DNA of 46,509 bases. It comes from a virus. Location: IMG/VR virus record IMGVR_UViG_3300031977_003000, positions 1 to 46,509 of that record. The stretch is one strand, 5' to 3'. This document shows, one piece after another, positions 1 through 46,509 of the stretch (its first letter is position 1; every line of letters starts with the position of its first letter). Under the pieces are notes generated by a model that searched no databases, was not told the origin of the DNA, and worked only from the letters and a program-made list of their open reading frames with translations. The translations under genes and the position numbers were made by a program.

Positions 1-734
1 TATTCGGAAGAACGCTAGAACATGATATGTCAGCGGGTTTCCCGCTTTTATTATCTAAAAGAGTATCGTTCAAGAATGCTGTAGGCGAATTGCTTTGGAT
101 ACTAAATGGGCGTACCGACATGCAGTTCCTACATGACCATGGCATTAAGTATTGGGATCCCGACTACGAGCGCTCAGGTCGTTCAGACGGAACCCTTGGC
201 CCTGTGTATGGCAGACAGTGGCGCAATTTTCATGGCTATGACCAGCTTTATCATTTGATAGAGGGCATAAACACTGATCCTAATTCTAGACGCCTTATGG
301 TCAACGCGTGGGCTCCTGACAAGCTGTTTCAAATGGCCTTGCCTCCGTGTCATTATGGCTTTCAAGTCTATATCAATGACGGCATGCTCGATTTGATGTG
401 GCAACAACGATCTGCCGACGTATTCCTTGGTTTGCCTTATGACATTGCAATGTACGGTTTGTTATTGCATATGTTAGCCAAAGGCTCAGGATATAAACCA
501 GGCAGGTTGATTGCACAACTCGGCGATTGCCATTTGTATACCGATCACGTTGAACAAACAAAAGAGCTTTTAAGTAGAGACATTAGTCACAAAGTTTACC
601 CGTTTTTGTTACTTGAAGAAGGACTTACGATAAGCAAACCATGTTATGTTAACATACCAGATATTGAGCATATACACCTAGAAAATTATGAACCATTACC
701 GACAATTAAAGCGCCATTGTCAGTAGGAATTTAA
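1..734 (+). CDS. thyA: Thymidylate synthase, 5'-truncated by window edge
   Basis: Converts dUMP to dTMP with methylene-tetrahydrofolate, supplying thymidine for phage DNA synthesis in the host cytoplasm. The frame is open from position 3, before the first ATG (27), and reads FGRTLEHDMSAGFPLL, which aligns with residue 30 onward of E. coli ThyA; about 29 N-terminal residues should lie outside the window. Family blocks are visible: GELLWILNG, LGPVYGRQWR, the phosphate-binding SRR, the catalytic cysteine in ALPPCHYGFQVY, QQRSADVFLGLPYDIA, and the dUMP-contacting LGDCHLYTDH. The C-terminus ends KAPLSVGI instead of KAPVAI. A six-base gap separates it from the MazG-type gene, so it is probably part of one operon with the reductase genes downstream. 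The ATG at 27 is internal to the conserved fold and is not the true start. This is ThyA, not flavin-dependent ThyX. Confidence 0.97.
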   Translation, partial: FGRTLEHDMSAGFPLLLSKRVSFKNAVGELLWILNGRTDMQFLHDHGIKYWDPDYERSGRSDGTLGPVYGRQWRNFHGYDQLYHLIEGINTDPNSRRLMVNAWAPDKLFQMALPPCHYGFQVYINDGMLDLMWQQRSADVFLGLPYDIAMYGLLLHMLAKGSGYKPGRLIAQLGDCHLYTDHVEQTKELLSRDISHKVYPFLLLEEGLTISKPCYVNIPDIEHIHLENYEPLPTIKAPLSVGI

Positions 735-740
735 GACAAA

Positions 741-1586
741 ATGACATACTATATTTATCACATTCCGGGTCAAAAAATAGGCGTAACGCGTAATCTTAAT
801 AAGAGAGTAACGGAGCAACAAGGATATGCTCCAGATGAATACGAAGTTCTATTTGAGGGTGAAGATATCAGCGAGGTATCAAGGCTAGAGATAGAACTTC
901 AAAAGTCTTATGGCTATCGTGTTGATAGAAAATTATATAAAGATTTATTTAAACCAAAAACTATGAGAATAAACCCAACAAACCAAACCACAACATTCCC
1001 CGTGCCTGTTGAAAAACTTAAAGGCCGTCTTATGGACAATATAGGAATGAGCTGGATTACACCACAGGGCTATCGATTTACAATTGACAAAACCAACATT
1101 CAATGGATCATGGACAATTGTAGAATCTCACATTTTAATCCTGACCGCTGCTACATTTACAACAAAGCATTTCACGAATACGAACAAGCGCGCTTTAAAG
1201 CACAAGAAGCGCCGGAAAATGAATGCTGCTTAGGGGAATACCAGCCGTTTGATAACATTAGATGCTGGGCTAAAGAACGCGGTATCTACGACAAAGGCGA
1301 TACTAAAACGCAATATGCAAAACTAATGGAAGAGTCTGGCGAATTAGCTAAGGCAATTTTAAATGAAGACGACGTTGAGTTTGTTGATGCCATTGGGGAT
1401 TGTGTTGTTGTATTAACTAATCTTGCATACCTCGGCGGATATACTATTGAGGAGTGTATTGAAGCTGCGTGGACACAAATATCAACGCGCAAAGGTAAAA
1501 TGCAGAACGGCACATTCGTTAAAGACGACAATCATCCAGGTGAAACCATTGCTAAATTTTTAAGATCTAAAACCGCAACACTATGA
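741..1586 (+). CDS. MazG-type NTP pyrophosphohydrolase domain with GIY-YIG-like N-terminus
   Basis: This 281-residue protein looks modular. Residues about 170-265 carry the MazG/all-alpha NTP pyrophosphohydrolase signature: EESGE (E197, E198, E201) followed by ExxD (E213, D216) and a second aspartate, D220. In this family these residues bind the Mg-nucleotide, and the enzymes hydrolyse NTPs or dNTPs to monophosphates. Residues 1-60 resemble a short GIY-YIG module: YYIYHI, then KIGVT, NLNKRV and a glutamate near residue 50. The central tyrosine of YIG is replaced by lysine and the spacing is short, so nuclease activity is doubtful. Residues 85-155 are unassigned. The stop overlaps the next start (ATGA at 1583-1586), which suggests translational coupling. 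Its place between ThyA and ribonucleotide reductase supports a nucleotide-pool role. The MazG assignment is solid; the N-terminal assignment is inference. Confidence 0.82.
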   Translation: MTYYIYHIPGQKIGVTRNLNKRVTEQQGYAPDEYEVLFEGEDISEVSRLEIELQKSYGYRVDRKLYKDLFKPKTMRINPTNQTTTFPVPVEKLKGRLMDNIGMSWITPQGYRFTIDKTNIQWIMDNCRISHFNPDRCYIYNKAFHEYEQARFKAQEAPENECCLGEYQPFDNIRCWAKERGIYDKGDTKTQYAKLMEESGELAKAILNEDDVEFVDAIGDCVVVLTNLAYLGGYTIEECIEAAWTQISTRKGKMQNGTFVKDDNHPGETIAKFLRSKTATL

Positions 1587-1828
1587 AACCAATAGCATCA
1601 CACGATACTATCGTACCAATGCAGTTTCGCGACCCTGTTGTGCGTCGTGTCTGTCAGAAGTTTGTAGGCCGTTCAAATGTCGGCTATGAAAAATACGGCG
1701 TTACACTCGAAGATGATCCAAGCGAAATGCTTACTTGGCTGAATCACTTACAAGAAGAGCTTATGGATGCCGTCTTGTATTTGCAAAAAGCCAAAGAAAA
1801 ATATGAAGCACAGAGCTCCGAGGAGTAA
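1583..1828 (+). CDS. Small helical protein, possibly MazG-superfamily related
   Basis: An 81-residue acidic protein that starts inside the previous stop codon (ATGA) and is followed after one base by the nuclease gene (TAATATG). The segment GYEKYGVTLEDDP leads into a long predicted helix with LNHLQEELMDAVLYLQKAKEKYE. The EELMDA core resembles the EExxE/D metal-binding helix of all-alpha NTP pyrophosphohydrolases. A second copy of the ExxD motif is not clear, so enzymatic function cannot be claimed. The place in a nucleotide-metabolism operon fits a MazG-like or accessory role. Similar short proteins occur in many phages, as I recall. Coding status is well supported by the tight operon spacing and clean frame. 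Confidence 0.75.
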   Translation: MKPIASHDTIVPMQFRDPVVRRVCQKFVGRSNVGYEKYGVTLEDDPSEMLTWLNHLQEELMDAVLYLQKAKEKYEAQSSEE

Positions 1829-1829
1829 T

Positions 1830-2312
1830 ATGAAAAAGAAATATAGTAGAAAGAAAGGACCAGTGAGATCGAAGAAGGTGTCTATAGACGGCATCAACTT
1901 CGCCTCCGGGCTTGAGAAGTATATGTATCTTGCCTTGAAGAAGGCTAAAATTCCAGCAATATATGAGGGCGAAACATTTGAATTACAACCCGCTTTCGAA
2001 TTCCCCTTTGAAAGTTACGAGTGCCAGGGGAACGGTAAAGGCGAGTTCATTAATAGAGGAAATAAAAAAATCCTTAACATCAAATACACGCCGGACTTTG
2101 TAGGAAAGCATTTCATCATTGAGTGCAAAGGAAGGGCTAACGAATCTTTTCCGATGCGATGGAAGCTATTCAAGAAGTATATAGCTGAAAATAAACTCGA
2201 GCCGTTTACATTGTATAAACCACAAAATCAGAAACAATGCGACGAAGTAATTCAGCTGATACTGGAAAAGCAAAAGCGATCGCCAGGCAAAAGTACGCAG
2301 AGCGCCAAATAA
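1830..2312 (+). CDS. PD-(D/E)XK phage endonuclease (DUF1064 / endonuclease I-like)
   Basis: The protein has 160 residues from the ATG at 1830, one base after the previous stop. The frame is open farther upstream, but the upstream ATG lies deep in the preceding gene. The N-terminus is very basic (KKKYSRKKG). Catalytic signatures are an early glutamate in SGLEKYMYLAL (E29), P88-D89 in KYTPDFVG, and E98-x-K100 in IIECKG, giving the E...PD...ExK set of restriction-endonuclease-fold enzymes. Phage members of this kind (DUF1064, relatives of T7 endonuclease I) resolve branched DNA or degrade host DNA. The segment SFPMRWKLFKKY after the ExK motif is typical of them. Its 3' end overlaps the next small gene in another frame by 76 bases. 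Substrate and exact family are inferred from motifs only. Confidence 0.8.
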   Translation: MKKKYSRKKGPVRSKKVSIDGINFASGLEKYMYLALKKAKIPAIYEGETFELQPAFEFPFESYECQGNGKGEFINRGNKKILNIKYTPDFVGKHFIIECKGRANESFPMRWKLFKKYIAENKLEPFTLYKPQNQKQCDEVIQLILEKQKRSPGKSTQSAK

Positions 2313-2404
2313 AGAAATGGGTGGACTGGTCGTGGAATATGCGCGGCAAGGTACTATATAAAGAATTAATGCAACAAATAGAAAAATATGAGCAAAGAAA
2401 ATAA
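2237..2404 (+). CDS. Small basic protein of 55 residues, overlapping both neighbours
   Basis: This frame opens with ATG at 2237 inside the nuclease gene and ends with TAA at 2402-2404. The protein is lysine- and arginine-rich with tryptophans: it begins MRRSNSADTGKAKAIARQKY, includes KKWVDWSWNMRGK in the centre, and closes with a charged helix (QQIEKYEQRK). It is supported because it fills an otherwise empty stretch between the nuclease (end 2312) and reductase beta (start 2534), and because the next small gene starts 17 bases before its end. The 76-base overlap with the nuclease suggests coupling. There is no recognisable domain; the basic, aromatic composition would suit nucleic-acid binding, but that is speculation. 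A later start at the internal ATG (2339) would be too short to favour. Confidence 0.6.
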   Translation: MRRSNSADTGKAKAIARQKYAERQIKKWVDWSWNMRGKVLYKELMQQIEKYEQRK

Positions 2405-2534
2405 AGGTTGGGCAATTTCAATCGGGTTTTATCCCGGAGTACTAATTGGCGTGCGTAGTTATTTCCAAGAGGATATGACTTCACACGTAGTGTACATTCC
2501 GTTTTTTGATATTGCATTTCAAATCGCACACTAA
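2388..2534 (+). CDS. Small hydrophobic protein of 48 residues upstream of nrdB
   Basis: ATG at 2388 lies within the previous small gene, and the TAA at 2532-2534 overlaps the nrdB start (TAATG). The protein begins MSKENKGWAISIGFYPGVLI, continues GVRSYFQEDMTSHVVYIPFF and ends DIAFQIAH. It is rich in aromatic and beta-branched residues with two alternating hydrophobic stretches; it looks like a compact beta structure or a peripheral membrane peptide, not a clean transmembrane helix. I recall similar short proteins next to phage reductase genes but cannot name a family. The exact stop/start overlap with nrdB is the best evidence that it is translated. Confidence 0.6.
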   Translation: MSKENKGWAISIGFYPGVLIGVRSYFQEDMTSHVVYIPFFDIAFQIAH

Positions 2535-3502
2535 TGGGGTTATTTGATGAACGCATTCCGTATAAGCCTTTCGAGTACCCGGAGTACTACACAGAAGGCT
2601 GGCTAAAGCAAGCGCAAGCATTTTGGTTGCACACCGAAATCAGTATGCAGGGCGATGTCAAAGACTGGAACGAGCATCTAACCCCGGCTGAAAAGAACCT
2701 GGTAGGAAATATCCTACTGGGTTTTGCTCAGACCGAATGTGCCGTATCCGATTATTGGACACAAAAAGTTGTAGGCTGGTTTCCTAAACATGAGATCCAG
2801 CAAATGGCTATGATGTTTGGTTCACAAGAAACCGTACACGCTGTAGCCTACAGTTATTTAAATGAAACATTAGGACTTGAAGATTACGAAGCATTCTTAC
2901 ACGAGCCAGCAACAGCAGATCGCTTTGACAATCTCGTTGCTTACGATGGTAATGACCCTGTTGGTATTGCTAAATCATTAGCAGTATTCAGTGCCTTTGC
3001 AGAAGGTGTATCATTGTATTCATCGTTTGCAGTATTGTATTCATTCCAAATGCGCAACAAGCTTAAGGGCATTGGGCAGCAAATGAAGTGGTCAGTACGC
3101 GATGAATCATTGCACAGCAAAATGGGGTGTCAATTATTTAGGCACATGTGCGAAGAAGATGCCTCGTTGCTAGAGGCTGTGAGATCGCATGTAATTGAAG
3201 CGGCTGAAACAATGGTAGAGCTTGAGCTTAATTACATTGATAAAATGTTTGAAGCTGGCGATATCGAAGGTATCAAGTCTGAAGACTTAAAGAATTTTAT
3301 TAAAAAGAGAACAAATGAAAAGCTTGTTGAGTTGGGGTATATTGACCTTGGCAATTATTTCCCTTTTGTGGAAGCCTCGGCAAAAGAACTAGATTGGTTT
3401 TACCATCTTACCGGTGGCGTAACCCACACAGACTTCTTTGCTATTAGACCTACAGATTATTCTAAAGCAGGAGAAAACGAAGACTTTGAAGATATTTGGT
3501 AA
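2534..3502 (+). CDS. nrdB: Class I ribonucleotide reductase, beta (radical) subunit
   Basis: The 322-residue R2 subunit forms the di-metal/tyrosyl radical used by the alpha subunit to reduce ribonucleotides. Metal ligands can be placed by spacing against E. coli NrdB: E68 (E. coli D84), E99 and H102 in QETVH, E157 in AFAEGV, and E191 and H194 in RDESLH. The intervals 68-99 and 157-191 equal the E. coli intervals of 31 and 34. Y106, four residues after H102, sits where the radical tyrosine Y122 belongs, so a tyrosyl-radical enzyme is expected. The first ligand is Glu instead of Asp, as in several other subclasses. The start overlaps the preceding stop (TAATG), and the alpha gene follows after one base. 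Beta preceding alpha is the reverse of the usual bacterial nrdAB order. Confidence 0.96.
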   Translation: MGLFDERIPYKPFEYPEYYTEGWLKQAQAFWLHTEISMQGDVKDWNEHLTPAEKNLVGNILLGFAQTECAVSDYWTQKVVGWFPKHEIQQMAMMFGSQETVHAVAYSYLNETLGLEDYEAFLHEPATADRFDNLVAYDGNDPVGIAKSLAVFSAFAEGVSLYSSFAVLYSFQMRNKLKGIGQQMKWSVRDESLHSKMGCQLFRHMCEEDASLLEAVRSHVIEAAETMVELELNYIDKMFEAGDIEGIKSEDLKNFIKKRTNEKLVELGYIDLGNYFPFVEASAKELDWFYHLTGGVTHTDFFAIRPTDYSKAGENEDFEDIW

Positions 3503-3503
3503 T

Positions 3504-5225
3504 ATGTGGAAAGAAGAATGGATTAAAGGTGTCGATTACCCAGAGTGGGGCGACACAGAAGTATATAAGAAAACAATTGCCGGCGGGTATCTACTTGCCG
3601 ATGAAACACCAAAAGATGCATACGAGCGAGTGGCCAAAACGGTTGCTCGCCGTTTGTACAAACCAGAGCTAGCTGAGGTATTCTTTGATTACATCTGGAA
3701 AGGCTGGCTAAACCTTGCGTCACCTGTGTTATCAAATACAGGTACCGACCGTGGCTTACCGATCAGTTGTTTCGGTATTGATGTCGCCGACAGTATTCAA
3801 GATATAGGTGCTAAAAACCTGGAAATGATGCTGTTGGCGAAGCACGGTGGTGGTGTTGGTATCGGCATTAATCAGATCAGACCTGCTGGTTCTAAAATTA
3901 CAGGGAATGGAACATCAGATGGAGTCGTACCTTTTTGCAAAATCTATGACTCAACGATCCTCGCTACTAATCAAGGAGCTGTTAGACGAGGAGCTGCGTC
4001 AGTCAACATCAATATTGAGCACGATGATTTTGAAGAGTGGCTTGAGATCAGAGAGCCTAAAGGAGATGTCAACAGACAATCACTTAACCTTCATCAGTGC
4101 GCAATTGTTGGTGATAAGTTTATGCGAAAGCTTGAACACGGAGATGCAGATGCACGACGCAAGTGGAGCAAATTGCTTAGAAAACGAAAAGCAACTGGCG
4201 AACCGTACGTTATGTTTAAAGGAAATGTTAATAAACAAAATCCTGAAGTATACAGACAAAACGGTTTAAAGGTGCATATGACAAATATCTGTAGTGAGAT
4301 TACCTTACACACAGATGAATCACATAGCTTTGTATGCTGTCTCAGCAGCCTTAACTTAGCTAAGTATGACGAATGGAAAGACACGAATCTTATTTACGAT
4401 GCCATCTGGTTTTTAGATGGTGTTATGGAAGAATTTATCCAGCGTGCTAAAGGATTGCGTGGCTTTGAGAATGCAGTGCGCTCAGCAGCGAAAGGCCGAC
4501 CATTAGGTCTTGGCGTTTTAGGCTGGCACACATATTTACAAGACAGAGGCATAGCCTTTGAAGGATTACCTGCACAATATGAAACAAGAAAAATCTTTTC
4601 TCAAATCAAAATTGAAAGCGAACGCGCTTCTAAAGACCTGGCCGGTATTTATGGCGAGCCTCTTTGGTGCAGTGGCTCTGGTATGCGTAATACTCATCTT
4701 AGGGCTATTGCTCCTACTGTTTCGAACAGTAAATTGGCTGGGAATATTTCTCCAGGTATTGAGCCGTGGGCCGCAAACGTATTTACAGAACAAAGTGCTA
4801 AAGGCACTTTCATACGTAGAAACCCTACTCTTGAAAGAGTTTTAGAAGAACACGGATTGAACACTGAACGTATCTGGAATCAGATATTAGAAGATGGTGG
4901 ATCAGTACAAGGTATTAACGAGCTGGACAACGTATTACTTGGTAGCTACGAATATCCTGCTAAAGAAGTATTTAAAACATTTAAGGAGATTAACCAACTA
5001 GAGCTTGTCAATCAAGCCGGCATCCGCCAGCAATATATTGATCAGTCGGTTAGTTTGAACCTTGCCTTCCCTAAAGAAGCTACACCTAAGTGGATTAATA
5101 AAGTCCACATGGAAGCATGGAAGAAAGGTATTAAGACATTATATTATACGCGTACCGAATCGGTATTGCGTGGAGATATTGCCGCGAACGCAATGAACGA
5201 AGATTGTGTCGCGTGCGATGGATAG
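3504..5225 (+). CDS. nrdA: Class I ribonucleotide reductase, alpha (catalytic) subunit, no ATP cone
   Basis: The start at ATG 3504 follows the nrdB stop by one base; the frame is open upstream, but those codons overlap nrdB. The protein has 573 residues, much shorter than E. coli NrdA (761), and begins almost directly in the catalytic region, so the N-terminal ATP-cone activity domain is absent. Visible catalytic elements are the first redox cysteine C89 (PISCFG); N261, C263 and E265 (NICSEI) for substrate reduction; C278/C279 (VCCLSS), one of which pairs with C89; the radical-transfer pair Y547-Y548 (KTLYY); and a C-terminal CVAC (C568, C571) for re-reduction by thioredoxin or glutaredoxin. 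The barrel motif KLAGNISPGIEPW is present. With nrdB it makes dNDPs for phage replication. Lack of the cone implies no dATP shut-off through that domain. Confidence 0.95.
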   Translation: MWKEEWIKGVDYPEWGDTEVYKKTIAGGYLLADETPKDAYERVAKTVARRLYKPELAEVFFDYIWKGWLNLASPVLSNTGTDRGLPISCFGIDVADSIQDIGAKNLEMMLLAKHGGGVGIGINQIRPAGSKITGNGTSDGVVPFCKIYDSTILATNQGAVRRGAASVNINIEHDDFEEWLEIREPKGDVNRQSLNLHQCAIVGDKFMRKLEHGDADARRKWSKLLRKRKATGEPYVMFKGNVNKQNPEVYRQNGLKVHMTNICSEITLHTDESHSFVCCLSSLNLAKYDEWKDTNLIYDAIWFLDGVMEEFIQRAKGLRGFENAVRSAAKGRPLGLGVLGWHTYLQDRGIAFEGLPAQYETRKIFSQIKIESERASKDLAGIYGEPLWCSGSGMRNTHLRAIAPTVSNSKLAGNISPGIEPWAANVFTEQSAKGTFIRRNPTLERVLEEHGLNTERIWNQILEDGGSVQGINELDNVLLGSYEYPAKEVFKTFKEINQLELVNQAGIRQQYIDQSVSLNLAFPKEATPKWINKVHMEAWKKGIKTLYYTRTESVLRGDIAANAMNEDCVACDG

Positions 5226-5244
5226 TTGTTGTTTAATTAATAAG

Positions 5245-5277
5245 AAAGGGGACCCGTAATTGGATCCCCTTTTTTTA
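5245..5277 (+). terminator. Rho-independent terminator between convergent operons
   Basis: A hairpin with arms AAGGGGACC and GGATCCCCTT (one bulged A in the right arm) is followed by seven Ts (5270-5276). It lies 20 bases past the nrdA stop. The T run overlaps the stop codon of the opposing late operon's last gene (5275-5277), so the element may also slow transcription from the other side. On that strand the trailing tract is only moderately T-rich. Confidence 0.85.
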
Positions 5278-5814
5278 TTTCTTTCTGCTATTCTTTATCC
5301 AAGCCATCGCGGCCCTGCCTGCCATAAGCCCAGCGCCTATAGCAGCACCTTTTTCAACAGCATGCAAATCTTTCCATGTTCTATCATTGCTTCTTGTATC
5401 AAACGGATTGCTACCTAAACCATTGCTATTTGTGTTAGCCTGAAAATCAATAGATAAATTACCGCTTGGTTTTTTATTAGCCTTAGTAGTAATATTGCTA
5501 TTATTTACTTTTGTATTAGCATTAGTTTTAGCTTGATTGGCCGGAGAGTTTTTCTTAAGCTCGGATCGATCGTATCGCGATACTCTACCCTTTGCTTTTC
5601 TTTCTGCTTTTGCCGCTGCTAAATCAGACGGGCTAAGTTCAGAATAAGTTTTAGGTGTATCCTTGCTTACTTTTTTAGTTGGCCTAAATGTACCGCTGTC
5701 ACCTTTACTGTATTCTTCTTTACCTTTAGGTGTTTTCCACTCTTCTTTAAACCATCGTTTAAGAGCTAAGCCTTCTTTGGTTTTACGAACCTTATTAAAA
5801 GGTGACTTATACAT
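5275..5814 (-). CDS. Basic SP-motif protein with C-terminal hydrophobic segment
   Basis: Last gene of the late operon, 179 residues, translationally coupled to the gene before it (TAATG at 5812-5816). It is rich in K, S, N and T. It starts MYKSPFNKVRK and has a second related motif, NSPANQAK, near residues 89-96; both belong to a short motif shared by many small proteins of this operon. The middle (residues 96-125) is an Asn/Thr-rich linker of low complexity. Residues about 152-173 (VEKGAAIGAGLMAGRAAMAW) form a Gly/Ala-rich hydrophobic segment that could be a membrane helix. No enzyme domain is visible. Its position next to other basic proteins suggests a minor virion or DNA-associated protein; this is inference only. 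Confidence 0.75.
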   Translation of the reverse strand: MYKSPFNKVRKTKEGLALKRWFKEEWKTPKGKEEYSKGDSGTFRPTKKVSKDTPKTYSELSPSDLAAAKAERKAKGRVSRYDRSELKKNSPANQAKTNANTKVNNSNITTKANKKPSGNLSIDFQANTNSNGLGSNPFDTRSNDRTWKDLHAVEKGAAIGAGLMAGRAAMAWIKNSRKK

Positions 5815-5984
5815 TACTTTTTAGATTTATTGCCCCAGTTAGCTGCACCAACCTTACGGCATTTAGCAATAGCGCCGCTAGCATACGCCGAAGGGAATAC
5901 GTCATAACGAGCTTTTACCTTATTGTAACATGCGTCTTTTAATTTTATCGGGCTACCCAGTTGTTGTGGTCCACATCCAGCCAT
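5814..5984 (-). CDS. 56-residue DUF5872-like small basic protein
   Basis: The stop TAA shares a base with the next gene's ATG, and the start lies 5 bases after the preceding stop. The protein begins MAGCGPQQLGSPIKLKDACY and continues with conserved-looking blocks YNKVKARYDVFPSAYASGA, AKCRKVGAANWG and a final NKSKK. The pattern K-x-R-Y-x-V-x-PSAYASGA-x-x-K-C-R-K-x-GAANWG is what I recall for Pfam DUF5872, which occurs in phages and in large algal viruses; function is unknown. It contains three cysteines (residues 4, 19, 42), high positive charge and one SP motif (GSPIK). It is too short for many gene finders, but the coupling and strong motif make it convincing. Confidence 0.82.
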   Translation of the reverse strand: MAGCGPQQLGSPIKLKDACYNKVKARYDVFPSAYASGAIAKCRKVGAANWGNKSKK

Positions 5985-5989
5985 AATAA

Positions 5990-7069
5990 TTATCCTTTTT
6001 GGTATAGGTGAGTTTCACCTGTTTTTTTATCTTTTGTAAACTTGTATGTAGACTTTGGGTTTTTTCTGCTTGCGGCTGCTTTTTTTGCGGCAATAACATT
6101 AGAGCTTTTGCTGCTGGCTATTTTTGTATAACCGTCAAATCCGCTAGAAGGATTTTTAGTTTGGTTAGCTGCACTATTCTTTTCTTTACGCGCACCGACA
6201 TATTTTGATCGACGCTCCTCAAACTCACGGCGCGTATGATCGTGTGCGGTCTCGTAAGAACGACTAAGTTTTTTACCTTTTTTCGCATAATCTTTTTTCG
6301 AAGGCTTAGGGGTAGTTTTTAACAGGTCCTCGGCAGATAAGCGATGTTTCTTTTTAGTTTGGTTGGTAGGACTATTCTTTTCGTATTTAATAACGTTGCC
6401 ATCCAAAGTTTTCTTTTGGCCGCTGTTTTTAGATTTTGACTGAGCCATTTTACGTGGGCTTGAAGGTCCTGATTTGCGCTCAGCTTTGCGTGCGGCGTCA
6501 CGCTGTGCTTGGCGTTCTTTTACGGTATCCACACCCATCTTTTTAGATCTTTCTCCTTTGTCTACACTTGTTCTCTTAACGTCTAATTGTAGCCTTGTGC
6601 GCTCACTTTTTCTTTTAACGTCTAGTTGCTGACGTGTAGTTTTTTTCGGCTCTTTTTTAGTTTGATTAGCCGGTGATTTCACGCTGCCATTTTCTTCTAC
6701 AAGTTTGCGATTTTCAGCGCGGGATTTAGTCTTAAGTTTTCTAGCCGCAATGCCGGCTTTAAGTCCCTCACGAAAGGCGGCCTTCCCCGCTGATATTGCC
6801 CCAACTGCAGGGTTCATTGCTACTGCCATCTGTCCGCTGCGCGATGCTAATGCTTCCGCCGCGCCTTTCATTGCGGCTTTCATTGCTTCTTTCCCTACAG
6901 AAGTATCTTTTTTAGTCTGATTAGCAGGAGATGGCGCTTCCTGTTTTTCCATTGATTTTTCAATAGCATTTTGGCGCTTGGTTTCATAAGCGCTCATTTT
7001 GCCGTCTTTGTTTAAATCACCTAGCATTTTTAGCATTGTCGGTGATTTGAAGTTTTGATTGTAAGCCAT
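5990..7069 (-). CDS. Lysine-rich repeat protein with four SPxNQTKK repeats and an EF-hand-like loop
   Basis: A 359-residue, very basic, low-complexity protein. Four copies of a short motif divide it: SPANQTKK at 47-54 and 132-139, SPTNQTKK at 233-240, and SAANQTKN at 299-306. QLDVKR is repeated at 148-153 and 161-166. Near the N-terminus, residues 18-29 (DLNKDGKMSAYE) match the 12-residue EF-hand calcium loop at positions 1, 3, 5, 6, 9 and 12. Residues 60-108 are Ala/Gly-rich and amphipathic. GNVIKY (224-229) also occurs at the C-terminus of the gene at 44430-45041. It sits between the amidase and the DUF5872-like gene. The composition suggests a DNA-binding or minor virion protein, possibly processed at the repeats; no function can be assigned with confidence. 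Confidence 0.75.
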   Translation of the reverse strand: MAYNQNFKSPTMLKMLGDLNKDGKMSAYETKRQNAIEKSMEKQEAPSPANQTKKDTSVGKEAMKAAMKGAAEALASRSGQMAVAMNPAVGAISAGKAAFREGLKAGIAARKLKTKSRAENRKLVEENGSVKSPANQTKKEPKKTTRQQLDVKRKSERTRLQLDVKRTSVDKGERSKKMGVDTVKERQAQRDAARKAERKSGPSSPRKMAQSKSKNSGQKKTLDGNVIKYEKNSPTNQTKKKHRLSAEDLLKTTPKPSKKDYAKKGKKLSRSYETAHDHTRREFEERRSKYVGARKEKNSAANQTKNPSSGFDGYTKIASSKSSNVIAAKKAAASRKNPKSTYKFTKDKKTGETHLYQKG

Positions 7070-7071
7070 GA

Positions 7072-7494
7072 TTATTTTTTATTACCGTATTCAGCCTGCA
7101 CGTCGAATGATGGGCATGCTTTAGCTGCAAATTCATTATGTCCGTGGATAGTTGTATTAGCAAAGATATCTGTTAATACAAAAAGCAGGTTATCCAATGC
7201 TGCCTTCTGCTCTGACGTGCGTGTGTCTTTCGGTGTTTTACCGTCGGTTTCAACGCCGCCAATATAACAAATACCTATAGAATTAGAATTCTGTCCCTTT
7301 GTATGAGCACCAGATCTTTCTATAGGTCGACCAGGATGTACAGTCCCATCGAGATATATCACATAGTGGTAGCCAATGTCTGACCACCCGCGCCCATTAA
7401 CATGCCAATCACGGATTGTGTCAACATCAATATGCTGCCCTTCGCGTGTGGCGGAGCAATGCACAATAATCTTATCAATTTTTCGTGTTATCAT
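7072..7494 (-). CDS. N-acetylmuramoyl-L-alanine amidase, T7 lysozyme type
   Basis: A zinc amidase of the Amidase_2/PGRP fold that cuts the bond between MurNAc and L-Ala in peptidoglycan, acting at lysis. From the ATG at 7494 it has 140 residues. The ligand and catalytic pattern matches T7 lysozyme: H12 (VHCSAT), Y42 (IGYHYVIY), H119 (IHGHNE), K125 and C127 (KACPSFD), with the same H-x5-K-x-C spacing. GRPIERSGAHTKGQNSNSIG is the usual substrate-groove segment. I prefer 7494 because the previous stop lies one base upstream, as elsewhere in this operon; an alternative ATG at 7518 would add eight residues and overlap the previous gene. There is no signal peptide, so a holin would be needed for release; the two preceding genes encode membrane proteins. 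Confidence 0.95.
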   Translation of the reverse strand: MITRKIDKIIVHCSATREGQHIDVDTIRDWHVNGRGWSDIGYHYVIYLDGTVHPGRPIERSGAHTKGQNSNSIGICYIGGVETDGKTPKDTRTSEQKAALDNLLFVLTDIFANTTIHGHNEFAAKACPSFDVQAEYGNKK

Positions 7495-7495
7495 G

Positions 7496-7807
7496 TTATT
7501 TATTTTTAAGTCGTTCATTTTCTCTTTCTAAGAACTCTACTTTAGTCCTTAATACGGACACTTCTTCTGTAAGTTTAAGCACTATTGCTCTTAGCTCTTC
7601 TTTTTCCTCTGCCGACGCGGCGAGTAATGCCTCTAAGTTTCTCACTCTATTTTTCAAATCGTCTCGATACAACACACCATCATTATTTTCTAGTTCAGAC
7701 TTTCTTTCGTCGGCTTTAGCTTTTAATCTAGCTTCAAAGAATTTCCATATTCCCGCGGATCCGGCTACTGTAACAGCGGTTATAATTATTTGTGTTATAT
7801 TATCCAT
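7496..7807 (-). CDS. Membrane-anchored coiled-coil protein, putative lysis accessory
   Basis: A 103-residue protein with one N-terminal hydrophobic helix (residues about 4-21, TQIIITAVTVAGSAGIWKFF) followed by a long charged coiled coil (residues 45-103) with heptad-like leucines. The start overlaps the end of the preceding gene by 8 bases, and the amidase follows after one base. A single anchor plus a coiled coil next to an amidase resembles phage Rz/i-spanin or small lysis-accessory proteins. It lacks a lipobox partner, so spanin identity is not established. It could also be a pinholin-type or virion protein. Confidence 0.7.
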   Translation of the reverse strand: MDNITQIIITAVTVAGSAGIWKFFEARLKAKADERKSELENNDGVLYRDDLKNRVRNLEALLAASAEEKEELRAIVLKLTEEVSVLRTKVEFLERENERLKNK

Positions 7808-8180
7808 TTCTATGAAGTTGCTCTGTTTTCAAACGTCTCAAAGTGCCAAAAGAAGATATAACAAGAATAAGCCAGCCGTAATGAGACGCATCCGGTAGGC
7901 CGATGGTGGTTAAATACATTATAAAGCTAGTAGCATATAAACCAAAAGTAAACGTAGCTGCTTTCAATCTACAGTCTAAATCACCTTTAGCTACGCAATA
8001 TAATTGGTAGCCGCCGGCGATAAAAAGAATACCTTGGTATATAGGCATAAAACCTATTTCAGTAAAAGTTGCAATTGGAGCTAATAACATTAAGGCACCG
8101 CCTAATGTTATTTCCGTTGGCTGACTATCACTATATTTATATATGTAGCTCAGGTTTTTTAACAGCTCCTTAATTTTCAT
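7800..8180 (-). CDS. Four-helix membrane protein, putative holin
   Basis: A 126-residue protein with four hydrophobic segments at roughly residues 25-40, 42-57, 74-91 and 100-114, linked by short loops, and a basic C-terminus (RRLKTEQLHRNG). A short N-terminal amphipathic region precedes the helices. It follows the giant internal virion gene by 15 bases and is followed by a one-helix protein and the amidase, making a lysis-like cassette. A holin, or a membrane protein acting with the amidase, is the most economical reading, but no family signature is visible and a role in DNA ejection cannot be excluded. Confidence 0.65.
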   Translation of the reverse strand: MKIKELLKNLSYIYKYSDSQPTEITLGGALMLLAPIATFTEIGFMPIYQGILFIAGGYQLYCVAKGDLDCRLKAATFTFGLYATSFIMYLTTIGLPDASHYGWLILVISSFGTLRRLKTEQLHRNG

Positions 8181-8195
8181 TATTACTTAATTTTT

Positions 8196-11100
8196 TTATT
8201 TTTTACTATTTTCATAGTTGATTTCCCACGCGTTGTACTTAAATGCAGCATCTAAATCGCTTATGTTGTTTTCTTTTCTATATTGTTTCCAGGCCGCGTC
8301 TTTTTCTTTAGCCTCTCTTTCGCGTGTTTCTATACGCGTTTTCTTAGCCTGCTCAATACCCTGCTGCTTGCGCGCCTCCTTAGCTTCAGACTTAATTAAA
8401 TCCGCTTCTTCGTTGCGAACACCAACATCCCAAGTTTTCCATCCGAGTGCCAATGCTATACGCTGCCATGCTTGGTTTCTTTCGTCAAGCGCTTCGCCAA
8501 TAGATTTCATTTCGTCAACTACACGATCTAGCGGTACGTTGGTAACGCCTGATAATACATTCCCAAATATAGACCAGTTAGGACCAAGATTTAATCTGCC
8601 GTCAGCAGTAATAGCCCATCCTCTTGCTGCAACATTGTCTTTTTCAAAACGGTTGGTTTGAATAGCGCTATATATTTTGCGGAACTTAGATTGTATTGGC
8701 GGAGAAATACCAGCAGCCGCTAAAAGAGTATATGTATGGTCGGCTAGGAACCCTTTTTCTTCTTGCTTATAGTATTCCATGATAGTGTTCTTCATGGTAG
8801 AAGCAACCGCTCCGTATACACCAGATCCACGCAAAATTGTATCTAGCATGCTGTTTGCTACACGGATAGTCTTTTGCTCTTCTTTTGCTACTTTTCTTTC
8901 AACCTCAGCTTCTGACAATTCTTCTTCATCATCGTCATCGTCAAACGCCATGGCAAATAATGCGCTTTGCAGTGCCGAGAATATAAAGTTTTGAATAACG
9001 CCGTAGTATGCAATCTTACTTATATTTTCAACAGCACTCCCTCGGCCGTTTATAAGGTCCTGACCAGCTTTTTTCATCAACCTGGTATATTGCATAGGTG
9101 TGTTAGCAAAAGCAAGCACAAGGCGTCCTAAAACGCTTCTCTGCTGCTGTGACACCAATGCTGGATCAGATGACTGCTGTGCTTCATCCGATTTCATTGA
9201 AAAATCTAAAAACGCTTGCTCTTCCGCTTCTTTTTGGCTCATACCTTGCTTTAGGTATCTGTTTACCCTGTTGCGATAGAACGTAGCTCCACCTGTAGCA
9301 ATTGCCATACTATCCGCAATCTGTGTTGGTGTAAAACCTATTTTTAACAAATATGCCAATATAGCTTGTGGGCTATTTTTAGATTTACCTGCAATCGCTG
9401 CAATTTCAGAATCACTAACATCTTGCTTCAACCCACCCCGACGCTCTTTTAACTTGTCTGAGTTAAAAATCATTGTCCAGTCTGACCAATATTGTTTTTG
9501 ATTTGCAAACGCCGCTCCAGCTTTAAGTATATTATTGTCTGACCAGTTAATAAAGTTGGTGAAAGACAACATTTGCAACAACGCTGAACGACGGTTAAAG
9601 AACATAATAGCACCTGTAGAACCGTTAATCCAGTTTAGCCAAGCATTTACCTGGCGGTTTGAACCAGTGGGTCTGTTAGTGCCGTTTTTCATTGCGTACA
9701 AAGAATCCTCCAAAGCTTCTCTATGGCGACGGCCATATAGCGCTTCAATTTTGTTTAAATTCTTTTCACTAAAAATAATTTCAGCGTTAGCAATAAACTC
9801 TTCTAAGAATTTTTTACGTCCAACTTTTTCGGTCATGCCGTTTAGATCGGAAAGCACACTGCCTGCCTCCCAGTATTCTGCTGGAGCCGGCCACTCATCG
9901 CGTCTTCCTACTACAAGTAAAGCGTCGGCGAGCTCAACCAGTTCTTTATTTTGCGCAATAGCATCTAATAATAATTTTTTATCTCTTTTAGCTAATCCTT
10001 CTACTTCAACGCCTTGGCGATCCCACATAAACACGCGCAACGCATGGTCATATGTAAATTGACTATTGCCAATTTTTTTCGAAAGCATTTTATACTGAGG
10101 TCTAAACTGTTTTTTTACAACAGCAAAGTCTCTTTTTATTTGCTGACGCATTGCGTCAATAGCTGCAATGCCCTTAAAATAAGGCACCATGAGCTTTTCT
10201 TCGAACCAAGCCATATCCGCTTCGCCCTGCTTTCCTTTGCCGGCAAAAGAATAATGTACTAGCCCGCGGAAATCATCAGCTCCTGGTGCAATAAAGAATT
10301 TAAATCTTCCTTTATTGCGCCCGCGCATTTGAGCTTGAATACGAGAATATGTTTTAACAGCGTCAACCCCTGTTTTTCTTTGTATAATCTCATTAAACTC
10401 TACGTCTACTTGTATGCTAGCTTTTCCAACAGAAACATCAAGATCGTTATATAGCTTATTTAAAAACTCAGCGGGTAAGTCTTGCCCCATTTTAAGCTCA
10501 TTAGTATTAAGCTCATAAAAACGATCGCCAAACTCTTCCTTATATAATTTAGCGCTTTCTTGCACCGCGTCCCATGTGCGCTCTACAATCATGTCTGGTA
10601 GTGCTCTTTCGGCTCTTGCTTTGTTTCTAGCAACAGCTTCTTCTTTTGAAGTGTTTGCAAATACAATTGATACTTCGTATCCAGCTTCGCGAAGCGCATT
10701 TATTTTTTTCATGGTAGCATTATAAGATGCACCGGTGCCATCGACAACCATGCTCTCCTTGCCCTCCATGTATTGGCTCATTTTTTGCTCCGCCGCTTTT
10801 CTCGCTGCCGCGCCAAGCTTCGCTCTCATTGAACGCTGCTCTTTATTATATTGCTGTTCATTCGCAGGTAAGCCAGCCTGCTCTTTCATCGGTTCAAGCG
10901 CAATATCTTGGTTGATCACCTTAAAACCGCGTCTACCAAGCTTAAGACCTTTACCTACATTTGTTTTACCAGCGCCTGGTCCACCGACCATAAACACAGC
11001 GCGTGGTACGCCAATCGAAGCTTTACCAGAGTTTTCGACGTCTGATATATCTTGCTTAGCTTGGTCAAGTTCAGCAAAGTCTAGGCCGTTAATAAATGCT

Positions 11101-14100
11101 TCGTATTGCTTTAGGCTTTCCATTCTAGCGTCAATAACCTCAGAAGCAGGCTTACCATCAAACGTAAATACGTCATTTACTCTTTTGCCGGTAAATTTAA
11201 TACGCATATCAGCGCTTGGGTTATTAACACCGTATGCATCTACAGCTTTTGTTACAGTAGCATTTGCTAACCACTGATCGTGAGTACGAAGGTCCAAATC
11301 CATTCTAGCTTGGAATTCCGCATCAGTCATAAAGTCATCGAACATGCGTTCCATGATTTTAAAACTAGTGGTTGCATTATCCCCTAGGTGTTCGCCTTTA
11401 GCTTTGCCTAGTGGCCCGTCAGTAACTGTAATATAAGAAAAGCTACTCAATGCTCTAAATCCAGCAGCAAGGTTTGATTGCATTTGGAAAAGCTCGACTA
11501 CGGTTTCTCCGCTAATTTGCCCGGATTTGTATAAATCCCTAATGGTTGTAGCTATGTGCTTATATAGTTTAATATTAGCAATATTAGCTTTTCTTATTTT
11601 ATCTTCGTATTGCTTAAGCTCTTCAAGCTTTTGGCTTGCCAGCATATTTGAATTTAAAATAGCATGTATTTCAGCCATTAAACCAAAAGAAGAATTAAAT
11701 AACACAACGTCTTCAAGAACAAGTCCGTCTGGAAGTGGTTTATTAGGGCTTGCTAGCATTTTAACATGGCTATCGCGATATGCACCTTTGCTTCCGTCTT
11801 TTTTCTTTTGTGCTGGGTCAAGAACGCGATAGTGGCTTCCTAATATTGAAACTTCGTTACCGTTCTTATTTTTAGAAGGATCTAATGCTGATAAAATATT
11901 ACCACCTAAAGCCTCTGCAATTACAAGTCTTTCTTTATCAAATCGATCAAGCCTTGCTTTATCACTTCTTTTTCCTAGCGATTTGTTTTCTGCAAGGAAT
12001 TTTTTAATATTAGCAGGAATAAGCCCTGATCTTTGTACGCGTTGCATATACTTCAATCCGTCTGGATCAATAATAGCACCAGCCTCGTGAGCTAGTCTAA
12101 CCAACTCTCCAACGCCTTCTAAATCACCATATTCCTCGTCGTAACCAGGCAACAAGATACCTTTGGCATTAACAACGTTGTCAATGCCGTATTTATCTAC
12201 CTCTTTAACTAAGTTTTTAAAACGCTTAACGTCTCCTTCATTGGTAATATCAAACCCAAGAGAAGCTTTAGCATTACCTCTTTCAACATCTCTTCGTACA
12301 TTAGCAACAAAGTTATCTAAAAGAACAGCAGAAAGCTCTTCTTGTCTTTGCTCGAACGCTTCTCTAATATCACTATTAGGATCTAACAATTCTTGGTTTA
12401 ATATATCAAACGCAGTTTCTTCAGCCATAGCTTTAGCTAAAGACTCTTTGCGTCCTCTAATAAGCTTGCCATCTTCGGTAAAGAAGTTTGATAAGAAATC
12501 GGCGTCTGACAAACGCGTTGACGCGTTGGGTAGCCTTCTAACCATTTCAGCGCCAGAGGTTCTACCGGCATTGTTTGTAGACACAGTTTCCCTGTCTATT
12601 TTTTTACCCTGCCAATCGCTTGTCCATGCACCATCAACCTTCTTTTGGACAGCGTTAGGCATTGCCGTCATAAGATATGTGGTAGTCATGTTCTCAAGAA
12701 TAGCCCGCTTATTTTTAAGCAAATACTTTCTGAGCTCTCCGTCTTTTAGACCGCCCATTTCTTTCTTAAAAACAATATCAGCCTGCTTACCTACGGTTTT
12801 CTTAATTTCAGCAATGTAAGGCTTAATAGTAACGTTTTTAGAAACAGTCTGATCCATTCTTGTTTTTAATGTTCTAGCTGTTCTTTGTACTATTTTACCA
12901 ACCGCAGCGAATCCTTCCTCTGATAAAACTTTTCTTTCAACAAGATTTTTATACTCAGGCATTTCTTGCTGTGAAGTAGTAGTGGTTTCAGCAGCAGTGA
13001 TTTGGCGCGCTTGTTCACTATCCGTGCTTTCAAGGCGTGCTCTTTCTTGGCTTTCTTCAAACAAAGCTTTTCTAGCATCTAGCTTACCGAAGTTTACATT
13101 AGAAAACAAAAATTCACCAAATGTAATTCGCGCATCACCGGATTTACGCGTAGCAGCTGGATTAAAGTTAACCAATCTGTCTGCAACGCTTTCAATAATT
13201 TTATTAGCTTCTTCCTGGCTTACTGACCTTGAACGTATGTAATTTGTAATAGCAGGGTGCAGATTACCGTCATTGTAAATAGGGTTAAATACCTTGCGGT
13301 CAAAAAATTGCTCTTGAGTTTCAATAGACTCAGGTACCAATGCGTTAATTTCATCCAGCAGCGCTATAGATGCTCTACCCTGTATTGATGATTCATCCTC
13401 AGGGGGCAGCTGGCGCGTTACTTGTTTACCGCTTTTAAATTTGTCTACAGTATGCTCAACAAAATTTACTACATCCTCATAAGAGTCTAATTTAAAAAAC
13501 GGAGCGGCTTTTGGGTTTGCTCTTTTAATAACGCCATTTATAAACGATTTAATTTGCCAAATTTGTTTAAATCCAGAATCGTTTAATATATTGTTACCTT
13601 TTAAATCTACAATTAGTGTAATAAGCTCCTCGGCGTTGTGTTGCCCTTTGTTTAGCCTTTTGTATTCATTAATGCGTGCCATTATCGCATTATACATTTT
13701 TTTGCTAATTCGCTTAGACTCAAAAGCGTTTTCAATTTGCTGTATGACATTTTGAACCATACCGTCGCCAATTCCAACTAAGCCTTCATCTGTAACAATT
13801 CCAGCCTTTTCTATTTGCATGTGTCCAAACTCGTGCATTGGAGAAGTAGCAGCCATCATACCGCGTATTCCGCCATACGCCGTAATTATTGCTTTAGTGT
13901 TTTGTAAAAACAATATAGTCTTGCCTTCATTATAATACGCGTTGTCGCCGCGCTTCATATTAGACTCAATCTTTGCTAATTCTTTTTCTGAAAACCCTTG
14001 GTTTTTGAGTTCTTCTATAGAGTTTATTTCAAAATAGCTTTTACCCATAGTAGCTTTTGCAAAAGCTCTTGAGTAGTTTAATTGTTGCAGCTGTAGCTTT

Positions 14101-17100
14101 GCCTCTGCTTCATTTTGGGCTTCTTTTGAAAGCTCTTCAATTTCAACTTCAGTCTTATTTAATAGACCTTCTCTTATTTGAACTTGTCTATCAATTTGTT
14201 CTTGTATAGACTGTAGTTCTTTATTTATTTCGTCGTTACGTACATTGCCGTCCATTAGATTTCCAGCCTCTTCCTGCAAGTCGCGAATTCTCATATCCGC
14301 GCGGGCTATATCAATAAGATCTTGGTCGGTTAAGTTTTCTAACTTTGTAAGTATATTAATGTCTTCTCTTAAGAGGTTTTTTAACAACAAGTCTTTCTCT
14401 TGTTGCATTTTGCGCATTTGCGCTAAGTTTTCTGGCGTGCTTTCTTGCTTGCTTAGGTTTTCAATTTTTTCACCAAGAATTGAAACCTTACCAACTATTT
14501 CACGAATACCCCGTATTTCACGTCGAGTAGCAAAAGTATTTCTTATAGAATTTATTACCCTTGGTCCAGAAGCTTTAGCGTTAATTACGAAAGAAGACAC
14601 CCCCACTTGTCTAATAAATTCAGCGTCTATTCCTTCTGTAACATGCACTCCACCAACCATTTCGTCTTCGAGCACATTTTGACCCATTTTTGTTACTACC
14701 TCTTCTGCGATTTCTATAGGAACACCAACAACCATTTGTTTTACGCTCCCAATAACATTAGATGCCCATTTTGCAATAGGTTCTTTTATGTATTTTCGAA
14801 GGGCATTAAAGCCTATAGCTCTCGATCCTCTTTGAATTCTATCTAAAGTTCTTAAAGTACCTAACCCTTCCGCAACTGTAGCAATACCAGCATTCATCGC
14901 CATCCCAAAAGATATGTCTAAAGTATCCATATCAAGTAGTCCTTCGTTGTGCTCGTATTCAGCTTCTAGCTCTTTAATTTTATTTTGGAAAAAAACGTTA
15001 TCTGCATTTTCATTAGCTCTGAGCTCGTCTAATTCCTTTGCAATTTCTTTATTTCTTTCCGCAGCTCTTTCTATTCCGCCTAAAGTTTGTTGAGCATAGC
15101 CGCCGCCTTCCATTACAGCAAAAGTAAGCATGGTTTGTCGCCTTGCTACTTTCATGTATTTTTGCATTTCAACAGCTTTTTCTGCTTTGGTCATATTTTT
15201 AGCGGACCTGCTTATAGACTTTCTTGCAAGCCCACTCGCCCTTGCTTGAGGTATAAATATAGCTGCTAATGTGGGGACGGAGTTAAAAACAGTGTCTACA
15301 ACCCACCAACCAACTTTTCCGTCTTCTTTCGCCTCGTCGTAAGTTCTTACTTGTGCAATATTACCTCTTCGGGCTTCCAAAGTGTGGCGATAATCAGCAA
15401 GATTTGTTTCCGTAGCTTCCATTGCATCATATATCCACCCAACTTTTGCAAGCTCATTTTCAGTCATATTTTTATACTCATCGCTGTCTTTGTCGAAAGA
15501 TCCGGCGATTACTTCAAATATTGCAGCCGTTGAGCCTATAAAAGTTTCTTCAAGAGCAAGAGCAAGCTTACTAAATATATTATAATTTTTACCAAAAGCA
15601 TCGAACAAAACAGCCGCATCATTTGCTTGCTCAATTCTTTTTAGCAATTCTTTTTCTTCTGCAACTAATTTCTGTGTGTCACCTAAAAGAGTCTGACTTT
15701 GATCCGCTAAAATCTGCACTTGATCAGAGTCCATAAAAGCAACATATTCTTCAATAAGAGCATTAAGATCGTCAATGTCTTTATTATATGCCTCTACTTT
15801 TTCGTTATATCTATCGCCCGCGGAGCCTAAAAAACTTTTCGGGGGTAGCGGGGCAACACGCATTGCGTCTTTTCTTCTCTGAATTAACGTTTCATATTCG
15901 CTTTTTTTCTTTAAAACAGCGGCATTATTAGCCTCCCAGGTTGCCCAATTAGTTTCAAGATTTGCACTTGCTTGCTCAAATACATTTAATTCAAGCTCAA
16001 TGCGCTTGCCCTCGTCTTTTAATAATTCGTCGTATTCTTCTTTGTTTAATACTCTATTATACCGCGTTATGCGTTCCACATGCTGCATCATCGTGCGAGG
16101 CTGTGGAGTATAACCAAAAGGTCCGGTTGATGGACTAACCCTTGAATCTTGCAAAACCCTTTTATACTCGTCACCTAATTCGCCTTCTAGCTGGTTTAAA
16201 ACATACTTGGTTAGCATGCTTCTTTCTTCAGGGCGTAAATCACCTAGGTATATTTGAGCATTTCTATTTCTGTCGGTATTTACCCCTTCAGCAACAACTT
16301 CGTCTGGAGCCCAGCCTATATCGTACCCGTCTAAAATTTGTGATTTAGTAAGAAGCTGTAAATCTCTGTAGTTTATTCCTTCGCCGCTAAAAGCGCCGGG
16401 GCCATTTCGGAAAGGCGTGCCCCCTGTGTTATTAATTATATCATAAAATAAGCTTATTTCATGATTTTCTTTATTTAAATCCCAAATAGTAGGGGGGGCA
16501 ACATTGTCTGCTCTGGGATTTTCTGAAATCCAAGGTTGGTCATAAATTTGCTCTTGATAATATGCAGGTACATAAAATTTTTCCCCAGCGTCTTCCGCGG
16601 CGTAAAATCTTTCGGCGTCCTCTTTACTAAGGTACCTAGAAATATCGCTGCTAGCTTCAACATACCCCAAATCTAAAAGAGCGATTGTTAATTTTGCATC
16701 TTGAGGCGTAATATCAGTTGTTACTTCTTGTAGCTCTATCGCGGCTTTTGTAATGTTGAAATCTCTATCACCATCCCAACCAGTAGCGTCGCGATCATAT
16801 GCGTGCTGAAGAATATCAACCTCTTCAAGCATAATAGGGAAATTGCCCTCTGTATTTTCATTAATATCTTCCGCGAGCATTGGCATACCGCGAGGAGTAT
16901 TTTCTATAACCTCTTTTGGTACTTTACGGTAATCAACTTCCCTTTCTAAAATTTGATATTTTTCTCCCTTTTTACGTCTCCAGTTTAGACCCCTTACATA
17001 TGAATCTAAAGTTTTAGGGTAAGTGGTACCACCGGGACCTTTTGTGCCAGCAACATGCTTATTGTAATACAGCTCATTGATTTCTTCTCCGTCAATAACC

Positions 17101-17669
17101 GCATATCTAATGTTCGGCGTTGATTCTTCTTCCCATTTATGAAGATTTACCGCGTTTTGGTATTTTTCTCTTTGTTCTTTTCGTGTATTGACCCAACTAC
17201 CCTTCATGCTTTGAAGAGCATAGGCCCTAACCCACTCTTCCACATTAAGATTTGGATTGAAATATAACTCGTCATCAAGCCAGTCGTCGTCAATTCCAAA
17301 TTGTTCTCGCAGTTCCTCTATGCTCGTATTATTAACAGTTTGTTCAAAGCCTTCAAATATTTTTTGCTTTTCAAGCTCACTAACCGGGGTGGGAGGTTCA
17401 ATCCCTAATGACTCCAAAGAAGTACCGGCCGAACTGGATTCCCCAGCGGCCGTATTGTTTTTCTTTTTCTTTTTCTTTTTGGGTCGCCATCTGTTGGCCC
17501 CATTCGTTTCCGGTTCCGTTGGTGGAGTCGTTGCCTCCGGAACCGCTTGCTTTCCCTCTTCAGCCCAGCCAAATTCATTAGCCCAGTTTTCTAAAGATTC
17601 CATACCTGTAAACTCTAGAGCCTCTTGAGCTTCTTCAAGCGAAATAGTTCTTCCGTCTTTTGTATACAT
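8196..17669 (-). CDS. Giant internal virion (polyvalent-type) protein with zincin and zeta-like kinase motifs
   Basis: A single frame of 3157 codons, one fifth of the window, in the place where T7-like phages keep the large ejection protein (gp16). Domains in order: residues 1-40 (DGRTISLEEAQEAL, then WANEFGWAEEGK), a short head segment; 60-85, a Pro/Lys linker with seven lysines; 90-1000, mostly helical; about 780-800, a hydrophobic stretch; 1050-1200, coiled coil; H1279-E-F-G-H1283, a zinc metallopeptidase HExxH motif; about 2215-2400, a zeta-toxin-like kinase with GGPGAGKT at 2229-2236, INQDIALEPM, VVDGTGASYN and an Arg-rich lid; about 2670-2900, a conserved hydrophobic region (NWINGSTGAIMFFNRRSALL) like polyvalent-protein C-terminal domains, ending in an acidic run (AFDDDDDEEE). 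Such proteins are injected with DNA to disarm the host. Virion location and enzymatic roles are inferred from synteny and motifs. Confidence 0.88.
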   Translation of the reverse strand: MYTKDGRTISLEEAQEALEFTGMESLENWANEFGWAEEGKQAVPEATTPPTEPETNGANRWRPKKKKKKKNNTAAGESSSAGTSLESLGIEPPTPVSELEKQKIFEGFEQTVNNTSIEELREQFGIDDDWLDDELYFNPNLNVEEWVRAYALQSMKGSWVNTRKEQREKYQNAVNLHKWEEESTPNIRYAVIDGEEINELYYNKHVAGTKGPGGTTYPKTLDSYVRGLNWRRKKGEKYQILEREVDYRKVPKEVIENTPRGMPMLAEDINENTEGNFPIMLEEVDILQHAYDRDATGWDGDRDFNITKAAIELQEVTTDITPQDAKLTIALLDLGYVEASSDISRYLSKEDAERFYAAEDAGEKFYVPAYYQEQIYDQPWISENPRADNVAPPTIWDLNKENHEISLFYDIINNTGGTPFRNGPGAFSGEGINYRDLQLLTKSQILDGYDIGWAPDEVVAEGVNTDRNRNAQIYLGDLRPEERSMLTKYVLNQLEGELGDEYKRVLQDSRVSPSTGPFGYTPQPRTMMQHVERITRYNRVLNKEEYDELLKDEGKRIELELNVFEQASANLETNWATWEANNAAVLKKKSEYETLIQRRKDAMRVAPLPPKSFLGSAGDRYNEKVEAYNKDIDDLNALIEEYVAFMDSDQVQILADQSQTLLGDTQKLVAEEKELLKRIEQANDAAVLFDAFGKNYNIFSKLALALEETFIGSTAAIFEVIAGSFDKDSDEYKNMTENELAKVGWIYDAMEATETNLADYRHTLEARRGNIAQVRTYDEAKEDGKVGWWVVDTVFNSVPTLAAIFIPQARASGLARKSISRSAKNMTKAEKAVEMQKYMKVARRQTMLTFAVMEGGGYAQQTLGGIERAAERNKEIAKELDELRANENADNVFFQNKIKELEAEYEHNEGLLDMDTLDISFGMAMNAGIATVAEGLGTLRTLDRIQRGSRAIGFNALRKYIKEPIAKWASNVIGSVKQMVVGVPIEIAEEVVTKMGQNVLEDEMVGGVHVTEGIDAEFIRQVGVSSFVINAKASGPRVINSIRNTFATRREIRGIREIVGKVSILGEKIENLSKQESTPENLAQMRKMQQEKDLLLKNLLREDINILTKLENLTDQDLIDIARADMRIRDLQEEAGNLMDGNVRNDEINKELQSIQEQIDRQVQIREGLLNKTEVEIEELSKEAQNEAEAKLQLQQLNYSRAFAKATMGKSYFEINSIEELKNQGFSEKELAKIESNMKRGDNAYYNEGKTILFLQNTKAIITAYGGIRGMMAATSPMHEFGHMQIEKAGIVTDEGLVGIGDGMVQNVIQQIENAFESKRISKKMYNAIMARINEYKRLNKGQHNAEELITLIVDLKGNNILNDSGFKQIWQIKSFINGVIKRANPKAAPFFKLDSYEDVVNFVEHTVDKFKSGKQVTRQLPPEDESSIQGRASIALLDEINALVPESIETQEQFFDRKVFNPIYNDGNLHPAITNYIRSRSVSQEEANKIIESVADRLVNFNPAATRKSGDARITFGEFLFSNVNFGKLDARKALFEESQERARLESTDSEQARQITAAETTTTSQQEMPEYKNLVERKVLSEEGFAAVGKIVQRTARTLKTRMDQTVSKNVTIKPYIAEIKKTVGKQADIVFKKEMGGLKDGELRKYLLKNKRAILENMTTTYLMTAMPNAVQKKVDGAWTSDWQGKKIDRETVSTNNAGRTSGAEMVRRLPNASTRLSDADFLSNFFTEDGKLIRGRKESLAKAMAEETAFDILNQELLDPNSDIREAFEQRQEELSAVLLDNFVANVRRDVERGNAKASLGFDITNEGDVKRFKNLVKEVDKYGIDNVVNAKGILLPGYDEEYGDLEGVGELVRLAHEAGAIIDPDGLKYMQRVQRSGLIPANIKKFLAENKSLGKRSDKARLDRFDKERLVIAEALGGNILSALDPSKNKNGNEVSILGSHYRVLDPAQKKKDGSKGAYRDSHVKMLASPNKPLPDGLVLEDVVLFNSSFGLMAEIHAILNSNMLASQKLEELKQYEDKIRKANIANIKLYKHIATTIRDLYKSGQISGETVVELFQMQSNLAAGFRALSSFSYITVTDGPLGKAKGEHLGDNATTSFKIMERMFDDFMTDAEFQARMDLDLRTHDQWLANATVTKAVDAYGVNNPSADMRIKFTGKRVNDVFTFDGKPASEVIDARMESLKQYEAFINGLDFAELDQAKQDISDVENSGKASIGVPRAVFMVGGPGAGKTNVGKGLKLGRRGFKVINQDIALEPMKEQAGLPANEQQYNKEQRSMRAKLGAAARKAAEQKMSQYMEGKESMVVDGTGASYNATMKKINALREAGYEVSIVFANTSKEEAVARNKARAERALPDMIVERTWDAVQESAKLYKEEFGDRFYELNTNELKMGQDLPAEFLNKLYNDLDVSVGKASIQVDVEFNEIIQRKTGVDAVKTYSRIQAQMRGRNKGRFKFFIAPGADDFRGLVHYSFAGKGKQGEADMAWFEEKLMVPYFKGIAAIDAMRQQIKRDFAVVKKQFRPQYKMLSKKIGNSQFTYDHALRVFMWDRQGVEVEGLAKRDKKLLLDAIAQNKELVELADALLVVGRRDEWPAPAEYWEAGSVLSDLNGMTEKVGRKKFLEEFIANAEIIFSEKNLNKIEALYGRRHREALEDSLYAMKNGTNRPTGSNRQVNAWLNWINGSTGAIMFFNRRSALLQMLSFTNFINWSDNNILKAGAAFANQKQYWSDWTMIFNSDKLKERRGGLKQDVSDSEIAAIAGKSKNSPQAILAYLLKIGFTPTQIADSMAIATGGATFYRNRVNRYLKQGMSQKEAEEQAFLDFSMKSDEAQQSSDPALVSQQQRSVLGRLVLAFANTPMQYTRLMKKAGQDLINGRGSAVENISKIAYYGVIQNFIFSALQSALFAMAFDDDDDEEELSEAEVERKVAKEEQKTIRVANSMLDTILRGSGVYGAVASTMKNTIMEYYKQEEKGFLADHTYTLLAAAGISPPIQSKFRKIYSAIQTNRFEKDNVAARGWAITADGRLNLGPNWSIFGNVLSGVTNVPLDRVVDEMKSIGEALDERNQAWQRIALALGWKTWDVGVRNEEADLIKSEAKEARKQQGIEQAKKTRIETREREAKEKDAAWKQYRKENNISDLDAAFKYNAWEINYENSKK

Positions 17670-17687
17670 TATATTATATTATTTGCC

Positions 17688-18962
17688 TTAAAGTACTAAT
17701 TGAACAAACTTATCTTCATCTCCCGCTGGTATTCGCCCGATGCCGTCTGCAGCTACAAATTTACCATTTTTCCATTTTCCAATAACATATGCGTTTGGCG
17801 TGCCATTATACTCTGGATTTACTGTACCGTCTGATAATATTGATATTTTCCCTTGGTCATCGTAAGCAACAGCTCTAGTATCTGAGCTAACTTTAAAGGT
17901 ATTTTTCCCTTGTTTAAAATAACCTAAAGTTTGTTTTTGTGCGCTGGTTAAAGGGCTACCGCTTCTCGAAGGACGTCCCGAGCTTGGCTTATCTGGGTGG
18001 TTGGCGGCATAGTCGTCAGCAGCAACTTGAGAACGCTCGCTAAGAGCTGTAACAAACTGCCCAATCATCTCTTCTCTGATAGCACCTATTGCCGCTGTTT
18101 TTTCTTCTCCGTCTGCCATATCCATAGCGTCGTCAAAACGATCTTTAATGTCATCGTCGTAAGCTACGTTTTTCATGATCGGAGAATACAACACGCTTGC
18201 AATAACGTTTGGGTCGTTAGGGAACATGTTGTTAATGTACTCCTCGTGGTCCTCCAGCTGCGCTTCTGTAAACGGATCTTGGCGACTTTCTCTACCGGCT
18301 TTTTTATATTCAGCATCTAAGTAGTTCATAAGCTCAGCGGGGCGCATCGTATAATTGCTGCCGTCCTCCATCGTTATATTTTCACCGTTGTAATCAAAGT
18401 AAAATTCAGCCGTATTGGGATCTATAGCTTTAAAACCTTTTGTCCAAACAGCGTTTGCTTTATTAATATTTTCGCTGTTATACGGGTCATTTGAAACATC
18501 ACTCCCTTGAGGTCTTAACTCAGAATTTGCTGCCCAAGTTTGTCTGCCTTTAAATAGTTTTTTTCCTTTATCTTCAACATCATAAAAAAGCTGCTGTATG
18601 GCATTACGTTGATCCTGAAGAGCTTGTCCCTGTGGGCTGCTTAATGGAATACCCGCGGCCGTTAATTGGGCCATTTGCTGACCTATTTCAAAGTATTCAG
18701 TACGCCATTGAACGCTTACGTCTTTGATTATTTTGCGCTCTTCGGGAGAAAAACCAGATAGATTAATATCGCTATCTAGCTGACGGAAATATCTATTGGC
18801 GTCAGCAATAGCTTTGTTATTACTATCTAATGCCGCTTTACGCTTTGCTCTTTTTAGCTCTTTTCTTTTGTCTATGTCTTTGCCGAACGCTCCGGCGTAA
18901 TTCACGAATCTATTCTGAACTTCGGCAACTTTATTTGCCGCTTCTACAACCCCACTCATCAT
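17688..18962 (-). CDS. Internal virion protein (gp15-like position)
   Basis: A 424-residue, mostly helical protein. The N-terminus (VEAANKVAEVQNRFVNYAGA) is Ala-rich and amphipathic, followed by a basic KRKELKRAKRK stretch and an acidic central region. A Ser/Gly-rich linker (SSGRPSRSGSP) near residue 335 leads to a small C-terminal beta-type region. It starts ATGATG, with the preceding stop overlapping (TGA). It lies between the small Ala/Gln-rich protein and the giant protein, the order of T7 gp14-gp15-gp16, so I infer a middle component of the ejected internal core or trans-envelope channel. No enzymatic motif is visible and sequence identity to gp15 is not evident. Confidence 0.75.
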   Translation of the reverse strand: MMSGVVEAANKVAEVQNRFVNYAGAFGKDIDKRKELKRAKRKAALDSNNKAIADANRYFRQLDSDINLSGFSPEERKIIKDVSVQWRTEYFEIGQQMAQLTAAGIPLSSPQGQALQDQRNAIQQLFYDVEDKGKKLFKGRQTWAANSELRPQGSDVSNDPYNSENINKANAVWTKGFKAIDPNTAEFYFDYNGENITMEDGSNYTMRPAELMNYLDAEYKKAGRESRQDPFTEAQLEDHEEYINNMFPNDPNVIASVLYSPIMKNVAYDDDIKDRFDDAMDMADGEEKTAAIGAIREEMIGQFVTALSERSQVAADDYAANHPDKPSSGRPSRSGSPLTSAQKQTLGYFKQGKNTFKVSSDTRAVAYDDQGKISILSDGTVNPEYNGTPNAYVIGKWKNGKFVAADGIGRIPAGDEDKFVQLVL

Positions 18963-19630
18963 CTATAGCCTAATAATTCACCCAGTTTAGCTGCATTTAC
19001 ACCAAACTGTCCCATTTGTCCAAGTTGCTCGGTTGGCAATCCCATTACTTGTCCAGCTAAATCACCAACCCCTCCGGTTGCACGGGCAATACCGTCAATC
19101 TGTGCTTGCTTAGCCGCTTGAATAGCCGCTTCAGATGTAGCTAATTGGCCAGCGTCAATTTGGAATCGTTCTCCAAGCAGTTGTCCTTTAAGTGCTCTTG
19201 ATCTTTCCTCGCCAGCAAGTCTTTGATTTTGTATTTGACCAGCCATTCCTGCTGCAGCTCTTTGGTTTGCTGCTTCTTGTTGGCCAATACTAGCCGATGC
19301 TGTAACTGCGTTTTGCGATTGTTGATTTGCTATAGCTTGTGCTAATGCAGCTACCCCTGAGCCACCTGAAGATTGGTTTAATTGGCCAAGAGTGTTTGAT
19401 AATCCCTGCGCTTGTTGCTGTGCGGCAAAGTTAGCTGCTTGAGTATTAACCGTTAGGTCTTCCATGGTGTTCTCCATGTTGCCGTATAGGTTTGACGTAT
19501 CTTGATTGAAATATGCATCAATAGACCTGTCGTACGCCACCTGTGCAGCATCTCTCTTGGCTAGCCTTTCTTTCTTGCCGATATTAGCGCCGATGGCTTG
19601 TACTGTACCGGCGAAAATGTCTCCGATCAT
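18959..19630 (-). CDS. Small Ala/Gln-rich internal virion protein (gp14-like position)
   Basis: A 223-residue protein opening with a glycine-containing hydrophobic helix (MIGDIFAGTVQAIGANIG) and continuing with long Ala/Gln-rich helices (residues 60-190), for example ANFAAQQQAQGLS and QEAANQRAAAGMAGQ. This composition and a first hydrophobic helix are typical of T7 gp14/P22 gp7-class ejection proteins that form the outer-membrane part of the DNA channel. It directly follows the tail nozzle gene with a 31-base gap and overlaps the next gene by four bases. The assignment is by composition and gene order. Confidence 0.75.
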   Translation of the reverse strand: MIGDIFAGTVQAIGANIGKKERLAKRDAAQVAYDRSIDAYFNQDTSNLYGNMENTMEDLTVNTQAANFAAQQQAQGLSNTLGQLNQSSGGSGVAALAQAIANQQSQNAVTASASIGQQEAANQRAAAGMAGQIQNQRLAGEERSRALKGQLLGERFQIDAGQLATSEAAIQAAKQAQIDGIARATGGVGDLAGQVMGLPTEQLGQMGQFGVNAAKLGELLGYR

Positions 19631-19661
19631 ATTAAATTAGTTTATAAGTTATTATCACGTA

Positions 19662-22600
19662 TTATTCGCTGCTGATAAATATCTCTGAGCTAACAGCAAA
19701 CAGTTCTTTTTTGGTTCTTGCATTAGTCGCAGCTAATGTCATTTTAACTTTAGGGGCAAACCCTACGATGCCCGACGTATTTACTATTCTATTTTTTGCA
19801 AAGAATGCATAGTCACCAGCAACGGGGGTTACACCCTGGTCATACGAAACTTCGACAACATTACCGGTTACACTAAGTATCTCGCCGACCTGCTTTTTGC
19901 CGGAGTTGTTTGATATGTATAGCACATCACCATAATCACCAGACTGGCTGCCATCCCCCTTGGTTTGAATTGAAGGATTAGGCGTTTCTGCAAATGTAAT
20001 TTCCCAGCTTGGTACATTCGTTAATGACGAAACACTTTCAATGTCACCAATTCCTTGCACACTAAAATCTTTTAAATCAAGCGTACCTGTTTGAGAAGAG
20101 TTAACCCACGTTGCTGAGGTGCCTTTTATAAAGTTAAAATACAATCCCTCACGTTCTTTCCAGCCGGTTACCTCCCCGCTGTTTAAAGAGTCGCTTATAT
20201 CAGCGCCCCAATTTGCATCGCCTTGGTATGATAGTGTTTTAAAGTTTTTAACCTTGTCCGCAGCGTCGTTGAAAAAGAATGTTACAGAAGATTCGTAAAA
20301 ATTACCGTAAAAAGTATTCCGACTAGATGAGTTATTGTGTTTCCATACTAAGCCGTTGTTTATTGAGTAATAAACATTGTTCAAAGAAACAGCACAGGGT
20401 TGTGCATACGAAAGCCTTGTTGGCCATCCGTCCACTTGCTCTTTAAATGCTATAGTTTCGTCGCCTACAAAATGCAAGTTATATGTACCCATATTTTCGT
20501 CATATGAGCCTGTTATGCGACCTGTGTGGCTTTTAAATTTATTTTCAAAGAAATTAGACATGCCTTTAGTCGAAATGTCTGTAAGACCATCTCTTGAAAG
20601 TCTTAATACTTTACCCCGCGCTCTGTCTGTGAAATAAGCTCTAAATCCATATGACACAAACGATTCAGGTCTTTTGGATATACCAAACTCCCCTGCAAAC
20701 GGCATTGCTTGACCAAGCACATTATTTGACGACGTAATGTTGGTATTACCGTCTGCATTAAACAAAGCGTCTTTATTTGCCAGTATGCTAAATACCTTGT
20801 CTTCAAGTAGTGCCACCAGGTTGGTGTCGCGAGCATGCAACTTTTGTATGCTGCCGTATGTATTAGGTAGATCTTTAGTTATCTTTATTGCGGTAGTAAA
20901 CTGATTGGAGTTGTTTACTCCAGCTCTAGTGTTTACAATGCCGCTGTATATTAAACTTGCGTACAATCTTTCTTCACCGTAAGGCGCCTGCAATACCGTA
21001 CTCACCCGAACACCTTTGCCTAGAACAGGCGCGTTAAAGTCGTCACGAATTCTGTTAGACTCAACACCATTTCCGAATGAATAACAGTTTTTAAAGTCTA
21101 AATCCACGCTTGTACCTAAGCTAGAAATTTCTAAAGCATCCGTTGCCTCGTAGTATAAATCTAAATCCGCCAGCTCGATAGGCTTTGTTTCAAACACAGC
21201 CGCGTTGGGCACAGCATGAACGGGACCGTACGACACACTTACTATTTCTATATACCTTGGATAATTGCCCAAGTCGTCATCAAAATCTCTATCGACCGTT
21301 ATAGTTCTTTTACGGTAATCCCATATGTAGCCGTTGGTATCTTCATAATACGAAGACGGCGTGGTAGCGCTTGTAACCAAATAAGTTTTTCCCTCGTCAC
21401 CATCAGCGTTAACAAATCTTATTCGGGTGCCAACGCTTAGCTGATCGAATATTTTTGTCATGTTAGTCTGAGCAAAAGTAGTAACATTGCTAGAGTCATC
21501 GGACGGTGCACGGCTTTCTAATATATGTAAGTCAAAAGTATTAGTGCCGTCGGTTGGCCCATTTAACGCGTGATCAACCGAATCAACATCTGTATTACCA
21601 TACGCCAACGTTGTTCTAGAGCCTCTAATCATATCTCCGCCTATAGTGAAGCTTGCACGGCGCTCAGCAAATACATATTCAGTGGCACTTAATCCTGCTG
21701 CGATGTCTTTTTCAAAAGAAGACTTTTTAGGCACCTTAACAAAAAACTTACCTTGGAACTCAGGCATGTCTTCGTTTGAGTTTTCGTAAACTATTGCTAC
21801 AAGGTGATCGTTGTCAGCCAAAGAAAGCAGCCACGAGTCATCTACGGTTATTCCTGTTTTGTTTTTAAAAACTATTTCGTAATCGTTGTCGGTATTTACA
21901 ATAGGACCGCCGGATTCTATTTCGTAAATAGCCGACGTTTGTGTGCCATCTGATGATTTAAACTGTATTGCACCATCACCTGAAATAGCCTCAAAAAATT
22001 TTCTATTGTTACCCTGTGTTGGCCCTTCAAATATTATTTTATTATTATTATCTTCGTATTCAAATCCTTTTACTGTTGGGTTATTAGCAACCTTGGCGTG
22101 TATTTGAGCCTGAGCTACAGGTTTCTGTACTTTTCTAATAAAACCCGGCGCTTCATTTTTTATGTCTAGTACTTTGTACTTATTGTTTATGTATATCGGA
22201 TCGTTTTCCCCGTGAGATTTTTTAAGTATAAGAAAATCACCTGTTGACACCTTATTGCGCTCAGCAGAAGGGAAGCTTAACCATACATTTCCATCTTCAG
22301 CATCATAAAATCTATCCAATATAATATTATAATATTCAGCTGAAGGGTCTTTAACATAATATTTATAATATTCCGCCCACGCTGGAACAGCAGTCATAGA
22401 TGTTGATGCCGATATTTTATTCTTTTTATTGGCATTCTCAATATCAACTATAATCGCCGCATCTTTGTTTGTAAATATAGGTGTTTCACGATTAAAAGCA
22501 TCAAGAAAAGAAATACCCACCTGGTATGTTCTGTCTGATTTTACGCTTTCTTGACCCAAATATTCCTCTTCGGCAGTCAATGCTGTTGCAGAAGTTGATG

Positions 22601-24086
22601 CGGTAATCGTTGCGGTATCGCCTAGGTCGTAATTATGCAGATAATTACCATAGACAACGCGGTTGCCTATGATTTCTTGTGCCTTTGCTTTTCGCGGCAC
22701 GTCGTCGTATAATCTGAGTAATTGCAAATCTTCAACAACGGGTCCAAGCAAGTCTTTTGTAATTTCAAAAGTGCTGAGGTTTCCATCTGCTGTAAGATGT
22801 TTGTCAAGAACGTATATATTATTAGAAGAAACACCCTTGTATAAAATTTCTATTTCCTCAACGTCGGCAGGCGGTAAAGCGTAAGTATCGGTTGGGAATG
22901 TTAATGTGATTTTTCTAATATTGTCATCCATACCTAAGTTAAACCCGTCTTTGGGTTCAAACTTAAATTGATCAGATACAAACGCGGCTTGGCTAAACGG
23001 CGCATACGTAGAATATTCGCCGTCGTTGTATTTCCATCTATATGAAAATCTAGGGAAGTCATTCTTAAATATAGGCTCACCTTCAATAAGGACCATTTCC
23101 CATGCTAATGTCTCATTTGGTATGTCCTTAGAAGAGCTTATAACCGTTAGCGTAGCGTCTGTATAAAAAGTTTTATTACCAACACTAATGCCAAGCATAG
23201 AGCTAAGTGTGCCAATTACCTCATATTCTATTTGAGTGCCATCATCTCTTGTGGCTACGTGGCTTAATCTTACATCTTGGTTATTAAAGACACTTAGCGG
23301 GCCAATAGCCTCATTAGAACTCCATCCAATATTTAAAGTGTCACTATTACTCAATACAAAGCCGTCGCTATCTACAAAATTAGCATCGACAGTTACGGGA
23401 TGAACGCCTACCGCTTTTGGCCCTGCTTCACCTTCTCCATCATAGCTAGTTGCGTCCGTGGCTGTAGATAAAGCCTCAATTGTAACAGCCTGCTTTGGCG
23501 AGGGCTTAATAACCGTAATATCACTTTCTTTAAATAAACGACTATATATAGATGTTGTAGCATTTATGCTGTCCGTTAAAGATGAATTTGTCGCATCTAT
23601 AAAACGCTCAATATTTATTTTTTTAGGCTCATTAAGATCGTCTGTCCAAAACAATATTCCGTCAAGAATGTTTATTCCAGTAATTGGATAATCTTCACTA
23701 AAATTTAATACATTACCAGATGTACGAGTATCGGAAATTACAGCAAGCAGATAGTTTGTAGACACGCTGTATTCCATAATAGCGTGCTTATTAGCTCCGT
23801 CTGTAACAAAATAATATATTTTATTGTTTAACGAATCTTTATAAATTCCTATAATTTTAGGATTAACAGAACCAAACCCTAAGTTTGTTTGCCATACAAT
23901 GCTGGCAGACTTTCTTTGGGTCGTAAGTGTTGTACCTAATATATTTTGCACTGCGCCAACGTCAGAACCTTCTGAAGTTGCTACTTGAATATTCAGCGCA
24001 TCTCTATATTGTCCAGGCGGAATCAACCTACTGTCTAGGTCTTTATTCATCTTCCCCTGGGTGAAGTTTCTTGTTAATTTAGGCAT
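19662..24086 (-). CDS. Large tail nozzle/stabilization protein (P22 gp10 / T7 gp12 position)
   Basis: A 1474-residue, mainly beta protein. The N-terminus carries a block I recognise from many marine podovirus structural proteins: NFTQGKMNKDLDSRLIPPGQ then YRDALNIQVATSEGSDVGAVQ. Later parts contain repeated beta motifs such as NKIYYFVTDG, GILFWTDDLNEPKKINIERF, RFSYRWKYNDGEYSTYAPFS and RAYFTDRARGKVLRLSRDGL, which look like blades of a propeller, as in the tail needle-hub/nozzle proteins of short-tailed phages. It lies just after the connector-type genes and before the ejection proteins, exactly where T7 gp12 sits. It is about twice the T7 gp12 length, so extra domains (for example receptor-binding or fibre-attachment) are likely. 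No terminator or gap separates it from the gene before (3 bases). Confidence 0.8.
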   Translation of the reverse strand: MPKLTRNFTQGKMNKDLDSRLIPPGQYRDALNIQVATSEGSDVGAVQNILGTTLTTQRKSASIVWQTNLGFGSVNPKIIGIYKDSLNNKIYYFVTDGANKHAIMEYSVSTNYLLAVISDTRTSGNVLNFSEDYPITGINILDGILFWTDDLNEPKKINIERFIDATNSSLTDSINATTSIYSRLFKESDITVIKPSPKQAVTIEALSTATDATSYDGEGEAGPKAVGVHPVTVDANFVDSDGFVLSNSDTLNIGWSSNEAIGPLSVFNNQDVRLSHVATRDDGTQIEYEVIGTLSSMLGISVGNKTFYTDATLTVISSSKDIPNETLAWEMVLIEGEPIFKNDFPRFSYRWKYNDGEYSTYAPFSQAAFVSDQFKFEPKDGFNLGMDDNIRKITLTFPTDTYALPPADVEEIEILYKGVSSNNIYVLDKHLTADGNLSTFEITKDLLGPVVEDLQLLRLYDDVPRKAKAQEIIGNRVVYGNYLHNYDLGDTATITASTSATALTAEEEYLGQESVKSDRTYQVGISFLDAFNRETPIFTNKDAAIIVDIENANKKNKISASTSMTAVPAWAEYYKYYVKDPSAEYYNIILDRFYDAEDGNVWLSFPSAERNKVSTGDFLILKKSHGENDPIYINNKYKVLDIKNEAPGFIRKVQKPVAQAQIHAKVANNPTVKGFEYEDNNNKIIFEGPTQGNNRKFFEAISGDGAIQFKSSDGTQTSAIYEIESGGPIVNTDNDYEIVFKNKTGITVDDSWLLSLADNDHLVAIVYENSNEDMPEFQGKFFVKVPKKSSFEKDIAAGLSATEYVFAERRASFTIGGDMIRGSRTTLAYGNTDVDSVDHALNGPTDGTNTFDLHILESRAPSDDSSNVTTFAQTNMTKIFDQLSVGTRIRFVNADGDEGKTYLVTSATTPSSYYEDTNGYIWDYRKRTITVDRDFDDDLGNYPRYIEIVSVSYGPVHAVPNAAVFETKPIELADLDLYYEATDALEISSLGTSVDLDFKNCYSFGNGVESNRIRDDFNAPVLGKGVRVSTVLQAPYGEERLYASLIYSGIVNTRAGVNNSNQFTTAIKITKDLPNTYGSIQKLHARDTNLVALLEDKVFSILANKDALFNADGNTNITSSNNVLGQAMPFAGEFGISKRPESFVSYGFRAYFTDRARGKVLRLSRDGLTDISTKGMSNFFENKFKSHTGRITGSYDENMGTYNLHFVGDETIAFKEQVDGWPTRLSYAQPCAVSLNNVYYSINNGLVWKHNNSSSRNTFYGNFYESSVTFFFNDAADKVKNFKTLSYQGDANWGADISDSLNSGEVTGWKEREGLYFNFIKGTSATWVNSSQTGTLDLKDFSVQGIGDIESVSSLTNVPSWEITFAETPNPSIQTKGDGSQSGDYGDVLYISNNSGKKQVGEILSVTGNVVEVSYDQGVTPVAGDYAFFAKNRIVNTSGIVGFAPKVKMTLAATNARTKKELFAVSSEIFISSE

Positions 24087-24089
24087 ATA

Positions 24090-24995
24090 TTAGTGTTTAA
24101 GCCACTTAGACTGATTTCTCATTACTTGCGCTAGCTCGCTAATTTTAAGATTAGACATGCGTAGCTTCGCCACACGCTTTGCGGCAAACGCTTCTTTTTT
24201 GAAGCGTTGAATAATGTATTCTTGAGTATTTGCTCTTGTCGCTAGAATAGCGTGAGCCATATATTTGTACATTGCCTCTTCAGCAAACTTGTGCACGCGC
24301 ATTTCTTCGTCTGTGCCTAAGCTGTCGCTAATGTACTTTAGAGTGATAATCTGATTAACCAGATTTGAGCTAAAATGTGCAATGCCTTTTTGTTTGTCAA
24401 TGTAAAATACTCCGTTGCCTTGTGCGTCTTCCGGGCTAAGGCCATAACGACGGCCATGACGATAAAGATTGTAAAGTTCAGAAGTGCTTAGCTCTGATTT
24501 GTTAGTTTCAGATTGGTTAGCTCCTTCAAATTTTTTGAGCGTTTCAGATTTGCTCGCAACAATAACATTGCCCGAACCATCAAACGTATATTCGTCGTTT
24601 GAATCTGTAACATACGCTGTTGGATTGCTAGTATTTCTTGCGGGGTAAATGACGTGCTCAATGCCATCGCTACCTGTCCATGTGAATTTAACATAGTTTA
24701 CATAATCTTGAGGCAAGATCATTTCTAAAGCTGGCCCTAATTCTATTTCTATAGCTTTTTCAGAAGGCAATGTGTCAAAAGACAATTCTTGCAAAGCACG
24801 CTTAGCATGAAATGCAGCGTCTGTACGTTTTATTTTGCTAATGATCTTACCTTCACCCACGTAAGCAACCATAAAGTTGTTTACTATATCTTTAACGCTT
24901 ATAAACTGGTAATTACCGTAATCCTCGTCGTTACTATTCCAGTTGCCATCTGTGCCTAGATAGTAACTTTGCTGTGTTTCGTTAATTAATCCCAT
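24090..24995 (-). CDS. Head-tail connector/tail adaptor-type structural protein
   Basis: A 301-residue protein. The N-terminus reads GLINETQQSYYLG, followed by a region (residues 35-80) with KDIVNNFMVAYVGEGKIISK and a mixed beta middle. The C-terminal third is helical (EEMRVHKFAEEAMYKYMAHA), ending in Arg/Lys-rich RVAKLRMSNLKISELAQVMR. Helical ends plus a central beta insertion and a position between the 232-residue protein and the tail nozzle match the adaptor/tail tubular A class of short-tailed phages. Gaps to both neighbours are three bases. The assignment rests mostly on synteny. Confidence 0.65.
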   Translation of the reverse strand: MGLINETQQSYYLGTDGNWNSNDEDYGNYQFISVKDIVNNFMVAYVGEGKIISKIKRTDAAFHAKRALQELSFDTLPSEKAIEIELGPALEMILPQDYVNYVKFTWTGSDGIEHVIYPARNTSNPTAYVTDSNDEYTFDGSGNVIVASKSETLKKFEGANQSETNKSELSTSELYNLYRHGRRYGLSPEDAQGNGVFYIDKQKGIAHFSSNLVNQIITLKYISDSLGTDEEMRVHKFAEEAMYKYMAHAILATRANTQEYIIQRFKKEAFAAKRVAKLRMSNLKISELAQVMRNQSKWLKH

Positions 24996-24998
24996 CTA

Positions 24999-25697
24999 TT
25001 AAGCTTTTTCTTGTTGTAGTTTTTTCATCTCCATACTAGCACCTGCTTGCACCGAAGCCATGTCTTTAATGGTTAGACCTGCTAGTTGAATGATTTTATG
25101 CACTAATTCTGTTTCTTCTGATTCGTGTAATTCAAAATCGGTAGAAGACGAAGAGTTGTATAAAGAAACTCCGTCTACAGTGCGGTATCCCCAAACAGCC
25201 TTTGCTGGCTTTTTAATATAATTACACGTTACATCAGCAGTTTTCTCATCTGAGCCAAAAACTCTATAACCTTCTGTAAATTCTATGTATATAGGGAAAT
25301 CGTTTGTGGGTTTTGCCAGCGGCGAGTTTTGAATATATAAATATTCATTTTTATTTACGCGCTCTACTTCATTGCCGCCAAAAAGAATAGTCCCCATTCT
25401 ATAAAGATCGGCGGGGCGATTAAAGTGATTAGGTGTTGAACCGGTGTCACGCACAAGCGTAGCCGATGTAGCAAACAAGTTAATTTTCTCATTAAGAATA
25501 TTAAGCATGTCTGAGTACTCTGTGTCATTACCAGGTAATCGACCAAACTGGTTAATATCATAAAAATATTGCTCAAAGATTTCCATCTGCGCCTGATTAG
25601 CAAATAGATTAAATTCTTGAGGCGTGATATAACCGCGCTGTTCTTTATTTAAGATAGCCAGCACTCTCTGGTATACTGTATCTACGCTTACTGCCAT
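24999..25697 (-). CDS. Head completion/adaptor-like structural protein
   Basis: A 232-residue protein beginning MAVSVDTVYQRVLAILNKEQ and continuing RGYITPQEFNLFANQAQMEI, a block I recall from many uncultured marine podovirus structural genes. The first half is helical, with the C-terminal region containing an Ala/Gln/Lys-rich helix (AGASMEMKKLQQEKA). It follows a 70-base gap that contains a hairpin. In podoviruses the gene between capsid and nozzle with this layout is a head-completion or adaptor protein; together with the next gene it probably makes the portal-tail junction. No catalytic residues are visible. Confidence 0.65.
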   Translation of the reverse strand: MAVSVDTVYQRVLAILNKEQRGYITPQEFNLFANQAQMEIFEQYFYDINQFGRLPGNDTEYSDMLNILNEKINLFATSATLVRDTGSTPNHFNRPADLYRMGTILFGGNEVERVNKNEYLYIQNSPLAKPTNDFPIYIEFTEGYRVFGSDEKTADVTCNYIKKPAKAVWGYRTVDGVSLYNSSSSTDFELHESEETELVHKIIQLAGLTIKDMASVQAGASMEMKKLQQEKA

Positions 25698-25720
25698 TGT
25701 ATATTTGTTTATGTATATTA

Positions 25721-25756
25721 TGTAATTAGGCCGCCTGTTACAGCAGCCTAATCACA
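25721..25756 (-). other. Intergenic hairpin downstream of the 273-residue gene
   Basis: The arms ATTAGGC (25725-25731) and GCCTAAT (25746-25752) pair perfectly and extend through one mismatch by TGT/ACA. The inner sequence holds a further CTG-TTA-CAG mini-stem. It lies in one of the few real gaps of the late operon. No good T run follows on the minus strand, so an RNA processing or stability element is as likely as a weak terminator. Confidence 0.5.
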
Positions 25757-25767
25757 AAAAGTATGTA

Positions 25768-26589
25768 TTATAGCTGTTTCTCTACGGCTCGTAATACCTC
25801 CATGCCCTCATCTGTTTTAAAGTAAGCAGCAAGAGCTGAGTATGGGTGTTCATTAAACGGAACCGTCATAACTTTACGACCGTTTGTTCCGTATGTAAAT
25901 GTTCGTTGGTCATCGGATAGGCTAAGAATTCCCATTTCTGTAGCTTTAATCCCAATGTTTCGCAAAGCAACGTTTTCGTCATTTGCGAGTTCTAAGAACA
26001 AACCAGGTTGATTACGTGCAAATACAAGCGCATCGCGTTTAATCTCCTTAGAAGACATCTGAGATACCTTAGATCCCAATTCTACACGCAATATTGCTTC
26101 TGCCTCATCAATATCCATAGATCTTGCCGCCATCATTGCTTCAAGTTCCATTTCAATCCACTCTGTTTGGTTTTCGGCAATGCGCTCTGGATTGTATTCC
26201 TTAATAATTCCTTTTTTAGTATATGGGTGATACAATGATAACAATTGTTGCAAAACCACGTTTTCTTTAGGTACTCTTAAAACACCGTCACGCATAACAA
26301 TGCGACCTAATGTGGCGCTTCCATCCTGTTCGTCAACAAAGCAGCTTCGCTGATTAGTTGCGTAGCGCAGTTCTCTGTTGTAACCCTTTTCTTCGTCAAA
26401 ATAAAGCAAAGGGTTTAACTGAGAGTGCATACTTGGAATTGTAAATACTAAAGGGCGACGTTCTGAGGTTAATTCGTACAAACGATCCTTGTATTCCCAT
26501 TTAGGCGCTTTTGGCGCCGTAGCTTCAGCAACGGGTGCTGTAACTTTTGGTGCGGCTTTTTTAGCCGCGGGTTTTTTAGCTTCTGCCAT
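25768..26589 (-). CDS. Structural protein after the capsid gene, unknown function
   Basis: A 273-residue protein. The N-terminus is an Ala/Lys/Pro-rich tail (AEAKKPAAKKAAPKVTAPVA, residues 2-21, like histone-H1 tails) followed by a folded region from about residue 30: WEYKDRLYELTSERRPLVFT, a small basic-aromatic region, and long helices (residues 130-215). It lies 75 bases after the capsid gene, with a terminator-like hairpin between, and before the adaptor genes. Position suggests a head or head-vertex protein packaged with DNA. The Lys/Ala-rich tail could contact DNA. No known domain is recognised. Confidence 0.65.
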   Translation of the reverse strand: MAEAKKPAAKKAAPKVTAPVAEATAPKAPKWEYKDRLYELTSERRPLVFTIPSMHSQLNPLLYFDEEKGYNRELRYATNQRSCFVDEQDGSATLGRIVMRDGVLRVPKENVVLQQLLSLYHPYTKKGIIKEYNPERIAENQTEWIEMELEAMMAARSMDIDEAEAILRVELGSKVSQMSSKEIKRDALVFARNQPGLFLELANDENVALRNIGIKATEMGILSLSDDQRTFTYGTNGRKVMTVPFNEHPYSALAAYFKTDEGMEVLRAVEKQL

Positions 26590-26612
26590 GATATAATAAA
26601 ATTAAATAAAGG

Positions 26613-26649
26613 TAATAATCACCCCCAGCCTAAGCCGAGGGTGATATTA
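26613..26649 (-). terminator. Terminator-like hairpin after the major capsid gene
   Basis: The arms ATCACCC (26618-26624) and GGGTGAT (26639-26645) extend with TAAT/ATTA across a single bulge. On the minus strand the hairpin is followed by T-rich sequence (TTTATTTAATTTTATTATAT). It lies directly past the capsid stop at 26665. A leaky terminator here would give more capsid than downstream tail mRNA, a common phage arrangement. Confidence 0.65.
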
Positions 26650-26664
26650 TGATAACTACGCTAA

Positions 26665-28104
26665 TTAGGCAGTAGTTTTCTTCAACAATACGAAGTTGTT
26701 AGCAGCTTGAACACAAAGTGCACGCTCAGAAAGGAAGTGTACGTTCATTTCATCAGCGTCGCTAGTGTAGTTACCACCAACTGAACCTGTAACCCAAGAC
26801 TTCAAACGACGATCGTCAGCCTCAGACGCACGGTAACGTACGTGCAAGAATGGACGAGTAATGTTTTGACCCATCATTTGATCGTAAACTGTAGAAGTAC
26901 CTGCAGGAACAATTACCCCTTGGATATCGCCGATAGCGCCACGAGTAACAGAGTCGTTCAAGTATTTCCAGTCAGTTTTGTAGAAGTCGTAAGAACCACG
27001 ACGGAAACCAGAGAATCCTAGATTCAATGCCATTTCAGCATTGTTTTCGAATACACCGAAAGATGCACCTGATCCGTGAGGGGCGTTAATACGCGCCAAC
27101 ATGTTGTCAATGTGCAAAGATGTAGTACGATCCAAGAACATCATGTTTTCTTCGATAGCGCCTTGCTTGTCTAGTTCGTTCAAGATCAAGTCGAACTCGT
27201 CGATACCAGTAAATGCATTAGTGCTGCCATTGAAGTTGTTGTCGTTGAATACCAAACCACGCTCTTCCAATGCAGCAAACAAACCTTGAGAACCTTCGAT
27301 TTTACCAGCAGTTCCAAAGTCAGCGCTGTTTTGAGTGATAGTTGACTGTGCTTTTTCAGCTTCAACCATGCTCATTTCAAGGTAGTCCTCAAAACGTAGA
27401 CGAGACTCGTGCTCAGACTTTAAGTACCACAAGTAACCGGAAGTACCAGCTTCAGAAGTAACTTCAACCCAACCGATTTGAGCAACGTCAGAACCTTTAA
27501 CGCTGTACTTATCGCGTAGGATCATTGGTTTGTTGCTGAAAGTTGTGAAAGAAGCGCCAATAGAGTTACCAGCATTTTTAGAACCTTTAGCGTACTCAGA
27601 ACCGTAAACAAATACGTTCAATTCAGTAACTGGTGATTGACCAACCCAGCCTGATGGCAAGTTGCCGTCAGAAGTGTCATACAATTCTACAGTTACAGTT
27701 TGGCCAGATACGTTAGAAACGTATGCTTTGTGTGTAGTGTAGCCGTTGTTCAATACCAAAGTCATACCCTTGCCAATCAAGTGGCCTGAAGGGAATGTCA
27801 AAGTTGAAGCTGATGCTACGTCGACTCCATCATAAGCGATGTGCAAACGGCCTTGCTCTTGCCAGATAACCTGGTCAGAAGCCATAGGCATTTCAGCACC
27901 CACCATGCGCAAGAAACCAGAAACAGTACGGTTACCGTAACGCTCGATTTCTTTTTCGTATACCTCAGGGAGGAATTGTTGCGTCCATTGACCAAAGTCA
28001 GCAGCCGCAAAGTTCAAATAGTTGTCACCGTAAGCCGCCTTTACTGGGCGGGGAGTAAGGTGAGCTAAGTTTGCCAAAGAACTTGGCGTAGTTGCAAAAC
28101 TCAT
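26665..28104 (-). CDS. Major capsid protein
   Basis: A 479-residue protein located after portal and scaffold-type genes and before the adaptor genes, the standard capsid position. Typical elements are an N-terminal helical arm (NYLNFAAADFGQWTQQFLPE), long beta stretches, a helical spine region (RLRFEDYLEMSMVEAEKAQS) and a C-terminal block (GVIVPAGTSTVYDQMMGQNI, then RPFLHVRYRA and WVTGSVGGNYTSDADEMNV) that I recall from capsid proteins of marine short-tailed phages. An HK97 fold is inferred. Codons are strongly biased to AAC, TAC, TTC, GGT and CGT compared with the AT-ending codons of the neighbouring giant gene, as expected for the most abundantly made protein. It is followed by a terminator-like hairpin. 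The start is preceded by an A/T-rich leader without a Shine-Dalgarno sequence. Confidence 0.88.
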   Translation of the reverse strand: MSFATTPSSLANLAHLTPRPVKAAYGDNYLNFAAADFGQWTQQFLPEVYEKEIERYGNRTVSGFLRMVGAEMPMASDQVIWQEQGRLHIAYDGVDVASASTLTFPSGHLIGKGMTLVLNNGYTTHKAYVSNVSGQTVTVELYDTSDGNLPSGWVGQSPVTELNVFVYGSEYAKGSKNAGNSIGASFTTFSNKPMILRDKYSVKGSDVAQIGWVEVTSEAGTSGYLWYLKSEHESRLRFEDYLEMSMVEAEKAQSTITQNSADFGTAGKIEGSQGLFAALEERGLVFNDNNFNGSTNAFTGIDEFDLILNELDKQGAIEENMMFLDRTTSLHIDNMLARINAPHGSGASFGVFENNAEMALNLGFSGFRRGSYDFYKTDWKYLNDSVTRGAIGDIQGVIVPAGTSTVYDQMMGQNITRPFLHVRYRASEADDRRLKSWVTGSVGGNYTSDADEMNVHFLSERALCVQAANNFVLLKKTTA

Positions 28105-28126
28105 TTCTTAATTATTTTTAAATGAA

Positions 28127-29305
28127 TTATTTTCTAAATTTAACCTTGAGTTTAGAAGAGGTTGCTGAATCGGAATCTACTGCGCGTATAGACCAACCGT
28201 TTGCTGTTGTAACTTTTTCGTGAACCCCTCTCGGATTCATGTCAACGTTTTTGGTTGCCGCCATACTACTTTTAACCGCGTCGGCTTTGCCTTGCTCATA
28301 AAAGTGTTGTGCAATTTGATCCGCGTTCATGGCTGTAAACAGTGATTTGTGATATCCTTTAGCATCAGTCATTTCCCCTTTTTCGTTCAAGAACTTCTTG
28401 ATAAAGTTGTTAATGTTGCTTTGGGACTCTTTGATCTGCCCTGCATCTTTTACCTTAAAGCGGTAAGTCTTGTCCCCAACGTTATAATCAAACCCTTGAA
28501 AATTTTCGCTGAAAACTTTATCGCTTTCCGATAAAAAGCGCTGAGTCTGTCGTTTATTAACCTCAGCCGCTTCCGCACTCTCTTTATTATAGCGGTTGAA
28601 AAATTCAACTGCTTTTTGTTGTTCTGAAGTCAATCGTGACCCCATTTTAATTTCGTCGTAGTATTTAGACTTTAAGCCATCAAGATGGTTGCGAGCGTTT
28701 GCAAGTGCCTGCTTGCGCTCTACTTTCTTACGGCGGATTTCACGCTCATCGTCAATGTCTTCTTCATAAGAAAACTTGTCTTCAAGCATAAAATCAATAT
28801 CCTCTTTGTCTAAATGTGGATTAGTATTTTGGTAGTACTCACGAAGTAATTGATCTTCGTTTAACTGCGAGTAATCCGTATTAAGGCGCACATAGTCTTC
28901 TAATGTTCCACCTGTGTCATTCATAAAGTCAACAACTTTTTGAATGTTCTCAGGAAGCTCTACGCCTGATTGCGCGGCTTCTTCAACCGCGTCGTCAACC
29001 TGATCCTGTAGCTGTTCTGCCGCTTGTTCAACCTGCTCTTCTGTAATTTCCATTAGAACAGGTTCTTCTTCTAGTGCTTCTTGCTGCACATTGGAAACGG
29101 GCTCTTCATTTTGAACGGCGTTCTCTCCGGCAGGTTCTTCAGTTGTTGCTTCGAGGTTTTCGACTGGTACTTCTTCGCTAACTGCGGGTTCGTCGCGTAC
29201 AGGAACCTCATCTGTGCTTTGCTCTTGAACGGCATTTTGTCGCAGGTCTATTTTGATGGTGCCATCATCGTCGATGCCCATCGGGTTAGTAGTTTCTTCA
29301 CTCAT
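28127..29305 (-). CDS. Putative scaffolding protein
   Basis: A 392-residue protein. The first 120 residues are extremely acidic and rich in Glu, Val, Pro and Gln, for example NEEPVSNVQQEALEEEPVLM. The middle is helical and highly charged (EEDIDDEREIRRKKVERKQA), and the C-terminus is basic (SSKLKVKFRK). An acidic disordered N-terminus, coiled-coil middle and basic capsid-contacting tail, placed between portal and capsid genes, is the classic scaffold pattern. No protease motif is visible in it. The leader contains only A/T sequence. Function is inferred from composition and position. Confidence 0.75.
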   Translation of the reverse strand: MSEETTNPMGIDDDGTIKIDLRQNAVQEQSTDEVPVRDEPAVSEEVPVENLEATTEEPAGENAVQNEEPVSNVQQEALEEEPVLMEITEEQVEQAAEQLQDQVDDAVEEAAQSGVELPENIQKVVDFMNDTGGTLEDYVRLNTDYSQLNEDQLLREYYQNTNPHLDKEDIDFMLEDKFSYEEDIDDEREIRRKKVERKQALANARNHLDGLKSKYYDEIKMGSRLTSEQQKAVEFFNRYNKESAEAAEVNKRQTQRFLSESDKVFSENFQGFDYNVGDKTYRFKVKDAGQIKESQSNINNFIKKFLNEKGEMTDAKGYHKSLFTAMNADQIAQHFYEQGKADAVKSSMAATKNVDMNPRGVHEKVTTANGWSIRAVDSDSATSSKLKVKFRK

Positions 29306-29338
29306 GATAAGATATTATATAATTATATGTATTTATTA

Positions 29339-31762
29339 TTACTTAGGATCGAAGGTTCCTAAACCGAAACCACCGCCCATAATGTCGTTACCTCCTGATT
29401 CAAAGTTTTTTGGAGGTGCTTGCTTCTGTCTTTGCTCAATTAATTGGCTTTGCTGAGAAGCTTGTATTTTTGTTCTCTCGTCTTTGCGATCTTCTTTTTG
29501 TTGTGCAGTTAATTTAGTCGCTTCCGTTTCCATACCCTTAAGCTTTAGGTTGTACTGGAATTCAAGCTCCATTAATTCTTTCTTAGCGGCAACTTCAGCT
29601 TTCATTCTTTCCTGCTCAATCTGACCTTTAATTTGTTCAAGTTGTGCTTTAGTCTGCATGCTAACTTGCTCCTTCTGCATTGCAGCTTGCGCTGCTACTT
29701 GTTGTGCCTGCGCGTTTGCTTGAGCCTGAGCTTGCATATTTTGCTGCTGCATCATTTGATCGCGCTCTTGCTTTTTCTTGCGGCGTAACTTAAGCAACTG
29801 GTTAGCTTGTTTTAAGTTTCGCACTTCTCTAATGTCGATAGCATCGTCTAAGTCAATAAGCCCAGCAGATAATGCTGTCTGAATATTGTTTTCCAATAAC
29901 TGCTTTTCTTCTTCGTCCGGCATTAGCGTTAACGAAATACCAAAATCGTGCAAATGAAGTTCTGACAATTCGCTCAATATGCCTACATTGTGCCCACCAA
30001 TTTTCTGTATAAACGCCTCAGCAGCGGGGTGATATTCAATAATATCGGAAATACGCAACGATAAACATTCCGCGGTTTCCGCTGTTAAAAATAAACCAGC
30101 ATCAAGTATGTGGCGAGTTGCAGTGTTAGAATTTGCTGCTGCTAATTTTTGTACGCCCACTAAGGCTCTTGAATCAGGCATTGAACCATCACGCGCTTCA
30201 TTTAGACCCGTTACGTCACGAATCATTTGCAAGTAATAGTTGTATGTCTGAATGAGTGTCTGTAGCTTTTGACCACCCGCGCCTGTTTGTAATGGCTGAA
30301 TAGGTACTTTACCTGGATTCATATCACCTTCGCTGGTGAATGAGCGGCCAATAACAGAACCCGTCTGGAAGAACATGTTCAGCGCTTCCTGCGGGTTATA
30401 ATTTGTGCCATTACCCAAATCAATTTCAGCAAGACCGTCAGCGTCCATATAAACGCCGTCAGGCATCATCTTGCTTAAAACTTGCTGTAACTTCAAGTGT
30501 GTAATCTGAATCATATCAGCAAACCCTGTGCATCGGCTAACAATAGATTCAATGCGACCTTTGTACATTCTAGGCGCTACAATGCTATAATTCATTTTAA
30601 CCTTAGAATAGTCGCTTTTTGGGCGCATCATATTTTTAGCCATTTCCCATTTAAGCAAAATGTCCGTGCCGATAATATGTACTCCCTCGTAAAGAACCTC
30701 AAGCGAGCGACTTAGTTTGCCAAACTCTTCAGAGTCTGCAGGTGGGTTAAATTGGTCATCGCGCACAATTACCTTTGAAGCTCCCGTAGCGGTTTCTTTA
30801 ACCTTATATACTTCGTTCATGTACGTCTTATAATTAAAGTACAGTACTTGAACGGTATTATTATCTCTTTGATCGTAATTTAATAGCCCTTGGTCAAATC
30901 CGCGTCCATAGTTTTTACTACCCTGACCTTGAATTTTTTCAAGCTGCTCGTCTGTCAATTCCGGGAATTGCTTCTTAAGTTCATTAATAGGTAAGAATTT
31001 AACTTCACCCACGTAGTAAATGTCATCAAAATACGGAGAGTCCGTATATGAATAAACCATATACGCAGGATCAACGTATTCAACGACCACCCCCTCTGCT
31101 TCCGAGAAACGGTTTTTAACAGACGCAATACCTAGCGTTGTTAAATCATAATATAATCTACGTTTTGTAAGATCGTAATTATTGCCGTCTAAAAGTGTAT
31201 TGATAGCTACTTCTTCTGCGATTTCAACGCCTTGCTTGTAGCTGAGTTGCATGTGCAATTCTAGCTCCTCTTTTGACTCCGGTAGTGAAGCTGGATCGTT
31301 TTCATAAAGGTTAATCCCAAACGCCTCACGCGCAAAATCACTAATTTCTTTTGTTTGTAAGTCTCTAATTATAGACTCCAAATAAGCGTAACGTCTATCA
31401 ACTCCATATGGATCTTGAGAATATGCTTTAATATCAAAAGATCTATCAGCAATGCCATTAACAACGATATCTACAAACTTAGATAAAATAGGTACAGGCT
31501 TCCAGTCAAGATTAAGGTAAGACAAATCACCGTTTACGGATAATTCATCTTTATATTTTTGCACGTTTTGTTCACCGCGAGCATACAGTCTTAAATTATG
31601 GAATGTATTCTGATTGCTTCTAAAACGCGTAGCTCCAGAATTACTAGAGAACCATTCATTTTGAATAGCCCTAGCAACCTTCAACCCATAGTCGTAAGAG
31701 ACCTTTTCTAGGTCGCTCGCCACTTGGCTTGGGAATGCATTATTTACAACTGACTCAGCCAT
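29339..31762 (-). CDS. Portal protein
   Basis: An 807-residue protein between large terminase and scaffold. The N-terminal two-thirds has features of podovirus-type portals: KVARAIQNEWFSS near residue 30, the WKPVPILSKFVDIVVNGIAD segment (residues 85-105), a clip/wing region of beta segments, then a long helical stem with YYLQMIRDVTGLNEARDGSM followed by PDSRALVGVQKLAA, typical of portal stem-crown helices. Residues about 670-800 are a Gln/Ala-rich coiled coil (QQQNMQAQAQANAQAQQ), probably the barrel reaching into the capsid as in P22. It forms a dodecameric ring for DNA passage in known phages. The gene starts 3 bases after the terminase stop. The length, around 800 residues, is like crAss-type portals, though kinship is unproven. 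Confidence 0.9.
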   Translation of the reverse strand: MAESVVNNAFPSQVASDLEKVSYDYGLKVARAIQNEWFSSNSGATRFRSNQNTFHNLRLYARGEQNVQKYKDELSVNGDLSYLNLDWKPVPILSKFVDIVVNGIADRSFDIKAYSQDPYGVDRRYAYLESIIRDLQTKEISDFAREAFGINLYENDPASLPESKEELELHMQLSYKQGVEIAEEVAINTLLDGNNYDLTKRRLYYDLTTLGIASVKNRFSEAEGVVVEYVDPAYMVYSYTDSPYFDDIYYVGEVKFLPINELKKQFPELTDEQLEKIQGQGSKNYGRGFDQGLLNYDQRDNNTVQVLYFNYKTYMNEVYKVKETATGASKVIVRDDQFNPPADSEEFGKLSRSLEVLYEGVHIIGTDILLKWEMAKNMMRPKSDYSKVKMNYSIVAPRMYKGRIESIVSRCTGFADMIQITHLKLQQVLSKMMPDGVYMDADGLAEIDLGNGTNYNPQEALNMFFQTGSVIGRSFTSEGDMNPGKVPIQPLQTGAGGQKLQTLIQTYNYYLQMIRDVTGLNEARDGSMPDSRALVGVQKLAAANSNTATRHILDAGLFLTAETAECLSLRISDIIEYHPAAEAFIQKIGGHNVGILSELSELHLHDFGISLTLMPDEEEKQLLENNIQTALSAGLIDLDDAIDIREVRNLKQANQLLKLRRKKKQERDQMMQQQNMQAQAQANAQAQQVAAQAAMQKEQVSMQTKAQLEQIKGQIEQERMKAEVAAKKELMELEFQYNLKLKGMETEATKLTAQQKEDRKDERTKIQASQQSQLIEQRQKQAPPKNFESGGNDIMGGGFGLGTFDPK

Positions 31763-31765
31763 ATG

Positions 31766-33976
31766 TTATTTTATTATTTCTGAAGTATATCCGTCTTGCT
31801 TATATTTTGCAATGTGGAGATTAAGTTTTGTTCTTTCTAATTTACCAACCGGTCTATATAAATCTTTGTTACAAGCCATAATAGCCAAACCAGAACTAAT
31901 AGAAGCATCATATTTGGTTCGGTTATTTATATTAAATTTAGACCAATCGTTTAATGTGTTGTTAAAATACATGCGTCCATATTGCCCGTCTTCTTGTAAC
32001 CCAACATATTTATCTATATACATTTCAATAGCAGCGGCGTGCGCTTGCTTCATGTCTTCACTAGAGTTTGGTATACCGCCTATTTCTTTTTCTGTTACGG
32101 AAAGTTTGTTCCATAATCTGTCAGGTCGGTTCATTGAGTAACCCCTATAGCCCCTGCGTTTAAAATGATAAAGCAGTCTGGGTTTGTTGTTCTCAGCCAA
32201 TATTGGCATACCATAAAACACGCAAGCCATCAATACATCTTCAAAAAATATGTCTGCGGTTTGCGGCCTAGCTATATATTCGAGGAAGAATGTACTTGGT
32301 GGTGCATCTTCCATGCTGAACTTGGTAAGCCCGTGCAATGCGCCTTTCGAACCTTTTCCATCGGTAGTTCCTGAAATGTCGTAACTATCGCAACCAAAAG
32401 CGCCGACGTGTTCATTACCCGGGTATTTAACGCCATTCTTAACAATTTGCTTGTTCTGCATATTCGCATTGGGTATCCAGGATACTCTAAAGCGACCTTG
32501 CGGTGAAGGCATAAATACAACTTTTGTATCTTTAACGCCGTTAACCCACTGAAAATTACCAGTGGTTATAACATTAGTATTACGCAGATCGTCGTTATAA
32601 TCAATCTGCTCGTATATTTTAGCAAGATTAAACAAGCTATTTTTTGTTTCATCTCTAAATGCGTGTTCTTCTGTACGCGGGAACTGGCGGTAGTATTCAT
32701 TTAAAGCATCCTGGTCTTGTTTAAGCCCTTCAACTTCATTATTCCAGTAATCTATAACTCCTTGTTCAATAGTGTCACCAAACGGGTCCAAAACGTCTGT
32801 ATCAGGATTATTAAATACGGGCTGCCCGTACTCATCAATAAATCCTTCGTAGTTCCACTCCATCGGGATAAATAACGAGTATAATCCTGATTTTGTTTGT
32901 CCATTTGAATTTCGTTTAGTTACATCCGAGTCATAATATAACTTTTTAAAATTGTCCCCTCCTTTTTCTAAAGAGTTTGATGTTGAGCCCATCATACACT
33001 TTCCGATGATTCTAGAACCTAATCGTAGTGTTGTTTTTGTTACGCGCCAGTTATTTAAAATATTATCAGGGCGCTCCCATTTACCGCTCTCGTCATGCAC
33101 AAGCAGCTTAAGCTTTTCACCATCATAAGAGTTGTCACCCGTGTTTTTCCAGTCAATGGTCGTGTCAAGACCCTCAAGCTCTATTTGTGTTTCTTTCGAT
33201 TGTATCGATTTTCTAGTGAGCTTTGAAGCCGGAACCCTATATGCAAGTTCGGTCTTTGGTCTGTCCATACCGTCCTGTATAGGTTTGAAGAAAAACGGAT
33301 AGTTAACCGAGATGGGTACAACCTTGTCGGTAAACATCTTTTTGGCATCTGCACCTGTTTTTGATAAGATACCAAATCTGGCGTCACTAGATATGGTTGC
33401 CATGTTGACGGTTTCTCCTGAAGCCATAAATGAGAATCCACTACGTCTGTTTTTGAGGTAGCACATGCCGTAAGATCTTCTATCAGCCTTGCACGCTTCC
33501 CAAAAGATGAAAAATATTCTGTTGGCTTCTCTGTAGTCAGGGTGTCCGACATCAATTTTTGACCATTGCAGGTACATGTAATGAGTGCCAGTAATATAGG
33601 TAGGGATCCCTTTGTTGTAAAACCAATGCCCGTTTTCACGTCTATTAAATTCTTCATCAATGTAGCTTTCCCACTTGCTCTTAAATTCATCTGGATACGA
33701 TTGCCAATCAAATATGCTTTTAATTCTTTTAAGCTCTTTAGGGTACTCTTCTACAACCCATTTATTTCGGCCTTTTTTTAGGTCCTTGGGAACGGGAGGC
33801 AATGCTATACACAAGTTTTGTACTTCGATAATCTGCCCTATCTGCCCGGTCTTGCTAATAACTACAATGTCATGCTCCTTATCGTAGCCGTATTTCCAAG
33901 CCCTAGATTTATTTAATCTGCTTATAGTTGTTAGCTTTACAGGCTCAACAACTTTCACTAGACTCTGTTCGTACAT
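31766..33976 (-). CDS. terL: Terminase large subunit
   Basis: This 736-residue packaging ATPase-nuclease cuts and pumps DNA into the prohead. The ATPase part has a variant Walker A, KNRRSGFSF (residues 175-183), without the classic GKS/T, a Walker B LKLLVHDE (D295, E296) and a coupling motif MMGSTSN about 40 residues later. The nuclease part begins near residue 520; D530 in AFGCDSYDISGT is a likely first RNase H-fold metal ligand, with acidic residues further on (around residues 585 and 680) as candidates. It overlaps the stop of the preceding gene (TAATG at 33974-33978). The order putative small subunit - large subunit - portal is standard. The Walker A variant with arginines is known from other large-terminase groups, including crAss-like phages. 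Confidence 0.94.
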   Translation of the reverse strand: MYEQSLVKVVEPVKLTTISRLNKSRAWKYGYDKEHDIVVISKTGQIGQIIEVQNLCIALPPVPKDLKKGRNKWVVEEYPKELKRIKSIFDWQSYPDEFKSKWESYIDEEFNRRENGHWFYNKGIPTYITGTHYMYLQWSKIDVGHPDYREANRIFFIFWEACKADRRSYGMCYLKNRRSGFSFMASGETVNMATISSDARFGILSKTGADAKKMFTDKVVPISVNYPFFFKPIQDGMDRPKTELAYRVPASKLTRKSIQSKETQIELEGLDTTIDWKNTGDNSYDGEKLKLLVHDESGKWERPDNILNNWRVTKTTLRLGSRIIGKCMMGSTSNSLEKGGDNFKKLYYDSDVTKRNSNGQTKSGLYSLFIPMEWNYEGFIDEYGQPVFNNPDTDVLDPFGDTIEQGVIDYWNNEVEGLKQDQDALNEYYRQFPRTEEHAFRDETKNSLFNLAKIYEQIDYNDDLRNTNVITTGNFQWVNGVKDTKVVFMPSPQGRFRVSWIPNANMQNKQIVKNGVKYPGNEHVGAFGCDSYDISGTTDGKGSKGALHGLTKFSMEDAPPSTFFLEYIARPQTADIFFEDVLMACVFYGMPILAENNKPRLLYHFKRRGYRGYSMNRPDRLWNKLSVTEKEIGGIPNSSEDMKQAHAAAIEMYIDKYVGLQEDGQYGRMYFNNTLNDWSKFNINNRTKYDASISSGLAIMACNKDLYRPVGKLERTKLNLHIAKYKQDGYTSEIIK

Positions 33977-34254
33977 TATCTAGATCTTTTTTCAGCAAAC
34001 CCGGAGAAAGTTTTCTTTTCTTCCTCTTGCTTTGGCTTATTTTCAAGGATGCGCTCTTCTTCTTCAATACGGGTAAGTATTTCAAAAGCATCAAATATCG
34101 CAAGCTTTTTAGTGGCCGCTGCGTTTTTTAATCTATCTGCAGATACATCATCCTCTGTATTAGTAATGATTTTCTCCTCTGCAACTTTAATAAGTTCCTC
34201 AACCGCTCTGCGTCCAGCTTGGATTATACTCTTTTTCGTTTCCTTGGTATCCAT
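33976..34254 (-). CDS. Putative terminase small subunit
   Basis: From ATG 34254 the product has 92 residues; the frame is open farther upstream but that part overlaps the preceding gene more deeply. It is helical and charged: MDTKETKKSIIQAGRRAVEE, then SADRLKNAAATKKLAIFDAF, an acidic coiled-coil stretch, and FSGFAEKRSR at the end. A small helical protein immediately upstream of the large terminase with a TAATG overlap is the usual place of the small subunit that binds pac DNA. No clear helix-turn-helix is visible, so the assignment depends on synteny and my recollection of similar marine phage sequences. The start is uncertain: the overlap with the previous gene is 56 bases here. Confidence 0.65.
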   Translation of the reverse strand: MDTKETKKSIIQAGRRAVEELIKVAEEKIITNTEDDVSADRLKNAAATKKLAIFDAFEILTRIEEEERILENKPKQEEEKKTFSGFAEKRSR

Positions 34255-34789
34255 ATTTGATTGTGATTCTGTGAGCGGGTATTCTATATAACCTATGCTC
34301 ATCAATATTAAATTCGTATTCCATACCAGGTACAAAACCTATAATTTCACCCGCCTTATAATTAGCGCAATCAAATTGTACTTTGCCTACAAAAGCTTTT
34401 TCATGCTCAAGCGAAAACATATCGTCGTTTTCTAATGGCTTTACAAAAACATAACCTTTTACAGGTTCCCATTCTTTTTCTCTTTTAAAAGCGAAAATCT
34501 GGTCAGGATAAACAAAAAATAAATCCTCTTCGTAATAGGATTTGCTGTTTTTTTCATCACCTCTAATGTCTCTAAAACGCCTAAACACATTGTGGTGCAC
34601 AATTATTTCATCACCAACTTGTAGGTTTAAATCATTTACTTTTGGTACAGACTTAATAACGCCGTGACGGCTGGTGTATTGGTGGTTTTGTAATTCGGTG
34701 TTCAATAGCAATTTCTTGCCATCTATATCTTTTTCAGCCGTATTTCTTTTATTATACGGCGAAACAATAAAGTTGTATATGCTTTGCAT
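34199..34789 (-). CDS. Tandem GroES-fold (Hsp10-like) protein
   Basis: From ATG 34789, overlapping the preceding stop (TAATG), the product has 196 residues; the upstream GTG at 34795 is less likely. Two GroES-like units can be read. Unit one, about residues 4-102: a first strand, a variable loop with DGKKLLLN where GroES has its mobile-loop GGIVL, GVIKSVPK, QVGDEIIVHHNVFR, then YYEEDLFFVYPDQIFAF, matching GroES VGDIVIF...EEVLIMSESDILAI. Unit two, about 111-178: GYVFVKPLEN, FVGKVQF, KAGEIIGFVPGMEYEFNIDE, HRLYRIPAHRITI; it lacks a long mobile loop. Tandem Hsp10 units are known in chloroplast Cpn20. With GroEL and a normal GroES in the same operon, a dedicated co-chaperonin or capsid-folding role is inferred. 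The fold call is by eye. Confidence 0.65.
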   Translation of the reverse strand: MQSIYNFIVSPYNKRNTAEKDIDGKKLLLNTELQNHQYTSRHGVIKSVPKVNDLNLQVGDEIIVHHNVFRRFRDIRGDEKNSKSYYEEDLFFVYPDQIFAFKREKEWEPVKGYVFVKPLENDDMFSLEHEKAFVGKVQFDCANYKAGEIIGFVPGMEYEFNIDEHRLYRIPAHRITIKYGYQGNEKEYNPSWTQSG

Positions 34790-35007
34790 TACCACTTAAG
34801 ATCATATTCAATAGATACAGCCATGTTCTTGTTAAAGTCTTTCCATGGCATTACCAAATCGCCTTTTTGTATATAGATAGAGTACTTTTCTTCTTCTTCT
34901 AATATGTTAACTATAGTATGACCGCCATACACTTCCTGTCCAACAGAATAGTGCATGGCGTCATTTTTATAGTCCTTCCCAATACTAATCTTGCGGATTA
35001 TCTGCAT
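34789..35007 (-). CDS. 72-residue small protein, unknown
   Basis: A small beta-rich protein: MQIIRKISIGKDYKNDAMHY, then VGQEVYGGHTIVNILEEEEKY and a C-terminal tail ending EYDLKW. It overlaps the preceding gene by 23 bases and shares TAATG with the next, so it is inside a coupled string. VGQEVYGGHTIVNI and YIQKGDLVMPW suggest a compact barrel, possibly SH3-like. No function is recognised. It lies in the morphogenesis-chaperone cluster upstream of the terminase genes. Confidence 0.65.
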   Translation of the reverse strand: MQIIRKISIGKDYKNDAMHYSVGQEVYGGHTIVNILEEEEKYSIYIQKGDLVMPWKDFNKNMAVSIEYDLKW

Positions 35008-35239
35008 TTTCAGTAAGAGTTCCGTCGGATAGGTTAATACTTACGTCTCCGTATTTTTCTTGTAATTCACCTTGAACTTTTTGTAGCTCAGTACGAATCA
35101 TCGTCATTTGCTGAACGAGATCGTGCTTTTGAGCTTCAAGCCCGCCGATTTGCATTTGCGTTTGGTTGATAGCGGTTACATAGCTTTGTACCGTTTTCAA
35201 TTCATCGCTAGTAAGCGACTTCACTTTCTTTTTTGCCAT
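34985..35239 (-). CDS. 84-residue coiled-coil protein, unknown
   Basis: A basic start (MAKKKVKSLTSDELKTVQSY) leads into a helical coiled coil (residues 15-65) with Gln, Leu and Met heptads, including INQTQMQIGGLEAQKHDLVQ, and an acidic C-terminal tail (DGTLTENADNPQD). It resembles prefoldin-like or short oligomerising helical proteins found in phage operons. It ends TAG, unusual here where TAA predominates, and overlaps the next gene by 23 bases. No function is assigned; an assembly chaperone role would fit the cluster but is speculation. Confidence 0.65.
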   Translation of the reverse strand: MAKKKVKSLTSDELKTVQSYVTAINQTQMQIGGLEAQKHDLVQQMTMIRTELQKVQGELQEKYGDVSINLSDGTLTENADNPQD

Positions 35240-35269
35240 TTGATTTAATTTAATTGTTTTGTTTTTATT

Positions 35270-35584
35270 TTAGCAGTTCCACCTGCGGCGCGCGGCTCGA
35301 CCTCTTTCACTTGTCCAACCTTTAGAACGCGCACAGAATGATTTTCTTCTTTTCCAAGCTTTACTGCCTTTCTTTAATTTAGAAGGGTCTTTGGTAACAG
35401 CTGTTTTTAATTTACTGCCTGGATTATCTCTCTTATATTTGTCAACACCCTTCTGCGACATACCGCCGCCAGCAGCAGCCCCGGTGCCTGTAGACTTAGC
35501 TTCATTGTAGTAGCCCAAAGACTTCTTGTGAGAGGGAGCGTCGCCTTTCTTTGTAAACGGAGAATTGTATTGTATGTAAGCCAT
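35270..35584 (-). CDS. DUF6321-like basic protein with SPF motif
   Basis: A 104-residue, strongly basic protein: MAYIQYNSPFTKKG at the start, a Gly/Ala linker (GTGAAAGGGMSQKG), then DKYKRDNPGSKLKTAVTK and a conserved end, KRRKSFCARSKGW followed by ERGRAARRRWNC. The end matches my memory of Pfam DUF6321, a domain of unknown function shared between phages and large algal viruses. Two cysteines (FCAR and the last residue) are conserved features. The N-terminal NSPF belongs to the short motif common to several proteins of this operon. It ends 30 bases before the coiled-coil gene. A DNA-binding role is suggested by charge only. Confidence 0.75.
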   Translation of the reverse strand: MAYIQYNSPFTKKGDAPSHKKSLGYYNEAKSTGTGAAAGGGMSQKGVDKYKRDNPGSKLKTAVTKDPSKLKKGSKAWKRRKSFCARSKGWTSERGRAARRRWNC

Positions 35585-35587
35585 AAT

Positions 35588-35944
35588 TTATCTTTTTACT
35601 CTTGAATAAGCTTCAGATTCCCACGGCAGGTTTTCTGCACCTTCAGCCATCGTAGCTCTGGAATAAACTTTTGCTGGCGATGACGTTGTTGGTTTCCATG
35701 TTACCGTATCATTGTCGTAAGACAATCTGTTTTGTTTCATTTGTTCCAAGTGCACCCGCTCGTGTTCTACGGCTGATGCTTTTTTTGTGCACGCAAGACT
35801 TTTAGAAATAAATATAGTTCCGTCTCTATTTGCCTCCGCTTCAATATTCTTCCCTAGGTTTTTTTCAAACACGGGAGTATCAAATGTAGAAAGCTCTTCA
35901 TTGTATCCAAAGAGCTCTCCCTTGTCTTTTAATTTAAAAGCCAT
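35588..35944 (-). CDS. Mini zinc metallopeptidase (HExxH) protein
   Basis: A 118-residue protein with a complete gluzincin-type signature: H61-E-R-V-H65 in AVEHERVHLEQM, and further on LPWESEAY, where E109 or E111 could be the third zinc ligand. The N-terminal part (residues 20-50) is a small beta sheet with DGTIFISKSL. The sequence around the motif (HERVHLEQ) resembles the HExxHxxQ motif of DUF4157-type proteins. SPAK (89-92) is an example of the operon's SP motif. It would be one of the smallest zincins if active. In a virion-assembly cluster it might process structural proteins, or act on the host. It sits one base after the Cys-rich mini-gene's stop. Confidence 0.75.
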   Translation of the reverse strand: MAFKLKDKGELFGYNEELSTFDTPVFEKNLGKNIEAEANRDGTIFISKSLACTKKASAVEHERVHLEQMKQNRLSYDNDTVTWKPTTSSPAKVYSRATMAEGAENLPWESEAYSRVKR

Positions 35945-35945
35945 A

Positions 35946-36089
35946 TTATTTGCAGCAGCAGTTTATAGCGCCACATTTACCGCAAGGCGAAAAGTTTCCA
36001 ACTTTTTTACCCTGAGGATCAATAGTCACCTCTTGGTTTTGTGGCAAACGTGCTCTGCTAATTTGTGCTTTTTTAGTTATAGGAATCAT
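35946..36089 (-). CDS. 47-residue Cys-rich protein
   Basis: ATG at 36087-36089 overlaps the preceding stop (ATGA), and TAA lies one base before the next start (TAATATG), so it fits the coupled string exactly. The sequence starts MIPITKKAQISRARLPQNQE, continues VTIDPQGKKVGNFSPCGKC, and closes GAINCCCK. Five of the last twelve residues are cysteines (CGKCGAINCCCK), a pattern suited to binding zinc or another metal or to disulfide/thiol chemistry. FSPCGK again contains the SP motif. No known family is recognised. It is too short for many gene finders, but it fills the gap perfectly. Confidence 0.78.
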   Translation of the reverse strand: MIPITKKAQISRARLPQNQEVTIDPQGKKVGNFSPCGKCGAINCCCK

Positions 36090-36526
36090 CTGTCTTTATC
36101 TTTAATCATATCGTCTATAGCTTTATTATAGACTTTATCTGTATACGTTTTGTTTTTGTAAAATTTACTTCTGCCACCGACAGGTAAATCTTCTTCACCA
36201 AGCATTACATTATACATTCGTGTAATCAGCCGCTTAGCTTTTGTAGACGTAGTAAAAACACTATATTTGATTGTAGTCCTATTTCTATGGCGCCATACGT
36301 CAATCCAGCCATCTCTTCTCAAGCGCTCCCACCTGTCTTTATCCCAAGCATAAGTGTAAGTGCCTTCTATAAAATCATTACGTGTAAAATACTTTTTGCA
36401 ATCAAGATATATCAGCAGCTCAAGGTCTGCGTCTAGTATATCGTAAGTCTTGCAAGCCCATTTTCTAACGAGCCTGTAATACTTAAACAAATTCATTTCA
36501 CGTATGTCAGACGCAGTTATTCTCAT
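36086..36526 (-). CDS. 146-residue basic protein, possible winged-helix
   Basis: A basic, aromatic-rich protein: MRITASDIREMNLFKYYRLV, KKYFTRNDFIEGTYTYAWDK, DRWERLRRDGWIDVWRHRNR, then TTIKYSVFTTSTKAKRLITR. The arrangement - helices, DRWERLRRDGWI and a beta wing (RNRTTIKYSVFTTS) - looks like a winged-helix DNA-binding domain at about residues 50-120. It overlaps GroES upstream (ATGA) and the Cys-rich gene downstream. It could be a late regulator or a small structural protein. The fold is a visual inference only. Confidence 0.65.
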   Translation of the reverse strand: MRITASDIREMNLFKYYRLVRKWACKTYDILDADLELLIYLDCKKYFTRNDFIEGTYTYAWDKDRWERLRRDGWIDVWRHRNRTTIKYSVFTTSTKAKRLITRMYNVMLGEEDLPVGGRSKFYKNKTYTDKVYNKAIDDMIKDKDR

Positions 36527-36780
36527 TCGACAATAACTACATCTCCAACAGTAATTACATGGTATAATTCATCGTGCCATTCTATACCGTGCCCAGCGTG
36601 TTTATCATATCTGATTGTATCTCCGCTTTCAACGCCGATTACCATTGGCCCACAGCTAATAACCTGCGCTTTTAAATAACGCACGTCGCTGTTTTGTTTT
36701 TCTGTAAGCTCAAGGCCACCGACTTTTTTAGCCGGCTCCTTGATCTTTTTTATAATGATATAATTATTAACTGCCTTCAT
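36523..36780 (-). CDS. groES: Co-chaperonin GroES (Hsp10)
   Basis: An 85-residue Hsp10, slightly shorter than E. coli GroES (97). The first strand is NYIIIKKIKEP, followed by the mobile-loop region KKVGGLELTEKQNSDVRY with the GG-hydrophobic triplet (GGLEL) that docks to GroEL, then KAQVISCG, VESGDTIRYDKHAGHGIEW (roof/barrel) and the last strand ITVGDVVIVE. It caps the GroEL ring. It overlaps the GroEL stop by 14 bases and the next gene by 4 (ATGA). Phage-borne co-chaperonins such as T4 gp31 help capsid protein folding; here a GroEL partner is encoded beside it. In bacteria groES normally precedes groEL; the order is reversed here. Confidence 0.92.
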   Translation of the reverse strand: MKAVNNYIIIKKIKEPAKKVGGLELTEKQNSDVRYLKAQVISCGPMVIGVESGDTIRYDKHAGHGIEWHDELYHVITVGDVVIVE

Positions 36781-38332
36781 TAATTCTCATGTTTGAAATT
36801 ACTACATCAGCAGACATAATTGTGGTCGCTACACTAATTGCATTTTTTAATGCTGTTTTTGTAACCAACACCGGGTCAATAATACCCGCTTTAATCATAT
36901 TAACGCTTTTGCCACTTGTTGCATCAATACCCCAATTCTTCTTGGTTGGCGCTTCTGGATCAATAATATTAGCGTTATGCATAATAGTATCGAACGGCGC
37001 ACGAATTGCTTTTAGCAACGCGGAATATCCAGCGTTCTTTTCTTTAATTTTGTTGGAAGCATAATACAGCGCTGCTCCGCCTCCGGCTACAATTCCTTCT
37101 TTAAGCGCCGCTTGCGTTGCGTAGATTGCGTCTTCAACGCGGTCTTTCTTTTCTTTAAGCTCGACCTTGGAGTCTGCTCCTACATAAATCAAACCAACAC
37201 TACCGGTAAGCATAGACAAACGTTCTTCAAGTTTGCCTTTAATATATCCGTTGGTTTCCGCAGAGATTCGATCGCGTACATTTTGAATACGCTCTTCGAG
37301 CAGCTCCTGGTCGGCTTCCACCTGCAGCACAGTGTTTTTCTGGTTCGTCACAGACTTAACTGCTTCACCTAATACATCTGGGCTAATCAAATCCAAATCA
37401 TCGCCAAGCTCTTCATTGATCACCTTAGCGCCTGTTAATATAGCTAAGTCTTCGATCGCTTCCTGCTTTGTTGGCCCAAACCCTGGTAAATCTACGATGT
37501 TTACCTTGATATTCCCTTTTACCTTATTGGCTAAAAGCGTCTGGTAAGGCTGTTGCTCAACGCTAGCGACGATAAGCAGGCTTCTATTCTTCTTTATAAC
37601 GTGTTCTAGGACACTTTGGATCTTTCGGATATTAGGTATAGGAGAAGAGACAATAAGCACGTAAGGATTGTCTAAAACGGCTATACCTTTGTCTTTATCG
37701 GTAACGAAATGCGGTGATTTGATACCTGAGCTAAATTGAGTACCTTCGACAAATTCTACATACGTTTCATTTGTTTCGGATTCTTCCATTAATACAACTC
37801 CATCTGTTCCAACTTTTTCAAAAGCTTGGCCAATCTTTTCTCCAAGCTCTTGATCGTTGTTACAGCTAATGTAAGCAACTTGCTGTAGCATGTCACCCTC
37901 AACCGCCACACTGGTAGCATCAAGATGATGTACAATCTCTTTAGCACAGTCATTGACGCCTTTTTTAATTTCTCTAATCGTGGATTCATCAACGACTTCT
38001 GTTAATTCTTTTAATAAAGCATGAGCAAGGACGGTGGCTGTTGTTGTACCGTCCCCTGCTTCACGCACTGTATTTGCTGCAGCCTCCTTAACTAAGGTGG
38101 CTCCAATGTTTTCGACCGGGTCAAATAAGACTACGCTTTCCGCTACGGTTACACCATCTTTTGTAATGACCGGCCGGCCCAAAGCGTCTTCGTAGATTAC
38201 GCACTTACCAGAAGCCCCTAATGTAGACTTCACTGCGTTCGCTAACTTATTGACGCCGGACATAATTTTTCGATTGGCAACTTTGCCAAATGTAAGATCT
38301 TTAACGATCTCGCTCGGGTTATTAAATTCCAT
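36767..38332 (-). CDS. groEL: Chaperonin GroEL (Hsp60)
   Basis: A 521-residue chaperonin, 27 residues shorter than E. coli GroEL. ATPase signatures are intact: [11 protein letters not shown] (D59, E. coli D52), [11 protein letters not shown] (D94, E. coli D87), [20 protein letters not shown] (aspartate equivalent to D398) and the VAGGGAAL nucleotide loop. The C-terminus lacks the GGM repeat tail and ends [10 protein letters not shown]. The N-terminus is extended by about seven residues ([17 protein letters not shown]). Its codon and base composition match neighbouring phage genes and it is locked into the operon by overlaps, so it is a genuine phage gene rather than host DNA. Phage GroELs are rare but known. 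It likely folds phage capsid or tail proteins with the adjoining GroES. Confidence 0.95.
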
Positions 38333-38356
38333 TATATTAAATTAAATTGTTTTGGT

Positions 38357-38641
38357 TTATTCAAATGTCTTAACTACTGTAGGGCCTTTGCTGTATTCCA
38401 GCTTTTTTGAGAAATGCTCAATCGAAGAATCAATTGCGCTTTCCGCACCTTCAATAGTTTCCCGGCGAGTGACATCATGCCATTGGTCTTCGCCTAGGTC
38501 TAGCTCGGTTTGAAAGTAACCATTAGGTAATCGAACAATACGCCAGTTTTTCTTTTCTGCCGCTCGCTTCCACCATGCGATTTGTTCATTGGACGGTTTT
38601 TGGCTTTCACCAAAGGTGGTCGTTCGGTAATAAAATGTCAT
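38357..38641 (-). CDS. 94-residue protein, unknown
   Basis: It starts after a 62-base A/T-rich spacer and lies 24 bases before groEL. Sequence features: MTFYYRTTTFGESQKPSNEQ, IAWWKRAAEKKNWRIVRLPN, GYFQTELDLGEDQWHDVTRR and an acidic helix (ETIEGAESAIDSSIEHFSKK). A first helix followed by a short beta hairpin (RIVRLPNGYFQTEL) suggests a small alpha-beta fold. No motif or family is recognised. As the first gene of the possible chaperonin sub-operon, it may be co-expressed with groEL. Confidence 0.6.
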   Translation of the reverse strand: MTFYYRTTTFGESQKPSNEQIAWWKRAAEKKNWRIVRLPNGYFQTELDLGEDQWHDVTRRETIEGAESAIDSSIEHFSKKLEYSKGPTVVKTFE

Positions 38642-38703
38642 TTGGTTTAAATGTTTAAGGTTATGTTATATATATTACCTATATATAGTGGTTTTTAACA
38701 CAT
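38642..38703 (-). promoter_or_regulatory. A/T-rich spacer, possible internal promoter upstream of the chaperonin cluster
   Basis: One of few real gaps in the late operon. The minus strand reads TGTTAA, then 17 bases, then TAATAT, with a run of TA dinucleotides forming an AT inverted repeat (TATATAT...ATATATA). It could be a promoter or simply a spacer; neither a clear Bacteroidota -7 box nor a sigma-70 box is perfect. Confidence 0.25.
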
Positions 38704-39111
38704 TTACTTGCGTGTCAGCTTAGTTAGTTCTTTTGTTTTGCCCTCTGAGCCCATAGATGACCCAAACCAATATCCGTACACGTCCCCTAGCGTGCGCAAG
38801 AAGAAGCCGCTGAATGTTGTAATCAATCCTTTTTGCACTTCTGTTAGGGTGCCCCAGCTAAGCGCGTCAGTAAAAATAGCAACCCCAAGCCCACAAGCAA
38901 TAACAAGTGTAATATAAGTAAGTACGTCTGGCGTAGATTTACTTTTGCCTAAATCGCGAGCTGCTTCGCGGTCTTTTACCTCTTGCTCGTACGCATGCTT
39001 AATAAAGTCTTTTTTTTCTTCCGGCGTTTCTATAAACTTGTCTGCAACTTCAACCGCTTTGTCAATAAGTGGAGTTGCGCCTGCACCGAATATTTTTAAC
39101 CATTTACTCAT
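38704..39111 (-). CDS. Putative holin or membrane-anchored virion protein
   Basis: A 135-residue protein: a charged N-terminal region (residues 1-60, MSKWLKIFGAGATPLIDKAV, DKFIETPEEKKDFIKHAYEQ, DREAARDL), then hydrophobic segments at about 65-84 (VLTYITLVIACGLGVAIFTD) and about 95-115 (GLITTFSGFFLRTLGDVYGY), and a basic tail (GSSMGSEGKTKELTKLTRK). The pattern of one or two membrane helices ending in FGSS-GS-K is common in small phage holin-like proteins. It lies after the tail-fibre genes, a common holin location. A second lysis-like cassette exists near the 3' end, so its role is not certain. Confidence 0.65.
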   Translation of the reverse strand: MSKWLKIFGAGATPLIDKAVEVADKFIETPEEKKDFIKHAYEQEVKDREAARDLGKSKSTPDVLTYITLVIACGLGVAIFTDALSWGTLTEVQKGLITTFSGFFLRTLGDVYGYWFGSSMGSEGKTKELTKLTRK

Positions 39112-39122
39112 AATATATATAT

Positions 39123-40034
39123 TTATAGTTCTACTACACTTTGCCCATTTGCTGCAGCAAAATCATAATTGCCGCTAGAGTCTGAATCGTTAACCGAAGG
39201 TGTTGATTCTGAATTATCACCAAATATTAAATTAGTGGTGTAACTAGCATCCGCGGCGCTAATAGGATCACCTGAGTTGTACATAGTCGCAAGATCGCCT
39301 GCATCGGTGGTTTGATCCCACATATGCATGAACATATAATCTGCAATACGGCTACCACCTGTATTGTGATCATTACCACAGAAGGTTAACTCGTCAAGAG
39401 TCATATTTGATCTTGAACCGCTGTTTGATGCAGCGGTATTTCTAAGCTCTGCACCGTTCCAGTATAGTTTAAATGCAGAGGCTGGTGAACTTTGCGACGC
39501 GTCATATATTAAAAATAAGTGCACAAACCCGTCTGAGTTTGTGTTACCACGATTTGACGACGTCCAATAATTAGATGAAGACGTACCAGTGCCGGTAGCA
39601 TCGTTATTACTATGCAATGCCCATTGTCTGTCAAAGTTCGAAGAACCACTTCTATATCTTGCAACAAACCGGTTTAAACCATAATCGTATTGCAAGAAAA
39701 ACCTGTTAGCCGTTGAAGTAGTGCCCGATGGTGTTAAATCAAAAACAATAAGGTTAAGGTCAGATGCTGACCACTGCGGGCGAATCCATAGTGATACGCT
39801 AAGACTTTCAGAAGTAGATTGCAAAGGCTTATCTACCGCCGAATCCCATTTAATATCGTTACTAAGATCCCAGTAGTATAGTGGCACAACGGCACTATAG
39901 CCATAAAATTCGCTTATAGCGTGTGGAGCGGTTTTGCCTGCGGCTGTAGATAAAGTAGCTAAAGAGTTACTCGAGCTGCTTAGCTCTGTTTTTATCTGCG
40001 ATATGCTTATTGCTCCACTACTCTGTAACGCCAT
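39123..40034 (-). CDS. LamG/concanavalin-like tail or adhesin protein
   Basis: A 303-residue protein. Residues 1-47 are a phage-type attachment segment (SGAISISQIKTELSSSSNSL then GKTAPHAISEFYGYS). Residues 50-303 form a beta jelly-roll: VPLYYWDLSND, SLSVSLWIRPQWS, FVARYRSGSSN, DGFVHLFLIYDASQ, FKLYWNGAELRN, LDELTFCGNDHN and IADYMFMHMWDQTTD. The SLSLWIRPQ...DGFVHLFLIYD...LYWNG series is typical of LamG/concanavalin-A-like lectin domains, which bind glycans. It overlaps the stop of the preceding fibre gene by 17 bases, and the small downstream gap contains nothing. It is probably part of the tail fibre set or a receptor-binding or decoration protein. Confidence 0.72.
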   Translation of the reverse strand: MALQSSGAISISQIKTELSSSSNSLATLSTAAGKTAPHAISEFYGYSAVVPLYYWDLSNDIKWDSAVDKPLQSTSESLSVSLWIRPQWSASDLNLIVFDLTPSGTTSTANRFFLQYDYGLNRFVARYRSGSSNFDRQWALHSNNDATGTGTSSSNYWTSSNRGNTNSDGFVHLFLIYDASQSSPASAFKLYWNGAELRNTAASNSGSRSNMTLDELTFCGNDHNTGGSRIADYMFMHMWDQTTDAGDLATMYNSGDPISAADASYTTNLIFGDNSESTPSVNDSDSSGNYDFAAANGQSVVEL

Positions 40035-41538
40035 CTAGTTTTGCTTCTAATGTTTCTAAGCGCGCCATTAATTCCTTATTAGACTCAATTAATAACGCTA
40101 CAAGTTTAGGGTAGTCTACATGCTTAGCCATTGTGCCATCCAGCAATTCAGCTTCGCCTACAATTTCAGGCACCACTTCTTCAACCTCTTGTGCAATAAG
40201 ACCTATATCTTTTTTACCTGTTTTGCGGCCATGGTCCCACGTAAACGAAACGCCTCGTAATGCTTTTACTTTTTCGGAAGCGTTTTCAAGTGTTTCAATA
40301 TTTGTTTTAAGCTTGCGGTCTGAGCTGGTAACAGTAGAGTACGCAATAACATCACCGTCAACGTCGAGATTTCCGTCGTTGTTTAAGCGCATGTCTAATA
40401 CACCATCAAGATACCATGCGTGGTTCGTGGTGTTTACTGTATATTTATCGTTTCCATCGCGCCCTATAGTGAACACGTCGCCAGCTAAGTTTGAGTCTAC
40501 AGCAAATGTTGTTCCCGTTAATGTTAGACCAGCTCCTGCTGAATATGTTGTGTTGGTGTCAGTAGGAATTGTCCAGGAACCATCTTGCGATAAGTATTTA
40601 GAAGAGTCTCCTTGACCAGAGGGAACAAGACCCGCGCTGCTACCGCTGTATTCACTATATGTTGTGTTTGTTGCGCTAATGGTCACAGTGCTTCCGACCT
40701 GCGATATCGAGGCTGCTCCAGATGCTGCTAATGTTACCGTACCTGTAGTTTCGCTCCCGCTAACCCCAACACTTGTGACGGTATTTGTGTTTGTATCCGT
40801 CCATGGTACGTTAACGTACATTTGGCCCGAAGAAAGTTCTACAGGATAATTTTTTCCGTTTTCCGTATAGCCTATTTTAACTAATCCAAGTGTCGACGAG
40901 GTTGCCGTAGAATAAGTAGTATTAGTATCGGTAGAAGAAATGGTTACAACACCGCCTGCACTGTATGCTACGGTTACATTTGTACCACCAACAATATCAA
41001 GATTGCCTCCGGAACCTACGGTTGTGCGCTGCACGCCTCCGGTTTTTAAGTTCCAGCTGCTATAATTATCGTATGTAGCAGAACTGAATGCAAGCGAACC
41101 AAATGTGTATGATTGGTTAGTTGCACCGCTTACACTAAAAGTTAAGGTATTTCCGGATTTGGATATACCGTTTAAATAATAGTTCGTATTTGAAGTAACG
41201 TATCCTGCTCCGTTTGTTAATTCACTGTTGTCTGTCGGAATCGTCGGCCGACCCGTTAGGGAATCGTATGCGCCGTCAAATGTAGAATAACCCGCAGCCG
41301 CGTGGTTGCCCCAGTTATATGCTGTGTTCCAGTTCGCCGCTGACGCAATTCGTGCATCAGCAAACGTGCCTGATGTGATTTTTGATGCTGCCAGAGAAGG
41401 AATTCTAGCCGCTGCCAAAGTACCGCTTGTGATTTTGTCTGCAGCCAATGATGGTATATCGGCGGCTGCTAATCCGTAAGATCCCGATACTGTTAAGCTA
41501 CCCGTTAGGGCTATGTCTGAATTTACCTTTAATGCCAT
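40018..41538 (-). CDS. Tail fibre with C-terminal S74 chaperone domain
   Basis: A 506-residue fibre. The N-terminus has short repeats (ADIPSLAADKITSGTLAAAR, IPSLAASKITSGTFADARI). The body is Thr/Ser/Gly-rich beta repeats, and the C-terminal 110 residues form a peptidase S74 intramolecular chaperone: SSDRKLKTNIETLENASEKV, ALRGVSFTWDHG, KDIGLIAQEVEEVVPEIVGE, then a coiled coil (SNKELMARLETLEAKL). In this family autocleavage occurs at the serine before the DxK motif after trimerisation. A terminator-like hairpin lies just upstream of the start. The fibre trimerises and binds host receptors in known phages. Confidence 0.85.
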   Translation of the reverse strand: MALKVNSDIALTGSLTVSGSYGLAAADIPSLAADKITSGTLAAARIPSLAASKITSGTFADARIASAANWNTAYNWGNHAAAGYSTFDGAYDSLTGRPTIPTDNSELTNGAGYVTSNTNYYLNGISKSGNTLTFSVSGATNQSYTFGSLAFSSATYDNYSSWNLKTGGVQRTTVGSGGNLDIVGGTNVTVAYSAGGVVTISSTDTNTTYSTATSSTLGLVKIGYTENGKNYPVELSSGQMYVNVPWTDTNTNTVTSVGVSGSETTGTVTLAASGAASISQVGSTVTISATNTTYSEYSGSSAGLVPSGQGDSSKYLSQDGSWTIPTDTNTTYSAGAGLTLTGTTFAVDSNLAGDVFTIGRDGNDKYTVNTTNHAWYLDGVLDMRLNNDGNLDVDGDVIAYSTVTSSDRKLKTNIETLENASEKVKALRGVSFTWDHGRKTGKKDIGLIAQEVEEVVPEIVGEAELLDGTMAKHVDYPKLVALLIESNKELMARLETLEAKLDGVTE

Positions 41539-41544
41539 ATCAAA

Positions 41545-41579
41545 GAAAAAAAGGGAAGGAAGACTAATCCCCCTCCCCT
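41545..41579 (-). terminator. Rho-independent terminator between two fibre genes
   Basis: Minus strand: AGGGGAGG (41572-41579) pairs with CCTTCCCT (41552-41559) with one G-T wobble, followed by seven Ts (41546-41552). It lies past the 602-residue gene's stop and about 6 bases ahead of the next start codon. It may be a partial terminator that sets relative fibre amounts. Confidence 0.72.
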
Positions 41580-41606
41580 GTTATTAAATTAATCTATACT
41601 TTATTA

Positions 41607-43415
41607 TTACGCTGTTTGACCAGTAATTACAACCGCGTAAGTTCCGTTAGCTGCATTGATAGTGATATTATTGTCACCAGAGGTTGTTTGGCGAACATCC
41701 GCAAGAACAAGTTGACCGTTGCTATCGTATACCTGTACGTTTGCAGGATAGCCAATGCCGTGTGCTGTTTTAAGGATTGAAGCCGTTCCGCCAGTTACTG
41801 AAACGCTGGTATTTGTGTATACACCAACTGAAGTGCTAACGGTAAACACGCCACCAGAAACAGAAACGCCCATTCCAGCACCGGCGGCCACACGCGCGGC
41901 ACCAATTGCTGATGAGGTTGCAGCAGGAACACTAAAGTCTAATGTACCGTCAGCATCCTGGTAGGTAACAGAAATATTAGATTCGGTGTTGCCGGTAACC
42001 ATTCCCCCAACAATATCTTGAACCTGCTCGTTAGATAACTGTGTGTTGGTATCTTGGGTTGGGATTGTGTAGTTAGTGCTTCCGTCAAACATTGTCCAGC
42101 GGCCGGCGCTTTCATCCCAGAACAATTCTGCGTCAGTAGCATTACCGCGATTTACAACAATACCTGCGTCTTCTGTCGGAGCAGTGTCTGAAGCAAGGTC
42201 GCCGTTAAGAACAATCTTGTTGTCACCAATCTCTAGCGTATTAGAGTTAACTGTTGTAGTTGTACCATCAACCGTCAAGTTACCACGAATAACTACCTCA
42301 GTGTCATTGCCGGAATCACCAATGTAAAGCGTATCGAGTGAATCCAATCCTGCAAGCACAGCTTTCAAGTTAGCCTCAGTAACATCTTGGTCAACCCAAG
42401 TAAATGTTCCGTCGCCGTCTGATTTCAATACCTGACCTGCAGTGCCATTACCCGATACATTAAGTTCAGCCGCTCCAACAGTATTATCTGTAATCTGCGC
42501 TGCGCCAACTGCATCAAGAGTAGCCAGCGTGCCTAAACCAAGAGTTCCGCGTACCGTAGATGCGTCTTCATATGCAAATGTACCAGCAGCGGAAGAAACA
42601 ATAAATTTGTCTGCCGCATCAACCGCACCTAGCTGGTGAAGATCTTGAAGGTTACCTGTAGTGCCAATAGTGAGTGTACCGCTTGTAGTGATAGGAGATC
42701 CGGAAATATTAATACCACCCGCCGCAGTAGCCGCAACACTTGTTACAGTACCAGTGTTCGCGGTTGCACCGTCAGCAACGTTGATCATTGTGCGTACGTT
42801 GGCCGCGGTTAATTCTTCAATATCACCAGCGCCTGTTGTAATACGACCCAAAATACGCGATGTTGCAGAAACTTGTTGGATTTTTGCATAAGTTACACCG
42901 CGGTCCTGAAGTTTACCGGTAGATACAGAACCATCTGCAATTTCAGTAGTGCCCACTGCGCCAGCACCAATTTTAGCGTTTGTAACAGCATCGTCAGCCA
43001 AGTGCGCTGTATCGATAGATCCGTCAACGTAGTGTTCGCTGTTAATTTGATCATCGGCAATTTTTGCACCTGTTACAGCGTCTGCGGCAATCTTAACTGT
43101 AGTTACCGCACCGGTTGCAAGTTGCGTTGCACCTACACCGCCTGCTTTGATAGAAAGCGTATTAGATGACAACTCGATAGTTGTGTCGTCAACATCTGCA
43201 CCAACAATGTTCCAGGAAGTACCATCGTATACTTTTAATACGCTAAGCGTAGTATCGTATACAAACTGCCCCGTCGCCGGAGAAGAGATACTTGCAATCT
43301 GTGTTGTCGTCAGATTATGAATTTGAGCATTGCGAAGTTCGTTCTTCGCTAAGTCTAAGAAAGAGGATAGACTAATGCTCGTTACATCAATCCCCGATAC
43401 AATCTTTAAAGCCAT
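41607..43415 (-). CDS. Tail fibre protein with pseudo-repeats
   Basis: A 602-residue protein beginning MALKIVSGIDVTSISLSSFL, followed by SPATGQFVYDTTLSVLKVYD, a segment typical of phage fibre N-termini. Residues 85-190 contain 10-15-residue imperfect repeats of the type GATQLATGAVTTVKIAADAV / TGAKIADDQINSEHYVDGS / DTAHLADDAVTNAKIGAGAV, a trimeric beta-helix or coiled-coil shaft pattern. The C-terminal part has Gly/Ala/Thr-rich beta segments. Structural shaft role in the tail fibre complex; no catalytic motif. A strong terminator follows. The start is 17 bases after the preceding stop. Confidence 0.82.
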   Translation of the reverse strand: MALKIVSGIDVTSISLSSFLDLAKNELRNAQIHNLTTTQIASISSPATGQFVYDTTLSVLKVYDGTSWNIVGADVDDTTIELSSNTLSIKAGGVGATQLATGAVTTVKIAADAVTGAKIADDQINSEHYVDGSIDTAHLADDAVTNAKIGAGAVGTTEIADGSVSTGKLQDRGVTYAKIQQVSATSRILGRITTGAGDIEELTAANVRTMINVADGATANTGTVTSVAATAAGGINISGSPITTSGTLTIGTTGNLQDLHQLGAVDAADKFIVSSAAGTFAYEDASTVRGTLGLGTLATLDAVGAAQITDNTVGAAELNVSGNGTAGQVLKSDGDGTFTWVDQDVTEANLKAVLAGLDSLDTLYIGDSGNDTEVVIRGNLTVDGTTTTVNSNTLEIGDNKIVLNGDLASDTAPTEDAGIVVNRGNATDAELFWDESAGRWTMFDGSTNYTIPTQDTNTQLSNEQVQDIVGGMVTGNTESNISVTYQDADGTLDFSVPAATSSAIGAARVAAGAGMGVSVSGGVFTVSTSVGVYTNTSVSVTGGTASILKTAHGIGYPANVQVYDSNGQLVLADVRQTTSGDNNITINAANGTYAVVITGQTA

Positions 43416-43432
43416 TGTTTTTTGGTTGTTGT

Positions 43433-44143
43433 TTAGTTAAAATATGCTTTTCCAGAGTAAGTAGAATCGAATCTCAATACCACTTGATTTAGCGAAGTGT
43501 ATTCCACCTCACATATAACTACGTTATCCAAGCTGTCAACTACAGATACCGCAGGTTTTTTCCCTAAATTATGATCAATCGTCCAGGTCGCCGCCGCGGA
43601 AGATTGTTCGTGTTCGTATTTTTTATCGCCGGTCGCTTCGTCCGCTAAAAAGCCAATTGCGTATGAATCGTTAGCTTCTAACACACCCATGCCGTCAATA
43701 GGGTCAAGAGCCACTCTATAAGCGTTTTCCAACGTTTCTGTCGGCACCGTAGTAATAGATGTTACATCGTATTTGTAAAAGGCATTGCGGTCATTTACAC
43801 CGTAAATTTGAATACGCTCACTAAATATCTCTCCAAGCAAATCTGCTGCAGGTTCTTCTTCTGCGATATTTTTACTTATATATAAAGTAGCTATTGAAGA
43901 AAGTGCATCGCCATTACCACCACCGCCGTCGGTAATCATAAACGTACCGTGTGTAAAGTTATCAGGCGAAGTTACAAACTTATAAACCACCTGGCCGGAA
44001 ACGACCACGTGGTTACTCTCGCTAAAATATTTACCTACATCCGATAAGTAATAGTTCTTAGTTTGCCCTTCGGTGTCTGTACCTAGGACCTTGTCAGTAC
44101 CCTGTACGTTATCGTCTATTAAGTAATTGCCTATTCTAGCCAT
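43433..44143 (-). CDS. Tail-fibre-associated protein
   Basis: A 236-residue protein. The N-terminus (MARIGNYLIDDNVQGTDKVL) followed by Gly-rich beta segments and the C-terminal module TWTIDHNLGKKPAVSVVDSL then VVICEVEYTSLNQVVLRFDS and YSGKAYFN. The last block (W-T-I-x-H-N-L-G-K-x-P, ending SGKAY-N) is widespread at the C-termini of phage tail fibre or tail-tip proteins. It precedes the two large fibre genes and overlaps the start region of the previous gene by one base. Possibly a fibre tip, connector or assembly protein. Confidence 0.72.
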   Translation of the reverse strand: MARIGNYLIDDNVQGTDKVLGTDTEGQTKNYYLSDVGKYFSESNHVVVSGQVVYKFVTSPDNFTHGTFMITDGGGGNGDALSSIATLYISKNIAEEEPAADLLGEIFSERIQIYGVNDRNAFYKYDVTSITTVPTETLENAYRVALDPIDGMGVLEANDSYAIGFLADEATGDKKYEHEQSSAAATWTIDHNLGKKPAVSVVDSLDNVVICEVEYTSLNQVVLRFDSTYSGKAYFN

Positions 44144-44421
44144 TATCCAATTCTGTATCTTTTACCGCCTTCTTTCTTGGTACCTTCACCGCGATTGCCT
44201 CGATTGGCTTTCACGGATACAAAGCGACCAGTGCGGTGGTCATAGTCTTTACCCGATGTATTTTGGCCGTTCTTTTTAGCAGCTCTGTGCTTGCGCTGAG
44301 AGTCAGCCTTCTTTTTACGGCGATCGTCAGTTTTAGCATATCTCAGGTCTCTTTCCGCTTTAGCCTTTTTAGCTTCAGAAGAAAGGGTTTGTCTAAATGG
44401 AGAACCCGAGAGTTTAAACAT
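44143..44421 (-). CDS. 92-residue very basic protein with SPF motif
   Basis: MFKLSGSPFRQTLSSEAKKA with strongly basic centre (RRKKKADSQRKHRAAKKNG) and a conserved-looking end, DYDHRTGRFVSVKANRGNRG then EGTKKEGGKRYRIG. The RG-rich, K-rich composition suggests nucleic-acid or anionic-surface binding. SPFRQ near the N-terminus belongs to the operon's recurrent SP motif. I recall similar C-terminal blocks in marine phage genes but do not know a function. The stop lies next to the start of the fibre-associated gene. Confidence 0.72.
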   Translation of the reverse strand: MFKLSGSPFRQTLSSEAKKAKAERDLRYAKTDDRRKKKADSQRKHRAAKKNGQNTSGKDYDHRTGRFVSVKANRGNRGEGTKKEGGKRYRIG

Positions 44422-44429
44422 GTTATTGT

Positions 44430-45041
44430 TTAATATTTAATGACGTTGCCTTTTGAAGTTTTGGTTGGCTTTGTCGCGCGCTTACCTTTGCCATGCTTTA
44501 GCGCATGCTTAAGATTTTCTGGGTTAACACTACCGCGAACAGTAACAGTGTATCCAGGTTCTCCTTTGCGCTTTTTAATATCGGTAATTTTACCGTCGTA
44601 TTTTTTCTTTTTGGTTTGGCCTTCGTGTCCTTTTGCCACCTGGTTTAACGGCGCCGCTGCTCTCTTGCGGGATTGCGTAGACGGCATTGCTTCGTAAGTT
44701 GCACGAGATTGGGCAAGTTCAGCGTCTCTTTTTGCGCGGATTTCATTTGGCCCCTTATTGTTTGACATGCGCTTCGCTACTCGGCCCGCCGCAATACCTG
44801 ACAAACGTTGGTATTCTGGCGAGGTTTTACTACCCTTATAGTCCTTGCCAATCCCCAACTCGTTGTACGTGCGGCTCTGGATTTCTAGTTGCTTCCTGTA
44901 CAGCTCGTTGTTGTATTTGCCTGAGATTCGGGCTTCAATAGCTTTTTGTTCTCTCGCAGAGTGATTTTTTGTTTGCTGTGCGGCACTGCGTGCTTGTGCG
45001 CCCATAGCGTCTTGTACTCTTTTAGTAATTGGAGTGTTCAT
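44430..45041 (-). CDS. 203-residue basic protein, unknown
   Basis: A basic, low-complexity, helical protein: MNTPITKRVQDAMGAQARSA, QQTKNHSAREQKAIEARISG, RAAAPLNQVAKGHEGQTKKK, and a C-terminal domain (about 145-203) with KKRKGEPGYTVTVRGSVNPE and final SKGNVIKY. GNVIKY also occurs within the lysine-rich repeat protein (5990-7069), and APLNQ resembles the SPxNQ repeats there, linking these two proteins at opposite ends of the operon. Function unknown; a virion-associated or DNA-compacting role is speculative. Confidence 0.7.
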   Translation of the reverse strand: MNTPITKRVQDAMGAQARSAAQQTKNHSAREQKAIEARISGKYNNELYRKQLEIQSRTYNELGIGKDYKGSKTSPEYQRLSGIAAGRVAKRMSNNKGPNEIRAKRDAELAQSRATYEAMPSTQSRKRAAAPLNQVAKGHEGQTKKKKYDGKITDIKKRKGEPGYTVTVRGSVNPENLKHALKHGKGKRATKPTKTSKGNVIKY

Positions 45042-45060
45042 GTTTTTGTTTTGTTTCTGT

Positions 45061-45654
45061 TTAGTTATATACCTTAAGGTTGTACACGGGAGATGCCATA
45101 TAAGGTACTCTGGTCGTCTCCTGTATTGGTTGTAATTCTTTTCTAGCGTCTATGATTGCTTTATCAAAATACCCAGGTGATGGCATCGGTGTGTCATCAG
45201 CTTCTTCTTCTGCGACATTTTGGTACAAGTCTTGCGCCCCGTCAGCATAGTTAGCTGCACTGCCAAGCATTTTCATAAAGTCAGCAAACGACGATGCCGA
45301 TTTTGCACCCTTTGTTAACTTAAAACCTTTAGCTACACCGCCAGCCTTACCTACAAGGGGTAAAGCGGTCACCATATCCACAGCATCCCAAAAATCCGGC
45401 AGCGTGTCGTCTGATTCTTGGTACCTATTCCACGCTCTATATGCGTCGTCCCAAGATGCAACACCTGAAAGGTCGCCAATCTCACTAAGGTTCTCAATTA
45501 CCTTATCTTCTTGGCTAGGATTCTTAATATTATCAATAACCATGCCTAAAGGCACCACATCATTAAAGGCACGCTTAGCCGCGTCAACTACTTTTTCAGC
45601 GGTAACTCCACCCGTTGTTGCTTTAGTGGGGTTTTTCGGCTTATCCGTAGGCAT
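45061..45654 (-). CDS. 197-residue putative virion protein, unknown
   Basis: The sequence opens MPTDKPKNPTKATTGGVTAE, then a helical region AEKVVDAAKRAFNDVVPLGM VIDNIKNPSQ (split here), an Asp/Trp-rich middle (ASWDDAYRAWNRYQESDD), a Gly/Ala-rich amphipathic region (ALPLVGKAGGVAKGFKLTKG) and a C-terminus ending MASPVYNLKVYN with another SP. The hydrophobic-glycine region could be a membrane-interacting segment. It follows a small membrane protein gene and precedes the basic protein. No family recognised. Confidence 0.65.
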   Translation of the reverse strand: MPTDKPKNPTKATTGGVTAEKVVDAAKRAFNDVVPLGMVIDNIKNPSQEDKVIENLSEIGDLSGVASWDDAYRAWNRYQESDDTLPDFWDAVDMVTALPLVGKAGGVAKGFKLTKGAKSASSFADFMKMLGSAANYADGAQDLYQNVAEEEADDTPMPSPGYFDKAIIDARKELQPIQETTRVPYMASPVYNLKVYN

Positions 45655-45663
45655 ACCGCTGTA

Positions 45664-45816
45664 TTATTTGCTGTATTGCTCTACAAACTTACTAATGATG
45701 AACGCTGCAACGCCCACAATAGCTCCAAATACCAAAGATGACGCAATTTCAAAGTCAGAACCGAAGAAATGACCTAGTGCAACTGCACCGCCAAGGTAAA
45801 AAAACTCTTTTTTCAT
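45664..45816 (-). CDS. 50-residue membrane protein, first gene of the late operon
   Basis: ATG at 45814-45816 and TAA at 45664-45666, nine bases before the next start. The product begins MKKEFFYLGGAVALGHFFGS, then DFEIASSLVFGAIVGVAAFI and ends ISKFVEQYSK. It has two hydrophobic segments (about 4-18 and 27-42), the second being a convincing membrane helix with glycine and alanine. A small membrane protein at the head of the late operon may be a holin-like, superinfection or anti-receptor protein; nothing more specific is visible. It is missed by length filters but fits the operon, and a palindromic dyad lies 19 bases upstream. Confidence 0.7.
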   Translation of the reverse strand: MKKEFFYLGGAVALGHFFGSDFEIASSLVFGAIVGVAAFIISKFVEQYSK

Positions 45817-45834
45817 TTTATATTAGGTGTTTGG

Positions 45835-45851
45835 ATCATACTTTGTATGAT
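45835..45851. promoter_or_regulatory. Perfect 7-bp dyad ATCATAC-TTT-GTATGAT upstream of the late operon
   Basis: A perfect inverted repeat with a 3-base spacer, 19 bases upstream of the first late gene's ATG. It could be an operator for a dimeric regulator or a 5' UTR hairpin on the late mRNA (minus strand reads ATCATAC-AAA-GTATGAT). Confidence 0.5.
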
Positions 45852-45862
45852 TACGCGCGTAA
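45851..45862. promoter_or_regulatory. 12-bp palindrome TTACGCGCGTAA
   Basis: A continuous perfect palindrome that shares its first base with the previous dyad. The CGCGCG core stands out in this A/T-rich context. It is probably a binding site acting together with the adjoining dyad. Confidence 0.45.
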
Positions 45863-45970
45863 AACATAAACTAAAAGCGACAACAGCATGTTATTATTAT
45901 AACCTAATAGGCTACCGTCACATTCCGAAGGAATTTTTTTTGAAAAATGCTAAAATGACCGTAGTAAAAA

Positions 45971-46049
45971 GGCTCAAATGTTCGTAGTTGTACCTAATCG
46001 GCTCAAATATCAGCCATTTCTGAGCCAATTAACCCTCGCAATCGGCTCA
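45971..46049. repeat. GGCTCA iteron-like repeats (three direct, one inverted)
   Basis: GGCTCAAAT occurs at 45971-45979 and 46000-46008; the 10-mer AATCGGCTCA occurs at 45996-46005 and 46040-46049; and its inverted near-copy, TGAGCCAATT, is at 46021-46030. The last two form a dyad with a 9-base loop and 9 of 10 paired positions. Such clustered copies look like binding sites for a replication or transcription regulator. Confidence 0.5.
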
Positions 46050-46141
46050 CACTATATCCCCGGAGATATAAATACCCGTAAATGCACCCTTCTATATTCA
46101 AATAGATGTAGCCTGAATAATTTTTGTTAGATATATAGAGC

Positions 46142-46181
46142 ATTTGGGTTGCAATACCTATTTTTTGCAAGTCCCCCAAAT
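46142..46181. other. Long hairpin
   Basis: Arm 1 ATTTGGGTTGCAA (46142-46154), loop of 10, arm 2 TTGCAA (46165-46170), a 4-base bulge (GTCC), then CCCAAAT (46175-46181). Thirteen pairs in total. No T run follows on the plus or minus strand, so it does not look like a simple terminator; it may be a structured RNA or a replication-origin cruciform. Confidence 0.45.
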
Positions 46182-46199
46182 CGGAAACTGATTTCTTTT

Positions 46200-46509
46200 T
46201 GCCACCCCCTAGTTGTTTTCCTGTTTCAGCTCCAGGTTTTCTGCTAACTGCTCATGCTTACTGTCTACTGTTGCTGTTACTGTCTGCAATTCTGTACAGA
46301 TATTCAGCTTTTTGTGCAGCCCTGCTATACATATACATGCATGCTGTTGCTGTAATCTGTTGCTGTCATCTGTTCAGGATCTGTTGCCTGGTTACAGGTC
46401 TGTATCCTGTCTGCTGCATCTGGCCCTGTATCTGGGTCCCTGTATCTGTATCTGTCTTGGTCGTCAGCTTGGTCGTCAGCTTGGTCGTCCGGTCTGGTCC
46501 TGTCATCTG
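46200..46509 (+). repeat. CTGT-rich repeat tract, strand-asymmetric
   Basis: CTGTTGCTGT recurs at 46268-46277, 46344-46353 and 46357-46366. CTGTATC-type units occur at 46400, 46426 and 46440-46455. About twenty CTGT words lie in the tract, and A is rare toward the end. The region differs from the rest of the window in composition. Minus-strand frames are broken by stops and lack convincing starts, so I call it non-coding. Confidence 0.6.
46456..46489 (+). repeat. 12-bp tandem repeat, about 2.8 copies
   Basis: The unit CTTGGTCGTCAG is repeated exactly at 46456-46467 and 46468-46479, then ten bases at 46480-46489 before diverging. Confidence 0.85.

Follow-up and report, generated by a model that had tools for sequence, protein, structure and literature searches.

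What does a virus make with a single frame of 3157 residues, and how is so long a chain put together? The question is raised by positions 8196 to 17669 of a 46,509-base IMG/VR virus record, called the window below, which as far as can be told is an incomplete genome. The frame runs on the minus strand from an ATG at 17669 to 8196 without an internal stop; the plus strand of the same interval is full of stops. The original prediction, which left the strand unstated, was correct about the uninterrupted frame and its coordinates, as well as about the residue positions of HEFGH (1279–1283) and of GGPGAGKT (2229–2236) with its INQD and VVDGTGAS context. The hydrophobic C-terminal stretch that it described ahead of an acidic run is also present, at about 2890–2909, followed by DDDDDEEE. 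The reading favored here, with a probability of roughly 0.6, is that the giant, polyvalent in build, serves a crAss-like podovirus as a cargo (ejection) protein, which would be packed in the virion, anchored, cut by its own zincin and thereby made to release an effector cassette.

Gene Setting, Likely Host and Family

The minus-strand gene order of the window is large terminase (PHROG 6681, E 1.5e-169), portal (PHROG 6547, E 4.1e-159), a 392-aa protein, capsid protein (PHROG 13704, E 3.3e-101), a 273-aa protein, a ring-like protein (PHROG 14543, E 1.5e-37), a 301-aa structural protein, the muzzle, proteins of 223 and 424 aa, and the giant. The giant gene closes a cargo block of crAss-like type, in which portal, capsid and rings are followed by the muzzle and two small proteins, and an identical order of virion genes is found in Cellulophaga phages phi38:1 and phi19:3 and in Flavobacterium phage elemoA, whose post-muzzle genes are mostly labelled structural in the record annotations. 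In phiCrAss001 the products encoded after the muzzle gene are cargo, detected in the virion by mass spectrometry (PMC10172136). Gene position suggests that the giant, too, is carried in virions. Since its neighbors (muzzle, ring, portal and capsid) are crAss-like, the setting is not of the T7 type that had been proposed. Nor was the idea of a gp16 equivalent supported: no match to T7 gp16 appeared, the C-terminal core has no sequence match to any solved structure, and the best 50 Foldseek hits in the PDB are kinase matches only.

The host of this podovirus is probably a member of the Bacteroidota, which fits the naming of the metagenome bins that hold four of the relatives (Bacteroidetes, Sphingobacteriales, Cryomorphaceae and Saprospiraceae). 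Elsewhere in the window, an amidase-type endolysin (7072–7518; PHROG 822, E 1.4e-57) is encoded shortly after the giant gene, and a GroEL-like chaperonin at 36767–38332 (PHROG 5725, E 3.6e-139); phi38:1 has an annotated GroES beside its terminase gene. At 40018–41538 lies the gene of a tail fibre protein with an endosialidase-type chaperone domain at its end (Peptidase_S74, E 9.1e-17); the product of 41607–43415 is tail-fibre-like and shows a weak match, below the cut-off, to the C-terminal sorting domain of Por (type IX) secretion (E 0.0075).

An IMG/VR scan with the C-terminal core found it encoded in at least 520 viral stretches. From the IMG/VR loci, 71 non-redundant full-length giants of 2260–3372 aa were kept for analysis; individual loci are given L numbers. 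When cultured phage records were searched with the giant, no match was obtained except over the kinase. In L030, L073, L077 and L081 the core lies on shorter frames (467–1391 aa), which may be giants split into several genes or the result of sequencing errors.

Within the 3157 residues several distinct domains can be told apart: the zincin, block B, module V, the kinase and the C-terminal core (C core). Their positions, with those of the neighboring genes and of the short motifs at the module borders, are collected in Table 1.

Table 1. Features of the giant gene and its neighbors in the window (residues are those of the giant; basis refers to the evidence for each assignment).
Feature	Residues	Position	Strand	Basis
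Muzzle (tail) protein, crAss-like		19662..24086	-	Pfam crAss_MUZ E 7.1e-14, crAss_MUZ_C 6e-7; PHROG 14478 E 1.9e-140
223-aa protein, predicted first cargo protein		18959..19630	-	Gene order as in phi38:1, phi19:3, elemoA, L013
424-aa protein, predicted second cargo protein		17688..18962	-	Gene order as in phi38:1, phi19:3, elemoA, L013
Giant cargo/polyvalent protein gene, 3157 aa		8196..17669	-	Open frame; 71 full-length relatives
Zincin-like metallopeptidase domain (predicted)	about 1152–1424	13398..14216	-	Invariant H, E, H, Glu; predicted element order; Elemovirus giant, hhalign E 4.7e-7
HEFGH motif	1279–1283	13821..13835	-	Translated frame; homologous place in relatives
Invariant Glu, predicted third zinc ligand	1348	13626..13628	-	Alignment column E269
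Conserved block B, no known family	1571–1799	12273..12959	-	In 46/71 relatives; 69–76% identical to L005, L013, L044
Joint J1, K-A-S-L, after block B	1801–1804	12258..12269	-	Motif here in most relatives with block B
Variable module V	1806–2208	11046..12254	-	Common to 13 relatives with kinase, HAD or neither downstream
P-loop kinase cassette	2214–2413	10431..11030	-	Pfam Zeta_toxin/AAA_33; Foldseek to zeta toxin and polynucleotide kinases; 11/71 relatives
Joint J2, K-A-S-I, before kinase	2216–2219	11013..11024	-	Joint motif comparison across relatives
Walker A GGPGAGKT	2229–2236	10962..10985	-	Sequence; conserved among kinase members
Joint J3, K-A-S-I, before C core	2416–2419	10413..10424	-	Joint motif comparison across relatives
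C-terminal helical core, family hallmark	2424–3116	8322..10400	-	At least 520 viral stretches; fold like C-terminal parts of polyvalent proteins

The Predicted Zincin and the C Core

Exactly one HExxH occurs in 70 of the 71 full-length giants, at a homologous place. Ahead of block B, the alignment of 46 members has just four invariant residues, H200, E201, H204 and E269, which correspond to His1279, Glu1280, His1283 and Glu1348 of the window, the invariant Glu lying 65 residues past the last His of the motif. The model of the zincin together with block B (741 residues) has a mean pLDDT of 77, about 90 around the motif, and a low pTM of 0.40. This AlphaFold model has long helices upstream of the HExxH and shows, in this order, a helix, three strands, the helix that carries HExxH and a helix bearing the Glu; the same order is described for the peptidases of polyvalent proteins by Iyer et al. 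(PMC5512222). The giant of the Elemovirus elemoA has a related HExxH region (hhalign E 4.7e-7). In iterated search a profile of the window's zincin region drifted onto the C core, and only its first hits were used.

That HEFGH is a chance motif in a region devoid of peptidase activity would agree with the Foldseek search of the 741-residue model against solved structures, which returned nothing significant, so that the zincin assignment rests on the conserved residues and the predicted topology. A chance origin is nevertheless very improbable, given that H, E, H and Glu are the sole invariant positions ahead of block B in 46 relatives and that the single HExxH recurs in all giants but one. The zincin-type peptidase of the original prediction therefore stands as a predicted, family-wide signature that is more than a chance motif. 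The one full-length relative with no HExxH, L012, retains a HAD cassette and the C core, and has possibly lost the peptidase.

The C core is all-helical in the model, and by sequence it gave nothing credible against Pfam and the PDB; none of the named polyvalent-associated domains of Pfam was found in it. Among the viral models of BFVD, whose protein names are automatic, the best matches are metagenomic relatives, one of them annotated as a UDP-N-acetylglucosamine kinase, followed by many proteins named PolyVal ART, MuF or large polyvalent protein associated domain, with TM-scores of about 0.3–0.5. The predicted fold of the core thus supports filing the giant under polyvalent proteins, as was originally done; the presence of several domains, the zincin hub and the exchange of domains agree with this filing.

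An Exchangeable Cassette Ahead of the C Core

The original prediction overlooked that the kinase cassette can be exchanged and that, in other giants, a HAD-like phosphatase takes its place. The slot before the C core is occupied by the kinase in 11 of the 71 giants, by the HAD-like domain in 42 and by neither in 18; no giant has both. The naive chance of such zero overlap, 1.4e-5, ignores common ancestry, and the sounder figure is that from the C-core tree, on which slot content needs at least 10 changes. The HAD-like domain (e.g., residues 1955–2122 of L013) displays DFDDT, LTARP, a conserved Lys and DDxxN, which are the HAD motifs; Pfam gives weak support (DUF2608), and the HAD profile matched nothing in the PDB.

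The exchange is best illustrated by L013 and L044, which are 92% identical in block B, 86% in V and 93% in the C core. L013 carries the HAD-like domain between V and C, whereas L044 passes straight from V to C, the domain being cleanly absent. The V module of the window, which is followed by the kinase, is 47% identical to that of these two loci. As the N-terminal parts of L013 and L044 are only 26% alike, exchange affects that part as well. Some of the giants with neither enzyme (L014, L016, L019, L026 and L065; L007, L009, L018 and L044) have a conserved EHxxP-type motif in the other modules that precede their C core; for these modules there was no Pfam match. A cassette that changes in this way fits an arms race with host defense.

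The Kinase and Its Possible Substrate

Structure prediction came out in favor of the P-loop kinase fold expected near residue 2230: the model, of mean pLDDT 80, matches solved P-loop kinases. In Pfam the best match is Zeta_toxin (E 5.5e-15), followed by AAA_33 (E 1.2e-14), and Walker A, NQD, DGTGAS and the Arg-rich lid RN..R.ER are invariant or nearly so across the 11 kinase members. From sequence and model together, the domain is best called a putative P-loop small-molecule or polynucleotide kinase.

Two narrower readings deserve to be weighed. The domain might be a UDP-GlcNAc kinase of the zeta-toxin type that, upon entry, would weaken the synthesis of the cell wall, a role suggested for the zeta-like kinases of polyvalent proteins by Iyer et al. 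2017 (PMC5512222) and entertained in the original prediction. The Pfam ranking speaks for it, as does Foldseek, in which zeta toxin is the top hit by E-value (1.4e-4); by TM-score, however, a bacterial polynucleotide kinase is better (0.68 versus about 0.50), and the Zeta_toxin match ends before the C-terminal part of the family (14–147 of 199). The residues of zeta toxin that contact UDP-GlcNAc are E100, T118, R120, T121 and T128 (PMC4938570). Because they correspond in the alignment to E, T, A, S and K of the window, two of five being identical (the equivalents of E100 and T118) and two differing outright, the claim of UDP-GlcNAc as the substrate is not supported; the position of Arg120 is Ala in all 11 kinase members, that of Thr128 is Lys in the window, and the lid resembles that of polynucleotide kinases. 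The same alignment shows the catalytic Lys46 of zeta toxin to be kept, an Asp at the place expected for Asp67, and Glu116 replaced by Asp. A UDP-GlcNAc kinase is accordingly considered unlikely.

T4 Pnkp consists of two halves, a kinase and a HAD phosphatase. Domains of these two kinds share one slot here, and the cassettes could be end-healing counterparts, a polynucleotide-kinase-like enzyme and its phosphatase, which would repair, or prevent, damage that host nucleases inflict on RNA after delivery into the cell, much as T4 Pnkp acts on tRNA. The repair of tRNA by phage against anticodon nucleases is established (PMC2610378). In profile comparison the lid RN..R.ER aligns with that of the Clostridium thermocellum Pnkp kinase, to which the fold is also similar. 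Against this stand the mutual exclusion of kinase and HAD-like domain, found together in 0 of 71 giants, the fact that no RNA ligase was identified within the window, and the failure of the HAD profile to match a solved structure. End healing is thus a doubtful reading, yet less so than UDP-GlcNAc phosphorylation.

A Recurrent Motif at the Module Joints

Modules of the giant are bordered by a recurrent joint motif, which the original prediction missed. Three non-homologous joints, of which the first follows block B and the others precede the cassette and the C core, mostly share [GA]-[NS]-[VI]-K-[FYW]-S-x-[ST]; variants are K-A-S in the window, at 1801, 2216 and 2416, and R-M-S-Q at two joints of L005 and L006. 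Among 41 representatives of less than 75% core identity, K[FYW]S was found at J1, J2 and J3 in 13 of 22, 9 of 33 and 17 of 41 cases, versus 0.11, 0.33 and 0.33 expected, the proportion lacking the motif varying among the three joints from about one third to two thirds. Elsewhere in the giants it is at background, with 98 occurrences outside the joints in 200,432 aa versus 105.6 expected from composition for the whole. The bin-derived giants L096 and L097, which were outside the set used to define the motif, have it at the same joints. A fourth candidate joint, after the zincin (HExxH +148 to +162; R-A-S-I at 1432 of the window), was dropped as being at background level (1/40 or 2/40 representatives, p 0.25 and 0.19).

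Shared ancestry accounts for one joint keeping the motif across relatives, but not for three unrelated joints sharing it. The codons for Ser, Lys and the flanking residues differ among the joints of the same gene, which rules out DNA-level repeats as the cause and indicates that the likeness is held at the protein level and not as a shared stretch of DNA. The motif therefore suggests putative processing sites, and cutting by the zincin would be the simplest reading of the joints. In its full form, in which the giant is a self-processing injected polyprotein whose zincin cuts at [small]-x-[VI]-K-[FYW]-S (which has become K-A-S in the window) at the border of each module, with cassettes swapped between standard cutting sites, this proposal is tentative and falls short of even odds; weighing against it is the lack of such a joint just after the zincin.

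The main rival to cutting is a binding linker. The motif may be a structural or binding element, or a trace of the recombination points used in module exchange, in a giant that works as one chain. Module exchange falls exactly at the joints, and the N4 virion RNA polymerase, which is thought to work in this manner, has an HExxH domain (PMC12633501) and is nonetheless packaged unprocessed (PMC5512222). The differing codons within one gene and the background level of the motif outside the joints are harder to reconcile with a linker or recombination trace, which is regarded as a possibility of less than even chance.

Proposed Mechanism and Its Meaning

According to the favored reading of an injected cargo protein, the virion would contain the giant together with the two small proteins whose genes directly precede its own, and, judging from gene order, the giant would pass out by way of the muzzle before the DNA does. 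Anchoring, in the virion or in the channel of entry, may be the task of the helical C core and of the divergent N-terminal part. Before or after entry the embedded zincin would cleave the giant at the joints of [VI]-K-[FYW]-S type (K-A-S in the window) and free the modules. The released cassette (in the window a P-loop kinase, in sister phages a HAD-like phosphatase or some other module) might then be an early effector that acts on nucleic-acid ends or on a host metabolite bearing phosphate. A counter-defense role of the giant is presumed.

If self-processing is true, the family possesses a cassette system (kinase, phosphatase, others) with its own release mechanism. The disassembly of polyvalent proteins after entry has been a guess since 2017, when a peptidase was seen and, in the available part of PMC5512222, no cutting site named; a motif at three unrelated joints of one family offers concrete sites to mutate. 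With kinase and HAD-like phosphatase exchanged in a single slot, the part of the presumably injected protein that changes fastest becomes apparent, and so an early phage–host conflict over a phosphate-bearing target is suggested. The group of Bacteroidota phages concerned is abundant and largely uncultured.

Comparison with Known Systems

With the phage polyvalent proteins of Iyer, Burroughs and Aravind (2017; PMC5512222) the giant shares its multidomain build, its place by virion genes, a zincin-like peptidase as the most constant enzyme and exchangeable effector domains; it differs in being set in a crAss-like muzzle-type virion block. The alternation of kinase and HAD in one slot, together with a named recurrent joint motif, was not found in the available part of that paper. 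The window kinase has the P-loop kinase fold and Walker A of zeta toxin/PezT and of bacterial or T4 polynucleotide kinase, with an Asp where their catalytic one is expected. Unlike zeta toxin it is devoid of Arg120 and Thr128, and unlike zeta toxin/PezT it is embedded in a giant chain, with no antitoxin-type partner identified.

The crAss-like cargo proteins (gp45–gp50 of phiCrAss001 and gp98–gp101 of phi38:1) resemble the giant in size and in being encoded behind the muzzle and two smaller cargo proteins, whereas gp47, gp49 and gp50 of phiCrAss001 are related to RNA polymerase. No sequence relation was detected between the C core and the giants of phi38:1 (gp101), phi19:3 (gp129) and elemoA (gp21). 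The N4 virion RNA polymerase (gp50) is likewise an ejected single chain, of about 3500 residues, with an HExxH domain and, behind it, a large, helical C-terminal region devoid of known relatives (PMC12633501); in the window giant a kinase cassette is found instead, and no RNA polymerase domain was identified. Finally, gp21 of elemoA (3694 aa) has no detectable C core and carries a DUF3293 domain, but agrees with the giant in gene position and in its related HExxH domain. As the giant of a cultured Flavobacterium phage (L004, 15564–26645), it is a possible bench model.
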